Shown here piece by piece: positions 1 to 49,364 of a DNA stretch of 49,364 nt. Source of the stretch: a virus; the IMG/VR virus record IMGVR_UViG_3300036717_000070, positions 1-49,364 of that record; one strand, given 5' to 3'. The translations under genes and the position numbers were made by a program. Positions within the stretch are counted from its first letter, which is position 1. Every line of letters begins with the position of its first letter. The notes beneath the pieces are model-generated. The model worked only from the letters and a program-made list of their open reading frames with translations. It ran no database searches and was not told the origin of the DNA.

Positions 1-566
1 CGTTGCCGGCTTACGCCGAGCCCAGGTCCGAGATGCGGCCGTTGCCGGCTTACGCCGCGCCCAGCATCTTTAGTTTTGACGACCTGCCCATCGACAATTT
101 TCCACGGGCCATCGCCTGTACACCATTTCCCGCCGATCCAAGAGCACAGCCCCCACACCCACCAGCCAGCAACCTTTGCATCGTAGAAATCCGGGTCGGC
201 TTCCAGTTTCCCGATGCGATCCAGCCCGGTATTGACGATCCAGAGATGCCGCGCGATCAAATCCGTCTCGTTGACAGGCTGATCGCACCACCTCGCCACC
301 TCGTCTGGCGCCGCCGCCAAGGCACGCCAGAAATTGCAGATGTATGCGTCTTTGTCGTTGACGATTTCTCTCCCGAAGTTGTCTCCCGGCCTACCCAGCA
401 GCACCGCCAGCGATCCGGCAAATGGCTCGATGTAAGTGTCAACGTCGCCTAGGGCGTTCCACACCACGTCGGCAACACGGCTTTTGCCGCCGAAATAGGG
501 AAACGGCGCCTTGAGCGTCCCGCCGCAAACGTCTTCGTCTTCGTCAATAATCATTGGTGCAGCCAT
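1..566 (-). CDS. DNA adenine methylase, Dam/D12 class (partial, runs off left edge)
   Basis: An open frame starts at the ATG at 564-566 and continues to the left edge without a stop, giving about 188 residues of the N-terminal half. It begins with acidic residues, then FPYFGGKSRVA (motif X, the AdoMet-binding FxGGK of D12-class N6-adenine methylases) and YIEPFAGSLAVLL (motif I). A Trp/Cys-rich stretch (WWVWGLCSWIGGKWC) and a repeated GVSRQ motif follow. The DPPY catalytic motif would lie beyond the window. The role is N6-methylation of adenine in DNA, in phages usually to evade restriction. The gene lies downstream of the RecU-like gene, separated from it by the inserted IS. No strong ribosome binding site is visible. 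The family assignment is firm; the target sequence cannot be told. Confidence 0.85.
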   Translation of the reverse strand, partial: MAAPMIIDEDEDVCGGTLKAPFPYFGGKSRVADVVWNALGDVDTYIEPFAGSLAVLLGRPGDNFGREIVNDKDAYICNFWRALAAAPDEVARWCDQPVNETDLIARHLWIVNTGLDRIGKLEADPDFYDAKVAGWWVWGLCSWIGGKWCTGDGPWKIVDGQVVKTKDAGRGVSRQRPHLGPGLGVSRQ

Positions 567-599
567 GAACTCATCTCAGCCGTGACAGCGGATTTCCTG

Positions 600-1840
600 C
601 GGCTGGATAGCCCCGCCCTTTAGGGCGGCTTGCTTTTCTTCTATTCTTGAACTATGCTATCTTCGTGAAGCTTACAGTTCAAGTCCAATTGCAGGCGAAT
701 CCCGATCAACGTCGGGGGCTTCTCGCCACGATGCATGCGGCCAACGCTGCTTGCGACCGGCTATCCACTCGTGCATGGGACGCCAGCGTGTTCGGGCAAT
801 TCGCCATTCACAAACTGGCCTATCACGCCTGCCGGAAGGAATTTCCGGCTCTGTCGTCTCAGGTTGTCGTACGCTGTATCTCCAAAGTTGCCGACGCCTA
901 TAAACTCGACCGGGAACGCCAACGAACATTCCGGCCCAACGGAGCCATCAGTTACGATGCCCGGATTCTTTCGTGGAAAATCGATGCCTCTGCCGTGAGC
1001 ATTTGGACCGTCGATGGACGTCAGTCGATCCCGTTTGTCTGTGGCGAGAAGCAGCGGGAACTTCTCAAGTTTGATCGTGGTGAAGCGGACCTTGTTCACC
1101 GCGATGGCCGATTCTATTTGCTCGTGTGCGTCGATCTTCCCGACGTTGAAGAGAAGGCCATTGACGGCTTTATCGGCATCGACCTTGGCATCGCACATCT
1201 CGCTACCGACTCGGATGGGATGCACTACGGCAACCCGAAGATTGACGAGGCTCGTACGCGCCGGGCCTCGCATCGTCGTCGGCTTGGAAAAGCCATCGGG
1301 GCGAGGCAGAGAAAGAAGAAACGAGTCCAGTCGATTCACCGGGCCATCGCCCGTCATCGCGGGCGGGAACGTCTGTTTAGGACCGACGTGAATCATGTTG
1401 TCAGCAAGCAGATCGTCGCAAAAGCTCAATGCACTGGCCGTGGGATTGCAGTCGAGGAACTGACTGGAATCAGAACCCGGACAGAAAAAAGGCTTAAGAG
1501 AACGCAACGATCTCGACACGGCAGTTGGGCATTCTCGCAACTCAGGCTGTTCTTGACTTACAAGGCTGCCTTGGCCGGTGTGACGTTGACTGCTGTCGAT
1601 CCGAGAAATACCAGCCGAACATGTGCCGAATGCGGACATTGCGAAAAGCTCAATCGTCAAAGTCAAGACAAGTTCAAATGTCGGTCTTGCGGCCACACAG
1701 CCCAAGCCGACCACAATGCCGCCCGGAACATTGGGCGGAGGGCGTCTGTCAGCACGCCTATGGTCACGGAAAGACAGCAGCATCAGTTGCTCTCAAGTAC
1801 AGTGACAAGCCCCGGCCTTTAGGCCGAGGTCGTTGACTGG
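600..1840 (+). mobile_element. IS200/IS605-type element carrying only tnpB
   Basis: A single plus-strand tnpB gene is bracketed by two GC-rich hairpins typical of IS200/IS605 ends. The left hairpin has arms CCGCCC at 613-618 and GGGCGG at 623-628. The right one has arms CGGCCT at 1813-1818 and AGGCCG at 1821-1826 and overlaps the tnpB stop. There is no tnpA (Y1 transposase), so mobility would need one in trans. The element separates the RecU-like gene from the Dam gene and is the only plus-strand gene in this region. Exact ends cannot be fixed because this family makes no target duplication; the coordinates are approximate. Confidence 0.75.
665..1822 (+). CDS. tnpB: TnpB RNA-guided nuclease of an IS200/IS605-type element
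   Basis: This is a TnpB/OrfB family protein of about 385 residues, near the usual full length. Visible motifs are RuvC-I GFIGIDLGIAHLATD (Asp at about 173), RuvC-II GIAVEEL (Glu about 264), a four-cysteine zinc ribbon TCAECGH...FKCRSCGH (about 319-343) and RuvC-III QADHNAARNIG (Asp about 349). All three acidic catalytic residues and all four cysteines are present, so the nuclease looks intact. The family cuts DNA guided by an omega RNA made from the element's right end. I chose the GTG at 665 because the product then begins MKLTVQVQL, the common TnpB start; a TTG at 647 is also in frame. The 3' end overlaps the right-end hairpin, where the omega RNA scaffold would be. Confidence 0.9.
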   Translation: MKLTVQVQLQANPDQRRGLLATMHAANAACDRLSTRAWDASVFGQFAIHKLAYHACRKEFPALSSQVVVRCISKVADAYKLDRERQRTFRPNGAISYDARILSWKIDASAVSIWTVDGRQSIPFVCGEKQRELLKFDRGEADLVHRDGRFYLLVCVDLPDVEEKAIDGFIGIDLGIAHLATDSDGMHYGNPKIDEARTRRASHRRRLGKAIGARQRKKKRVQSIHRAIARHRGRERLFRTDVNHVVSKQIVAKAQCTGRGIAVEELTGIRTRTEKRLKRTQRSRHGSWAFSQLRLFLTYKAALAGVTLTAVDPRNTSRTCAECGHCEKLNRQSQDKFKCRSCGHTAQADHNAARNIGRRASVSTPMVTERQQHQLLSSTVTSPGL

Positions 1841-2298
1841 TTCTTTCGATATGCTTCCACGATTCTCCCCCACTCCACCGTATGGGTCGCCGGCCCGATG
1901 TCGATCATGTCCTCCCACGGAATCGACGGAGCCCGAGTCAAAAACCGCCTGGCCGAGCACCAATACAGCCGCCCCGTCGCCGTCGATTCGCACAGCAAAC
2001 CGCTGATGGCGCCGGCGTCGTGGTAGCGGATCAATTCCAGTCGCTGATGCTCGCGAAACTCCTTCTCGCCAGTCGGAAGCCGATGCGGGTTCTTTGATTG
2101 CTTGCCGTCGAAAACCAGCATTCGACCGCTGGGGATGTGGATTCCAAAAAAGTCGCACGGGCCGCAACAGGCGACGATGTGGCCACCGGGAAGCCGCTTT
2201 GCCGAGAACGGGATTTTCGTCAGCAAAACGCCGCCCTGGCTGGCAAGGATCAACGATTCGAGATTGCGGCCTTCGTGGCCGGTTCGCTGTTTCACCAT
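1819..2298 (-). CDS. RecU-like Holliday junction resolvase
   Basis: A 159-residue protein with the order of motifs of RecU-type nucleases: GHEGRNLESLI near the N-terminus, GPCDFFGIHI (about 46-55), MLVFDGKQSKN (about 59-69, the D/K catalytic core) and EHQRLELIRYHDAGAI (about 83-98, the helix of RecU with its HQ). It probably resolves branched DNA during phage recombination or packaging. The ATG at 2298 overlaps the stop of the preceding small gene (AAATGGTGA), so translation is likely coupled. The last codons and the TAA stop lie inside the right end of the IS insertion, so the natural C-terminus may have been slightly changed. The family call rests on motif order, not on a search. Confidence 0.72.
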   Translation of the reverse strand: MVKQRTGHEGRNLESLILASQGGVLLTKIPFSAKRLPGGHIVACCGPCDFFGIHIPSGRMLVFDGKQSKNPHRLPTGEKEFREHQRLELIRYHDAGAISGLLCESTATGRLYWCSARRFLTRAPSIPWEDMIDIGPATHTVEWGRIVEAYRKNQSTTSA

Positions 2299-2465
2299 TT
2301 CACCGTGTTAAGTAGTTCGCTCGTCGCCCGCGCCAGCGCCGCCCACGGGCAATCCATCGCGTGCATCCGAACGCAAACGCGATATACGCCGCCGGTGGGC
2401 GGCCGGTATACGGCGTAGGCTCGTCCCTGGCGTCGGTCGATCCAGACGGATGTATCGTTCATCAT
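2292..2465 (-). CDS. Small hypothetical protein, 57 residues
   Basis: The product begins MMNDTSVWIDRRQGRAYAVY and holds no motif I recognise; it has an aromatic/Arg-rich beta-like N-terminal half and a Cys-containing C-terminal half (VCVRMHAMDCPW). The start at 2465 is chosen because AGGGGTGA lies just upstream at good spacing and because the upstream gene ends at 2467. Its stop overlaps the start of the RecU-like gene. It belongs to the run of small accessory genes downstream of the regulator at 3.6 kb. Function unknown. Confidence 0.6.
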   Translation of the reverse strand: MMNDTSVWIDRRQGRAYAVYRPPTGGVYRVCVRMHAMDCPWAALARATSELLNTVKW

Positions 2466-2466
2466 T

Positions 2467-2757
2467 TCACCCCTGCCCGTCGTGGTCTTGGTCGACGAAA
2501 TCGTCCGGCAGTCCGGAGGCCGGTTTCCCCGCACAGTCGGCCTCGACCGCGGCAGGGGTAAGAGGGGCGGCGCAACAGTCATTGAAAGAGGTCATGTAAT
2601 AATCCGCAGCGCCTTCAGCCTCCGCCCTGCTTGCGTACGCCTCAGGACCGTCGAACGCGCACGATCCGTGGCGAATCCAACCGCCGAGCCGATCCGGCCC
2701 TCCGTCAGGTATCCAAATCCCCCACAACGCCGGAATCAGGTTCGGTTCACGCTTCAT
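2467..2757 (-). CDS. Small hypothetical protein, 96 residues
   Basis: The product starts MKREPNLIPALWGIWIPDGG and ends in an acidic tail (DDFVDQDHDG). The middle carries AYASRAEAEGAADYYMTSF, a helix-forming segment. The start at 2757 is supported by GGGAGACGAC immediately upstream; a longer in-frame start at 2856 would overlap the preceding gene. No family recognised. It sits in the small-gene run 2.3-3.5 kb, 1 base from the next gene, so cotranscription is likely. Confidence 0.6.
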   Translation of the reverse strand: MKREPNLIPALWGIWIPDGGPDRLGGWIRHGSCAFDGPEAYASRAEAEGAADYYMTSFNDCCAAPLTPAAVEADCAGKPASGLPDDFVDQDHDGQG

Positions 2758-2821
2758 GTCGTCTCCCAAAGAGTGTGTTTCGTACAAGCCGCCCCGGCGC
2801 CTTTCGACGCCGGAGAGGGGG

Positions 2822-3160
2822 TTACTTCGAGTTACTCCCCCTCCCGGCCGAAGCATCGCTCAGGAAGGCGTTTTCCGCGCTCGAATCCGCGAAGAACACC
2901 AGCACCAGCCCCACCGCCACCGCCACCGCCGCCGCCATCGTGCCGCAGACGATGGACGCGCCGTCGGGCACGTTGACGGCCCATTTGTGGTCAAACCACT
3001 CTTGGACCTCGTAGGGGCCGATGTCGATATACCATCCCTCGGAGTCTTTGGCGCCCAATGCGACAGCGCCGAGCGACAGGGCGATGGCAATCGCCTCGTC
3101 CGTCCAGGCGCCATCCGTCGTCGATGAAAGCGTTTCTATTTCCTGATCAGGGGTGAGCAT
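2822..3160 (-). CDS. Small membrane protein, 112 residues
   Basis: The product begins MLTPDQEIETLSSTTDG and has a soluble N-terminal two thirds with YIDIGPYEVQEWFDHKW, followed by one hydrophobic segment (about residues 80-100, including AAAVAVAVGLVLVFF) and a short polar tail. A single-span membrane protein is therefore likely. The start at 3160 is chosen for the GGAGACACGTC leader just upstream. It follows the 58-bp double-hairpin spacer and is the second gene of the cassette whose first gene is at 3262-3462. The region encoding the hydrophobic segment is made of GCC/ACC-rich codons. Function unknown. Confidence 0.6.
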   Translation of the reverse strand: MLTPDQEIETLSSTTDGAWTDEAIAIALSLGAVALGAKDSEGWYIDIGPYEVQEWFDHKWAVNVPDGASIVCGTMAAAVAVAVGLVLVFFADSSAENAFLSDASAGRGSNSK

Positions 3161-3200
3161 GACGTGTCTCCTGTTTGCGCCGGGCGAAATGTCCGGCAAA

Positions 3201-3258
3201 CCCCCGCCGGCCCGTTAAGGCCGACGGGAGGGAACCGCCCCGAAGGGCGGGTAAAGGG
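3201..3258 (-). repeat. 58-bp double-hairpin spacer, copy A
   Basis: Read on the minus strand, this spacer begins CCCTTTACCC and holds two strong hairpins. One is CCGCCC with a TTCG loop and GGGCGG, a stable cUUCGg tetraloop. The other has 10-pair arms CCCGTCGGCC and GGCCGGCGGG with one G-T pair. The same 58 bases occur on the plus strand at 26938-26995. In both places it begins at or near the stop codon of a cassette's first gene and precedes its second gene. There is no T-run after it, so it is not a simple terminator. It could process, stabilise or attenuate the transcript. Confidence 0.8.
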
Positions 3259-3261
3259 CTA

Positions 3262-3462
3262 TTACCGGCTCGTGGCCCGGTAGTCGGCTTCCATGGCCCG
3301 CTCGGCGCCTCGCACGTTGCGGCGGGCCTGATTGAGGTAGTCGTCGGTCTCGAAAAATTGTTCGAGCGTGATTTCGGGCATGCCGTTGCGTTCGGCGTAC
3401 TCGCGGGCCATGTTGATCACCCACTTGGGCATTGTCGGGTCGGTGTTGATTACTTTTGCCAT
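3262..3462 (-). CDS. Small hypothetical protein, first gene of cassette A
   Basis: The 66-residue product starts MAKVINTDPTMPKWVINMAR and is largely helical by eye (REYAERNGMPEITLEQFFE, YLNQARRNVRGAERAMEA), charged and soluble. A strong AAAGGAG site precedes the ATG at 3462. It is read from the promoter at 3532-3560 and followed by the double-hairpin spacer. The promoter, leader hairpin and ribosome site are shared with the gene at 26596, although the two proteins do not look related. No known family; a small regulator or host-takeover protein would fit. Confidence 0.65.
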   Translation of the reverse strand: MAKVINTDPTMPKWVINMAREYAERNGMPEITLEQFFETDDYLNQARRNVRGAERAMEADYRATSR

Positions 3463-3467
3463 GTCTT

Positions 3468-3597
3468 GCTCCTTTACCAGCAGCCTGCACCCGGCAGGCT
3501 CGGCTCAACCAGTCGTTTGATTGATGAGAGTACTATAGTCTGCCTATGGGACGATTGCAAGGGCAAAATCTAAATTTTCGCAAGAATCTTTTCGGCG
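3468..3597 (-). repeat. 130-bp promoter/leader module, copy A (inverted relative to copy B)
   Basis: On the minus strand this stretch carries the last codons of the RHH gene, a promoter, a small hairpin GCCTGC/GCAGGC and the AAAGGAGC ribosome site. Nearly the same sequence is on the plus strand at 26460-26591; the visible differences are GC versus TT in the promoter spacer and a 2-base insertion after the hairpin. The two copies are 23 kb apart in opposite orientation. Confidence 0.9.
3532..3560 (-). promoter_or_regulatory. Sigma-70-like promoter of cassette A
   Basis: The -35 box TTGCAA (3555-3560) and -10 box TATAGT (3532-3537) are separated by exactly 17 bases. The -10 box lies inside ACTATAGT, a perfect 8-base palindrome, and the spacer holds CATAG. 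The sequence CTATAGTA is also present across the -10 box of the promoter in front of the RHH gene, so both may be bound by the same repressor. Transcription would start near 3525 and give a leader containing the GCCTGC/GCAGGC hairpin. Confidence 0.7.
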
Positions 3598-3770
3598 GCC
3601 TTAACGCCATGCAGCGTCAGGAATTGCGTCATCGGTCGGGAGTCTATTTCGGCCGCGCGATGAATTTTCTCATATTGCGCGGGCGTCAGCCCAAGCAAAA
3701 TCGGTTTTTTGCCGCTGGACATGAGCCGCGAACCGCCGGACGATGATCGTTTGGTTTTTTGTGGCGCCAT
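3570..3770 (-). CDS. Ribbon-helix-helix-like small DNA-binding protein
   Basis: The 66-residue product has a basic Ser/Gly-rich head (KTKRSSSGGSR) and then KPILLGLTPAQYEKIHRAAE followed by DSRPMTQFLTLHGVKAAEKIL, matching the beta strand plus two helices of CopG/DUF1778-like regulators. It would bind DNA as a dimer. An ATG at 3776 is in frame, but the -10 box ends at 3777, so transcription should start near 3770, exactly at the second ATG; the message is probably leaderless and the start is taken there. There is no ribosome site. The repeated CTATAGTA sequence in its own promoter and in the cassette promoters suggests that it represses them and itself. An antitoxin role is possible, but no toxin partner is evident. 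Confidence 0.65.
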   Translation of the reverse strand: MAPQKTKRSSSGGSRLMSSGKKPILLGLTPAQYEKIHRAAEIDSRPMTQFLTLHGVKAAEKILAKI

Positions 3771-3776
3771 AGTCAT

Positions 3777-3804
3777 ACTATAGCCTATCGTTTCGGCGCG
3801 TCAA
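3777..3804 (-). promoter_or_regulatory. Promoter of the RHH gene with overlapping operator
   Basis: TTGACG (3799-3804) and TATAGT (3777-3782) are spaced by 16 bases. The sequence GGCTATAGTATGACTATGG spans the -10 box and the start codon and repeats the ACTAT motif, a plausible operator. The predicted start point coincides with the second ATG of the RHH gene. Confidence 0.65.
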
Positions 3805-3806
3805 CG

Positions 3807-3828
3807 AAAAAACCGCCCCGAAGGGCGG
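3807..3828 (-). terminator. Intrinsic terminator upstream of the RHH gene
   Basis: On the minus strand the arms CCGCCC and GGGCGG (3823-3828 and 3813-3818) close a TTCG loop and are followed by six T (3807-3812). It would end transcripts arriving from the right. Its 5' part (GTCAGTCTGCCGCCC) is duplicated at 5967-5981, just after the structural operon, so it was probably the original end of that operon before the methyltransferase cassette entered. Confidence 0.8.
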
Positions 3829-3857
3829 CAGACTGACCTTTGGAAAGGGTGTGATAT

Positions 3858-4439
3858 ATGACGGACTGGATACTACTGGACTCCGATGCGCTCAATGCAC
3901 CGAGCCACAAGAATGTTGGCGAAGTATCGGTGTCCACTCAACTATCGCCACACGACGTTCCGATAGCGATACGAGGAGGTGCCGTTGGAAATAAATGCGG
4001 CGATAAACTTTTTGTCATTGAATTTCGCTATCTTGACGACGAGCCATGGAGACTTGAATCCCGCACTGACGGGATACACGTTCGCGTGGGCAAACACAGT
4101 GGTCGCCTTTATGGAATTGAAATTGATCCATCCATCGTTCAGCCAGGACGTTTCGAATTTCGCCACGACGTAAAGAAGGCGGCCGACAGCGCAATTGATG
4201 AAGTCGCGGGAATTAGATCTCGCCGACGTGGCCGAGCGGCAATCAACAACTTCAGAGTCGCTAAAGCAGCGATCGCGTCTGTGAGTGAAAGTCTTTTCCA
4301 AAGCGCCGAGCCAGGCTTTCCGGCAACGCTTCCACCTGCACGTGCGCGTACTCCCGCAACCGCTGGCGGATCAACTCCGGCTGCCACGAATAGACAACCA
4401 CGGCGCGCGAGCTTTCCACCGCCGCCTTCAGCGTCCTAA
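3858..4439 (+). CDS. Hypothetical plus-strand protein convergent with the methyltransferase gene
   Basis: A ribosome site GGAAAGGG precedes the ATG at 3858. The first 130 or so residues look like a real globular protein (KLFVIEFRYLDDEPWRLESR, IHVRVGKHSGRLYGIEIDP), rich in beta strand. After about residue 150 the sequence becomes Pro/Ala/Arg-rich because it runs antisense through the last 179 bases of the mod gene. The natural C-terminus may therefore have been lost when the two genes were joined. It lies with mod between two copies of a 15-base direct repeat, so the two genes probably arrived together. Function unknown; a link to modification is only positional. Confidence 0.5.
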   Translation: MTDWILLDSDALNAPSHKNVGEVSVSTQLSPHDVPIAIRGGAVGNKCGDKLFVIEFRYLDDEPWRLESRTDGIHVRVGKHSGRLYGIEIDPSIVQPGRFEFRHDVKKAADSAIDEVAGIRSRRRGRAAINNFRVAKAAIASVSESLFQSAEPGFPATLPPARARTPATAGGSTPAATNRQPRRASFPPPPSAS

Positions 4440-5923
4440 CATCCTTCGCCTTGAAATGCGGCACGTAGACCAGCAGTTGTTCATCGTCGCCGGCTTGTAC
4501 GATCGCCTCATCGCGGTATTCAGTGACGCGCTCGACGTGGAGCAGTTGCAACGCCGTCCAGACTTGCCCATGATCGATGTCCATCAACTTCCCCGGCGCG
4601 ATTCGACGGCATCGGAGGTAGGCGAAATCGCCGCCGAGGCCCGGCGTGTCGCCGTACCCTTCAATCACCCGGCGCACGCGCGTCGCGCACACATCGCGGC
4701 AGAGATTTTTTCCCGGCTCGTCGACGGTCGCTTCGGTGCTCGACACCAAGATCACCCGACGGTTGCCGCCATCTTCCCTGTTCAGCTTGTGTACGGCGTG
4801 CGCAGTCGTGCCGCTGCCGGCGAAAAAGTCGAGAACTATAGAGTCTCGGTCCGTCGAAAGACGAAGCATGCGATCGATTAGCCGGACAGGTTTGGGCGTC
4901 GAGAAGACGTCTAGGCTCGCAGATTCGGGGAACAGGGATACGATCTCTTTTTTTGCATCCTGTGTGTGGCCTACTTCGTCATAATTCCAGAATGTTTGTG
5001 GAACGATTCCCTGCTTCACTTCCGACAGATAGATTTTTGGCGCCGGAACGTTGTTCTTTTTCTTACCCCACCAAATCCGGCCGTCCGCATCCAGCTCCCG
5101 AAATCGTTCCTCCGAGACCCGCCAGTACGACCCAGGCGGTGGCCCGGCGATGACGCGACCACTCGGACAAGTGATCGGGTATGTTCCCTTGGAGTAAAAA
5201 TTGCGAGCAGCGAGATTGTTCGGACGCCAAAGCCCACGCGCGTCATCGTCCGGATTTTTGTACGCCCGGTCTTGTTTTTCGGACCGTGGCACAAGATGCG
5301 GCCGCCATGAATCCGCATTTAAGGCGAAGACAAGTATGTAGTCCTGATCAACAGAGAAGTGCTTGGCGCTTCCCTTCGGGGCGTAGTTTCGGCGCCAAAT
5401 GATGTTGGCGATGAAATTCGTCTCGCCGAAGATGCGGTTCATCAGCAGCGCCAGGTGGTGAAGCTCGTTGTCGTCAATAGAAACAAAGATCACCCCGTCC
5501 TGCCGCAGCAAATCCTTTGCCAGCGTCAGCCGCTGGAACATGAATTCGCACCATTTGGAATGTCGCCAGAGGTCTTCCTTGTCGACGAAACGGTCGTTGT
5601 AGACGAAGTCTTTGTTGCCGGTGTTGTAGGGTGGGTCGATGTAGATGCACTTGACCCGCCCGGCGAGGGTCATGCGGAGATAGCGGAGGGCATCGAAATT
5701 ATCGCCTTCAATGATGAGATTCTTATACCCTTCCGACCCCCCCCCCGCACGACAAGCTTTTGATAAAATCGAGGGCGACGAAATCCTGGTTCAGGGCCTT
5801 GTCGCGGTCGATTTCGTTGGCTTCCCACACCAGCCCGAAGCGCGTGGCGTCGCGACGATCGCGCGACTCGATCAGGCGGATCAGGTCTTCCTTGCTGAGA
5901 TCGTCGTATTTCTTCGCTGCCAT
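4261..5923 (-). CDS. mod: Type III restriction-modification DNA methyltransferase (Mod), phase-variable, currently out of frame
   Basis: Two frames make one gene. The first (ATG at 5921-5923, MAAKKYDDLSKEDLIRLIE...) encodes the usual Mod head and stops at 5723. The second continues with GYKNLIIEGDNFDALRYL, IYIDPPYN (motif IV) and LDFFAGSGTTAHAV (motif I). They are joined across a run of ten G (5737-5746). With nine G the frames fuse into a 553-residue protein of normal length, with DPPY near residue 96 and FAGSG near 367; with ten, translation stops after 66 residues. The order DPPY before FxGxG marks a beta-class enzyme making N6-methyladenine. No res subunit is visible, so it is an orphan Mod. 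The only internal restart in the OFF frame (5673) lacks the motif IV upstream region. A homopolymer sequencing error is the main alternative. Confidence 0.88.
5737..5746 (-). repeat. G10 homopolymer tract in mod
   Basis: Ten consecutive C on the plus strand (G on the coding strand) lie between codons for SC and SEGYKN of Mod. The total length needed for an open frame is nine, or twelve, G. Tracts of this kind slip during replication and switch Mod genes on and off in several bacteria. Confidence 0.9.
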
Positions 5924-5966
5924 GGTAATCGATGTTGACCGTTTGACTGGGTGATCTTTTGGTACT

Positions 5967-5981
5967 GGGCGGCAGACTGAC
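5967..5981. repeat. 15-base direct repeat flanking the mod cassette (partner 3823-3837)
   Basis: GGGCGGCAGACTGAC occurs at 3823-3837 and again at 5967-5981. The left copy is the 5' arm of a complete terminator; the right copy has the 5' arm only. The 2.1 kb between them hold mod and the convergent plus-strand gene. Confidence 0.75.
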
Positions 5982-6002
5982 ACGACTGAATTTTACGTTG
6001 CC

Positions 6003-6290
6003 TCACTTCGGAGGCGGCGCGCAGCACGGCTCATCGTCGTCGGCGGGCGTCCAGCCAGGCGGGATTTCGCCCACCGGGAACTTGGCCGCCGGGCAACTTC
6101 GGCGGGCCACGTGCACGGCGAGGTCCTGGCCCGAGACACAGCAGAGCGCGTGCTGCTTCAAGTTCTTCCTCAGCGCTACCGCCTCTTCGGCCGGAGTGCT
6201 GGCAGGCGCCGGCGTCGGCAATGCCTTCCCGGCGTAGTCAGCCAGACATTTAGCGCAGATCGCCAAGAGGTTTGTGTCAATTTTCTTCAT
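6003..6290 (-). CDS. Hypothetical Cys-containing protein, last gene of the structural operon
   Basis: A 95-residue product beginning MKKIDTNLLAICAKCLADYAG, with CxxC early on and two Cys pairs later (ALCCVSGQD, EPCCAPPPK). The start at 6290 overlaps the stop of the preceding gene as TGATG, which argues against the longer in-frame start at 6539. The cysteines may bind metal. It is the last gene before the truncated terminator arm at 5967-5981. No family recognised. Confidence 0.6.
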   Translation of the reverse strand: MKKIDTNLLAICAKCLADYAGKALPTPAPASTPAEEAVALRKNLKQHALCCVSGQDLAVHVARRSCPAAKFPVGEIPPGWTPADDDEPCCAPPPK

Positions 6291-6814
6291 CAGAACGTCA
6301 CGGTTACAGGGCCAATAATCGTTCCTGGAACTGGCGGGACGGCGCAGCCGCCAGCGGGCGGCGGCAGGACGTAAGTCCCGGAGGGCGGGCACTTTTGGAT
6401 CACGCCGTCCACTGTCGGCCGTGGAATGTTCAAACTCCAAATGCACGGTCCGATCACCACGGGATCCAAGCCGACGTAATAAACTTGCTCCTCCGAGAAC
6501 GTCAGAACCCAATAATTGACTCCGGCGATCGTCGCACAAGTGATCGTGAACAACATGTAATAACCGCTGAGGTCCGAGTCACCCACGGTATTTTGGCCAG
6601 TTTCCCAGCCACTAATGCCAATCGAATCCATTGGAGGGTAAGTGCCGTCCTGCTCGGGGTAGGCTCCATTTTCGGAAATCGTGGGTGTCATCGTCGGACA
6701 CGTCCCGTCGTAGCACGGGGCCGGCCCGCCGCAGCCACAGCAGCCGTTGCCGTCGGCCATGGGGACGGCGCCGAACGCGCCGGGACTGCCATTGATCGCT
6801 ACGGGCTGAGCCAT
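6290..6814 (-). CDS. Hypothetical virion-associated protein, glycine/cysteine-rich
   Basis: A 174-residue protein with a Gly/Pro/Cys-rich head (ADGNGCCGCGGPAPCYDGTC), a central region of beta character (GYYMLFTITCATIAGVNYWVL) and a Pro-rich tail. It has no signal peptide or long hydrophobic span. Its place at the end of the tail operon, after two other tail-tip candidates and 3 bases from the gene upstream, suggests a tail or virion-surface role. Not assignable to a family. Confidence 0.6.
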   Translation of the reverse strand: MAQPVAINGSPGAFGAVPMADGNGCCGCGGPAPCYDGTCPTMTPTISENGAYPEQDGTYPPMDSIGISGWETGQNTVGDSDLSGYYMLFTITCATIAGVNYWVLTFSEEQVYYVGLDPVVIGPCIWSLNIPRPTVDGVIQKCPPSGTYVLPPPAGGCAVPPVPGTIIGPVTVTF

Positions 6815-6817
6815 TTA

Positions 6818-7795
6818 TTAGCTACCTGACGTGCAGTTTGTAAATGTCACGGGCGCGTCTACCTCACCGTCTACGTGGTAGATCAGTCCTCGGGCATCGT
6901 AATATTTTTTGCGCGTGAAAACGTGCAGAAGCAGAGCGTCGGGATCCCACACGATGCGCGGGTCGGTCAGATTGAGCGGCACGCCATCGGTGTCGCGGTC
7001 CCACGTCGCCGTGTCGGCCGTCGTGCTGGTCGGGTCGCTGTAGGGCAGCGATTTTGGCGTGGAGCGCGAACCCACGCCGCCGTGAGTCCAGAAAACCGTA
7101 GGGGAACTCGTGGGATAGGCGTAGACCCACGAGCCGATGTCTAGCCGGTTTCCCGTCAGGGCGTTTTCGTCGAGATTACAGACGGTGACCGTGGCCCCGG
7201 CGGTCAGTCCCGCCGGCATACTCAGGGCCGTCCCCGCCACGGCGGTGGTCGTGCCAGCGTAGATCGTTGCGGTGTACTGGGCGGCGGCGTCGACGGCGGT
7301 GATCTTGCAGGGATAGCCGCCAACGCCGGGAAGATATGAAAAAACGTACAGCGTTTCGGAATTACTCCCGTTGCCGCCGCGATTGCAAAACGCAAACACC
7401 ATGACGGCCTGGCCCGACGCAACTGCGTTTTTTCCGACCGGCATTTGCGATGCGTTCAACTCGAAAAGGTTGGTCGCCACGACCGTCTCCGCGAGGCCGG
7501 GAAGCGTGTCCACGCGGCAGGACCATTGTTGCGACGGCGTGAGCCCCTCTTTCGTCACCGCGGCCTGCACGTTGTACTGCGCCGTGCTCCCGCCAGTCCC
7601 CGCGATGCTCTTGACGATTCCTGGCCACATTTCGATATAGAAATCGCTGTTTTGCAGGCTCGTTCCGCCCATCGGGTAGATGTTGGCGAAGTCGCGCGAT
7701 AACTTCTCGAGCGCATCCGTGACTCGGCGCAGGTCCGAGCGATGAACGAATTGATCGTTGGGAAATTTCGGGAGATTGCTATTGTCGATCGGCAT
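6818..7795 (-). CDS. Hypothetical tail protein with N-terminal helix and beta-rich body
   Basis: A 325-residue protein. The start at 7795 (MPIDNSNLPKFPNDQFVHRS) is chosen because the gene upstream ends at 7797; the longer frame from 7876 would run into it. An amphipathic helix (RVTDALEKLSRDFANI) is followed by a Thr/Ala/Gly-rich body (ATIYAGTTTAVAGTALSMPAG) and a C-terminal part ending TFTNCTSGS. Such composition is common in baseplate and fibre proteins. It lies third after the tape measure gene, where distal tail proteins are usual. Function is inferred only from position and composition. Confidence 0.65.
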   Translation of the reverse strand: MPIDNSNLPKFPNDQFVHRSDLRRVTDALEKLSRDFANIYPMGGTSLQNSDFYIEMWPGIVKSIAGTGGSTAQYNVQAAVTKEGLTPSQQWSCRVDTLPGLAETVVATNLFELNASQMPVGKNAVASGQAVMVFAFCNRGGNGSNSETLYVFSYLPGVGGYPCKITAVDAAAQYTATIYAGTTTAVAGTALSMPAGLTAGATVTVCNLDENALTGNRLDIGSWVYAYPTSSPTVFWTHGGVGSRSTPKSLPYSDPTSTTADTATWDRDTDGVPLNLTDPRIVWDPDALLLHVFTRKKYYDARGLIYHVDGEVDAPVTFTNCTSGS

Positions 7796-7796
7796 G

Positions 7797-8651
7797 TTAG
7801 ACCGGGGGCAATTCCAAATCCATGAAGTTCTCGGCGCGGGGCGTGTACGCATAAACGCCGTTGGCGACCTGGCCATTGGCCGGCGCCATGAACGGCAACA
7901 GCGCGTTGGCGTTCTCGCTCACGTCGGTGGGGATTTGGTGCCGTGTGTTGTCTTCGTACAGCCCCAACTGGACCCAACCCTCTTCGGCATATTCCAGGCA
8001 GTACGTCACTTGATAAAGTTGATTGCCGTTTGCGTCCAAACCCAACGTTTGCGAATTGATGCTCCGGCATAACCAGTCGCAAGCATTGCCGACCGCGGCA
8101 TAGGCGTCATTACAGACACTTCCGACATACGTGACCGTTTTTTGCAGGGGGCTACCTGTTTCGATCCGGGTGAATTCGATCACCAGATGGTTCACGAATC
8201 GGTTGATCTCGATGTAATTGGTGGCCGAACCCGCAGCCTCGTCGTCGGGGTCCGAATACGTAACGACAAGCACCTGGTTGGTGTTTGGATTGATATTACT
8301 CTGCACCGTGCTCGACGATGCCGATATGCGAATCTGGCATCCCGCCTTGCTGCCGAGCGCGCTGAGCAGGTTGTACCAACCGTATTCAATCGTGACAATC
8401 GCCTGGGAGCGCGACGTTCCGCCGCACGCCGGCACGGCGGAAATCCTCGTGCACCATGCGCCCTGGTCGGTGGGGTGCTGGTCGCCGATATTGACGCCGC
8501 ACCTATAGATTGCCTGCTGTAGAGTATCGACGCCCGGAGGCAAACCCTCGACAGAGAAAATGCGCGTATACGCCGCTCCCTGCTGATCGCGCGATGCAGA
8601 GTTGCCGGCGCGGGCAAGGTCCGGACTGATGTGGAATGGTGAATTGGGCAT
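7797..8651 (-). CDS. Hypothetical distal tail protein directly after the tape measure gene
   Basis: A 284-residue protein beginning MPNSPFHISPDLARAG, with ITVEYGWYNLLSAL-like beta segments, several cysteines (YRCGVNIG, PACGG, GSVCNDAYAAVGNACDWLC) and an acidic C-terminal part (NFMDLELPPV). It starts 5 bases after the tape measure stop. In siphophages this position holds the distal tail protein or tail-tip hub, so a tail-tip role is likely, but I see no family motif. Confidence 0.65.
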   Translation of the reverse strand: MPNSPFHISPDLARAGNSASRDQQGAAYTRIFSVEGLPPGVDTLQQAIYRCGVNIGDQHPTDQGAWCTRISAVPACGGTSRSQAIVTIEYGWYNLLSALGSKAGCQIRISASSSTVQSNINPNTNQVLVVTYSDPDDEAAGSATNYIEINRFVNHLVIEFTRIETGSPLQKTVTYVGSVCNDAYAAVGNACDWLCRSINSQTLGLDANGNQLYQVTYCLEYAEEGWVQLGLYEDNTRHQIPTDVSENANALLPFMAPANGQVANGVYAYTPRAENFMDLELPPV

Positions 8652-8656
8652 GTGTT

Positions 8657-11600
8657 TCAGTTCTGGACGAAGCCCATCGCTCTGTGGAAGATGCCTTCGA
8701 GCAGTTTGTTTGCGATCTTCAGTTCATCCGTGACCGCCCTGCTCCCGCCGCCCGCCTTGTCGTCGTGCACGCCGGCGCCCAATAAGTGCCCGACCCAATT
8801 TGCCGCAGTCGCCAGCAAACCGGGATCCTTTCCAAGCCCCTGCTCGCCTTTCACTTTCGCAACGGCGTTGGCCAACTCTTTTTTGGCGTGCGCCCGTGCC
8901 TCTACTTGATGCGTCAGGTTGAGCGGGTCGCCGGGAATGTAGGTACCGCTGCCCTTGGCCGCATACCCGCCGCTGTGCCATGTCAGCAGGTCGAATCGCT
9001 TGGACTCCAGGTTGCTCAATTCGGTCTTGCGAACTTCCTCGCGCATCATCGGATCGGCATTGCGCACAGCCAGCAACGACGATGCCCCCGCCTGCACCGC
9101 TTGGCCGGCGATATCCTCGTAGTTCATGTGGTAGGCGTTCGCCTGCTGCTGGGCGGAAAGGCCGATGCCCTGATTCGCGAGTCCGAAACCATATAGCTTA
9201 TTGGCCGTTTCGTTTTGAGCGGCAAATTGTACGCTTAACGCCAGCCGTTCAAGCGGGTTTTCCGTCATCCGCAATTGCATGCTCTGCTGCTGTCGGATCT
9301 CCAGTTGTTGCGCCTGCCAGTTCATGCCGATGCCGCGAAGTCCGGCAGACAAGACGCCGGTTTGCGATGCCTCCACCGATTCGGATACGCGGCGGCGTTC
9401 CTCGGCTTCGGCGTTGTCCCGAACGGTCTTTTGCCGAGACTCCAATCCGTTCCGATACGATTGCGTGTCCTTTTCCGTACCGACGATTGCAGCCATTTCC
9501 GCTTGCTGCTGCAACCCCAAGTCGGCCATTTTCGCGGCGAACGGTTTTCGTTGAAGTTGCAGCGTGGATACCGCCGCCGATCCGACGTTCATCGCCGTTT
9601 CGATGGTCAACCGGCGTTCGATTTGCACTTCATCCAGATCATGCTTAGCAGATTCCTCGTCTCGTTTTTTCGCCCGCTGTTGTCTTATTTCGTCTTCAGT
9701 AATCCCGCCCGCATGAGTTTTAAGCTCATATGCTGTTTCCGCATCAAATTCGTCCATATGGGCCGCATACATCCATCCCCTTGCTGCTTTACTACTACCC
9801 ACAGATCCACGCTTTAAATCCCATGATGCGAACATTCGTTGTTCGGAAGCGCTGCCCGACGCATGAAGCAATCCGATTTCGCCTTGCTGGATTCCCAGTA
9901 ATTTCGCCTGCATTTGGGCGCTAAGCCGCTGCTGCTCCGCAAGATTTTGCGCGGCCTCGTCGGCCTTCTGTAGGCTTGCCTTAAATTCCGGGTTTTCCGA
10001 CAACACCTGCTCACGGGAAAGAGGCGGGGCATACCCCGATGGCGCCCATGCACCAGCGGCCCGACTGCGTGCCTCCGCCTCTACCGGCGCGTTTTTCGCA
10101 TCGGTTATCTGCTTCTCGATTTCCGCCTTTTTGTCCGCCTGTATTTTCAGTCCGGAAATTTTTTCGTCGGCCGTCGCCTTATATGCGGCTACCGAATCTT
10201 CTTTGTACTGCGCCTGCTCGATTTTCTGCTGTATCCCGGTCGCGTGCAAAAACTCGCCGACTTGGATGCCGCGGTTCGCCTGAAACTGCCGATCGGATAA
10301 TTTGCCGTGAACGTCGCCGAAAGCTTCGGCGCCGAGCGACACCAGTTGACCGAGGGCCGGGATACTCTCGACGGTAGAAAGCATCCTCTCTTTCGCCGAA
10401 ACGTCGGCGAGCACCTGGCCCATCGCCCGCGAACCAGGATCGGCCATCAGGTTGTATCCGCTGCCGACCGCCTGCATCGCCCGCATGATTCGTTCGGGAT
10501 GCGCGACGATGTTTGCCGCCTCGGCTCCGGCAGACGCTATCCTGATCGCCTGGTAAGCTGCGACACCGCCCGTCAGGTTCCCCAATGCGGCGCCGAGTCC
10601 GCGCACGCTCAGCAGGTTGCGACGATTACCGGAAAGACCTTTGCCACGACCTTTGCCACGACCTTTGCCACGACCTTTGCCACCGCCACCGCCACCGCCA
10701 CCGCCACCGCCACCACCGCCACCGTGCACCGTTACCGTGCCGGCGTTGATCGTGACCGAGGCGACGTTCATAACCCCGCCGATAGACGTACTGCCACCGC
10801 CACCGCCACCAGTTGAACGACCACCGCCACCGCCACCAGTTGAACGACCACCGCCACCGCCACCAGTTGAACGACCACCGCCACCGCCACCAGTTGAACG
10901 ACCACCGCCACCGCCACCGGGCACGCCCATCATCCAGTCGACGAAGCCGCCACCGCCACCGCCACCGCCACCGCCACCGCCGCCAGTTGAACGACCACCG
11001 CCACCGCCACCGGGCACGCCCATCATCCAGTCGACGAAGCCGCCACCGCCACCGCCACCGCCACCGCCACCGCCGCCAGTTGAACGACCACCGCCACCGC
11101 CACCGGACACGCCATTGGATGCCATCATCCAGTCGACGAAGCCGCCGCCAGTTGGACGACTTTCCGCCCGGTCGTGCTGAGCGTCGGTCGCAACTTGCTT
11201 GCGCTCCTCCGCCGGCTTGCCCTGCCGTATCCGGCGTTCCGCGCGGTCGATGGCGTCAAACTGGCTATCCAGTTCCATCCGCTTGGCGGCCTGCTTTTTT
11301 TCGTCGACCGTGGTAACGCCACGCGTCACGCCGGCGGTGAAAACTTTGGCTTCCAGCGCGTTGCGGGCTTTATTCAGTTTATCGAGCGCCGCCGTCGCCC
11401 GTACGGCCGATGCCGCAATGTCGTCGGCCCATTTATCGTTGCCCGCCGCTATCGCCGGCGCCGACATCATGCCCTGCATCTTCTCCATCGCTGCGGTGAC
11501 GCGCGCGATGCTTTGCTCGAACGCCTGCACGTCGATGGTCGGCGCGATGCCCAGCCCTTGGCCGGCCGTCTTAACCAGTTCCGGCAACTTGGCTAACTCG

Positions 11601-11674
11601 GCGCGCAACGGGTCCAGGTCGCAGGTGATGGTGAACACCGCGCCGCCGATAGGTGTTGCGTTTTCTAGAGCCAT
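8657..11674 (-). CDS. Tail tape measure protein with long glycine-rich repeats
   Basis: A 1005-residue protein, the longest in the phage operon, following the frameshifted chaperone pair, which is the classic place of the tape measure gene. The head (about 1-170) is helical. Residues about 175-345 are runs of glycine carrying the motifs FVDWMM (three times) and GGRST (many times), followed by a GKGRGKGRGKGRGKG basic stretch. A hydrophobic Ala/Gly segment (LGAALGNLTGGVAAYQAI, near 360-380) could cross a membrane. The rest is long coiled helix rich in Gln, Ala, Lys and Glu. Tape measures set tail length and help DNA entry. The glycine block is unusual for the family. Confidence 0.85.
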   Translation of the reverse strand: MALENATPIGGAVFTITCDLDPLRAELAKLPELVKTAGQGLGIAPTIDVQAFEQSIARVTAAMEKMQGMMSAPAIAAGNDKWADDIAASAVRATAALDKLNKARNALEAKVFTAGVTRGVTTVDEKKQAAKRMELDSQFDAIDRAERRIRQGKPAEERKQVATDAQHDRAESRPTGGGFVDWMMASNGVSGGGGGGRSTGGGGGGGGGGGGGFVDWMMGVPGGGGGGRSTGGGGGGGGGGGGGFVDWMMGVPGGGGGGRSTGGGGGGRSTGGGGGGRSTGGGGGGRSTGGGGGGSTSIGGVMNVASVTINAGTVTVHGGGGGGGGGGGGGGGKGRGKGRGKGRGKGLSGNRRNLLSVRGLGAALGNLTGGVAAYQAIRIASAGAEAANIVAHPERIMRAMQAVGSGYNLMADPGSRAMGQVLADVSAKERMLSTVESIPALGQLVSLGAEAFGDVHGKLSDRQFQANRGIQVGEFLHATGIQQKIEQAQYKEDSVAAYKATADEKISGLKIQADKKAEIEKQITDAKNAPVEAEARSRAAGAWAPSGYAPPLSREQVLSENPEFKASLQKADEAAQNLAEQQRLSAQMQAKLLGIQQGEIGLLHASGSASEQRMFASWDLKRGSVGSSKAARGWMYAAHMDEFDAETAYELKTHAGGITEDEIRQQRAKKRDEESAKHDLDEVQIERRLTIETAMNVGSAAVSTLQLQRKPFAAKMADLGLQQQAEMAAIVGTEKDTQSYRNGLESRQKTVRDNAEAEERRRVSESVEASQTGVLSAGLRGIGMNWQAQQLEIRQQQSMQLRMTENPLERLALSVQFAAQNETANKLYGFGLANQGIGLSAQQQANAYHMNYEDIAGQAVQAGASSLLAVRNADPMMREEVRKTELSNLESKRFDLLTWHSGGYAAKGSGTYIPGDPLNLTHQVEARAHAKKELANAVAKVKGEQGLGKDPGLLATAANWVGHLLGAGVHDDKAGGGSRAVTDELKIANKLLEGIFHRAMGFVQN
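10660..11145 (-). repeat. CCACCG-type hexanucleotide repeat block inside the tape measure gene
   Basis: The plus strand is built of CCACCG hexamers broken by copies of CCAGTTGAACGA (GGRST codons) and by three copies of CATCATCCAGTCGACGAAGC (FVDWMM codons). Larger units of about 117 bases at 10916-11032 and 11033 onward repeat nearly exactly. A separate run of ACCTTTGCCACG repeats (10636-10680) encodes the GKGRGKGRG stretch. All units are multiples of three, so length changes keep the frame. Confidence 0.9.
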
Positions 11675-11678
11675 GAAG

Positions 11679-12364
11679 TCACTTTAAGAGCCCCGCCCTT
11701 TTCGCCTTCGCCCGAAGCTCGGCAATCCGCGCCCGCTGAATCCGATCCGCCTCTTCCGTCTCTGGATCGTCACGTCCGATGCGCCAGTTGTTGACTAAAT
11801 TCGCCTCCCGATACAAGTCGACGAACCGATTGAGCGGTATGGCAAACGGATCGCCGAGCCAGGGCATTGTCACGCCGATGCGGCACAGCGCCACGCGCAA
11901 CGTCTGATCGTCTATGCCGCCGGAGCCGTCGCCGGAGCCGTCGCTGGCTCCGTCGGCGGCGTCACTGCGTTTGGGCCGGCATCCTCGCGGTGGTATTTCA
12001 CGCCGGGCACGATCTTTTCGATGAGCGGCAACTGGCGTTCAAACGGAATCTCAAGAGCCGCCTTCGCGATGGCATCCGCTTCCGGGCCGTACGCTTTTTT
12101 GAGCGAAATCCGAAAGGCCGCATATCGACCGTCCGGGTTGGTCAGCCAGGGGATGCTGTCATTTGGCGGGTTGGCGTCGAACGCTTCCAAGTCCGCCAGC
12201 ACCTGCAACGTCTCGGCGCCGGAAAATCGGAGGTTCTCGCCGAGAAGTCGCTTCATTTCCGTCAGATACTCACGACGAAACGCCAGCGTATCGTAAAAGC
12301 TAAAAACGGAAAATTGCCGGTCGGTCCCGGCAACTTCCTCGACCACGATTGAAACTTCATCCAT
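11679..12364 (-). CDS. Tail assembly chaperone fusion (GT-like), made by -1 frameshift
   Basis: The frame after the shift runs on from the chaperone G-like gene without a gap. Slipping at C CCA AAC (11969-11975) moves translation from PN at residue 132 into RSDAADGASDGSGDGSGG, a flexible linker, and on through IDDQTLRVALCRIGVTMPWLGDP to the stop at 11679. The fused product has 228 residues. The second part has no convincing start of its own (only a TTG at 11900 without a ribosome site). In lambda-like phages the short and long chaperones are made at a fixed ratio and load the tape measure for tail assembly. Gene order (tail tube, G/GT, tape measure) fits exactly. Confidence 0.8.
11912..12364 (-). 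CDS. Tail assembly chaperone, short form (G-like)
   Basis: A 150-residue product from the ATG at 12364, preceded by GAGGA. It is mostly helical and acidic (MKRLLGENLRFSGAETLQVL, FERQLPLIEKIVPGV) and ends in a Thr/Ala/Pro-rich repeat (TEPATAPATAPAA). The tail repeats arise where the zero frame runs over the linker of the frameshift product. It lies between the tail tube and tape measure genes. The role is assembly only; chaperones of this type are not in the finished virion. Confidence 0.8.
   Translation of the reverse strand: MDEVSIVVEEVAGTDRQFSVFSFYDTLAFRREYLTEMKRLLGENLRFSGAETLQVLADLEAFDANPPNDSIPWLTNPDGRYAAFRISLKKAYGPEADAIAKAALEIPFERQLPLIEKIVPGVKYHREDAGPNAVTPPTEPATAPATAPAA
11969..11975 (-). 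promoter_or_regulatory. -1 ribosomal frameshift slippery site C CCA AAC
   Basis: The minus strand reads GGC CCA AAC in the chaperone frame, a perfect X XXY YYZ heptamer (CCCAAAC). A -1 slip gives CCC AAA and enters the frame of the downstream part, which is open from here to 11679. Downstream the message is GC-rich with repeated GCGACGGCTCCG units that can fold, a possible stimulator. Confidence 0.85.
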
Positions 12365-12408
12365 CGGTAATCCTCAAAAGTTCATCAAATAACGGGGAAA
12401 ACGCTGGT

Positions 12409-12861
12409 TTACGACGTGGCCCAACTATAGGTGCAGTCCGCCTGGGACTGCTTGAGCGCAATCGTCGTCCGCGCGGCGGGAACCAGCCGTCCCGTATCGA
12501 GAGAAACGCTATCGACGAGATATGTTCCGGTCACGGTGCACGCCGCCGAGCCGCTGGCTCCGGTCACGCCGACGTTGTTGTCAAAGCAAAACGTCGCCGA
12601 GGCGCCAACGTCGCCGTTGGTATTCGCCATGCTACCGAATCCAAGCGTGGTGCCGCTGGCCCCCTTGAACGGGAATCCGGTGATGCTGATGTCTTGGTCG
12701 GGCGTGCCGTTGCCGACGTAGATCGCGTTGAGCGTTCCGCCGTAGCAGGTCACGTTTTCGGTCTGCTGCCGCTCGGAGAATCGCATGGTCTGATAATCCA
12801 TGAGAAATCCGGTGGGCAAAGAGACTGAACCAAAACGGGGAACAAGTAATCGTTGAGCCAT
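12409..12861 (-). CDS. Probable major tail (tube) protein
   Basis: A 150-residue product beginning MAQRLLVPRFGSVSLPTGFL, rich in beta strand and Thr/Gly/Ser, with four cysteines. TGGAG lies upstream of the ATG at 12861. It stands directly before the G/GT chaperone pair, the usual place for the tail tube gene. The segments FKGASGTTLGFGSMANTNG and VDSVSLDTGRLVPAARTTIA fit a beta-sandwich subunit. The call depends on position, size and composition; I see no diagnostic motif. Confidence 0.6.
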   Translation of the reverse strand: MAQRLLVPRFGSVSLPTGFLMDYQTMRFSERQQTENVTCYGGTLNAIYVGNGTPDQDISITGFPFKGASGTTLGFGSMANTNGDVGASATFCFDNNVGVTGASGSAACTVTGTYLVDSVSLDTGRLVPAARTTIALKQSQADCTYSWATS

Positions 12862-12876
12862 GATGAAAACTCCAGG

Positions 12877-13221
12877 TTATCGCCGACGCAGCGGCTGAAT
12901 CTTCCCTACGCGGGAGACGAGCGGCTGACACGGTTCGGGAATGTGAATCGGGGGCAAAAGCGTTTCGGAAAACGGACGCAAGCCGGCGTCAATTTCTTCT
13001 TTCATCCGAGTGGTACCGTACTCGTACCAATCGAACGGAATCGGACGCATGATCTTTTTGCACGGGCCTTGTTCGCACTTGAAATCAGTAAACACCACGG
13101 CATGAAAATGGGCCTTAAGATGGTCGTGCAGTTGCTGCGGCGTTGCGATCCACGGGCTTTCCGTGTAGCCGGTCCTCTCTTTCCCCTGCTTGGTTTTGAT
13201 GAGCCAGTTCCATTGGTACAT
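12877..13221 (-). CDS. Hypothetical protein, 114 residues
   Basis: The start at 13221 (MYQWNWLIKTKQGKERTGY) overlaps the stop of the glycosyltransferase gene as TGATG, so the two are probably coupled; the longer frame from 13338 is rejected. The product has aromatic residues throughout, a CEQGPCKK motif and a basic tail (GKIQPLRRR). It lies between the glycosyltransferase and tail tube genes. No family recognised. Confidence 0.6.
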   Translation of the reverse strand: MYQWNWLIKTKQGKERTGYTESPWIATPQQLHDHLKAHFHAVVFTDFKCEQGPCKKIMRPIPFDWYEYGTTRMKEEIDAGLRPFSETLLPPIHIPEPCQPLVSRVGKIQPLRRR

Positions 13222-14153
13222 CACGGGCCTTGCCTTTCCAGAGGCAGCGGGAACGGCTCGACGGGGTCGGCCGGCAATCCGTTGGATCGGACCATCAGCA
13301 CGCCGTCGTTGTTCGCGGTTTCCGCCAGCGCCTTCCACGGCGCTTTCTGTTCGGGCGATATGATGAAGGCCAGCCAGCGCGCCGCCTCGGCAAAATTGCT
13401 GTTGAGCGCGACAGCCTTCACTGCCAGTTCAACCGCTTCCTCGGCTTGTCCCAGCATCCACAGACATCGGGACAACAAATAGTGCGCGTCGATCCATTCC
13501 GGCCGGTGCATTTGCATCCTGATTCGCTGCCGCAAAAACGGCACGGCATCGGCGGGGCGCCACCGGTCGGCAAATTCCTTTCCGATGTAGTACCACCATC
13601 GGGGGCAGGCGGGGTCTTCGACCAGGTCCAGAGCGAGCATGCGGGGAACGCCCATGATGTCGGTTGGCCTTTCGTGCCATGGACCGCGGCGGTGGATGAT
13701 CGTCAGGTCGATGAACGAAACGGTCTTAGCGATCAAGTATTCGTGCGCCCGCCCACGCCAACGGATGTCACGGCGCCATAGGCGTTCAGCGTGATGGGTG
13801 TGACCGCCGTGAGCTTCGGAAATCTGCACTTCGGCGCCTTCGATATCCTCAGCGTCGATCGCAGTCTCAACGGCGTGTTTCGCTAAAGCCGGGTGCGCAA
13901 ACTCGTCATCGCACGACAGCCGAAACAAATAATCTCCGTCGGTCATTTCACCGGCGTACCGATAGAGCGTTGCGGTGTCGGTGATGTTGTCCGGCGAGGC
14001 CAGTACCGTGGCGCCAGCCTCGAAGGCGATGCCACGGCTTTCATCGGACGATCCGCCGTCGAAATACCATACCGGCCATGGTGACGACTGGATTGCTCGC
14101 CGCAGGTACAACGACTGATCTTTCCCGAACATGACGACGGCGACGGTCTTCAT
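13221..14153 (-). CDS. Glycosyltransferase, family 2-like, with TPR-like C-terminal half
   Basis: A 310-residue protein. The start MKTVAVVMFGKDQSLYLRRAI opens a Rossmann-type GT-A fold; WYFDGGSSDESRGIA and LSCDDEF supply the acidic nucleotide-sugar and metal sites. The C-terminal half (WWYYIGKEFADRWRPADAVPFLRQ, DAHYLLSRCLWMLGQAEEAVELAVKAVALN) has the spacing of tetratricopeptide repeats. It probably transfers sugar to an acceptor held by the TPR part. It is locked into the head-tail operon by 4-base and TGATG overlaps with both neighbours, so it is expressed late and may decorate virion proteins rather than DNA or cell wall. Confidence 0.8.
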   Translation of the reverse strand: MKTVAVVMFGKDQSLYLRRAIQSSPWPVWYFDGGSSDESRGIAFEAGATVLASPDNITDTATLYRYAGEMTDGDYLFRLSCDDEFAHPALAKHAVETAIDAEDIEGAEVQISEAHGGHTHHAERLWRRDIRWRGRAHEYLIAKTVSFIDLTIIHRRGPWHERPTDIMGVPRMLALDLVEDPACPRWWYYIGKEFADRWRPADAVPFLRQRIRMQMHRPEWIDAHYLLSRCLWMLGQAEEAVELAVKAVALNSNFAEAARWLAFIISPEQKAPWKALAETANNDGVLMVRSNGLPADPVEPFPLPLERQGP

Positions 14154-14518
14154 GGATTTGTCCCTTTCTCTAAAATCTGCTGGACCTCTTCGGACTTCTG
14201 ATCGAACGTCGGTTGCACCCACGGACGCGGCGCCATCTTCTGTGTTCCCATTTCGAGATACAGACCGTACTCAACCCCAGTGCCCCAGCGCAGCGTTACC
14301 GCCTGGGCGTCGACCTCGTACTCAACTGAATCGTGTAGGTTGGCCGTCTCCCGGTGCGGGAATTGGCCGGGATCAGAGTGCGGCGGGCATGGCTCGTTGA
14401 TATTTTCCTTGGCCTGCGCCACCAGCAGTAAGCCGGCGGCATCGAGCCTGGGCGATAAGATGGCCTTCACGGCTTCGATGGCCGCTTCGAGTTCATAGTC
14501 GATTTGTGGTTCGGACAT
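14150..14518 (-). CDS. HK97 gp10-like head-tail joining protein
   Basis: A 122-residue protein with the signature of the HK97-gp10 group: VEYGLYLEMGTQKMAPRPWVQPTFDQKSEEVQQIL at the C-terminus, in which the GT.KM.PRPW pattern is conserved (given here in parts: EYGLYLEMGTQKM and PRPWVQPTF). The N-terminal half is helical (ELEAAIEAVKAILSP). Such proteins complete the neck or the head-proximal tail end. Stop and start overlaps tie it to the glycosyltransferase gene after it. Confidence 0.75.
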   Translation of the reverse strand: MSEPQIDYELEAAIEAVKAILSPRLDAAGLLLVAQAKENINEPCPPHSDPGQFPHRETANLHDSVEYEVDAQAVTLRWGTGVEYGLYLEMGTQKMAPRPWVQPTFDQKSEEVQQILEKGTNP

Positions 14519-14522
14519 GGCA

Positions 14523-15419
14523 CTATTGGGCGGTGATCGTGCCGCAGGCGATTCGATTCCAGGTGGTAATCGTCAGTTGGGCGGGGTTGGCTGCGCTGAA
14601 AGAAAACGAGCCGCCGCTGTACTGGTTGAGCGTGTCGATGGTCGTCGCGCTATCCTCTCCGCTGACATCGATCGAGCCGTTCTTAAAAACCGTGCCCGTG
14701 GTCAGGTCGGTTCCGCCGGAGCGATTATTCAGCAGCAACGTGCCGGCCACACTGGCCGTGGTGAGTGTCGCCGAGCCGCTGACAACCGCGGTCGCCCCGG
14801 TGGCGACGTTGAGCGTGGTTCCAGCCGTTCCGGCGTTGAACGTGCCGCCGGCGATGTTGGCCGTCGTCCAGGTTGCCGCCGGTCCGGTCGACAGTAGCCC
14901 GCCGCTTTGATTGATGGTGGTCACAGTCGACGTTTCGCCCGGCGCGCCGACGGCAAGTCCAACCTGGCCGGCAACGACATTCAACGTCGTCATGGCCGAA
15001 CCGAGCAGGCGAACGACCGGGAATCCGGTATCGACGGAAAATCCGCTTGTTGCTATGACGTTGACGACCGCCGTTGACGCGCCGACGTCCAGCTTGACCC
15101 GCTGCGGTCCTGGCGGGTTGCTGCCGTTGCTGGTCGGCGCGCCGATCGTGACGGTCGCCGCACCGATCTGCCAGTATCCGCCCGGCGCCGCCGACGTGCC
15201 GATGGTTCCGGTGTAACTCTGCCCGATGGTCAGGCTATTCAGGGCCACCGCCGACATATTCGAGGCGCCGATGCTCGCCAGCGTCACGCCGGGAACGGCC
15301 TGAACGTAGGCGTCGTCGCCGCTGGCCGGAGCGGTGCCCGTGGTGCCATCGGATTTAGTCCAATTGGCGCCTACGGTCGGATCGGTTGAAGATGAACTTG
15401 ACCAAAAGTATTTGCTCAT
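14523..15419 (-). CDS. Beta-solenoid virion protein
   Basis: A 298-residue protein of low complexity, very rich in Thr, Ser, Gly, Ala and Val, with short repeated beta strands (TTLNVATGATAVVSGSATL, TTASVAGTLLLNN, VVNVIATSGFSVDTG). This pattern fits a right-handed beta-helix such as autotransporter passengers or fibre proteins. There is no signal peptide. The N-terminus MSKYFWSSSSSTDPTVGANW recalls small capsid-bound adhesins. It sits among the neck genes, an odd place for a tail fibre, so a head fibre or decoration is plausible. Confidence 0.6.
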   Translation of the reverse strand: MSKYFWSSSSSTDPTVGANWTKSDGTTGTAPASGDDAYVQAVPGVTLASIGASNMSAVALNSLTIGQSYTGTIGTSAAPGGYWQIGAATVTIGAPTSNGSNPPGPQRVKLDVGASTAVVNVIATSGFSVDTGFPVVRLLGSAMTTLNVVAGQVGLAVGAPGETSTVTTINQSGGLLSTGPAATWTTANIAGGTFNAGTAGTTLNVATGATAVVSGSATLTTASVAGTLLLNNRSGGTDLTTGTVFKNGSIDVSGEDSATTIDTLNQYSGGSFSFSAANPAQLTITTWNRIACGTITAQ

Positions 15420-15715
15420 GGTGGGGTGATTTCTTTGATGATTACGCCGTCCGGCTTCGGCGGCAACTTTACGCCCATCGCCGCCGCCTCAGTGCGAGTC
15501 ACGATGCCCGCGGGGCGGGGCGGCATGCCTTGGATCGGACCAAGCGGCGTTAGGGGTGGCATAGACGCCGCGGGATGCGAAGGCTGCGAAAACACCAATG
15601 GCGCCGCCGACTCCCGCATGCACGCTTCGTTGCGCCAGTTGACGTATCCGAGCATCGCCAGCGCGCCGCCCAACAGACCGCAGAAAAACGACAGCACGAA
15701 TAGGGTGGTGATCAT
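15416..15715 (-). CDS. Small protein with N-terminal membrane segment
   Basis: A 99-residue product with a hydrophobic N-terminus (ITTLFVLSFFCGLLGGALAM) followed by a Pro-rich tail (MPPLTPLGPIQGMPPRPAG) ending in PKPDGVIIKEITPP. It may be membrane-anchored with the tail in the cytoplasm or periplasm. Its stop overlaps the start of the beta-solenoid gene and its start overlaps the stop of the gene before it. No family recognised. Confidence 0.6.
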   Translation of the reverse strand: MITTLFVLSFFCGLLGGALAMLGYVNWRNEACMRESAAPLVFSQPSHPAASMPPLTPLGPIQGMPPRPAGIVTRTEAAAMGVKLPPKPDGVIIKEITPP

Positions 15716-16206
15716 GGCAGCACGTCTACCAGTGAGACGAAAAAGTCAACCTTAATCGAAATGACCGACGCCCACGCCTTGCCGGATCGCGTTCCATTCC
15801 CGACGGCGCTGTCTTTGCCGTCTTGCATGCGCATGGCGATCGAGAAATCGAACCCAGTGAACGCTCCGTTAGACCAGCCAACGTTGACCGCCTGCTGGAT
15901 GTACCACTTCAGTTGGTTCACCGGAACGATTTGCAGGTCGGCGAACGCCATCGACAGCGTGTAGACCTGTTGCAGGTCTTGCGTCTGCCAGGTCGTGTAC
16001 GGGCCTTCCATCGCCTGCATCGATTGCCCGAGAATCAATTCGGGCAGGTCGCCCACCTGCACGACGGGCTTGATCGGAAACGGCGCCTTGCCGGAGTAGG
16101 CCGCCTGATTGCCGAGGCGCACCAGGGCCTTGATCCCGGCGTTGGCCGTCAGCGCCCCCCATAGGGCGGTGTAGACCTGCGTGAATGGATCGGGGGATTC
16201 GGCCAT
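15712..16206 (-). CDS. Probable neck or tail terminator protein
   Basis: A 164-residue protein: MAESPDPFTQVYTALWGAL, then alternating helix and strand (FPIKPVVQVGDLPELIL, VYTLSMAFADLQIVPVNQLK) and SVISIKVDFFVSLVDVL at the end. Size, fold by eye and position (after head genes, before the gp10-like protein and tail tube) fit a tail terminator or minor tail protein of the lambda gpU/gpZ kind. No clear motif supports a finer call. Confidence 0.5.
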   Translation of the reverse strand: MAESPDPFTQVYTALWGALTANAGIKALVRLGNQAAYSGKAPFPIKPVVQVGDLPELILGQSMQAMEGPYTTWQTQDLQQVYTLSMAFADLQIVPVNQLKWYIQQAVNVGWSNGAFTGFDFSIAMRMQDGKDSAVGNGTRSGKAWASVISIKVDFFVSLVDVLP

Positions 16207-16210
16207 GGGG

Positions 16211-18316
16211 TCACTTGACGCTTTGCAACTTCGGCGCGACTGGTAGCGTGGGGAGCTTAGCCGCCGGAGCCTCCGGCGATTCTACTCGTCCTCGTCGTCC
16301 TCCTCGTCGTCCTCCGTCTCCTTCAGAATTTCCGCCTCGTCCGTCGGCTCGTCCGGGTAACTCCCGGAGTTCACCAGGTCGATCAGACCCTGACTTACCG
16401 GCTGAATCGTCCGCGGAACGAACACGTGGTCCTTTGGCAGCATAAAAAACGTCTCCCGGCGCAATCTTGCGGCGCCCTAAAGTTTCCTCGAATCGCTCCC
16501 GATAACTCTTGGCGTTCTTCCCGACCCAATCCGCAGCCGCTGCGTTCGGCGTCATGCCCGTCTTTTCGGCGTGCGACTCCATCATCTTCGCCTGTTCCAG
16601 GTTCGCCGACTTGGTTTCCCAGTCTCGAAATGTTTCAGGCGGGATATACGATCGCAGGGCGACGGCAGCCGTGTTGTTCAACTTCGCTGCGACCGCTTCG
16701 CCAACCTTCTTCCGCGCGGCAACCAACTCTTTCAGGTTCGTCGGCGCCGGCATGGACTTAACCATAGACTCGGCGGTGCTGGCGGCAACGGCGGTTCGGA
16801 AGTCCTTTACCTTGAAACCGGGAGCGACAGAATGCAGGTACTCGCGTACCTTGGCATCGCTCGTATTATACAGTTTTCCACCGTCTTTTGCCCGTTTTTT
16901 CAGGTCTTCCGCCAGCTTTTCATCGTCAATAACCTGATGAATCGTGACGCCCTTTTTGCCGGTAAAATGCAGGGCAGTTTTACCTTCGGGCGTCGTCTGG
17001 ACGTGCTCGGCCAGCAGGGTGCTGGCGCCGTACGCTTTTTTCTCGGCTCCGGTGTTGGCATCGGAACCGATGCGGATGCCTGTTTGGTCGATCAGGTGGA
17101 GTACGGCCGCCTGTTCGGACGTATCGCCGGTGATTGCCTTGCGCAATTCGGCCAGTTTCGCCACGAAGGTTTTGACTCGGGCAAACTTCTTGGCCGCCTG
17201 CTTCTCGCCGTGCAGGTCGGAATAAACCCGGCTTTCGCGCCCTTTGGCGTCGGTCTGATACGCCTGTCGCATCGCCTTCGGATCGTCGCTCAAATGAAGG
17301 TTCGTATATCCGGGTGAGATTTTCAGCCGTTTCAGTCGCTCGGCGTGTTCGGGAACGTGCTCGACTCCCGACGGCTTGTGCGTACCGATGTAATCACCCG
17401 CGGCGTTGCGCTCGATTCGATGAAACCCCGGCTTTGCCGTTTCTGGATTCGGAGCCTTACCGTGCTCTCCGATCTCAGCTTCGCTTTTCCCGATCAAATG
17501 ATGCGGGCCGGCAATGGCCTGCCCATCTTTGATGTAAACATGCGCGCCGTGTACGGTTTTCCATTCGCCACCCGCCAACTCCGGTTCGTCTTTGCTCATC
17601 AGCATCGCCGGCGATTCAGACGACATCGACATGAGCCGGGGCGCCGTCGGAAAGTTGGGCATAGTCTGCGTCCTGTCTTTTGTAGCGGCGTGGATGAAAT
17701 GCGCTTCCATAGTGGTTCCCGGCCATTTCGTTTCGCTGTTTTTCACGTCGTCAACGCTCATCGCCGACGGCAGGTCGGCACGGGACACGGCCAGCAGACC
17801 ATGGCGGCTGGCATCACGGATGCGCGCTTTGAATTGATCCATCGTCAACGTCGGGTCCAACTTCCGCGCCTTTTCGTAGACGTGGCTGATGAACACCTTG
17901 TTGGAGCCGAAGCCGACGTCATGCTCGTCGGCCAATTTTCGAACCGTGCTGGCGAAGTCGGCCAGGGGGGCGGAATGAAGGCTTTGATTTGTCGGCGTGC
18001 CTGCGGCCACTGAATCCGTTGCCGGAACGGTTCGGCTATCGCTTGATGCGGGCGAATGCTCCATCGCCGCCTTGTGGAACGACTCCGATTCGTCCCGAGC
18101 GTTGAGCATCTTTGCGAAGTGCTCACCTGATTCGGCTGCTGGCTCCGCTTGCCCGCGCTGTCCATGCTCCGCGGCCTCAGCGTCTTTTTTGTCCGACCAC
18201 GAATGCAGCGTATGCCCGACCATCGCTTTTGGTCCGGCGACGATCTTGCCGTCCGGAGAAAGAGCGACCTTTGCGCCGTGAATCGTTCGCCAAATTGCGT
18301 CGGGAGGAATGGTCAT
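16211..18316 (-). CDS. Large head-operon protein with type IB DNA topoisomerase domain
   Basis: A 701-residue protein from the ATG at 18316, which overlaps the stop of the Mu F-like gene (CAATGA). Residues about 120-210 resemble a winged-helix module (GFGSNKVFISHVYEKARKL, MDQFKARIRDASRHGLLAVS). Two copies of a W[RK]T[IV]HGAxV...AGP motif lie near 9 and 252. Residues about 320-570 are a topoisomerase IB: LIDQTGIRIGSDAN (catalytic Arg near 415), HFTGKKGVTIHQ (Lys near 455), KVKDFRTAVA (Arg near 507) and LNNTAAVALRSYIPP (catalytic Tyr near 557). All catalytic residues are present. The tail is charged and low complexity. It would relax supercoils through a 3'-phosphotyrosyl bond. Placement next to the Mu F-like gene suggests a virion-packaged, injected enzyme. 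Confidence 0.85.
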   Translation of the reverse strand: MTIPPDAIWRTIHGAKVALSPDGKIVAGPKAMVGHTLHSWSDKKDAEAAEHGQRGQAEPAAESGEHFAKMLNARDESESFHKAAMEHSPASSDSRTVPATDSVAAGTPTNQSLHSAPLADFASTVRKLADEHDVGFGSNKVFISHVYEKARKLDPTLTMDQFKARIRDASRHGLLAVSRADLPSAMSVDDVKNSETKWPGTTMEAHFIHAATKDRTQTMPNFPTAPRLMSMSSESPAMLMSKDEPELAGGEWKTVHGAHVYIKDGQAIAGPHHLIGKSEAEIGEHGKAPNPETAKPGFHRIERNAAGDYIGTHKPSGVEHVPEHAERLKRLKISPGYTNLHLSDDPKAMRQAYQTDAKGRESRVYSDLHGEKQAAKKFARVKTFVAKLAELRKAITGDTSEQAAVLHLIDQTGIRIGSDANTGAEKKAYGASTLLAEHVQTTPEGKTALHFTGKKGVTIHQVIDDEKLAEDLKKRAKDGGKLYNTSDAKVREYLHSVAPGFKVKDFRTAVAASTAESMVKSMPAPTNLKELVAARKKVGEAVAAKLNNTAAVALRSYIPPETFRDWETKSANLEQAKMMESHAEKTGMTPNAAAADWVGKNAKSYRERFEETLGRRKIAPGDVFYAAKGPRVRSADDSAGKSGSDRPGELRELPGRADGRGGNSEGDGGRRGGRRGRVESPEAPAAKLPTLPVAPKLQSVK

Positions 18317-19032
18317 TGATACTCGACAAAGCAACGACAATGCGTCATGCATGGTCGAGTGCCCGGCAACGGCATGGCGCCAAGCGGCAACCATCCCGCT
18401 TCGGTAATCTCGGGACACGACGGGGAAAACTCGGTGGCGTGGCAATGATGGGCAGCGTCGTCTAACACGTTCCGCTCAAGCGTGAATACCGCGGCATGCG
18501 ATTCACGCCGCGCGTTGGAGAAGGCGCCCCAGCCGCTGGCCGCATACAACTCGGATCGCGCGCCGATTTGTGCCTCGCTCTTGTTCCCGTCGACAATATC
18601 GGACACGAAGTCCGCCAGTCTGCCGAAGTTGTAGTTTAGCGTGGCGCCAACCTTGTCCTTCACGCCGGTCAGTACCGCGCCGATCTTTTTCGTGAAGTTG
18701 CGGAACCCGCCGGACGCCAGCGCGCCCACGGCGACGTATTCGCTCTTGACCGTGCTCGCCATCGCCTGAACCCAGTCGGGCAGCGTCTCCGGCTCGATTG
18801 CGTATCGAGCCAGAGAACGGACCTCTTTCTTGCACGCCTCAACAAACTCGCTCGCCAGTTTTCGCACGTCAACGGGCTTGTCGGCGCCATCGACGTACTT
18901 TTGCTTCTTGGCGTTCCAGCGGAAGCCGATCAGGTCCAGAAGGCCACGGAACGGCTTGGCGATCAGGCGTTGCCAGAGCGAGCGCGCCGGCGGGAAGTCG
19001 GCGCCCGTGATGTTGGGATCGGGCGGGATCAT
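18313..19032 (-). CDS. Phage Mu F-like minor head protein
   Basis: A 239-residue protein whose C-terminal part has the Mu F/SPP1 gp7 signature: LERNVLDDAAHHCHATEF, then PLPGTRPCMTHCRCFVEY (the PxH...CRC-type ending with conserved Cys/His). The N-terminal two thirds are helical. The full-length family member is longer, so this is a short form consisting mainly of the C-terminal module. Such proteins are minor capsid components and often carry effector domains; here the topoisomerase IB protein follows by a stop-start overlap as if split off from it. Confidence 0.75.
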   Translation of the reverse strand: MIPPDPNITGADFPPARSLWQRLIAKPFRGLLDLIGFRWNAKKQKYVDGADKPVDVRKLASEFVEACKKEVRSLARYAIEPETLPDWVQAMASTVKSEYVAVGALASGGFRNFTKKIGAVLTGVKDKVGATLNYNFGRLADFVSDIVDGNKSEAQIGARSELYAASGWGAFSNARRESHAAVFTLERNVLDDAAHHCHATEFSPSCPEITEAGWLPLGAMPLPGTRPCMTHCRCFVEYQ

Positions 19033-19415
19033 CGCGCTTTAACCGCCTGGGACTTTCCCGACTCAACCAGTCCCTCCACCACATCGACGAGCTTCGTCAA
19101 CCTGGAGTCGATGCATCGCTCCATCTGCTCGGCCATCGGGTTGCGATACGCTGGCCGCGGGTTGGCGAGCGGTCCTTCCGGCGTCGGGTCAGCGATGCGT
19201 CCCGGCGCCTCTTTGATGCACTTGATTCCAACAAGTCGCTGCAACAGCGATTCCCAATACGCCTCCGGATCGGGCGTATTTTCCCCAGCGTCCGGCACGG
19301 GGTGAAGTCGTCGAAACTCGAACTCATTGAAGGCGCCGCCCTGATTCCACGGTCCGACGGAACCGGAAACGACCTCGAAAACACGGCCCTGATTCTGCTT
19401 GGAAATAGTGCTCAT
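19029..19415 (-). CDS. Hypothetical capsid-region protein, 128 residues
   Basis: The product begins MSTISKQNQGRVFEVVSG; GGAGAATCGCT stands before the ATG at 19415, so the longer frame from 19475 is not used. It has LHPVPDAGENTPDPEAYWESLLQ and ends in a helix (SRLTKLVDVVEGLVESG). It lies between the major capsid gene and the Mu F-like gene and overlaps the latter by 4 bases. A head completion role is possible; no family recognised. Confidence 0.6.
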   Translation of the reverse strand: MSTISKQNQGRVFEVVSGSVGPWNQGGAFNEFEFRRLHPVPDAGENTPDPEAYWESLLQRLVGIKCIKEAPGRIADPTPEGPLANPRPAYRNPMAEQMERCIDSRLTKLVDVVEGLVESGKSQAVKAR

Positions 19416-19505
19416 AGCGATTCTCCGAGAGAGTGAATGAAAGCGTACGGCCCGAACGCCGTACGCGAAACGCAAAACGACGGATTTCCCGCCGTTCTGC
19501 GTGGT

Positions 19506-20588
19506 TTAGCAGTTGACGATGCAGATACCCGAGGGATATTCGATGGTCAGGCCGCCGTTGAAGCCTGCATGAATCTCCAGGCGTGCCGGAGTTTCCTTCG
19601 GAGCGTTCATGCCGACGCCGCAGTCCTTGACGTAATTGTACGGACCCGGCGCATTGTCGGGGTTGTTCAGGCACATGGTGATTTGCCAGTGTCCGAGCGC
19701 CACGCTTCCCGGTCTTCGTCCGATCAGAACGCCCTTGCCGTTGGGGATGTACTTACTGAATTGCGTCACAGAGTTGGTGATCGGTCCAGCCACGGCCTGA
19801 TTCTGGTAGCCCTTGTCGTAAATTTCGACAGCGGGAAGGCCCTGACCCTGCCAGAAATTCGACACGTCCTTGATGGTGTTGATCGTCGCGCCAAACGCAT
19901 TGCGACGGCCGCCAAAATCGGTCGCGTTGGTGTTGTTGACCAAGCTGTTGGCCGTAACCTGATTGACGTACAGCGTGGACTCGGGTCCGAAGCTCGTGCC
20001 ATGGCCGACCGACTTCTGTTGCACGGTCTGGATGTCGGCGATGGGGGTCGCCGTCGCCGTCGTGCTCCACGGAATCGTTGCCGTAAACGTCTGCAACGGA
20101 AATGTAACGGTGTAGACGTTCGGTCCCGCCGGGCCATTGGTCGTGCTGACGGGGCCAAGGGGGATATTCAACGTGCCTGTCGTCAAAAGGGTCCAGGTGT
20201 TGAATTCCTTGCGCGCCTTCATACGGCTAAGCAACAGGCGGCTGGAATCGATCACATAGTCATCGATCTTGAGCACGCGGTCGGTCGCCAGCGGATCGCA
20301 ACGCTGGAGAAGTTCGCCTTCAGTGATAGACGTGAAATCGCCATAAACACCGGGCTTGTGGACAAACTGGCTCTGGCCCTGCCGTTCGACATACAGAGGC
20401 TTTCCGTCAACGCCGCGCATGGCCATCAGGCCATAGGCGTTGTCTTTCTGCCACCACCGGACCTCGAACGTCCGGCGCGGTTCGTCGGGGAAAAGAGAAA
20501 GGCCCAGGTAATCAGCAGGCGAGGTCGCCATCAGGTCCGGCGCAATCTCATACATCTCGGCAGCGGACGGGTAAACGATATTTAACAT
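19506..20588 (-). CDS. Major capsid protein, lambda gpE-like
   Basis: A 360-residue protein from the ATG at 20588, preceded by GGGAG. It fits the gpE group of HK97-fold capsid proteins: PDLMATSPADYLGLSLFPDE near the N-terminus, ARKEFNTWTLLTTGTL in the middle, then strands such as SVTQFSKYIPNGKGVLIGRRPG and a C-terminal LEIHAGFNGGLTIEYPSG. The gene follows protease/scaffold and decoration genes, the normal order. A larger in-frame start at 20651 has no ribosome site. It assembles the shell after scaffold-directed prohead formation. Confidence 0.82.
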   Translation of the reverse strand: MLNIVYPSAAEMYEIAPDLMATSPADYLGLSLFPDEPRRTFEVRWWQKDNAYGLMAMRGVDGKPLYVERQGQSQFVHKPGVYGDFTSITEGELLQRCDPLATDRVLKIDDYVIDSSRLLLSRMKARKEFNTWTLLTTGTLNIPLGPVSTTNGPAGPNVYTVTFPLQTFTATIPWSTTATATPIADIQTVQQKSVGHGTSFGPESTLYVNQVTANSLVNNTNATDFGGRRNAFGATINTIKDVSNFWQGQGLPAVEIYDKGYQNQAVAGPITNSVTQFSKYIPNGKGVLIGRRPGSVALGHWQITMCLNNPDNAPGPYNYVKDCGVGMNAPKETPARLEIHAGFNGGLTIEYPSGICIVNC

Positions 20589-20747
20589 TGGAGTGCTCCC
20601 GGCCCGCGGGCCGAAAAGCGCTTCCGAGCGAGCGAATCCGAGAAATGTCAAGGTAAAAACGGATCGGGCGACATTGCGTCTCGGTCACAATGCACTCGGC
20701 TAGCAAGGCCGGCCCGTCCGTGGCTCAATCAGGTGTCGATGGCTGGA
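20589..20747 (-). promoter_or_regulatory. Intergenic leader of the major capsid gene
   Basis: The longest gap inside the head operon (159 bases). On the minus strand it has TTGACA followed 17 bases later by CTCGGA (a weak -10), and close to the gene a perfect 14-base palindrome CGGCCCGCGGGCCG just before the GGGAG ribosome site. A capsid-specific promoter or an mRNA-stabilising hairpin would explain high capsid output. Confidence 0.4.
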
Positions 20748-21815
20748 TTACGGGAGATTCCAGAATCCATAGGGTTGAAGGATGTACGCCGACGGGCGGG
20801 AGATTTGGATGTCGGCGATGTTGCGACCGAACGCCGGCGTTGTGGTCGACTGGCTGACCGTGCCGGTGCCGACGACGGCCGACGTAACGGGCGGGATGTT
20901 TCCGATTAGCGTAGCCGTCAGAATCAACGTGCTCGTTCCGGTCGCCGTGGCGATTCCGGCGGCCAGCGTATCGTTGTTCCAGGCCGTCTTGAGCAGCGTC
21001 ACGATGCCCGTCGCCGTTTGCGTGGAGCCCACCGTCGCGGTGACAGTGTGAGTGGTCGCATTCGGCCAGGTGATCGTCAGCGTCCAGACGTCGCCGGTGG
21101 TGACGCTGCCACCGGGGGTGATCGTGATCACGCCGGAGGTTTGGCCGGTGACGGCCGGAGTTGTAATCACCAGGGCAACCGTGCCCGTTCCGCTGACGCC
21201 GGCGGCAAGGTTCATCGGGAGTCCCTTGGTTGCGGCGGTGACGATGAACGTGCTGGAGCCGCTGGACGCGCCGATTGCAACCAGGTCGGGGTTGGCGTTC
21301 CACGAGGCGATAAGCCCGGTGACGACCGCTGCGGCTGTCTGCGTGGCGCCGACGGTAAACGTAGCCTGCGCCCCAGCGGGCGACGTCACGGTGTAGATGT
21401 CGCCGGTGGTCGGGTTGGTCGGCGTGACAGTATCAACTTCCGCCGTCGGCGAGCCGGTGGGCGACGTGAGCAGCAACTGCGGGTCGAAAACGCCCGAGGT
21501 GAAAATGCCCGAGTATTCCAGCCCCGTGGCGTAGAAGTCGACGCCGGCTGGAGTGCCGGAGAACACCGGATAGAAAATACTGTTGCTGTCGGTGGCGCCG
21601 GCGACCTGATTGAACCCGGCGAAAATTTGGGTGCCGTCGGTGGCGTCCTTGTTGAAGGCGTAGGCCAGCCCGTTGCTGGTCTTGATGCCGATGGCCTGGC
21701 CGCGGGCCAGGGTAAGGCTAGGCCCGAACGCCACGGGGGCGATCACCGCCTTGCACGGAATGGCCGGGACGAGGATCTGCGCGCCCGGTGCAAAATAATA
21801 GGTTTGAGCAAACAT
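20748..21815 (-). CDS. Head decoration protein with tandem beta-sandwich repeats
   Basis: A 355-residue protein. The first 120 residues (QTYYFAPGAQILVPAIPC, SLTLARGQAIGIKTSNGLAY) look like a lambda gpD-type decoration protein. Two related blocks follow, about 125-225 and 225-325, each with TGD[IV][YW]T[VL]T, GATQTA or GSTQTA, a helix ending in W.N, and ATATGTSTL or GSSTFI. The end (FGRNIADIQISRPSAYILQP) returns to the decoration part. The gene lies between the protease and capsid genes, as gpD does. The inserted blocks resemble Ig-like domains that stud capsids and may bind surfaces. Confidence 0.7.
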   Translation of the reverse strand: MFAQTYYFAPGAQILVPAIPCKAVIAPVAFGPSLTLARGQAIGIKTSNGLAYAFNKDATDGTQIFAGFNQVAGATDSNSIFYPVFSGTPAGVDFYATGLEYSGIFTSGVFDPQLLLTSPTGSPTAEVDTVTPTNPTTGDIYTVTSPAGAQATFTVGATQTAAAVVTGLIASWNANPDLVAIGASSGSSTFIVTAATKGLPMNLAAGVSGTGTVALVITTPAVTGQTSGVITITPGGSVTTGDVWTLTITWPNATTHTVTATVGSTQTATGIVTLLKTAWNNDTLAAGIATATGTSTLILTATLIGNIPPVTSAVVGTGTVSQSTTTPAFGRNIADIQISRPSAYILQPYGFWNLP

Positions 21816-21879
21816 GAGGAATCTCCAATAGGAGGGTTGTTGAAAAACCGCTTACCGGACGCGGTTACATTTCGGTGGG

Positions 21880-22545
21880 TTAGGGTTTGGGGACTTCCAG
21901 CCCGATGCTGCCGAGAAGTTCGGCGCGACGTTCGGGAGTCAGCTTGCCCGTTGCGGCGTGATGGTCGGCGGCGGCGGGGTTCTCGCGGGAAAGCAGGTGT
22001 GTTGTCGCCGTGCGGGGCACGGTCTTCATGCTCGAAAGAACTTCCTGCAACAGCGCAACCACGATTCCGGCGGGGCAATCCTCGGCGCCTTCGTCGCGAG
22101 AAAGCATCAACACCGCTGGCTGATCGGACGTGCCGGCAAGAATCGACTTGACCTTTTTGGCGATGCCAGGGGTGAACTCGGGAATCCGTTCAACGAGCAG
22201 GTCGATGCGGTCGCCGATGCGAAGCGATCGTTCGGCCAGAACGCCGACGGCCTCGGAAGGCTCGCGACTCATTTGCAGAACGGATGCCGCCTCGGCTTTC
22301 GCGGCGTCACGCTCGGCATTCGCTTCGTCGGCGGCCATGCTCATTTGCAGGCACATTTCCTTCATGTCGCCATGGCTCTTCGCCACGGCGTCACGGTCCT
22401 TGAGCATGGCGTCACGGTCGCTCATCAACTTGACGTGATGCGTCAGCATGCGCGACATGACCTCATCGTCGGCCATTCCGGCGGTTGCGGCCTCGTCGCT
22501 GCCGCTCAACTGCATGATCGCCTGAGTTTTGTGCTCGGCTTTCAT
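21880..22545 (-). CDS. Nested scaffold protein (internal start in the protease gene)
   Basis: An internal in-frame ATG at 22545 (MKAEHKTQAIMQL) is preceded by AAGGAG at ideal 8-base spacing (AAGGAGATACTCCTATG), better than the start of the full gene. It would give a 221-residue scaffold made of the C-terminal half, as in Mu Z and lambda Nu3. Excess of this form over the full protein is expected in prohead assembly. Confidence 0.75.
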   Translation of the reverse strand: MKAEHKTQAIMQLSGSDEAATAGMADDEVMSRMLTHHVKLMSDRDAMLKDRDAVAKSHGDMKEMCLQMSMAADEANAERDAAKAEAASVLQMSREPSEAVGVLAERSLRIGDRIDLLVERIPEFTPGIAKKVKSILAGTSDQPAVLMLSRDEGAEDCPAGIVVALLQEVLSSMKTVPRTATTHLLSRENPAAADHHAATGKLTPERRAELLGSIGLEVPKP

Positions 22546-23130
22546 AGGAGTATCTCCTTGTGGTTCAGCGGCGGAGAGAGTGAACACGAGTACGTCTTGC
22601 TGGCTCTCTTCGCCGCGCGATGCGGCCAGCAATGGACCTTGTGAATCGGCAACTGGGACAGGCGTTATGGCGATATGCTCGATGCTGGCGCCGGGATATT
22701 TTCGCCCCTGGCCGTCGACGAAATCGCGCTGGATGCCGATCGAATTGCGGTTGCGGGTTGCCTCGATAATGGCGTCCTGGCCGATCAACTGCATTTCCGG
22801 GCAGAGCCATTTGTCGGCGTCAATGTCAGCGCCGACGATCCAGCCTCGGGCGCTGCCAGCCTTGAGACTGTGATCGGCGACGACGGGAATATCGATGCCG
22901 TTCTCGCGCATCGCCTTAAGGTTTTTCAAAACGTCCGCGGCGTCGGCATCGGACAGACGAAGCGATTCACGCTTGCCGGTCTTGCGGTTCAACGCCGAGT
23001 AGGCGGTGTTGAGTTTCATCGACTTGGCGCGCCGGTATGCGATCGGAGCGCCGAGCATGGACGTGGGACGGTCGCCGGCCGCGATCTCAGTCAGCGGCTC
23101 GCCGACGATGTATTGGGTTTTTGCTGACAT
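21880..23130 (-). CDS. Mu I-like prohead protease with C-terminal scaffold region
   Basis: A 416-residue protein. Residues 1-190 match Mu I-type serine proteases: MRENGIDIPVVADHSLKAGS (His of the active site near 88), ARGWIVGADI, then SIGIQRDFVDGQGRKYPGAS (catalytic Ser near 130) and HIAITPVPVAD. Residues about 195-416 are helical and charged (AADEANAERDAAKAEAASVLQ), typical of scaffold. The enzyme cuts scaffold and itself during head maturation. Gene order portal, protease/scaffold, decoration, capsid is standard. Confidence 0.8.
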   Translation of the reverse strand: MSAKTQYIVGEPLTEIAAGDRPTSMLGAPIAYRRAKSMKLNTAYSALNRKTGKRESLRLSDADAADVLKNLKAMRENGIDIPVVADHSLKAGSARGWIVGADIDADKWLCPEMQLIGQDAIIEATRNRNSIGIQRDFVDGQGRKYPGASIEHIAITPVPVADSQGPLLAASRGEESQQDVLVFTLSAAEPQGDTPMKAEHKTQAIMQLSGSDEAATAGMADDEVMSRMLTHHVKLMSDRDAMLKDRDAVAKSHGDMKEMCLQMSMAADEANAERDAAKAEAASVLQMSREPSEAVGVLAERSLRIGDRIDLLVERIPEFTPGIAKKVKSILAGTSDQPAVLMLSRDEGAEDCPAGIVVALLQEVLSSMKTVPRTATTHLLSRENPAAADHHAATGKLTPERRAELLGSIGLEVPKP

Positions 23131-23133
23131 GAT

Positions 23134-23367
23134 TTAATCTGCCTGGCCGAACGCCTGGCGATATTGCGGGCTTTGGAACCGCGGCAACTCCGGCAGCATC
23201 CGCAGTCGGTGTTGCGCGGCGGTGATGCTACCGGGCTTGGAGGGGAACGCTTCGCCGCAGTCCATGCAGGTATCGGTTGGTCCGGCATGGTCCTGGCTCG
23301 TCTCACGCTTGAGCCGATGAGAGCCGCACTTACAGCGGGCAAGATTTTCGGGGAGTTCGATTTTCAT
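23134..23367 (-). CDS. Small zinc-finger-like protein
   Basis: A 77-residue product with four cysteines in the order CKCGSH...CMDCGE (about residues 12-37), able to bind one zinc, followed by a Gln/Arg-rich tail. Its start (23367) overlaps the portal stop as ATGA and it ends 4 bases before the protease gene, so it is part of the head operon. The function is unknown. Confidence 0.65.
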   Translation of the reverse strand: MKIELPENLARCKCGSHRLKRETSQDHAGPTDTCMDCGEAFPSKPGSITAAQHRLRMLPELPRFQSPQYRQAFGQAD

Positions 23368-25100
23368 TCTTCGGTCGCTTTCTTCTTCGGCTCGTTCATC
23401 GAAACCTTGTTGCGGCTTGCGGCGCCGACGGCCTTCTGTGCGTTGGTCGCTGTTTGTTTGTCAGCGGCGGCTTTTTGCTGTTTTTGTGCTTCCAGACCTT
23501 CGGCCACCACGTCATTGATTTTGCCCTTGAAGTCGGCGGCGCTGGCGATGTCCAGGTGTGAGAAAACGTCTTCCCAGTCGGGGATTGATGCGAATATCGG
23601 CGCCAGTTCGGGGTTGCCCATCGCCGTTTTCAATAGGTCGGTGTAGACCGCGACTTTTTCGTCCACCAATGGCGCCGGCTTCAGCGTGATGCTGCCGCGC
23701 GCTTCCTCGCCATAGTTGAGCCAGAGCAGGTCGTCGACGACGCCGGGCACGTTGTAATCGTGATGCCCGTGGCTGATTTGTTCGGCGATGTCATCGTCAA
23801 TCAGTTCTCTGTCCAGTTCCGCCGTATCGGTGTGGACTGACGCCTCGGCTTTTGTACCGTGCGTTCCTTCGATAACCGCTCGCTCCGGCCATCCCCACGA
23901 TCGAATCAAGAGAGTGTCTTGGTACTGCGACTCCCGAATCAATCCATCAATCGCCGGCGTGTACGATCCGCTGTCAACGATGTCGATTTTCCACGGCGCC
24001 AGCTTGGCGAGTTCTGGGTTGCTTTGCAGGTCGATGTCCTCGTACTCGGTCGTCGGAACGGATACGCCTTCGCCGGCGAAAAGACGCCGCATAATCATGT
24101 CGGCGATGACGCCGTTGTCCTGCCGACCGTCGGCGTCGGTGGCGCCTTTGATCGGCGTGCGGCCTGGGCGGTAGTACATGATCGGAAGATTTCCGCTGAT
24201 CTTGGCGGCGAGAATCGCCTTGCGCAGACGGGTGATGTTCGAGTCAAGCCACGTGTCGTACGCCGATTCGTGCCGGCTGAAACCGTGCAGGTTTCCGCAT
24301 TCGGAATTGTTGCTCAGTACCAGGCTTTCGGAGGGCGCCAACAGTGCCGAGTTGGCGCCTTGCAGCCCTGCATAGTTGCGCGCGCTGTCGCCGAGAATGT
24401 AGGTCGTATCGGGCAGCAGCGGCTTGAGTTTGTCGAGCAGGTAAACCCAACCGTTTTGGCGTTTTTCCTTCAGCCAAACCTTCTCGAACGGGCGCCATCC
24501 GCTGGCAAGGTATCGCAGGCACTCACGGATCAGGAAATGCCGCTTGGGCAGCAGTTGCGATGAAATGAAATCGATCGCCGACTGCGGCACGGCTTTCATG
24601 CTGCCGGTCGCATCGTCGAAATGAAACTCATCATCATCAGATAGGCTGACTCCCGCCGAAGCCTTGACGGTCCATTGGCTCGCCGCGATAGGTCCGGTGA
24701 TGATTGAATAGATTAGGTTGAGCGTCGGATGCAGGCTCATGATTCGGTACAAAGCCTGATTACCTCGAGTCGGCAAAACGAGGTTGCCGCCGGGCGACAG
24801 TCCACCGCAGAACCATGCCCCGCACATGCTGATAGGGATTCCCGGATATGCCGTGCCGGCCAGCCCGGCCACGCTGCCGCCCATCGCCGAGAACGACATG
24901 CCGGCGAGTTGGTTGCCGCCGTAGGGGCCGACGCCGTAGCCGGCGGAGCCGTAGTTCTGTCCGGCTGTCTGCGTCAGTTGCGGGCCGGACTTTTCGCCGA
25001 TGCGCGGTTTCTCTTCCGGCCTGATCGGCGCTGATCCGTCGAAATAGGATAGACCGTCGGCGATGCTGGCGATTAGTTTTGCGTTGGAGGCGGTTGGCAT
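23364..25100 (-). CDS. Portal protein, Mu gp29/DUF935-like
   Basis: A 578-residue protein placed between large terminase and protease. Typical portal segments are LASGWRPFEKVWLKEKRQNG, HESAYDTWLDSNITRLRKAI, PIMYYRPGRTPIKGA and SQYQDTLLIRSWGWPERAVI, and the C-terminus is a long Lys/Ala/Gln helix (EAQKQQKAAADKQTATNAQK). Twelve copies would form the channel through which DNA enters. The ATG at 25100 is taken as start; a GTG at 25106 overlapping the terminase stop is equally possible. The first 100 residues are Gly-rich and unlike the family core. Confidence 0.78.
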   Translation of the reverse strand: MPTASNAKLIASIADGLSYFDGSAPIRPEEKPRIGEKSGPQLTQTAGQNYGSAGYGVGPYGGNQLAGMSFSAMGGSVAGLAGTAYPGIPISMCGAWFCGGLSPGGNLVLPTRGNQALYRIMSLHPTLNLIYSIITGPIAASQWTVKASAGVSLSDDDEFHFDDATGSMKAVPQSAIDFISSQLLPKRHFLIRECLRYLASGWRPFEKVWLKEKRQNGWVYLLDKLKPLLPDTTYILGDSARNYAGLQGANSALLAPSESLVLSNNSECGNLHGFSRHESAYDTWLDSNITRLRKAILAAKISGNLPIMYYRPGRTPIKGATDADGRQDNGVIADMIMRRLFAGEGVSVPTTEYEDIDLQSNPELAKLAPWKIDIVDSGSYTPAIDGLIRESQYQDTLLIRSWGWPERAVIEGTHGTKAEASVHTDTAELDRELIDDDIAEQISHGHHDYNVPGVVDDLLWLNYGEEARGSITLKPAPLVDEKVAVYTDLLKTAMGNPELAPIFASIPDWEDVFSHLDIASAADFKGKINDVVAEGLEAQKQQKAAADKQTATNAQKAVGAASRNKVSMNEPKKKATEE

Positions 25101-25102
25101 GA

Positions 25103-26428
25103 TCACATCAAAATGACGGCGCCTTCGCGGCGGGATAACTTGCGCTGCATACAGGCGTATCGCAGAGCATCGCAGGCGTCATCGTTCACTTTCATCGGCT
25201 CGTCTTTGGCGATCTTTCCGTCGGGCGCCGTCGCCCATGAATAGCATTCCAGTTCCTCTTCGAGACAGGTGGGTTGCTTGGCGTCGGCTAGATTCGCATC
25301 TTTTTCAACGAGTGAGTCTCGGAGAATGTAGAGTCGCGGTCGGTCGGCAGTTTTGCGGAATCGCAACGATACCGACTCGATTCCCAATCGCACTTCCTTG
25401 CGGGCTAAAAGTGTCGGGCCGAGTATCTTTTCCAGAGTGGCCCGGTCCTCGGCGTCGTGATCGGTCACGGTACATTCGTATCGCTCGCCGACGGACAGGG
25501 CGTTGATTTTCCCGGCGTGATCGCTGACGAGGCGACGGCTCATATACCACTGCCGGTAAACATACATCCGGTCGTCCTCGTCAAACGCCGCCCACAAACA
25601 AACAAACGGATGGACGTAGCCGAAGTCGATGGCTCGGATTCGTCGCCACGAGTCAGGAATTTTGAACGAATCAATAAGATGAATGTCCGGGTCATACTCC
25701 GGGTAAATCAGACCTTCAGCGGCGGCCCATCGGCCAAGTCGCAATCGCGCGTGACGTGTTCCCGTTAGCGCATCGAGCCGGGAAATGTAAACCTTCCCTC
25801 TCGGCGTCCAGCCCGAGCCATCCCAAAGAACCGGGTTGTCCTGGTGGTGGCTCAGTAGCCTCGTCATGCGACCGGAGTTTGCGCGAAGATTAAGCCAGTG
25901 ACCTGGGCCTGCTGGATTGCAGTCGGCGACAGCCTGCTGGAACGGCATCACGCCGTTGCGAAGTCTTGTTGTTAATTTTTCCCAGTCGTCTTCCGTCAGT
26001 TCCGTCGCCTCGAAAGCGGCGATCAGGTCATATTCAGTCGACATGATTCGGTCGGCGTTGTCCATGCCGCCGACGACGATCGATGATCCGTTGGGATACT
26101 CATACGATTGCCGAACTCGCCGAAGCGTTGAATGCACATCGGGATACAGGTCGGTGTTTTCGGGAATGACCTTGCTTTCATAGGTGACGAGCACCGATTC
26201 CGTCATTGACGCGCGAGTTTTTCGAACCAGCAGGGCGCGCGAGCCGGGGCACTTGAGCATCCAGCGATTGACCTTCTCCAGTACGGCGCGCGTCTTGCCG
26301 GTTCCCGCCGGCCCGGCGCAAAGAATCTCGGAGTCGCGGCAGGGGAAAAGAGACTTGGCGCCGCCTCGTGGTCGGTAGTGCCGAGATGCGTCACGTTGTT
26401 CATTTTGGTACTGACTCACTTGACTCAC
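25103..26428 (-). CDS. terL: Terminase large subunit
   Basis: A 441-residue packaging motor. Walker A GPAGTGKT (39-46), Walker B region YDLIAAFEATEL (133-144, ending in the catalytic Glu), and the RNase H-like nuclease with RAIDFGY (Asp 268), a central acidic TDHDAEDRAT, and KVNDDACDALRYACM near the C-terminus. It cuts concatemers and pumps DNA into proheads. Upstream on the same strand lies not terS but a plus-strand cassette, so its own transcription start must lie in 26429-26600 or the message must read through from terS past the convergent genes. Confidence 0.9.
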   Translation of the reverse strand: MSQVSQYQNEQRDASRHYRPRGGAKSLFPCRDSEILCAGPAGTGKTRAVLEKVNRWMLKCPGSRALLVRKTRASMTESVLVTYESKVIPENTDLYPDVHSTLRRVRQSYEYPNGSSIVVGGMDNADRIMSTEYDLIAAFEATELTEDDWEKLTTRLRNGVMPFQQAVADCNPAGPGHWLNLRANSGRMTRLLSHHQDNPVLWDGSGWTPRGKVYISRLDALTGTRHARLRLGRWAAAEGLIYPEYDPDIHLIDSFKIPDSWRRIRAIDFGYVHPFVCLWAAFDEDDRMYVYRQWYMSRRLVSDHAGKINALSVGERYECTVTDHDAEDRATLEKILGPTLLARKEVRLGIESVSLRFRKTADRPRLYILRDSLVEKDANLADAKQPTCLEEELECYSWATAPDGKIAKDEPMKVNDDACDALRYACMQRKLSRREGAVILM

Positions 26429-26459
26429 CAGAAACGACTTACGACGATTTTCGGGAAAT

Positions 26460-26591
26460 CGCCGAAAAGATTCTTGCGAAAATTTAGATTTTGCCCTTGC
26501 AATCGTCCCATAGTTAGACTATAGTACTCTCATCAATCAAACGACTGGTTGAGCCGAGCCTGCCGGGTGCAGGCGATGCTGGTAAAGGAGC
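26460..26591 (+). repeat. 130-bp promoter/leader module, copy B
   Basis: Near-identical, inverted copy of 3468-3597. It begins with the last eight codons and stop of the RHH gene (AEKILAKI), here a remnant with no gene in front, then the promoter, the GCCTGC/GCAGGC hairpin and the AAAGGAGC ribosome site. The RHH remnant shows that this copy was derived from the 3.5-kb locus or a common ancestor of it. Confidence 0.9.
26497..26525 (+). promoter_or_regulatory. Sigma-70-like promoter of cassette B
   Basis: TTGCAA (26497-26502), a 17-base spacer and TATAGT (26520-26525). The -10 box again lies within ACTATAGT and CTATAGTA, the proposed operator of the RHH protein. It faces right, against the terminase operon. 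Confidence 0.7.
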
Positions 26592-26595
26592 TAAG

Positions 26596-26937
26596 ATGAA
26601 GACTCTCGAAATCACGTCCAAGACGACCGACACGCAGATCGAAGTTCACGCCGCCGCTGAATTTTTCGATGGTCCGCAGAAGCCGGATCACTGCCGGAAA
26701 CTCGTGGCGGTCTGCCAGCACCTGCTTTATCAGATGACCCGCGGAGTCGCGGAAAGCCGACAGGCGATACGACAGGCAGACGAAGTGTTCGATGGACTCA
26801 CACCCGCCAAGGCGAAAAGGGTCGTCGATGCGTACGAGCGGATGGATTCAGAGCGGTCTAAATTTCTTCAGCCGAGTCCACTTTCCGACTACGAGAAAGC
26901 GTTTTTCGCGATGAACCCGCACGCACGGCGGGATTGA
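26596..26937 (+). CDS. Hypothetical protein, first gene of plus-strand cassette B
   Basis: A 113-residue protein beginning MKTLEITSKTTDTQIEVHAA, with AAAGGAGC at the right distance before the ATG. It is helical and charged (CRKLVAVCQHLLYQMTRGVAESRQAIRQ, given in part) with KAKRVVDAYERMDSERSKFL in the second half. It has no known family. It is expressed from its own promoter, opposite in direction to the packaging genes between which it sits, so it is a moron-type gene. The shared promoter module suggests coregulation with the genes at 3.3 kb. Confidence 0.7.
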   Translation: MKTLEITSKTTDTQIEVHAAAEFFDGPQKPDHCRKLVAVCQHLLYQMTRGVAESRQAIRQADEVFDGLTPAKAKRVVDAYERMDSERSKFLQPSPLSDYEKAFFAMNPHARRD

Positions 26938-26995
26938 CCCTTTACCCGCCCTTCGGGGCGGTTCCCTCCCGTCGGCCTTAACGGGCCGGCGGGGG
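26938..26995 (+). repeat. 58-bp double-hairpin spacer, copy B
   Basis: Identical in arrangement to 3201-3258: CCGCCC-TTCG-GGGCGG, then the CCCGTCGGCC/GGCCGGCGGG hairpin. It starts at the end of the first cassette gene and leads to a third copy of the short leader module (GAGCCTGCCGGATGCAGGC, CTGGTAAAGGAGC at 27020-27052) in front of the second gene. Confidence 0.85.
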
Positions 26996-27019
26996 CTTCG
27001 GGCCGAGTGGCCCGCCCGA

Positions 27020-27053
27020 GCCTGCCGGATGCAGGCTGCTGGTAAAGGAGCAA
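27020..27053 (+). promoter_or_regulatory. Leader hairpin plus ribosome site, third copy
   Basis: GCCTGC/GCAGGC hairpin followed by CTGGTAAAGGAGCAA, the same unit that precedes the genes at 3462 and 26596. Its use three times before unrelated genes suggests a mobile translation-start module. Confidence 0.75.
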
Positions 27054-27055
27054 TC

Positions 27056-27292
27056 ATGACCATAACTCAAGCGATCCGCGAAATCCACGCAACCCACGGC
27101 AGGCACCGTTCCGCGGCATCGATGTACGCCGTCGCCGCCGACGGCCGAAAGTACAGTCTCAATTGCGGTTACGAGGATCGGCTGACGCATTATCCCGTCG
27201 ACGGCGGCGATCCGACGGACGCGGACGAGTCGACCCAGATCGTCCGCATCGACAGCGATTACGACCAGTTGGGTGGACGCCTGATTGTCTGA
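27056..27292 (+). CDS. Hypothetical protein, second gene of cassette B
   Basis: A 78-residue product beginning MTITQAIREIHATHGRHRS, with AAAGGAGC upstream of the ATG at 27056. The body is beta-like and acidic (YAVAADGRKYSLNCGYEDRL, STQIVRIDSDYDQLGGRLIV). It is followed at once by a bidirectional terminator. No family recognised; position and leader place it in the same regulon as the genes at 3 kb. Confidence 0.65.
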   Translation: MTITQAIREIHATHGRHRSAASMYAVAADGRKYSLNCGYEDRLTHYPVDGGDPTDADESTQIVRIDSDYDQLGGRLIV

Positions 27293-27311
27293 CTTTTCCG
27301 CTAGTCGGTTT

Positions 27312-27354
27312 GCCGCGATGTCGCCCTTGGGCATCGCGGCTCCTCTTTATTTTC
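27312..27354 (+). terminator. Terminator between the convergent cassette B and terS
   Basis: Nine-pair arms GCCGCGATG (27312-27320) and CATCGCGGC (27332-27340) are followed on the plus strand by TCCTCTTTATTTT. It would end the cassette transcript. Confidence 0.65.
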
Positions 27355-27772
27355 CAGCGTCGTCGCCATCACTGATGTCCGCGAAACTCTTAATTGGCTT
27401 GCCGCCGGTGGTATGGTCGAACGCTTGTTTGGGAACGTACATGCCCGACATTTCCATGAGCATGCGGCGGTCCATGAACCCGTTTCGGCCTTCCTGCTGC
27501 GCCGTCTTTACCGATGCGTTAATGATCGATCCGACGTTGGATCGGATCATTTGGAACACCGCGTTCTTGTGCTGTTCCTTAAACCATGGGTCGGTCATTA
27601 TCCCGTAGAACCGGCTTTCACTTATCTTTGCCGCATTAAAGCGTTGTTCGTTGGTGGTGTCTGGCTGATTGAAGGCGGGATTGACCAAAACCGCCAATAG
27701 GTTTTGCTCGGCTCTCGTAAGCCTCCTATTTTCTCCAATTTTTTTTGGTGACTCTTCGTCGTGCTCTGCCAT
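27347..27772 (-). CDS. terS: Terminase small subunit (intact copy)
   Basis: A 141-residue protein with a basic N-terminal helix (KKIGENRRLTRAEQNLLAVL), a region NEQRFNAAKISESRFYGIMTDPWFKEQHK that fits the DNA-binding HTH of small terminases, and a Lys/Gln-rich assembly part. It recognises packaging sites and recruits the large subunit. Its first 21 codons contain the 33-base att core used by the integrative elements. The full coding sequence is restored here, while a second copy of its 5' end remains at 37551-37612 on the far side of the islands. Confidence 0.75.
   Translation of the reverse strand: MAEHDEESPKKIGENRRLTRAEQNLLAVLVNPAFNQPDTTNEQRFNAAKISESRFYGIMTDPWFKEQHKNAVFQMIRSNVGSIINASVKTAQQEGRNGFMDRRMLMEMSGMYVPKQAFDHTTGGKPIKSFADISDGDDAGK
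27711..27743 (-). other. att core, left copy, inside terS
   Basis: The 33-base sequence starting GCTCTCGTAAGCCTCC and ending CCAATTTTT encodes KIGENRRLTRA of terS on the minus strand. The same core stands at 30226-30258 and 37551-37583. The left and middle copies agree; the right has G for A at one position. Here the homology with the right copy extends about 55 bases further, across the terS start codon. Confidence 0.8.
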
Positions 27773-27778
27773 GATTTA

Positions 27779-27952
27779 TTACCAGAAAATCCCGCCACCC
27801 TTGTCCGGCTTTGGCAACTTCCGCATGCCCTGGGGCGTGTCGCCGTCGCGCATGCACCGCAAGGTTTTGCTGTCTGGCGCCCACGCGCAGTAGTCCGGTT
27901 TCTGGCATGCGGGGCAAGGATCGGCTTTCGTAACGGGCTTCCATCCACTCAT
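27779..27952 (-). pseudogene. Truncated DUF3987 protein, N-terminal fragment
   Basis: Starts MSGWKPVTKADPCPACQKPD with a zinc-binding CPAC...C motif, the same head type as the intact gene at 32833-35277, but breaks off after about 51 codons. The last residues GGGIFW and the stop come from the end of the phage gene at 37619-38365. It is related to but not identical with the intact gene, so the left element was a different lineage in this part. Confidence 0.75.
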
Positions 27953-28200
27953 TGGTCGCCCCCGTTCATGGCCCGTTCGGCTATCCACCGTTCCACGGTC
28001 TCGCGACGCCAATAACGGACCTTTTTGCCCAGCGAGATGTCCGGCCTGGGGAATTGCCCGGCAGACACCCAACGGTGTAGCGTGCGCTCGTCGGCAGGAA
28101 CGTAGAACTTGCGGATGAGTGCCAGGGTGAGGAGTGCGGGCGGTTGTTGCCGCTCCGCGACGGCCTGAGCCTGCCGATGCAAAAGGGTTTCACTGGACAT
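27949..28200 (-). CDS. Excisionase-like HTH protein, left element
   Basis: An 83-residue AlpA/excisionase-type winged helix: LLTLALIRKFYVPADERTLHRWVSAGQFPRPD is the DNA-reading part (given here as ALIRKFYVPADERTLHRW), followed by KKVRYWRRETVERWIAER. It would bend DNA for excision or regulate the element. It differs from its right-element twin (35274-35525) at several residues in the second half while the first 25 residues are the same. The stop overlaps the DUF3987 fragment start. Confidence 0.75.
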   Translation of the reverse strand: MSSETLLHRQAQAVAERQQPPALLTLALIRKFYVPADERTLHRWVSAGQFPRPDISLGKKVRYWRRETVERWIAERAMNGGDQ

Positions 28201-28399
28201 GCGGCACCGCCTTCCCGGTTTCGGCAGCGCGAAGCGCCAGTGCCTTTTCCACGGCGTCGGGAGCGAACAGCAGGCGCCCGCCGGCGTTCAAGTGGGGAAT
28301 GTGCCCCGCCAGGGCTTCAGAGCGAAGCCACCGGGTAGGCACCCGTAACCGCCGGGCCATGCTTGCCAGCGGCATAAGTGTCGGTGTGTTTTCATTCAT
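28190..28399 (-). CDS. Small HTH protein, left element
   Basis: A 69-residue product, MNENTPTLMPLASMARRLRV then TRWLRSEALAGHIPHLNAGGRLLFAPDAVE (shown in part: TRWLRSEALAGHIPHLNAGG), a MerR/excisionase-type winged helix in minimal form. It overlaps the next gene by 11 bases and the 444-residue gene by 4. Likely a recombination directionality factor or regulator. Identical to the gene at 35515-35724. Confidence 0.7.
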   Translation of the reverse strand: MNENTPTLMPLASMARRLRVPTRWLRSEALAGHIPHLNAGGRLLFAPDAVEKALALRAAETGKAVPHVQ

Positions 28400-29730
28400 G
28401 CCCCCAGCGTAGAACCCGCCCTGTGCGCCATCCGTGCGCCGTTTGCGCGCCGTCTGTGTTTATCCCGGCATTCCGGTTTTTTCAGCCGGTAGATGCCTTG
28501 CTGCACCTTCACAATCATCGTTCTCCACGCTTCATGCCTTCGGAACGTGGAAGCAAGGCGGTAGTTTTCCGCGTTCGATCCGATCACTTGGCCGATTGTC
28601 TTCTCAGACAGCCCAAGCCCGCCCTTTTCGTACTCCGCCCACAAACACCCGACGGCCTTCGCCTGCAAACCATCATCGAATGTGTATTTCGTCCCAAACC
28701 AGTTGACGGTTGTGAAGTCCGCCGAATGGCTCGGCCCTGCGGCCACTGGATCAGGCTTGCCGCTCGCAGCGTCGGCAGGCGCCGGCCCTGTCACCGCCGC
28801 GTCTGTCAGGCGCTTGGCTTCTATCCACACCCGTTTCATTTCCAAGCCAAAGGCGTTCCAGTCCGCCTTCCGGTTTCGGTGATAGCGTTCCGACGGGGGA
28901 AGGAATTTGCACGCCAGCAGCACGTCGGGCATCGCCAGCCGCACGGCCTCGGACAGGTCATTCAACTGCTGATACCATTCCTCGCAAGTCTTTTCGTGCA
29001 TCGCCATGACACGAACGTGATGCTTGCGCACGTCATCAGCGCCTTCCACGCCGTTGGCCTTCAGCCGGTACGCATCGCCCGTCTCATCCTGTTCCTGCCA
29101 CCACCGGCGCGCCGACTCGGCATAACAGTTCATCAGGGAGCTGCAATAGTTGCTGATGCCATATAGCCGGTTAAGCGGGTGCGCCAGGTCATCGGCCCGG
29201 CTCAAGGCGGGGAAGCGGGCTTCAGTTTCGGCAGGGCCGGCAGTGCCCTCAACGGGCAACATTGCCCAGCGGCACCAATCTTCGATCCTTCGGACGCCCC
29301 GCGTCGTGTTGTCATCAAATTCAAAGTCATTGAGAACCGAAGATGCATGCGTATGAAACGCTCGCACGCGATTGTGAATCTCCCGGTAAAGTTCCAGTTC
29401 GTCGGCTGGCGTTGGGCCGTGCCCACGCACTCTTTTGCGCAGTTCGCCCAGCCCATAGTTCACCCGCTGGATGATCTTGGCGGGCGTGTCCCACGGTTCC
29501 AAGCGGGGCTTATGCTTGGCGGCATAGTCCCTCAACGCCCATTGCACTCGCGCGGTGTCCGCATCGGAATACGGAATGCCATCGGGCGGCAACGGCAACG
29601 CGCCGACGTTCTCCCATAGTCGAGTTCTTTCATCGGCTGCGCGGGCTTCAAAATCGTCGATGGCCTGGGTGTGCCGTTGGAGCTTCCGCCGCTCCGCAGG
29701 GGTTATCGTGAAACGCGGGGCTTCTGGCAT
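28396..29730 (-). CDS. Element protein of unknown function, 444 residues, left copy
   Basis: First gene of the element's minus-strand operon, with AGGTG before the ATG. The N-terminal half is helical (RKLQRHTQAIDDFEARAADE, ELELYREIHNRVRAFHTHAS). The C-terminal third (VNWFGTKYTFDDGLQAKAV, CLWAEYEKGGLGLSEKTIGQ, RLASTFRRHEAWRTMIV) looks like a winged-helix module of the sort I associate with proteins of planctomycete islands. No catalytic motif is visible. It is duplicated unchanged at 35721-37055, so selection or very recent duplication keeps the copies the same. Confidence 0.7.
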   Translation of the reverse strand: MPEAPRFTITPAERRKLQRHTQAIDDFEARAADERTRLWENVGALPLPPDGIPYSDADTARVQWALRDYAAKHKPRLEPWDTPAKIIQRVNYGLGELRKRVRGHGPTPADELELYREIHNRVRAFHTHASSVLNDFEFDDNTTRGVRRIEDWCRWAMLPVEGTAGPAETEARFPALSRADDLAHPLNRLYGISNYCSSLMNCYAESARRWWQEQDETGDAYRLKANGVEGADDVRKHHVRVMAMHEKTCEEWYQQLNDLSEAVRLAMPDVLLACKFLPPSERYHRNRKADWNAFGLEMKRVWIEAKRLTDAAVTGPAPADAASGKPDPVAAGPSHSADFTTVNWFGTKYTFDDGLQAKAVGCLWAEYEKGGLGLSEKTIGQVIGSNAENYRLASTFRRHEAWRTMIVKVQQGIYRLKKPECRDKHRRRANGARMAHRAGSTLGA

Positions 29731-30225
29731 GGTTCACCTGTCGGTAAAAACGGGTCGATCCGGCGGGCGGGCGGACAGGTGAAGAACGCCACGACCGCCA
29801 GGATCGCTTGACCGAACCGCCGGCCGGCGGCCCGATCTTCCCGAAGTCATTGTACCCTGTCGCCGAACCTCCGCGAAACATTGCGCGGGCTTGCGCCACA
29901 CTGGTGCATGGTGCATGTTGCGCGGAGGGTCTCAAAATCCAAAAAGTCAAGAAGCGCGGCCGAAAACAACCCGAGGGTACGTATGCCCCTCCACAGTACC
30001 TTGGCACCTTGCCCAATGCCCGCCAGCCGCACGCCGCCGCACGCTCGGGCCGTCAACCGGTTTCTGGCGGGGTCGATCTTCCCGGTCGTCCTGGGGCGAG
30101 GCGGCGCCCGTGCGTAAGTAAGTCACTTCGATGCGGTGTGTGGTTGCCGTTCAGTCACCGGCCAAATTTTGGCTTCGGGAGAACCTATGGGGCGTAGGCC
30201 TGGGCGTGAGCCGAGTAAACCCGCC
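29731..30225 (-). promoter_or_regulatory. Noncoding control region at the element end, left copy
   Basis: About 500 bases without a convincing gene, repeated at 37056-37550. On the minus strand TACAAT (near 29853-29858) is a candidate -10 for the operon. Three TTGCGC hexamers (29881, 29891, 29918) surround a tandem GGTGCATGGTGCATG, which could be arm sites for integrase or sites for the excisionase-like proteins. The att core follows at once. Confidence 0.5.
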
Positions 30226-30258
30226 GCTCTCGTAAGCCTCCTATTTTCTCCAATTTTT
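30226..30258 (-). other. att core, middle copy, at the element junction
   Basis: Same 33 bases as in terS. To the right it continues into unique element DNA (GCGCCCTTTTTGCC) and the integrase gene; to the left it joins the end of the left element. It is the hybrid site between two elements integrated in tandem. Confidence 0.8.
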
Positions 30259-30376
30259 GCGCCCTTTTTGCCTACCTTTGTCAAAGGCGATGGCAAGCAC
30301 TGGCCGCCAGCCGCTGCCATCGACTGCCAACGGCAAGGTTGACGCACCTTTCCGGACTTTTGTTCGGTTCGCATCT

Positions 30377-31963
30377 TCAGGTATTCCCGTTTTTCGGCGT
30401 CAGTTTCACTACGCCGACGATCATTTTGCGAACGTCCGCCGGCAGGTCCGGCCATGCGTCTACGATGCCCTGCAAATCGGCATCGGCAACCATCGGCGGG
30501 CATTGTGTTGGTGACGCTTTTGGTGCGCCCGAAGTCGAAACATGCGGTTTTCTGGCGGTTTCCCGCATGTTTTCCGTAGGTTCAAGTCCTACATGGCGCA
30601 CATTCACCCCATCCCCGCCGGACGGGGTTTTTTGTTGCCTATCCATGCCATCCAAAAGGGTTAACGGTATTTCGGAGTGCCCCGTCGGCTTGCCGATGGA
30701 TGCCGAACAATACCCTATCCGGGCCGATGAAGTGGTGACGCTTTTGGTGCGCCCAGCCGGCAAGGGGTTGGTATTTCCAGCTTCCACCGGGGCGTCATTG
30801 GTGCCTGTTGCTTTGTTCGCCCGGGGTTCGCTCCCCGGCAACGGCAGCTTCTCAACCGCGCCGGACAGGTTGAACACGCGGGCATCGGTGTACGTCCGCA
30901 TGGTTTGCTTCATGTCGGTGTGCCTCATCAGGGCCATGGCTTCGCGGGGCATCACGCCGGCTTTGCTCAACAACGTGCCGTAGGTGTGGCGAAGGGCATG
31001 GAAGTCCGCGCGCCGGCCATCGCTGTCTTTCCAGTCGATGCCCGCTTCCGTCAGCCATGTCCGATGTTGATCCATCGTCGGCGTGTCGGGGAATACCCGC
31101 TCATCGTCGCCGGCTTCACCCCGCAAGTCCTTCAACATCGCCGCCAGGTCCGCCCGCACCGGCAGTTCGTCGGCCCGACGTGCCTTCGTAGCCGCCGCCC
31201 GCAACGCCAGGAACGGCATCGGGGCATTCAGCCGCACATCGGCCCATTTCAGGTCCGCCGCCTCTTGCCGTCGCAACCCGGTGGACAGGATGAACCGATA
31301 CAGCGTCTTGTGCGGCTCCGGTATCACCGCCAGCAACCCCGCCAGTTGTTCGGCCGTCAACGCCCGCCGCTCGCGCCGCACGTCGGCGGTTTCGTCCAAT
31401 TGCTCCATGCCCGCCAGCGGGTTCACCGCCAAGCGTTTCCGCTTCACTGCCCATTTGCAGAAGGCTCGCAAGGTTTCATGGTATTGGTTGATCGTGCGCG
31501 GGCCGATCCGCCCATCTTCCGACTCGGCTTGCTTCTGCTCTATCGGCGTCTCGCGCCACCGCGCGAAGGCATCGGCGGAAATGTCCGCCAGCAACTTCCA
31601 CCCGCACAACTTCAACAGCTTGGCCAGTCGCTTTTCCACGTTGTACGTGTACTTGTCATCGCGCCCCAGCGCCCGAAGATCGGCAACATAGTCGGCAATG
31701 TGTCCAGCCAGGGCCTTGCCACGATGCGCCTTGAACGGGTCAATCAGCCCTTCCACGCCCTGGGACTTGTTCCGTTCCAGCCTTGCCGCCAGTTGTTGAG
31801 TAGCGCCCTTGTCCGTGTGTCCTTTGACGATCTTCGGCTTGCCGTCCACCATGATCTTGATGGAATAGAACCGGCTTTCCGCCCACGTCGCCCCCGGCGT
31901 CTCTTTCGAGCATCCCCGGCCTTGCCCATTCACCCATCGACCACGCTTAAAGATGCTTGCCAT
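30377..31963 (-). CDS. int: Tyrosine recombinase (integrase)
   Basis: A 528-residue tyrosine integrase. The N-terminal part binds arm sites; a core-binding SAM-like domain spans about 80-180; the catalytic residues are in STGLRRQEAADLKW (Arg 231), AATKARRADELPV (Lys 260), FHALRHTYGTLLSKAG (His 322, Arg 325), RHTD (His 348) and QTMRTYTDAR (Tyr 358). The start at 31963 has GCAGGTG upstream. The C-terminal 150 residues are extra and low in similarity to the family; they include HVGLEPTENMRETARKP (458-473), the typical antisense reading of a tRNA 3' end. It lies 120 bases from the middle att core, as expected for the element's integrase. Confidence 0.9.
   Translation of the reverse strand: MASIFKRGRWVNGQGRGCSKETPGATWAESRFYSIKIMVDGKPKIVKGHTDKGATQQLAARLERNKSQGVEGLIDPFKAHRGKALAGHIADYVADLRALGRDDKYTYNVEKRLAKLLKLCGWKLLADISADAFARWRETPIEQKQAESEDGRIGPRTINQYHETLRAFCKWAVKRKRLAVNPLAGMEQLDETADVRRERRALTAEQLAGLLAVIPEPHKTLYRFILSTGLRRQEAADLKWADVRLNAPMPFLALRAAATKARRADELPVRADLAAMLKDLRGEAGDDERVFPDTPTMDQHRTWLTEAGIDWKDSDGRRADFHALRHTYGTLLSKAGVMPREAMALMRHTDMKQTMRTYTDARVFNLSGAVEKLPLPGSEPRANKATGTNDAPVEAGNTNPLPAGRTKSVTTSSARIGYCSASIGKPTGHSEIPLTLLDGMDRQQKTPSGGDGVNVRHVGLEPTENMRETARKPHVSTSGAPKASPTQCPPMVADADLQGIVDAWPDLPADVRKMIVGVVKLTPKNGNT
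30523..30601 (+). other. tRNA-like sequence in the 3' part of the integrase gene
   Basis: On the plus strand a 7-pair closing stem (GTGCGCC 30523-30529 with GGCGCAC 30595-30601), a 10-pair hairpin (AAACATGCGG 30538-30547 with CCGCATGTTT 30563-30572) and a perfect T-arm (GTAGG TTCAAGT CCTAC, 30576-30592) make a 79-base cloverleaf-like fold without a D-arm. A functional tRNA is unlikely; a remnant of a former tRNA attachment site is the simplest reading. Confidence 0.5.
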
Positions 31964-31999
31964 AACGTCACCTGCCTTTCACCTGTTGCCCCGGTCATC

Positions 32000-32029
32000 A
32001 GTGTACGTACGTTGCTACCTAGTTTGCAA
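32000..32029 (-). promoter_or_regulatory. Probable integrase promoter with palindromic operator
   Basis: TTGCAA (32024-32029) inside the end of the XRE gene, an 18-base spacer and TACACT (32000-32005). The palindrome ACGTACGT overlaps the -10 region and is a candidate site for the XRE protein. Confidence 0.5.
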
Positions 32030-32246
32030 CTATAATCGGCGTGATTGTGAGTCTACAACCGATTGCCTTTGCGACTCTCTCCGCCGTGTCCAGTTTCGGG
32101 ACACTCTCGCCCGATGCGATCCGCCCCACCTGGGATTGTGGCATGCCGGCCAGCTTGGCAATCTGATACCGCGTCACCCCGCGCCGCTCGGCTCGCGCGA
32201 TCGCCTTGCGAAGATCATCCGCCACGCTCTTAATTCGCTTGCTCAT
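32019..32246 (-). CDS. XRE-family HTH regulator
   Basis: A 75-residue lambda-repressor-type HTH: GVTRYQIAKLAGMPQSQVGRIASGES is the classic helix-turn-helix (shown in part: TRYQIAKLAGMPQSQVGRI), followed by PKLDTAERVAKAIGCRLTIT. It is short, without a separate dimer or peptidase domain. It lies directly before integrase and probably controls it and the element operon. Confidence 0.85.
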   Translation of the reverse strand: MSKRIKSVADDLRKAIARAERRGVTRYQIAKLAGMPQSQVGRIASGESVPKLDTAERVAKAIGCRLTITPIIVAN

Positions 32247-32249
32247 CGG

Positions 32250-32450
32250 TCACCTGTCCTTTTCCATGTCATCAGCCACCCCCGGCCCTTCTCGTTTCTG
32301 TCCGTGCGGCGGATAACCATTGTCGGCCAGTTTGGCGTCAATGCACCGCAAACGGTAACACCGCAATGCCGCCTTCAACAACCGCCGTACGCGGACCTCC
32401 ACCGGCGGGCCGTCGCCTTCGGCTCGAAACGAGAGTATCCAGACGGTCAT
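32250..32450 (-). CDS. Small hypothetical element protein, 66 residues
   Basis: The product MTVWILSFRAEGDGPPVEVR continues with RLLKAALRCYRLRCIDAKL and a polar tail. Its start overlaps the stop of the TubC-like gene and it ends 4 bases before the XRE gene. I have the impression of similar small proteins next to TubC_N-like genes in other islands but cannot name a family. Confidence 0.6.
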   Translation of the reverse strand: MTVWILSFRAEGDGPPVEVRVRRLLKAALRCYRLRCIDAKLADNGYPPHGQKREGPGVADDMEKDR

Positions 32451-32836
32451 CGTCCGCCCCCTTCCATTGCGTCCGCCAGTTGCTCGAGCGCCGCCCGCTC
32501 GGCATCGGATCGGCTTGCCAGCTGAAAGTTACCAAAAGTGGCGTTTCTGATGAAATTCCCCAATTGTGTCAAAGTGGCACAATTGGACGGACATCCCAAC
32601 CATTCCCGAAGATCGGCGCGTCGATCGGCGTCGGGTTCCCTGCCGATCATCAGCCGGGCCGCGTCCTTCCACCGGCCCGCCAGGATCGCCAGCAGTTCCG
32701 GCTTACGGGCCTTCAATGCCGCCTTCACGTCCGGCGTCATCACCCCGGCGGGCGCGTCAAACGATAGGCGGTCATCCTCGGCGGACAGCAGCACGCCACG
32801 GGCTTGAAGATCGGCTAAGAGTGTCAGGGCGGTCAT
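32447..32836 (-). CDS. TubC_N-like docking domain protein
   Basis: A 129-residue protein. Its first 50 residues (TALTLLADLQARGVLLSAED, then LSFDAPAGVMTPDVKAALKA and KPELLAIL) match the TubC N-terminal docking domain known from polyketide and peptide synthetases and often found alone in mobile elements. The rest is a charged helical tail. Docking domains mediate protein pairing; the partner here is unknown, the neighbouring DUF3987 protein being the natural candidate because the genes overlap by 4 bases. Confidence 0.65.
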   Translation of the reverse strand: MTALTLLADLQARGVLLSAEDDRLSFDAPAGVMTPDVKAALKARKPELLAILAGRWKDAARLMIGREPDADRRADLREWLGCPSNCATLTQLGNFIRNATFGNFQLASRSDAERAALEQLADAMEGGGR

Positions 32837-35277
32837 AGCTCACCCCGCTCCCGGCCGTCGCCGTGGGAGTCATCGAAAAACAGAATATCCTTAGAAGTGT
32901 CACTGACAAAACTGACAGAAGGGGGTTTTGTCGGTTTTGTCGGTTCATCCCGTAAGGATATTTGAATTTTCGGGTTGATGGCAAACCGCGTCCGAGTCTT
33001 GTGCGCCGCCGGCTCGATTCGCTCTTCCAGCCAATGAAGGGCCAGCAGCACGTCGATAGCCGCTTCGGTGCGGTCCCTGTCCAGCCCGGCCCATCCGTTG
33101 CGGTAAATATCGCGTGCCGCGAACGGGTTGGACAGGTCGCCGGCCTGTATCCTTGCCGCCAGTAGATGGGCCGCCACGGCAGGCGCTTCGGTCACTGACG
33201 AGTACAGCCGCCGGGCGTGTGATTCCAGATACCCGCCCCACCCGATTGCCTTCTCGATTGCAGGCAGAGTCACCGGGCCGATACCGCCGTCCAGAAGATG
33301 AAGGATCAGGGCCAATGAAGGAATGAGGCTCCGGTACTTTGCCAGGTGCGATTCAACGGCCGGATGCAAGTCGCCGGCTCGCAACCGGGTTTCCAGTTCC
33401 AGCCGCCACGCATCAAAGGCATCCTGTGCGGCCGGATCGAACCGAATGAACGGCAGGGCATCGCGGTCAAAGTTGTCTCGCTCGGCTTGCACGTCGCCGG
33501 CCATCAATTTGTCGAGCCGTTCAAGGGCCGCGCTTGCCTTTGCCTTGGCATCGGCATCAGGATATCGATCCACGTTCACCCATGCCTTCGGCGCGTCGGG
33601 CCACACCGTCAATTGAAATCTCTGAATCAGCCCATCGTCGCCGCCGCCCCCGGCCACGGCGCCACGTAGATAGTCGGCAATCACTCCCGGCTGGATGCTG
33701 CCAACGATGCTCACGATGGCCGCTTCAATGTCCAGCGTGCCCCGGCCGATCCGGTCATAGGTGTAGCGCGAATCGCCGGCCCATGCCATCAAGTAGAAAC
33801 CCCTGTCCGCCTCATGGCCTTCCCGATCCATCGACCGCAAGAAACTGGCCAATTCATCGCCGAAGATCAAAATGCCGTTGGGGTTCTCTGCCAGGATCAT
33901 CCCCAGCTTTTCAACGGTCGTGTCGTTCACCATGTATCGCCGGCGCGTTGGCTCATCGGCTTCAGCGCCTGCCATCGCCTTCGCGGCCTGCGCGATAATG
34001 TCGGCGTCCTTCCCGTCCTTCACCGCCTGGGCAAGCTCGCTCTTGCGAACCCTCTTTGTCGCGTCGGCCACCGCCATCGCCGTCTCATGTTCTTCCATCG
34101 CCTTCGCGTACTCTTGCTTGGCTTCCACTTCCAACCGGGACAGGTATTTCAAGACCTCTTTCATCGCCGGCGTCTTCATTAATGAAGGGCGCCCGACGTT
34201 CATCCCGTACAGGTTGGCGACCACTTGCCAGTCATCCCGCCGTTTCGGGCGAATGGCCACCTTGCGGCCGATCATCGCCCCAGCCATCACCATTGCCGTC
34301 GCCGCGCAATAGTCCGGCGGACATTGCATCCGGGCGGAAATGTCGGCTATCCAGTCGTGAAGGGCATTGGGCAACAACGCGAAGTCAAAGGGCATCACCG
34401 CCGGCAGCCCGGCCGGCAGGGCTTGCGGATCGGGCCACGGCTCAACGGGTTCCACGTCTACCGCGTCAAGCCAGGGCATCGCGTCCGCCAGCGCAATGAT
34501 CCGCTCGGCAATCTCTTTCGGCTTGTCGCCTGGGTAGTCGGCAATGTACTCCACGATGTCCCCGCCGTCCGGCAGCCCCGGCAGCGCAACGATCTTCACC
34601 CGTGCGGGCGGGTCCAGCCGCATGAGGATCTTCACCACGTCGTGGGCGTACTTTCGGCCCGGCTCGTCATGGTCCGGTAGGATCACCACGTCCCGGCCCG
34701 CCAACGGGGTCCAGTCGGATTTGTCCGCCGATGATGAACCGTGCGCCGACGTTGTTGCGGACAACCGCAGCCCGCGCGCTGCGTCTGTCGCCTTTTCACC
34801 TTCCGACACCCACACCGTGCCAGTCGCCGGCAACTCATCACCTCGATAAATGGGCCACAATCCCGGCGGATCGCCGATGATCCATCCGGCATCGGTGCGG
34901 TGGATCGGGCGGCATTGCTTCGGCTCGCCCGGGACGTCCCACCGGCCCACGCGTGCCAGGTCACCGGGATATTTCCACGTCGCTACCAGCTTCCCGCCCG
35001 GAACATAGCACGCGCGGAATGCCGCCTCCGGCGTCGGGTAGGCTGTTGCGGTGGGCCTTGTGTCGCCCGATGCCTGAGGCTTCGGCCTATGGGCCTTTCC
35101 GATGTATGCAGTCGTGTGGCCGCTGCCGCCGGCCTTCCCGCCCACCTGGGTGACCTTCCCGTCATTCCGCCAGCACACCGCCGCCATGCCATCAGGCGCA
35201 ATCCGGCAGCGGTTCGTATGCGAGCAAACCGGGCATGGTCGATCTTTCGTGGCGCTGGGCCATTTGGTGTCGCTCAT
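32833..35277 (-). CDS. DUF3987 primase/helicase-like replication protein
   Basis: An 814-residue protein from the ATG at 35277 (overlapping the excisionase-like stop). It has an N-terminal zinc finger (CPVCSHTNRC...CW), a TOPRIM-like part (GTVWVSEGEKATDAARG near 165, VVILPDHDEPGRKYAHDVV near 210) and the DUF3987 ATPase core with a degenerate Walker A, NVGRPSLMKTPAMKEV (near 360), a Walker B-like GILIFGDELASFLRSM (near 455) and a C-terminal helical region. It very likely drives replication of the element. The left element holds only its first 51 codons. Confidence 0.82.
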   Translation of the reverse strand: MSDTKWPSATKDRPCPVCSHTNRCRIAPDGMAAVCWRNDGKVTQVGGKAGGSGHTTAYIGKAHRPKPQASGDTRPTATAYPTPEAAFRACYVPGGKLVATWKYPGDLARVGRWDVPGEPKQCRPIHRTDAGWIIGDPPGLWPIYRGDELPATGTVWVSEGEKATDAARGLRLSATTSAHGSSSADKSDWTPLAGRDVVILPDHDEPGRKYAHDVVKILMRLDPPARVKIVALPGLPDGGDIVEYIADYPGDKPKEIAERIIALADAMPWLDAVDVEPVEPWPDPQALPAGLPAVMPFDFALLPNALHDWIADISARMQCPPDYCAATAMVMAGAMIGRKVAIRPKRRDDWQVVANLYGMNVGRPSLMKTPAMKEVLKYLSRLEVEAKQEYAKAMEEHETAMAVADATKRVRKSELAQAVKDGKDADIIAQAAKAMAGAEADEPTRRRYMVNDTTVEKLGMILAENPNGILIFGDELASFLRSMDREGHEADRGFYLMAWAGDSRYTYDRIGRGTLDIEAAIVSIVGSIQPGVIADYLRGAVAGGGGDDGLIQRFQLTVWPDAPKAWVNVDRYPDADAKAKASAALERLDKLMAGDVQAERDNFDRDALPFIRFDPAAQDAFDAWRLELETRLRAGDLHPAVESHLAKYRSLIPSLALILHLLDGGIGPVTLPAIEKAIGWGGYLESHARRLYSSVTEAPAVAAHLLAARIQAGDLSNPFAARDIYRNGWAGLDRDRTEAAIDVLLALHWLEERIEPAAHKTRTRFAINPKIQISLRDEPTKPTKPPSVSFVSDTSKDILFFDDSHGDGRERGEL

Positions 35278-35525
35278 TTGACGGCGCTCCCTTCCGCCCG
35301 CTCGGCTATCCACCGTTCCACGGTTTCCCGCTTCCAGTAGCGCACTTTCCCGCCCATCGCAATGTCCGGCCTGGGGAATTGCCCGGCGGACACCCATCGG
35401 TGTAGCGTGCGTTCGCCAGCGGGAACGTAGTGCTTGCGGATCAATGCCAGGGTGAGAAGCGCGGGCGGTTGTTGCCGCTCCGCGACGGCCTGAGCCTGCC
35501 GATGCAAAAGGGTTTCACTGGACAT
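35274..35525 (-). CDS. Excisionase-like HTH protein, right element
   Basis: An 83-residue winged helix (ALIRKHYVPAGERTLHRWVS, GGKVRYWKRETVERWIAER). Twin of the gene at 27949-28200, from which it differs in the second half (H for K, G for D, MG for LGK). It begins the set of small regulators between the 444-residue gene and DUF3987 gene, with overlaps on both sides. Confidence 0.75.
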   Translation of the reverse strand: MSSETLLHRQAQAVAERQQPPALLTLALIRKHYVPAGERTLHRWVSAGQFPRPDIAMGGKVRYWKRETVERWIAERAEGSAVK

Positions 35526-35724
35526 GCGGCACCGCCTTCCCGGTTTCGGCAGCGCGAAGCGCCAGTGCCTTTTCCACGGCGTCGGGAGCGAACAGCAGGC
35601 GCCCGCCGGCGTTCAAGTGGGGAATGTGCCCCGCCAGGGCTTCAGAGCGAAGCCACCGGGTAGGCACCCGTAACCGCCGGGCCATGCTTGCCAGCGGCAT
35701 AAGTGTCGGTGTGTTTTCATTCAT
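35515..35724 (-). CDS. Small HTH protein, right element
   Basis: Same 69-residue product as 28190-28399, with the winged-helix core TRWLRSEALAGHIPHLNAGG. Overlaps both neighbours. Function as for the left copy; two adjacent HTH genes in one element may act as a pair, one for excision and one for gene control. Confidence 0.7.
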   Translation of the reverse strand: MNENTPTLMPLASMARRLRVPTRWLRSEALAGHIPHLNAGGRLLFAPDAVEKALALRAAETGKAVPHVQ

Positions 35725-37055
35725 GCCCCCAGCGTAGAACCCGCCCTGTGCGCCATCCGTGCGCCGTTTGCGCGCCGTCTGTGTTTATCCCGGCATTCCG
35801 GTTTTTTCAGCCGGTAGATGCCTTGCTGCACCTTCACAATCATCGTTCTCCACGCTTCATGCCTTCGGAACGTGGAAGCAAGGCGGTAGTTTTCCGCGTT
35901 CGATCCGATCACTTGGCCGATTGTCTTCTCAGACAGCCCAAGCCCGCCCTTTTCGTACTCCGCCCACAAACACCCGACGGCCTTCGCCTGCAAACCATCA
36001 TCGAATGTGTATTTCGTCCCAAACCAGTTGACGGTTGTGAAGTCCGCCGAATGGCTCGGCCCTGCGGCCACTGGATCAGGCTTGCCGCTCGCAGCGTCGG
36101 CAGGCGCCGGCCCTGTCACCGCCGCGTCTGTCAGGCGCTTGGCTTCTATCCACACCCGTTTCATTTCCAAGCCAAAGGCGTTCCAGTCCGCCTTCCGGTT
36201 TCGGTGATAGCGTTCCGACGGGGGAAGGAATTTGCACGCCAGCAGCACGTCGGGCATCGCCAGCCGCACGGCCTCGGACAGGTCATTCAACTGCTGATAC
36301 CATTCCTCGCAAGTCTTTTCGTGCATCGCCATGACACGAACGTGATGCTTGCGCACGTCATCAGCGCCTTCCACGCCGTTGGCCTTCAGCCGGTACGCAT
36401 CGCCCGTCTCATCCTGTTCCTGCCACCACCGGCGCGCCGACTCGGCATAACAGTTCATCAGGGAGCTGCAATAGTTGCTGATGCCATATAGCCGGTTAAG
36501 CGGGTGCGCCAGGTCATCGGCCCGGCTCAAGGCGGGGAAGCGGGCTTCAGTTTCGGCAGGGCCGGCAGTGCCCTCAACGGGCAACATTGCCCAGCGGCAC
36601 CAATCTTCGATCCTTCGGACGCCCCGCGTCGTGTTGTCATCAAATTCAAAGTCATTGAGAACCGAAGATGCATGCGTATGAAACGCTCGCACGCGATTGT
36701 GAATCTCCCGGTAAAGTTCCAGTTCGTCGGCTGGCGTTGGGCCGTGCCCACGCACTCTTTTGCGCAGTTCGCCCAGCCCATAGTTCACCCGCTGGATGAT
36801 CTTGGCGGGCGTGTCCCACGGTTCCAAGCGGGGCTTATGCTTGGCGGCATAGTCCCTCAACGCCCATTGCACTCGCGCGGTGTCCGCATCGGAATACGGA
36901 ATGCCATCGGGCGGCAACGGCAACGCGCCGACGTTCTCCCATAGTCGAGTTCTTTCATCGGCTGCGCGGGCTTCAAAATCGTCGATGGCCTGGGTGTGCC
37001 GTTGGAGCTTCCGCCGCTCCGCAGGGGTTATCGTGAAACGCGGGGCTTCTGGCAT
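35721..37055 (-). CDS. Element protein of unknown function, 444 residues, right copy
   Basis: Identical to 28396-29730. It is the first gene transcribed from the control region at 37056-37550. Aromatic, helical body with the C-terminal winged-helix-like part ending near ITMIV...YRLKKPE (seen as MIVKVQQGIYRLKKPE). The last 30 residues are basic (KHRRRANGARMAHRAG). The two identical copies mean double dosage of this product while both elements are present. Confidence 0.7.
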   Translation of the reverse strand: MPEAPRFTITPAERRKLQRHTQAIDDFEARAADERTRLWENVGALPLPPDGIPYSDADTARVQWALRDYAAKHKPRLEPWDTPAKIIQRVNYGLGELRKRVRGHGPTPADELELYREIHNRVRAFHTHASSVLNDFEFDDNTTRGVRRIEDWCRWAMLPVEGTAGPAETEARFPALSRADDLAHPLNRLYGISNYCSSLMNCYAESARRWWQEQDETGDAYRLKANGVEGADDVRKHHVRVMAMHEKTCEEWYQQLNDLSEAVRLAMPDVLLACKFLPPSERYHRNRKADWNAFGLEMKRVWIEAKRLTDAAVTGPAPADAASGKPDPVAAGPSHSADFTTVNWFGTKYTFDDGLQAKAVGCLWAEYEKGGLGLSEKTIGQVIGSNAENYRLASTFRRHEAWRTMIVKVQQGIYRLKKPECRDKHRRRANGARMAHRAGSTLGA

Positions 37056-37550
37056 GGTTCACCTGTCGGTAAAAACGGGTCGATCCGGCGGGCGGGCGGA
37101 CAGGTGAAGAACGCCACGACCGCCAGGATCGCTTGACCGAACCGCCGGCCGGCGGCCCGATCTTCCCGAAGTCATTGTACCCTGTCGCCGAACCTCCGCG
37201 AAACATTGCGCGGGCTTGCGCCACACTGGTGCATGGTGCATGTTGCGCGGAGGGTCTCAAAATCCAAAAAGTCAAGAAGCGCGGCCGAAAACAACCCGAG
37301 GGTACGTATGCCCCTCCACAGTACCTTGGCACCTTGCCCAATGCCCGCCAGCCGCACGCCGCCGCACGCTCGGGCCGTCAACCGGTTTCTGGCGGGGTCG
37401 ATCTTCCCGGTCGTCCTGGGGCGAGGCGGCGCCCGTGCGTAAGTAAGTCACTTCGATGCGGTGTGTGGTTGCCGTTCAGTCACCGGCCAAATTTTGGCTT
37501 CGGGAGAACCTATGGGGCGTAGGCCTGGGCGTGAGCCGAGTAAACCCGCC
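37056..37550 (-). promoter_or_regulatory. Noncoding control region at the element end, right copy
   Basis: Identical to 29731-30225, with TTGCGC at 37206, 37216 and 37243. It separates the element operon from the right att core in terS. Confidence 0.5.
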
Positions 37551-37612
37551 GCTCTCGTAAGCCTCCTGTTTTCTCCAATTTTTTTTGGTGACTCTTCGTC
37601 GTGCTCTGCCAT
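37448..37612 (-). pseudogene. 5' fragment of terS cut by the element
   Basis: From the ATG at 37612 the first 21 codons (MAEHDEESPKKIGENRRLTR) equal those of the intact terS at 27772; beyond the att core the frame runs into element DNA and stops at 37448 after 54 residues. It preserves the phage's original terS start next to its original upstream neighbour (7 bases after that gene's stop), showing where the element entered. Confidence 0.8.
37551..37583 (-). other. att core, right copy, in the terS 5' fragment
   Basis: 33-base core with G at 37568 where the other copies have A. About 55 further bases to the right (across the terS start and the end of the upstream gene) are shared with the left copy but not with the middle one. 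Confidence 0.8.
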
Positions 37613-37618
37613 GATTTA

Positions 37619-38365
37619 TTACCAGAAAATCCCGCCGCCCCAGCCGCCTATTGGGTTGATCCAGGGCGCCGAAATCGCGAGCGAACGGACGACACGCGGG
37701 GCGACGACGAAGCCTCGGTCTACGTCCGGAATCTTGTTGACGATGATTCGTTTGATTTGTTTTCGGGCTTCGCATTGCGACGCCGCGAATTGCCCGGCCA
37801 GGTTCTTGCCGTCGTCTTGGAGTCCGCGCTTTTGGTACAGCCAGCAGGCGGCAAGGATGGTCGCCTGCTGCGAGAGAATCGTGTAGGCCATCGACGTTGT
37901 GGGGAACGGCGGCGTTGTGGTTCCGGTCGGGTAGCCGAACCAGGCGAGTGCATAGTTGATTTCCGACTCGGCAAACTGGATGGCGCCGAGGTATCCCGTT
38001 GTGTCGGCGCCCGGCGTTTGGTTGTTGAGGTTGGACAGCAGGTCCATCGACACTTGGCCGAAAGCGTATGCGATAGCCGATTGCGAAGTCCAGAACCCCG
38101 AGACGCTGCCGACGGGCGGAGGCTGGAATGTGAATGACTGGGTGACTTGCCCACTAGTTTGCGTCATGTCCGCGGTGACGGAATAGAACGTCGGCGGTGG
38201 GTTCGGATCGGTAAACGTGGCACTCCAAACTCCGGCGGCGTTACTTAGTGAGATAGGCAGGGAGACGCCTACCGGCGCCATGTTGGTGTCGCTGCGGGTC
38301 AGAGCGGTGACAGTGACCGCGCTCATCGCTGTGAGCGGCTGGAGTGAAATGAGTACGTTGGGCAT
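37619..38365 (-). CDS. Hypothetical virion protein upstream of terS, Ig-like head and helical body
   Basis: A 248-residue protein. The first 85 residues are beta-like (VSLPISLSNAAGVWSATFTD, QVTQSFTFQPPP). The rest is helical, with LGAIQFAESEINYALAWFGY and AYTILSQQATILAACWLYQK, reminiscent of gp6/DUF1320-type head-tail adaptors, and ends GGGIFW. It lies last in the group of virion-surface genes and next to terS. A connector role is a guess from the helical part. Confidence 0.55.
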   Translation of the reverse strand: MPNVLISLQPLTAMSAVTVTALTRSDTNMAPVGVSLPISLSNAAGVWSATFTDPNPPPTFYSVTADMTQTSGQVTQSFTFQPPPVGSVSGFWTSQSAIAYAFGQVSMDLLSNLNNQTPGADTTGYLGAIQFAESEINYALAWFGYPTGTTTPPFPTTSMAYTILSQQATILAACWLYQKRGLQDDGKNLAGQFAASQCEARKQIKRIIVNKIPDVDRGFVVAPRVVRSLAISAPWINPIGGWGGGIFW

Positions 38366-38369
38366 TCGT

Positions 38370-39506
38370 TCAGGTAATGACTTGGACGGGAGGAGGAATG
38401 ATTACGGTGACGGGCGTGGTTGCCGCTCCGGCGCTGGCGAGTTCGGCGCCCTTAGTGCCCGTCGTGTAGGTCGCCGTGTCGGACCAGACCGATGATGCGA
38501 AGTTGGCGAGTTCGTCGAAATTGACCGCCGCTGTAGCGCCGGCGGTTTTCCCGGCGACTTGAATGACGTTGGCTGGCACGGGAGTCGCCTGATTACTGAG
38601 GCTGGCGACGGAGCCGGCCAGGCTGATCGAATAGGTTCCGGGGTTGATCCCGGTCACTTGCGCCGGCGCCGCGTTAAAGGCGCCGCTGAGGTTCGGCAAA
38701 TATACCGCCAGCCCCGCGAACCAGTGCTCGCCTGGCGTCGGAGAGTTTAAGCCGATGCTCAAGGTAATCAGGTATACGCCGCCGCCTTCATCTGTCGCCG
38801 AGAGGACCGTGGCGAAACGGCCGTCGATGCACATGATCGCGCCGACCGGCGGCGGTTCCCAGCCCGGAGAACTTGATCCATCGGCGTAGGAAATCTCAAA
38901 TACATAATTAGACGTGACCGTGCCAACATACCCATCGGCGAACACGTTCAGCGCGAATTGTGGCGCCGAGCCGCTGACATCCGCGCCCAGCGGAACGAGC
39001 AGGGCCGGAGTCGTCAGGCCGTAAATCGACGCGCACGCGTAGGACAGCGTCTGCCAGGGTTGACCGATTGATCCATCGTTGTCCGAGGAGTCCGCGCCAG
39101 CAGGACCGTAATAGTAGACTCGCTGGGTGATCGGATTGACGACCGCCGCGATCGCTCCGGCCGTCGCGAAACCACCATCACTGTTGACTTGGCCCGCCGG
39201 CATCAGGGCCGCAACGCCGACGCCGCAGACGGCGATCGTATAGAGGTAGGCCCGGTCGACCGCCGACGGCGCGGAGCAGATAAAGACAAACTTGTATACG
39301 CCCGCGCCGTTGGCCGTCGTCACGTCGCCGCTCAGCACGAACTGATACATCCCGTCGCCGATCTCCGTGACCGCCTGGCCGCTGAGGATTTGCGTCGTTC
39401 CGACGTACACGTCGACCGTGATCGACGAGGCCAGACCCGTGGCGCCCGCGCCGGCCAGCGTGAACGCGGCGACAACTTCGGCTGATTGTCCGGGCTGGAA
39501 ATCCAT
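38370..39506 (-). CDS. Hypothetical virion surface or baseplate protein
   Basis: A 378-residue beta-rich protein. The N-terminal 95 residues (FQPGQSAEVVAAFTLAGAGA, ITVDVYVGTTQILSG, DGMYQFVLSGDV) look like a baseplate-attachment domain of the BppU kind; the middle has VYYYGPAGADSSDNDGSIGQ PWQTLSYA, a motif often heading beta-helix fibres; the end is Ala/Thr-rich. It is 5 bases from the next gene. Likely part of the host-contact apparatus. Confidence 0.6.
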   Translation of the reverse strand: MDFQPGQSAEVVAAFTLAGAGATGLASSITVDVYVGTTQILSGQAVTEIGDGMYQFVLSGDVTTANGAGVYKFVFICSAPSAVDRAYLYTIAVCGVGVAALMPAGQVNSDGGFATAGAIAAVVNPITQRVYYYGPAGADSSDNDGSIGQPWQTLSYACASIYGLTTPALLVPLGADVSGSAPQFALNVFADGYVGTVTSNYVFEISYADGSSSPGWEPPPVGAIMCIDGRFATVLSATDEGGGVYLITLSIGLNSPTPGEHWFAGLAVYLPNLSGAFNAAPAQVTGINPGTYSISLAGSVASLSNQATPVPANVIQVAGKTAGATAAVNFDELANFASSVWSDTATYTTGTKGAELASAGAATTPVTVIIPPPVQVIT

Positions 39507-39510
39507 GGCG

Positions 39511-39768
39511 TTATATTCCGAGGGCGGCGATCTGCGTAGCCAGGGCGGCAGCCTGCAGCGTCAACTGGGCCTTCTGCGCCGTGGCCGCGGCGATCTGCGT
39601 TTGCACGGCCTTGGCCGCGAACGCCGCGAACTGCTGCGGCGTCACGCCAGCGGCGGAAACCTGCTGGGCGACGACGACCGCCAGCGGCACGATCGTCCCG
39701 ACGTTGTCGCCGGTCACGCCGGCGCTAGTGAAGGCGGCAACTAAAAGATCAGCGGTTAAAGCGGTCAT
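39511..39768 (-). CDS. Small alanine-rich helical protein
   Basis: An 85-residue product, MTALTADLLVAAFTSAGVTG, with Gln/Ala-rich helix (FAAKAVQTQIAAATAQKAQL) to the end. It could form a coiled-coil or fibre stalk. GGAGACTG precedes the chosen ATG at 39768. It lies between two virion-surface genes. Function unknown. Confidence 0.6.
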   Translation of the reverse strand: MTALTADLLVAAFTSAGVTGDNVGTIVPLAVVVAQQVSAAGVTPQQFAAFAAKAVQTQIAAATAQKAQLTLQAAALATQIAALGI

Positions 39769-39779
39769 AAAACAGTCTC

Positions 39780-40478
39780 CTAGGCAGCGATTCCCGCCGC
39801 CCACAATTGGGCGATCTGAACCAGCGTTAAAATTGAGGAGTGAATAGACACCTGAGCCAGTATTCCGTGTAGCTTGTCCACCGCACCATAGACGGGAGTG
39901 GTGGCGCCAAGGTTAAGGCCGCAAGTGGCGACGCCCGTGTTGGCGGCGGTCACCTCGCCGCAGAGGGCGCCGTCAATGTACGTTTTCGCCGCGTCGGCAG
40001 CAGTCGTATACGCGAGCATGTGCCAGGCACCGTCATTCAACGATCCCGATGCCATATATTTGGCAAAGTAGTTTCCGCCGGGCGTGTAGATTTCGTCTCC
40101 ATTCGGAGATCCGATAAGATACCAGTCAAAGCCGCCCACGGCGGCATCATCGCGATTGCTGGCGACGTGACCCCCGGTAATCGACTCGCCCTTGATCCAC
40201 GCAACCAGCGAAAAATAATTGCCCTGCGGGACAAGGGGTCCTCGCCCATATTGTGTCGATCCGTCGAGCGACACGGCGCCATCGGCGGACGCTCCCGCAA
40301 TGCCGGCCACGATCGGCGGCAATCCCACCAGCGTGGCGTCATAACCGTTGCCGCTGGCGTCGGGCCATGCCGCGACAACCGGCTTGCGCCAGTACGCGAT
40401 GGGCGACAACGACGCCACGATCGACGCGTAGGTTCGCGGCGGGGAAGCGTCAGAGGATGCCAGGCCGGGGAAGTTCAT
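39780..40478 (-). CDS. LamG (concanavalin-like) domain virion protein
   Basis: A 232-residue protein with a LamG/Laminin_G_3 jelly roll: LSPIAYWRKP (the LxPxAYW opening), WPDASGNGYDATLVG, AVSLDGSTQYGRGP, YFSLVAWIKGES, LNDGAWHMLAYT and KTYIDGALCGE are in the usual order. Such domains bind carbohydrate or protein and are common on phage tails and head fibres. It follows the small fibre-motif gene and precedes the Ala-rich protein, within the host-recognition group. Confidence 0.8.
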   Translation of the reverse strand: MNFPGLASSDASPPRTYASIVASLSPIAYWRKPVVAAWPDASGNGYDATLVGLPPIVAGIAGASADGAVSLDGSTQYGRGPLVPQGNYFSLVAWIKGESITGGHVASNRDDAAVGGFDWYLIGSPNGDEIYTPGGNYFAKYMASGSLNDGAWHMLAYTTAADAAKTYIDGALCGEVTAANTGVATCGLNLGATTPVYGAVDKLHGILAQVSIHSSILTLVQIAQLWAAGIAA

Positions 40479-40490
40479 GCCAGAGTACAG

Positions 40491-40637
40491 TCACCGCCGC
40501 CGCCGCCTCGGCGAAGAAACTGTCGCCGGCTCCCATTTACCATCCGAGGAATTCCAGACAATCGCCTGCCCATTCGTCGGCGCGCTAACGCCGGGCGCAA
40601 ATGCCAGTTGGTCGAAATAGGTGATTATCGGAGTCAT
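40491..40637 (-). CDS. Small fibre-motif protein, 48 residues
   Basis: The product MTPIITYFDQLAFAPGVSAP continues with NGQAIVWNSSDGKWEPATVS and a basic end (PRRRRR). The DGQxLVWD...GKWVP type motif is common at junctions in tail fibres. The start overlaps the stop of the beta-helix gene (AAATGA), with GGTGG before it. It may be a detached fibre segment. Confidence 0.6.
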   Translation of the reverse strand: MTPIITYFDQLAFAPGVSAPTNGQAIVWNSSDGKWEPATVSSPRRRRR

Positions 40638-41689
40638 TTCACCACCGTTCCCGTTTCGGTGACGAGCGGGTTGGGTTGCGGCGCCCACAGCCGAGCGTCG
40701 TAAGCGATGCCCGGACGGGCCAACTTGCGGATGTTTCCGGCGAACTTGGCTCGGCTGGAAACCTGGCTGACCGTGACGGAAAGTTGCCGCACGGAGTAGT
40801 CGGCGTGCTGAGGGGTCGCCGGGAATGGCAGACAGTCGGTGAAGAACGTATTGCCCTCAACGTCGGCGTCCACACCGTTTTCGATGGTCAGTTGCGGTCC
40901 GCTGCTCACGACGCCCTTGTCATTGATTGTGGTACGCATCGTCGTGAATTGATTGCCGGTGATAGCCACACGAACGAACTGGCCGGGAGTGCCGCCGCTG
41001 CCCTGTCCGCAGCGGACGTAGGCGTTGTCGCCGGTATAGGTCATACCCTTGAGGACAATTCCATACCCCATCCTGATCTCGACGCAGCCCTTGTCGTCTG
41101 CGCCAGTTTCCACTTCGCAGTTAATGAACTGGACATCCTCCGGCATTGGACAACCGGAGTCCTGGTCGGTTCGCAGCGTTGTTTCCGCGCGGCTCCCGCC
41201 GATGACGCTATTCTGGACGAGGACACTAGAACCGCTGACGTAGATGCTCACCGTTGTGCTGGCGCCGAGTAGGGCATTGCTGATGGCGCTGGCCAGGCAA
41301 CCCGAGTCGAAAATAGCGTTTTGGAAGGTCGCGTCCGACGTGCGATAGTTGACGGCGTTCAGCGCGCCGCCCTTGAGCGTTCGAAAAAGGACGCAGGCGC
41401 TGGCCACGTCAATGCCTGAGAAATCGAGATGGCCGTAAACGTCGAAATTGGTTGAGGGGCCTTTCGGTAGTGAGCAGGCGAGAGTCGGGGCTGAGGCGAT
41501 GGTACGTTTGCCCAAATCGACGACGCCAGGGCCGCTCAGTACCACCGAGACGCCCGGCTTGATAGTGACGTTGCCGCGAAGTTGATAGGCCGCGCCGGGC
41601 AAGAGCATGAAATGGACTCCCGTCACCGCGGCGTTGATCGCCGCTGCAAGATCGTCGGTCGGCTTGACTGTGATGGTTGGCGCGCTCAT
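40634..41689 (-). CDS. Right-handed beta-helix tail fibre or depolymerase-like protein
   Basis: A 351-residue protein from the ATG at 41689, which overlaps the previous stop. The head DDLAAAINAAVTGVHFMLLP and YQLRGNVTIKPGVSVVLSGP is the standard entry to a pectate-lyase-like beta-helix; repeated coils follow (TVSIYVSGSSVLVQNSVIGG, VQFINCEVETGADDKGCVEI, VRVAITGNQFTTMRTTIND). Proteins of this fold are trimeric spikes that may cut surface polysaccharide. No catalytic residues can be named. Confidence 0.7.
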   Translation of the reverse strand: MSAPTITVKPTDDLAAAINAAVTGVHFMLLPGAAYQLRGNVTIKPGVSVVLSGPGVVDLGKRTIASAPTLACSLPKGPSTNFDVYGHLDFSGIDVASACVLFRTLKGGALNAVNYRTSDATFQNAIFDSGCLASAISNALLGASTTVSIYVSGSSVLVQNSVIGGSRAETTLRTDQDSGCPMPEDVQFINCEVETGADDKGCVEIRMGYGIVLKGMTYTGDNAYVRCGQGSGGTPGQFVRVAITGNQFTTMRTTINDKGVVSSGPQLTIENGVDADVEGNTFFTDCLPFPATPQHADYSVRQLSVTVSQVSSRAKFAGNIRKLARPGIAYDARLWAPQPNPLVTETGTVVK

Positions 41690-42039
41690 TGGATTTCTTT
41701 CCGTGGTTCGATCTGGCACGGTTCTTCTTTGCACGGCAGTTTTTCGAGCTTCGATTCGATTTTTCCCAGCGCTGACGAGTGCTGGGCCAGGACGTTGTTT
41801 TGCTGCTCGAACATCCGTGTGTGACCGTCCAAAATCTCCGGCAGGCGCGGGATAAACGGCATTATATCCGCGAGCGCGATGATGCCGCGGCAGATTTTCA
41901 CAATCGCCGCGGAAAGCCTGGGCAGGGCTTTGATCGCGCTGGCCAGCAGGATAATGGCTCCTAAAAAACAGGCCATCCGGGCGCCCCACGTCGTCTCCTC
42001 TGACGACGGAATAGCAGCGATAAAGGGATATGGTTCCAT
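41686..42039 (-). CDS. Membrane-anchored coiled-coil protein, possible holin-type
   Basis: A 117-residue product with one hydrophobic segment (ARMACFLGAIILLASAI, about 20-37), an amphipathic stretch (IVKICRGIIALADIMPFIP) and a coiled coil (RMFEQQNNVLAQHSSALGKIESKLEKL, shown in part). This resembles phage XhlA/hemolysin-type lysis proteins in reverse order. It starts after two terminators and overlaps the fibre gene, so a new promoter or readthrough must supply it. Assignment to lysis is tentative. Confidence 0.5.
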   Translation of the reverse strand: MEPYPFIAAIPSSEETTWGARMACFLGAIILLASAIKALPRLSAAIVKICRGIIALADIMPFIPRLPEILDGHTRMFEQQNNVLAQHSSALGKIESKLEKLPCKEEPCQIEPRKEIQ

Positions 42040-42066
42040 TCGCGGTTGCGGATCAGGGCTGCTGAG

Positions 42067-42104
42067 AATTAAACCGCCTGCGGCAGGATCGGCGCCGCAG
42101 GCGG
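42067..42104 (-). terminator. Intrinsic terminator, second of a pair
   Basis: Perfect 11-pair arms CCGCCTGCGGC (42074-42084) and GCCGCAGGCGG (42094-42104), followed on the minus strand by TTTAATT. It lies before the gene starting at 42039. Confidence 0.65.
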
Positions 42105-42122
42105 GAGCGAAACGAGAGTTTT

Positions 42123-42157
42123 AAAAACCTGCCGGCCACCACATTGGCGCCGGCAGG
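42123..42157 (-). terminator. Intrinsic terminator after the lipoprotein gene
   Basis: Perfect 9-pair arms CCTGCCGGC (42128-42136) and GCCGGCAGG (42149-42157), then TTTTT (42123-42127) on the minus strand. It ends transcripts of the 42189-42839 gene. Confidence 0.8.
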
Positions 42158-42188
42158 GAACTGAGGACACACATTGCGCCGTTGCGAG

Positions 42189-42839
42189 CTATTTCGTTTG
42201 GGCCGTGCCCGTCGTCGGCGGGACGGTGTTGACCGTGACGCTGACCGACGGACCTGGCGCCGACGTGCCGCTCTGGAAAAACTTCAGCAGCCAGGCGAAG
42301 GGGTTGGCGAACGGCAGAAGGTGGAAGATAGTCGTTGCCCACGTCAGCCCCGAGGCGCCGGCGAATAGCCCGAGGAGGATGGCCACCGTTCCGACCGCCA
42401 GCCAGGCGCCGACGATGATGGCGATGACCCACTTGGCGGCCAGTTTGGTGCGGTCGCCAACCCACTGAGCGTGCTCTTTCGCCAGTTGGGCGGTTTGGGC
42501 AGCCACCGTGAGGTTCAGTGCCGCAATTTTGTCGCCAGCGGCCTTGGCGGCGGTCCCGGCGGCGGTCAACTCGGCTGCATAGTCGGCGTTGAGTTTCGAC
42601 AGCTTGGCTTGCAGGTCGGTCAGCGCCTGCTGGGCCAGCGCCAGCGCCGCCTTGCCCTGGGCATCGGCGTGTGGGACCGCCGCGGCAATGTCGGCCGCCG
42701 CGGACTGCCCGAACGCGCCCGCGCCGCCGGAATCGAACGCCGGTGCGATAATCGAGCCGCTGCCGGCCACTTCGCCGGTGGGCGCAATCTGGCAGCCGGC
42801 AATGAGCGTTGCGGCGAACAGGAAGGCGATGAATTTCAT
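42189..42839 (-). CDS. Lipoprotein with coiled coil and membrane segments
   Basis: A 216-residue product with a lipoprotein signal peptide MKFIAFLFAATLIAGC (lipobox LIAGC), an Ala-rich periplasmic part, a coiled coil (ALALAQQALTDLQAKLSKLN, LTVAAQTAQLAKEHAQW) and two hydrophobic stretches at about 140-160 and 165-185. A lipid-anchored, membrane-contacting protein next to the holin-like gene suggests a spanin-like or other envelope role. The start codon follows a terminator T-run by two bases, and no ribosome site is present. Confidence 0.65.
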   Translation of the reverse strand: MKFIAFLFAATLIAGCQIAPTGEVAGSGSIIAPAFDSGGAGAFGQSAAADIAAAVPHADAQGKAALALAQQALTDLQAKLSKLNADYAAELTAAGTAAKAAGDKIAALNLTVAAQTAQLAKEHAQWVGDRTKLAAKWVIAIIVGAWLAVGTVAILLGLFAGASGLTWATTIFHLLPFANPFAWLLKFFQSGTSAPGPSVSVTVNTVPPTTGTAQTK

Positions 42840-42841
42840 TG

Positions 42842-42882
42842 AAAAAACCGTTGGCCGACAGATGGGGACCGTCGGCCAACGG
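42842..42882 (-). terminator. Strong terminator abutting the lipoprotein start codon
   Basis: Perfect 12-pair arms CCGTTGGCCGAC (42848-42859) and GTCGGCCAACGG (42871-42882), then six T (42842-42847) on the minus strand. It stands after the early genes and directly before the ATG at 42839. Confidence 0.85.
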
Positions 42883-42903
42883 CAGGAGGGGAAAAATGCG
42901 CCG

Positions 42904-43101
42904 TCAACGGACTGCGTTGAACCATTTTGGCCAGTCGCGAGGGTCTGGCGTGTTTCGGTCGGGGCCTGACTGGTAGCCGATCGTGTGCGAGTCGGCCATA
43001 TGCACGCTACTTGGGTTCTGGCAATTCGGGCACAGGTGATGCCCCGGCGGCAGCGGCGCCAGGCACTCAGTGCAACGTGAGTATTGCTGCAATGGCGCCA
43101 T
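42904..43101 (-). CDS. Small zinc-ribbon protein
   Basis: A 65-residue product MAPLQQYSRCTECLAPLPPG then HHLCPNCQNPSSVH, a four-cysteine zinc ribbon, and a polar tail. Its ATG overlaps the stop of the sigma-like regulator gene (TGATG), with GAGGTCGATTTG before it. Such tiny ribbons in phages often modify polymerase or ribosomes, but nothing specific can be said. It is the last gene before the strong terminator. Confidence 0.65.
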   Translation of the reverse strand: MAPLQQYSRCTECLAPLPPGHHLCPNCQNPSSVHMADSHTIGYQSGPDRNTPDPRDWPKWFNAVR

Positions 43102-43328
43102 CAAATCGACCTCAGTAAATCGGGGTGCAGGCTTTGGACCCGGCCCCGACGAAATTGCGACGGCAGCGAGACGCCGGCGTTTGCCATTTTTTTGCGTGCT
43201 CGTGCCAGTCGCTTTTTGATTGCTTGGGGTTTAACGCCGAACTGAGCGGCAAGCTGCGAGTGCGTCTTGCCCTCGTAAAACACCGCAGAAACAGCCTTTA
43301 GCTGCCTCAGTGTCAATACCGCTCCCAT
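43101..43328 (-). CDS. Sigma-region-4-like HTH regulator
   Basis: A 75-residue protein: LTLRQLKAVSAVFYEGKTHS then QLAAQFGVKPQAIKKRLARARKK is a helix-turn-helix in the form of sigma factor region 4, or of late-gene activators of the ArpU/RinA kind. A basic tail follows. As the last regulatory gene before the late (lysis and structural) genes it is a good candidate for the activator or antiterminator of late transcription, which would also explain how the strong terminator after it is passed. Confidence 0.7.
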   Translation of the reverse strand: MGAVLTLRQLKAVSAVFYEGKTHSQLAAQFGVKPQAIKKRLARARKKMANAGVSLPSQFRRGRVQSLHPDLLRSI

Positions 43329-43384
43329 CTACACTAATGCGCCAAGAGGGTACAAAATGCGGTTTACGGACTCAATAATGCACT

Positions 43385-43945
43385 TTAAATTCCCACGTCT
43401 GGATGCTCTTCGCCCCGCCGAATCGCCGACCTGACGCGACCCAGGTCGATGCTGCTGGTGCTGCCGGGCAGCATCGACAGCTGCAAATCGCTCATCCCCG
43501 CGTACTGGCAATCGAGACACACGCCGCGCGCCGACAGGGCGACGGGCGGCGTCAGCGTGCCGCATTGACGGCAGCGGCGCATCAGCGAATCGTCACCGCC
43601 GGGCGGGAACGGCGCCAGAACGTAGGTGCGATTGCCGTCCTGGTCGATGTGCTCCTCGCCGAACCAAAGTCCATCGAACCATGCCGACGACGGCAGCATT
43701 CCGCCGACGTAGCCGCCGCTCGGGGCGTTGGGCAGGCTGATCGGGCGCCCCTGCAATGGCCGGCGCATCTTCCGCAGGTGCTGGCGTTCGTGGAACCACA
43801 GCAGGCGCGCCGGCTCGGGGAATTTGCCGGGGTGCTCCTCGGCGTCTCGGATCAGGGCCGTCAGGTCGGCTTCGCGCACGCCGTGCGGTATGTTTTTCGG
43901 CAGTTTCGGAACTCGCTTTTGCGTTCGCCGTTTGTCCGCCACCAT
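43385..43945 (-). CDS. Hypothetical zinc-finger protein, 186 residues
   Basis: The start at 43945 (MVADKRRTQKRVPKLPKNIP) has AGGAG before it. The protein has a basic head, a central HERQHLRKMRRPLQGRPISL region and a zinc finger CRQCGTLTPPVALSARGVCLDC (in parts: CRQCGT, CLDC). No family recognised. About 150 bases without a gene follow upstream (43946-44098) with nothing noted in them. Confidence 0.6.
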   Translation of the reverse strand: MVADKRRTQKRVPKLPKNIPHGVREADLTALIRDAEEHPGKFPEPARLLWFHERQHLRKMRRPLQGRPISLPNAPSGGYVGGMLPSSAWFDGLWFGEEHIDQDGNRTYVLAPFPPGGDDSLMRRCRQCGTLTPPVALSARGVCLDCQYAGMSDLQLSMLPGSTSSIDLGRVRSAIRRGEEHPDVGI

Positions 43946-44098
43946 AGCCTTGCTCCTGACGCGAATGTGCCCCGAGTATACCACCAGCCCGTCAATCCCG
44001 CGCAACCCGTTTCCGGATTACGCGGGTACCTTGAGTTGCCGCGACTTGCCGTGCCGGGACCAGCCCATCCCCGCCGCGCCTGGCGCAGCCATTTCGCT

Positions 44099-44554
44099 TC
44101 AGAAATATTTCGGGTTCAGTCCGCAGATCAAACCTTGCCCGCCGTCGAAAATGAACGGCAGCGGCACGAAATCGCCTCGCTCGTTTTTCGCCGGAACGTC
44201 AATGTATTTAACGTCCGGCAGCGTATCGATCAACGAGTGATACTTGGCAGCGATCCAGTGCTCTCCCACCATCAGCACGTCGGATGGCCAAGGGAGACAC
44301 GAAGGGTTATCGGCACCTAACGCTGGATCGAAGTATCGATCAAACACCGATTCCGGCCTAAACTTCGGACCTTCGAAAGCGCTAATGATAACGGGAGGCA
44401 ACGTGTCCGGTTCTGTTGTCGGAGTCCTAACGATGATCTTCCCGTCTGTTCCGTACTGCCATCCGCCGACGACAAACGGCCTGACGATCCTCGCATCGAG
44501 GTACTCTGCATCGTTCGGATTTAAGCAAAATTGCTGGATGTTAATCATTGGCAT
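44099..44554 (-). CDS. Hypothetical protein, 151 residues
   Basis: The product MPMINIQQFCLNPNDAEYLD has well-formed alternating strands (DGKIIVRTPTTEPDTLPPVI, DVLMVGEHWIAAKYHSLI, GQGLICGLNPKYF), so a compact globular fold. AAAGGACG precedes the ATG at 44554, which lies inside the end of the previous gene. I do not recognise it; it belongs to the early region. Confidence 0.65.
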   Translation of the reverse strand: MPMINIQQFCLNPNDAEYLDARIVRPFVVGGWQYGTDGKIIVRTPTTEPDTLPPVIISAFEGPKFRPESVFDRYFDPALGADNPSCLPWPSDVLMVGEHWIAAKYHSLIDTLPDVKYIDVPAKNERGDFVPLPFIFDGGQGLICGLNPKYF

Positions 44555-45038
44555 AATCGTCCTTTCGTGCCGACCTCGCCCTCTCCCTATCGATTCGCAT
44601 ATAGAGCGTTCCCGGCCTGATTCCCATTGCTAATGCCGCCTGGTTGATGCTCGGATATCCCAACGTCGGGATGGCTGTCGTCCGTAGTTTCCTGTTCGGT
44701 CGTTTTTTGTCCCGGTTGCGTTTTTCACCACGCCGACCGAATGCCCGCTTGCGTTCGAGAATTTGCTGCGCCGTCAGGTTCTCGGCGATGATCCGCCGAA
44801 CTTCCGTCATCGTCACGTTGTAGCGGCGGTGTATCGTCTTTTTGCTATCCAGCCGCAGGAAATCCGCTGTCACGGCTGAGATGAGTTCATGGCTGCGCTT
44901 TTCTTCCGCCCACCGGCGCCGCCGAGCATCGCGCTTTCCTGATTTTAAATCGAACGCGACCCGCGCCATCTCTCGCAGTCTCGCTCGGGCCAGGCGGTCA
45001 AGTGTGATCGTCGGCACGCCATCGTCGTAAAGACACAT
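44541..45038 (-). CDS. Hypothetical HTH protein, 165 residues
   Basis: A very basic protein with helical segments RARLREMARVAFDLKSGKRD and a likely HTH near the C-terminus (YPSINQAALAMGIRPGTLYM). AAAGGA stands before the ATG at 45038. Basic linkers (GEKRNRDKKRPNRK) fit nucleic-acid binding. It could regulate early genes. Its end overlaps the next gene by 14 bases. Confidence 0.65.
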   Translation of the reverse strand: MCLYDDGVPTITLDRLARARLREMARVAFDLKSGKRDARRRRWAEEKRSHELISAVTADFLRLDSKKTIHRRYNVTMTEVRRIIAENLTAQQILERKRAFGRRGEKRNRDKKRPNRKLRTTAIPTLGYPSINQAALAMGIRPGTLYMRIDRERARSARKDDYAND

Positions 45039-45151
45039 GATCTATCCTTTGCTTTTGGGCATTGCTGGTGCGGCCAGAGAATCTCCGCGAGATCGTAGGT
45101 TGTCATCCGGCCTCGCTTTAGTGCCTCGCGAATGCGATCGTCCAACCTCAT
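44945..45151 (-). CDS. Possible small DNA-binding protein
   Basis: A 67-residue frame from the ATG at 45151, MRLDDRIREALKRGRMTTYD then LAEILWP, resembles the first helices of a small HTH domain. From about residue 38 it overlaps the well-supported next gene in another frame and becomes Arg/Cys/Trp-rich, so the C-terminus may be chance or the result of a frameshift. The start overlaps the stop of the gene before it (45148). Confidence 0.4.
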   Translation of the reverse strand: MRLDDRIREALKRGRMTTYDLAEILWPHQQCPKAKDRSCVFTTMACRRSHLTAWPERDCERWRGSRSI

Positions 45152-45573
45152 GTCCGCCTCCGCTTGCACAGGTGGCCATGTTCCATGAATTCTCCACAGA
45201 AGGGGCAGTCGGAAAGATCAACTCGCTGCCAGCTTGACTCGCCTTGCTCCCAATGCGATCGGCTCATGCCGCAGTCGGCGCATAGCTCGATAGAACCCTT
45301 GATGTCCGGATCCATCGGATCGTCGATGAACGTCGTCTTGGTGTGGTCGCACACATCTTCGCGCTCGGCCCTGGCCGCGACGTCTTCGCCCGTCGATAGG
45401 TCCAACGATTCCATTCGCAGTCCGTCCGGAAGCGCGCGAGGGTGCGTGAATCTAACGCCGGTCACAAGCACGCCAGCGGATTCACTTTCTTCGATCAACA
45501 CAGAGCCGGAGAACCATCCGGTCTTGCCGTTGGATAGGGTGAGTTCGACTTGCTGAAGACGTTGGTCGATCAT
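45148..45573 (-). CDS. Hypothetical protein with C-terminal zinc motifs
   Basis: A 141-residue product beginning MIDQRLQQVELTLSNGKTGW. The first half has strands (SGSVLIEESESAGVLVTGVR); the second has cysteine pairs ELCADCGMSRSH and LSDCPFCGEFMEHGHLC that could bind two zinc ions. Its start overlaps the stop of the preceding gene (AAATGA). Early region, function unknown. Confidence 0.6.
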   Translation of the reverse strand: MIDQRLQQVELTLSNGKTGWFSGSVLIEESESAGVLVTGVRFTHPRALPDGLRMESLDLSTGEDVAARAEREDVCDHTKTTFIDDPMDPDIKGSIELCADCGMSRSHWEQGESSWQRVDLSDCPFCGEFMEHGHLCKRRRT

Positions 45574-45785
45574 TTTCCAACCCCGTGATACTTCTTCGTG
45601 ATGTCGGCAGCGCGCTGCCATTGGAGGTCATCGCCGCCGGCGCAGCCCGCTCTGGCGAATGACGTCCGCGCCGTCGCTCCGCATCGCCCATCAACCCACG
45701 AATTCCAGCGGTCGTATTTTCCGGGAATGCTCGGCGTTGCGCTGATGATGGAGCCTCGGTAGTTTTCGGTTATAGACCTGTCCAC
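45570..45785 (-). CDS. Hypothetical protein, 71 residues, GTG start
   Basis: The GTG at 45785 is preceded by AAAGGAGGAATAAA, an excellent ribosome site lying in the last codons of the primase gene. The product VDRSITENYRGSIISATPSI (Val read as Met) has CGATARTSFARAGCAGGDDL and no known motif. The strong site and coupling make it a real gene in spite of its size. Confidence 0.6.
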   Translation of the reverse strand: MDRSITENYRGSIISATPSIPGKYDRWNSWVDGRCGATARTSFARAGCAGGDDLQWQRAADITKKYHGVGK

Positions 45786-45786
45786 T

Positions 45787-47517
45787 TTATTCCTCCTTTA
45801 TGACGGTCCCGAATTCCTCGAATGTCATGCCGGCCCCGAATTTGTAGGCTATGCTATGGCCGGTTCCTTTCGCATGCCGAGCTTTGGATATTTTGATAGT
45901 CCGGTTGACCGTGACCTGCCCGTTTTCAGTGAGCGTGTTTTTGTAGTCGTGCGCTTTGATCCAAATGACTGTTTGTGTAAATCGGGTATACGCCGCACCA
46001 CCACCAACGTCGGCCAGCCCGTTTGATTTGTTCGAAAGTTTCGGATGCGTCACCAAAACCATCGAAGCGCCATTGTCTCGCAAAATCTTCTGAGTGTTGA
46101 TTACAAAATGCCGGTCGTCGTCCCACCTCTGCTTCCCAGTGTCGGCAGCCGTGATGGGATCAATGGCTATCACTCGGCATCCCTCTTTCGCTCGATCATT
46201 CACCCAGTCGGTTAAATCCGTCAGGTGCGGGAGATTCGCCGGCGGGGTCCATAATCTCGCGCCGAAAGAATCGATAAACGCGCGGTGTTTCTGCTCGATG
46301 GCGCTTGCGTCGGCGGGGTGGTCCCGAACCCACTCCCAGTCGAGCATTCTGGTGTTGCCCTCGATTTGCGCGATTGCCCGCAAAAGGTGCGAGCCATCTT
46401 CGTCGGCCTCGAGCTCATACATGGCGAACTGAACTCCCATCTTGTGCCACGCCCGAGCGGCTTGGAGAATCCAGAATGATTTACTCGCGGCCGGATCGCC
46501 GCAAACCGCGATGGACGAGCCAGGAAGCAGCGCGTGTGTGAGCCGCGACAGGTCGCGCCATTCTGCCGGCCATGGAGCGGCATAGCGTTTCCCGCTGATC
46601 GTGTCGGCAACGAGTTTTGTAACCTTGGCGCTCGGGCCTGTGCCTACCGCGTCGGCGACCACCTCAGCGACAGCGCGATATTCATCTTCACGATTCGAGA
46701 ATCCAAATTGAGAAAGGTAGTCTACGCAATCGCTTTTCTCTGGTAGCCCATGATCCTCGACGGAGACGAGCAAAACCTGCGGCGGGGGAGTGAGACGGCC
46801 CAAAGCCGCCGCCACGGCGTCGATGTACTTCTGCCCGTTCTCGTCAAAATCTCGCCACAGGATTACTTTTTTTCCGGCCAGGGGGGCCCAGTCGGCCTTG
46901 TCGGCGTTCATCGCGCCGGCTGGCGATGTCGTCGCCGTCCAGCCGGCCGCCCGCAAGGCCTTCACGCATTTTTCGCCCTCGACCACGATCACGGTGTCCG
47001 CGGCTCGCACGGCTGTTCGGTTGAAAATCGGCCACGGCTTCGGAGGCGCCTTCTGGACGTATCCGCCAGCCTCCGGCCGGGCCTGTATGAAACTTTTCTT
47101 GCCGGCGTTGTCGCGGCACCGAATCACGACCATGTCCACATTGCCTGTGTCGGGATTTGTGTAACGATAACAGTCCTCTACTTTCCAGAGCGCCGCCGCT
47201 GAATCGAGCATGGATTCGATAGTTGGGAAAATCCGTGGCGCCGGCGTGCGTGGCTCGTCTGACTCTTTCAGCAGCTCTTCCACTGATTTCCCGTTTGACA
47301 GCGCTCGAACGTCAATGACATCTTTGACGACTCCGCAGGCGTGGCACTTGTATCGCCATTCGCCCTTATCGTTTTGGTAGATCGATCCGCTCGGGTGATC
47401 GTCCTGGTGCCAGAGGCATCCGATGGTTTTTCCTTTGAACACGGCGCCGGCGTTTTTCAGCGCCTGTTCGAGCGCGCCCCGGTCAGAGTGAAGCCGCCGC
47501 ATTTCCGTTGTTTCCAT
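45787..47517 (-). CDS. Phage primase-helicase (CHC2 zinc, TOPRIM, RecA-like ATPase)
   Basis: A 576-residue replication protein. A CHC2-type zinc finger (GCLWHQDDHPSGS, YKCHACGVVKDVID) covers about 30-70; the TOPRIM part has DTVIVVEGEKCVKALRAAG (near 175) and VILWRDFDENGQKY (near 220); the RecA-like part has Walker A AVCGDPAASKSFW (near 340), Walker B CRVIAIDPITAAD (near 447) and MVLVTHPKLSN (near 483). It primes and unwinds phage DNA, like T7 gp4. It overlaps the initiator gene by 35 bases. Confidence 0.88.
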   Translation of the reverse strand: METTEMRRLHSDRGALEQALKNAGAVFKGKTIGCLWHQDDHPSGSIYQNDKGEWRYKCHACGVVKDVIDVRALSNGKSVEELLKESDEPRTPAPRIFPTIESMLDSAAALWKVEDCYRYTNPDTGNVDMVVIRCRDNAGKKSFIQARPEAGGYVQKAPPKPWPIFNRTAVRAADTVIVVEGEKCVKALRAAGWTATTSPAGAMNADKADWAPLAGKKVILWRDFDENGQKYIDAVAAALGRLTPPPQVLLVSVEDHGLPEKSDCVDYLSQFGFSNREDEYRAVAEVVADAVGTGPSAKVTKLVADTISGKRYAAPWPAEWRDLSRLTHALLPGSSIAVCGDPAASKSFWILQAARAWHKMGVQFAMYELEADEDGSHLLRAIAQIEGNTRMLDWEWVRDHPADASAIEQKHRAFIDSFGARLWTPPANLPHLTDLTDWVNDRAKEGCRVIAIDPITAADTGKQRWDDDRHFVINTQKILRDNGASMVLVTHPKLSNKSNGLADVGGGAAYTRFTQTVIWIKAHDYKNTLTENGQVTVNRTIKISKARHAKGTGHSIAYKFGAGMTFEEFGTVIKEE

Positions 47518-48454
47518 TTTTGCTTTCGGGTTTGGGTTTCCAAACGACGTGGAAATTTTCCATGATGTGCCGCTCGATTGCGTAGTCGTCTCTGCCGGCG
47601 GCGCGCTCCGCGGCCACGACCTCTTCGACCGTCACCGGCTCCCCATAGGCTATCCCATCCTCGTCTTCGCCGCACTTCGGACGCTGGGTCCATTTTTCGT
47701 CTTCGAGCCATCGGTGGATGCCGGGAATGAATTTTCCGCCCTCTCGGCGCCACTCTTCCGCGCACCACCACATGCGCACGCCTTTTATCACCTCGGCCGA
47801 AATGGCTTCAAGGCCGAGCTTCCTCCAAACGGCGTAGGCCCGTTTTTTACTGGATCGGTCCCGTCCGGTCGGCGGGGTTCGTTTCCAGAATTCGAGGAAG
47901 CCGGGAGGGTATTCGGGAGCCGGCGGTTTTTTCACGTCCAGTTCCCCCTCGGGGGATAGGGGGGTATTTGTATTTCCCTCTGCATCTGCCTCTGTATCTG
48001 CTTCTGCTTCTGCTTCTGCTTCTGCTTCTGCTTCTGTATGGGCTGACATTGCTGACTTTTCATGACCACGTTGACTGTCATTGACGGTCAATGACGAGTG
48101 TTTCCGTCTCTCTTTTCGCTTGGCATCACGGTTGTATTCTCGCCGTTCTTCCTCTTGCCGTATCTTGCGATATTGCTCCCACGTTGGCACGAAAAACTGG
48201 AACTGCCCCTCACGAATTAACCTTCTACCATCGCTGTCTTTAGATCGGCTTTCCGGATCAGGTTGTTCGAGCTTTGCAATCGTCTGGCGTATCGCGTCCT
48301 CAGGCTCGCCAATTATGGCCGCCAAGAGCTTGGGATTTAACTCGACTCGGCTGTCGACGGCGTGGGCGATCACGTAGCCCCAAACCGCAAAAGTGCATGC
48401 GCCAGCCCCGACCATTGACCCGGTGTACATCGACGCGAAGTGCTTTCCGTACAT
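47483..48454 (-). CDS. Replication initiator-like protein, winged helix with acidic repeat
   Basis: A 323-residue protein. The N-terminal 110 residues (VWGYVIAHAVDSRVELNPKL LAAIIG, DAIRQTIAKLEQPDPESRSK, FVPTWEQYRKIRQEEERREY; each shown in part) resemble the replisome-organiser winged helix. A linker made of TEAEAEAEAEAE repeats (about 142-158) and a C-terminal DnaD-like part (FLEFWKRTP, AYAVWRKLGLEAISAEVI, FIPGIHRWLEDEKW) follow. It probably loads the primase-helicase. AAAGGT stands before the ATG at 48454. Confidence 0.75.
   Translation of the reverse strand: MYGKHFASMYTGSMVGAGACTFAVWGYVIAHAVDSRVELNPKLLAAIIGEPEDAIRQTIAKLEQPDPESRSKDSDGRRLIREGQFQFFVPTWEQYRKIRQEEERREYNRDAKRKERRKHSSLTVNDSQRGHEKSAMSAHTEAEAEAEAEAEADTEADAEGNTNTPLSPEGELDVKKPPAPEYPPGFLEFWKRTPPTGRDRSSKKRAYAVWRKLGLEAISAEVIKGVRMWWCAEEWRREGGKFIPGIHRWLEDEKWTQRPKCGEDEDGIAYGEPVTVEEVVAAERAAGRDDYAIERHIMENFHVVWKPKPESKNGNNGNAAASL
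47998..48040. repeat. Hexanucleotide repeat in the initiator gene
   Basis: CTTCTG repeats (with CTGTAT variants at the edges) encode the Glu-Ala repeat of the linker. Repeat-number changes keep frame in steps of two residues. Confidence 0.85.
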
Positions 48455-48494
48455 GCTGACCTTTCATTTTCGGATTATTGGAACAAGATGCATT

Positions 48495-48524
48495 CATTGT
48501 TGTTGACTGTCAGCATATGTCAAC
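48495..48524 (-). promoter_or_regulatory. Probable early promoter with operator
   Basis: TTGACA (48518-48523) with AACAAT 16 bases on (48496-48501). The inverted repeat GTTGAC (48502-48507) and GTCAAC (48519-48524), 11 bases apart, overlaps the -35 box and spacer and is a candidate repressor site. It would drive the replication operon starting at 48454. Confidence 0.5.
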
Positions 48525-48542
48525 TTTTGCCGAATTGAATAG

Positions 48543-48624
48543 AGAACAACCGATCCCGCACCGGGCATGGCGTGTGGTTGTGAGCCTGGACGCGGGGACG
48601 CGCCGGCACGGGATCGGATGTTCT
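48543..48624. terminator. Long imperfect inverted repeat, possible bidirectional terminator or origin element
   Basis: Arms AGAAC..CCGATCCCGCACCGG (48543-48564) and CCGGCACGGGATCGG..GTTCT (48603-48624) enclose 38 bases. On the plus strand TAGTTTTTT follows directly. The repeat lies between the solenoid gene's end and the early promoter, so it may insulate the two units; position next to the initiator gene also allows an origin role. The rest of 48625-48732 shows nothing notable. Confidence 0.5.
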
Positions 48625-48732
48625 TAGTTTTTTCGGGTTTCCAAGCTCACGTCGCCCATCCTACTAAGTCCGCTGGCAAAATCAAGACACGATCGATGAG
48701 TTGGCGGACATATCTGACTCCTTTTTCAGATG

Positions 48733-49364
48733 TTAACAATCCAGATCATCCGGCCTTGGCATGGCTGTTTGTCCTTCACGCATCGTCGCGGCCCTGGCGT
48801 CCAGAGAGACGCATTTGGTCAGGGCGGGCGCGGAGAACGACGTCGCGGCCCTGGCGTCCAGATAGTCGCATTCGGTCAGGGCGGGCGCGGAGAACGACGT
48901 CGCGGCACTGGCGTCCAGAAGGCCGCATTTGGTCAGGGCGGGCGCGGAGAACGACGTCGCGGCCCTGGCGTCCAGATAGACGCATTCGGTCAGGGCGGGC
49001 GCGGAGAACGACGTCGCGGCACTGGCGTCCAGATAGCCGCATTTGGTCAGGGCGGGCGCGGAGAACGACGTCGCGGACATGGCGTCCAGAAGGCCGCATT
49101 TGGTCAGGGCGGGCGCGTCAATTTCGCCGGCGATGTCGACCACCAATTCCCGGCATGTCGTCACCCGATCCAGTTCCGCACGCGAAACGACCAGTGTGAT
49201 GCCGTGCTTTTTTGCCGCCGCCCGCATCGGCTCGACAATGCCATCGCGAGTCTGGAATTTCGCTATCACCGCGTTGCACAACCGCAATTCGGCGCTGTGA
49301 CCGTCGTTATGGGTTCGGACTTCGGGAGCATCGGCGCCGCGTTTCCATTCCCATTCAGATAGCT
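48733..49364 (-). CDS. Protein with 19-residue solenoid repeats (partial, runs off right edge)
   Basis: The frame is open to the right edge (first visible residues LSEWEWKRGADAPEVRTHND). About 80 residues of a non-repeated head (CNAVIAKFQTRDGIVEPMRA, AKKHGITLVVSRAELDRV) are followed by six copies of a 19-residue unit of the type APALTKCGYLDASAATSFS, then a short tail. Leu, Cys and Ala at fixed places suggest a beta-solenoid or leucine-rich-like stack. A TTG at 49287 could also start it. Function unknown; such stacks usually bind other molecules. Confidence 0.7.
   Translation of the reverse strand, partial: LSEWEWKRGADAPEVRTHNDGHSAELRLCNAVIAKFQTRDGIVEPMRAAAKKHGITLVVSRAELDRVTTCRELVVDIAGEIDAPALTKCGLLDAMSATSFSAPALTKCGYLDASAATSFSAPALTECVYLDARAATSFSAPALTKCGLLDASAATSFSAPALTECDYLDARAATSFSAPALTKCVSLDARAATMREGQTAMPRPDDLDC
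48780..49121 (-). repeat. Six tandem 57-base repeats
   Basis: Units of 57 bases such as GGCGTCCAGATAGTCGCATT followed by CGGTCAGGGCGGGCGCGGAG and AACGACGTCGCGGCACT repeat with few changes, concentrated at two or three codons (GLL/GYL/VYL/DYL and KC/EC). High DNA identity points to recent expansion or ongoing exchange between units. Confidence 0.9.

Follow-up and report, generated by a model that had tools for sequence, protein, structure and literature searches.

The analyzed stretch of DNA, referred to here as the window, is an entire IMG/VR record of 49,364 bp in which no end repeats were found. Outside the element region it is one tailed phage by gene content, with genes for the small terminase subunit (terS), the large terminase subunit (terL), the portal and the capsid. 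The minus strand carries terS, terL and the element genes alike, in the order: phage gene, terS start, core, element E1, core, truncated element E2, intact terS and terL (Table 1). The first gene of this series encodes 248 aa and ends in ..GWGGGIFW*, with its stop 4 nt before the terS ATG; its similarity to a head-tail adaptor family is very weak (phrog_195, 0.096). The identification of terS in the preliminary description holds, given its PHROG match, its tblastn similarity to the terS of a S. thermophilus phage (1e-9, from residue 17 on) and the terL and portal genes directly downstream. Elsewhere the record carries, near its left edge, a 391-aa TnpB/Cas12f-like ORF (647-1822, plus strand; PF07282 3.7e-22, PF01385 1.6e-9, PADLOC Cas12f 4.4e-46), beside which no CRISPR-like array was found; a 1005-aa ORF with long glycine-rich repeats (8657-11674, minus strand; repeats at 10793-11113), possibly a tail or fibre protein; in the late gene cluster, a 744-aa protein with a eukaryotic-type topoisomerase I catalytic core (16211-18445, minus strand; PF01028 7.8e-23); and, close to the right end, a 57-bp tandem repeat of 5.9 copies (48784-49117).

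Table 1. Features of the terS region and of the phage genes discussed in the text.
Feature	Position	Strand	Evidence or remark
Phage terL	25103..26428	-	phrog_2 6.5e-34; 46.8% to Thermobifida phage P1312 terL
Complete terS, 141 aa	27347..27772	-	phrog_2538 E 4.6e-8
Left core, intact attB within terS	27711..27743	-	phage both sides
90-bp direct repeat, E2-to-intact-terS junction	27711..27800	-	98% to 37551-37640
E2 primase N-terminus, zinc-finger-like CPAC..C	27779..28072	-	truncated at ..KPDKGGGIFW*
Truncated sibling element E2	27801..30225	-	without integrase
E2 HTH protein	27949-28200
E2 HTH protein	28190-28399
E2 444-aa protein	28396-29730
Element E1, one complete unit, 7,325 bp	30226..37550	-	core-to-core spacing
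Middle core, attP-type junction	30226..30258	-	118 bp past int stop; element both sides
E1 tyrosine integrase, 528 aa	30377..31963	-	PF00589 2.5e-17; phrog_1 5.3e-45
E1 Cro/CI-type HTH, possible repressor	32019..32246	-	PF01381 2.1e-10
E1 TubC_N docking-domain protein, 129 aa	32447..32836	-	PF18563 6e-17
E1 primase-helicase (DUF3987), 854 aa	32833..35397	-	PF13148 1.4e-89; phrog_2373 helicase, phrog_239 primase/helicase
E1 HTH_17 protein, 83 aa	35274..35525	-	PF12728 3.8e-5, below cut-off
E1 small HTH/excisionase-like protein, 69 aa	35515..35724	-	identical E2 copy matches phrog_1840 excisionase 1.7e-4
E1 444-aa protein	35721..37055	-	no Pfam or PHROG match
Right core, attL	37551..37583	-	C variant; 5' side phage terS, 3' side E1
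terS start retained at right end, through core's end	37551..37612	-	joined to element by right core
248-aa phage gene, directly upstream of terS	37619..38365	-	sequence
Phage primase-helicase	45787-47517
Phage replication initiator	47483-48454

The region is organized around a core of 33 nt, AAAAATTGGAGAAAA[T/C]AGGAGGCTTACGAGAGC, which comprises codons 11-21 of terS and translates to KIGENRRLTRA, residues 11-21 of TerS. A scan of the whole window allowing up to 3 mismatches found this core at the three sites in Table 1 only (0 expected by chance), in agreement with the preliminary description, which had recognized all three and their origin in terS coding sequence. It had likewise seen correctly that the right end keeps the terS start beside its upstream phage gene and that the left end carries a complete terS. 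At the right end the terS frame continues into E1 as a 54-aa ORF. Since this left gene is intact and has its native start, preceded by about 25 bp of phage DNA, its core is an undisturbed attB and not an attR. Alignment of the three core sites revealed no attR in the record; the integrase-side end of E1 is the attP-type junction to E2. The variable position is C in the right core (G on the plus strand at 37568) and T in both others; the right core was hence not copied from either of them. Recombination between the outer cores would yield a 39.5-kb sequence with wild-type terS, although any such repeat implies as much and nothing is proved by it.

The fold prediction for the 444-aa protein of E1 is unusable (mean pLDDT 42.5). 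The integrase has R231, H322, R325, H348 and Y358, all common to a relative on a Dechloromonas MAG contig (L016); these catalytic residues, the position of attP beside int and the 33-bp block of identity common to attB are together traits of a site-specific integrative element of the tyrosine recombinase type. E1 is compositionally foreign to the phage, with a tetranucleotide correlation of 0.898 as against 0.951-0.972 for the nine overlapping E1-sized phage windows used as the baseline. That a primase/helicase and an initiator are encoded by the phage itself further supports an integrated foreign element. The claim of a capsid-less element that encodes an integrase and a primase and attaches at the phage terS is upheld. 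An ATG lying 2 nt past the int stop, whose frame stays open across the core and on into terS, was considered as a replacement terS start supplied by attP; it is not counted as evidence because 50% of shuffles show an equal in-frame ATG.

E2 retains, besides the genes for its 444-aa protein and two HTH proteins, the start of a primase gene. Positions 28136-30242 are 100% identical to 35461-37567 (2,107 bp), past which identity to E1 suddenly declines, to about 80% for the second HTH gene and, at the protein level, to 41% over 39 aa for the primase N-termini. Because the sequences diverge beyond 2.1 kb, E2 is a sibling and not a second copy of E1, and the arrangement is not simply one circle read twice; the HTH/primase segment of E2 is unique within the record. 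Of the tandem first proposed, the core at the junction of two elements therefore stands, whereas a full second element does not, E2 ending near 27800. There it meets a 90-bp direct repeat that takes in the final codons of the 248-aa gene upstream as well as the start of terS and the core. The frame entering the left copy is that of the E2 primase (..KPDKGGGIFW*) and the frame entering the right copy that of the phage gene (..GWGGGIFW*); the junction lies inside GGCGGGATTTTCTGG, and both copies have GGCGGGATTTTCTGG and all that comes after it. To judge by its sequence, this left junction looks like illegitimate recombination, or a chimaera, at short homology. It is not an att event, and the rebuilding of terS amounts to an intact gene brought in via a second, non-att junction. 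The record does hold an intact terS, but the gene was restored through this junction, possibly an artefact, and not through an att site as first claimed.

The closest integrase found (37-38% identity) is that of another viral record, IMGVR_UViG_3300035099_000542 (L022), whose gene order of HTH_17, DUF3987 primase and integrase is that of E1 and whose integrase frame overruns a tRNA-Ser gene. L022 differs from E1 in this tRNA-Ser position and in extra recombination genes, and the other end of its record carries apparently non-phage genes including a transposase. More distant are the integrases of L016 (35%), the one integrase match in a scan of genome contigs, and of L015 (29%); none of the three relatives was observed to lie within a late gene of a phage. 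On the Dechloromonas contig the integrase gene (1390-2517) is split by a transposase-like ORF. L015 is a small record (1-9813) with a D5-type primase, a DUF5681 protein adjoining terL, an HTH protein and the distant relative of the E1 integrase, and is itself satellite-like or a phage fragment; a weak integrase and HTH relative turned up in this terL relative only. Neither terS nor the E1 primase had a match in the examined stretches of the terL relatives (38-56% identity). Scans of viral contigs with the integrase, terS, primase, 444-aa protein and E2 primase N-terminus singly returned no relatives, and an exact scan of viral contigs found no second record with the core, which is weak evidence because near-identical records may be excluded from the search. 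The 444-aa protein had no matches among 398 genomes of the phylum of the Dechloromonas MAG, an uninformative result, as this phylum need not be that of the host and the search lacked a positive control.

We consider it somewhat probable that E1 is a satellite-like integrative element at terS and that the composite goes back to an illegitimate recombination event involving a copy of the phage free of elements. The E1 tyrosine integrase would recombine attP with the 33-bp attB within terS of a tailed phage, leaving E1 oriented like terS within the phage genome and, presumably, passively replicated as phage DNA; the identical cores, the attL junction, the integrase with its catalytic residues adjoining attP and the foreign composition are the observations behind this step. 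Integration would part the terS start from the conserved domain, so that full TerS should need excision, which would restore terS, or a substitute start. A second, related element would have occupied the same site in this molecule. Its truncation within the primase gene and the arrival of a complete terS would both stem from that later recombination event, perhaps in a concatemer during replication. The composite would then carry elements and keep its packaging gene, a history suggested by the 90-bp repeat and by the left junction not being an att site. Counting against this reading are the missing attR, the failure of the searches to find either the core or the element in another record, the lack of signs of phage dependence such as common cos/pac DNA, and the nearest integrase relative lying beside a tRNA-Ser gene. 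Helper-embedded satellites (HE-PICIs) set a precedent, since they reside in late genes, may occur in tandem and can capture late genes intact (PMC10111431).

The tandem and the left junction may instead be an assembly or amplification chimaera, the attB/attP relation being real and the layout present in no single molecule, an alternative that we regard as doubtful. A mixed population of element-free phage, integrated phage, free circles and a second element would be the source, and attL, attP and attB without attR are what such a mixture offers; the short homology at the left junction fits as well, and the authors of the HE-PICI study suspected one of their tandems to be an artefact of partial activity (PMC10111431). 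Against a chimaera speak the C unique to the right core and the divergent E2 segment that occurs nowhere else in the record, and short reads would seldom resolve a 2.1-kb exact repeat within one contig. Because an attP made of terS coding DNA is not an expected product of assembly error, the attachment relation stands even if the tandem is artefactual.

A further question is whether E1 depends on the phage at all, as the preliminary description supposed in calling it a satellite that parasitises the phage genome; such dependence is putative. E1 and the phage have no cos/pac-like DNA in common (best match 16 bp). It is possible, if rather unlikely, that E1 is an integrative plasmid-like element independent of the phage, which would be merely one target or vehicle. 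Pfam and PHROG searches recognized no packaging or capsid-remodelling features in E1, and the L022 relative lies beside a tRNA-Ser target of chromosomal type, both in keeping with such an element. Accidental secondary sites of tyrosine integrases usually match over less than 33 bp, however, so that the attP-terS match exceeds what is usual for them, and E1 is oriented as the late genes are.

The left terS might also be a gene captured by E2 that redirects packaging as SaPI TerS does. HE-PICIs with late-gene capture next to their site have been described, and their founding member, 11capE, has an intact copy of the capsid gene that it interrupts (PMC10111431); here, the phage's own terL and portal come next instead of element DNA, and E2 has no integrase, which makes capture improbable. 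That E1 belongs to the phage itself, as a module for lysogeny and replication, is most improbable: no second integrase was seen among the window genes examined and L022 has a like gene set adjoining recombination genes, but E1 is foreign in composition, genes for a primase and an initiator are present elsewhere in the phage, and a phage with both attP and attB would be expected to rearrange itself.

With E1 read as a satellite-like element, its closest counterparts are the HE-PICIs, satellites in prophage late genes, including the terminase large subunit gene, first described for 11capE in prophage 50icd of E. coli NRG857c (PMC10111431). The idea of a satellite residing in a phage genome was consequently not new with the preliminary description, having been published in 2023 (PMC10111431). 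Like these satellites, E1 has an integrase, a small HTH regulator and a primase inside a phage late gene, co-directional with it (attL lies inside terS and all E1 genes are on the minus strand), and HE-PICIs, too, include tandems and elements with an intact backup copy of the gene they interrupt. PICIs in general combine int, an AlpA-type regulator and a primase in one direction and have no virion genes. E1 has int and a primase among unidirectional genes; the primase is of the DUF3987 type, and the E1 and E2 HTH proteins give weak HTH_17 and excisionase matches, with AlpA at only 0.069 (E2 copy). The differences, however, are substantial. The best BLASTP match between the E1 and 11capE integrases has an E of 1.9, and PF13356 (Arm-DNA-bind_3) was not detected in the E1 integrase; the primases, DUF3987 in E1 and D5-type in 11capE, show no similarity; int lies at the 3' end of E1, beside the middle core, whereas int-alpA-primase of NRG857c lies beside the 5' fragment; and the doubled TGTATTGC motif that flanks the HE-PICI attP has no counterpart in the window even when 3 mismatches are allowed. 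Given the integrases, primase type, int placement and doubled motif, E1 is not an HE-PICI member. It is furthermore smaller (7.3 kb as against 10-20 kb), and its site is the terS of a non-lambda-like phage. A search of the open-access literature found no paper on terS as the attachment site of such satellites.

Satellite-like elements and small terminase genes are also tied in SaPIs and other PICIs, which may carry terS; the gene here differs in being the phage's own and the attachment site. Provirophages, virus parasites integrated in giant-virus genomes, are similar as parasites of a virus inside that virus's genome but have eukaryotic hosts and unrelated genes. By analogy, E1 resembles a helper-embedded satellite in function, with a putative satellite role, though its integrase and its phage belong to lineages unrelated to those of the known examples. 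It is unlikely, though conceivable, that a helper-embedded lineage unrelated to HE-PICIs and specific to the terS 5' end controls the start of packaging, with the terS of the composite expressed from element genes. If the arrangement is real, residence in helper late genes has evolved repeatedly, by way of different integrases, and extends to a phage unrelated to lambda. Since terS starts DNA packaging, a switchable insertion would let the element control what is packaged and when.
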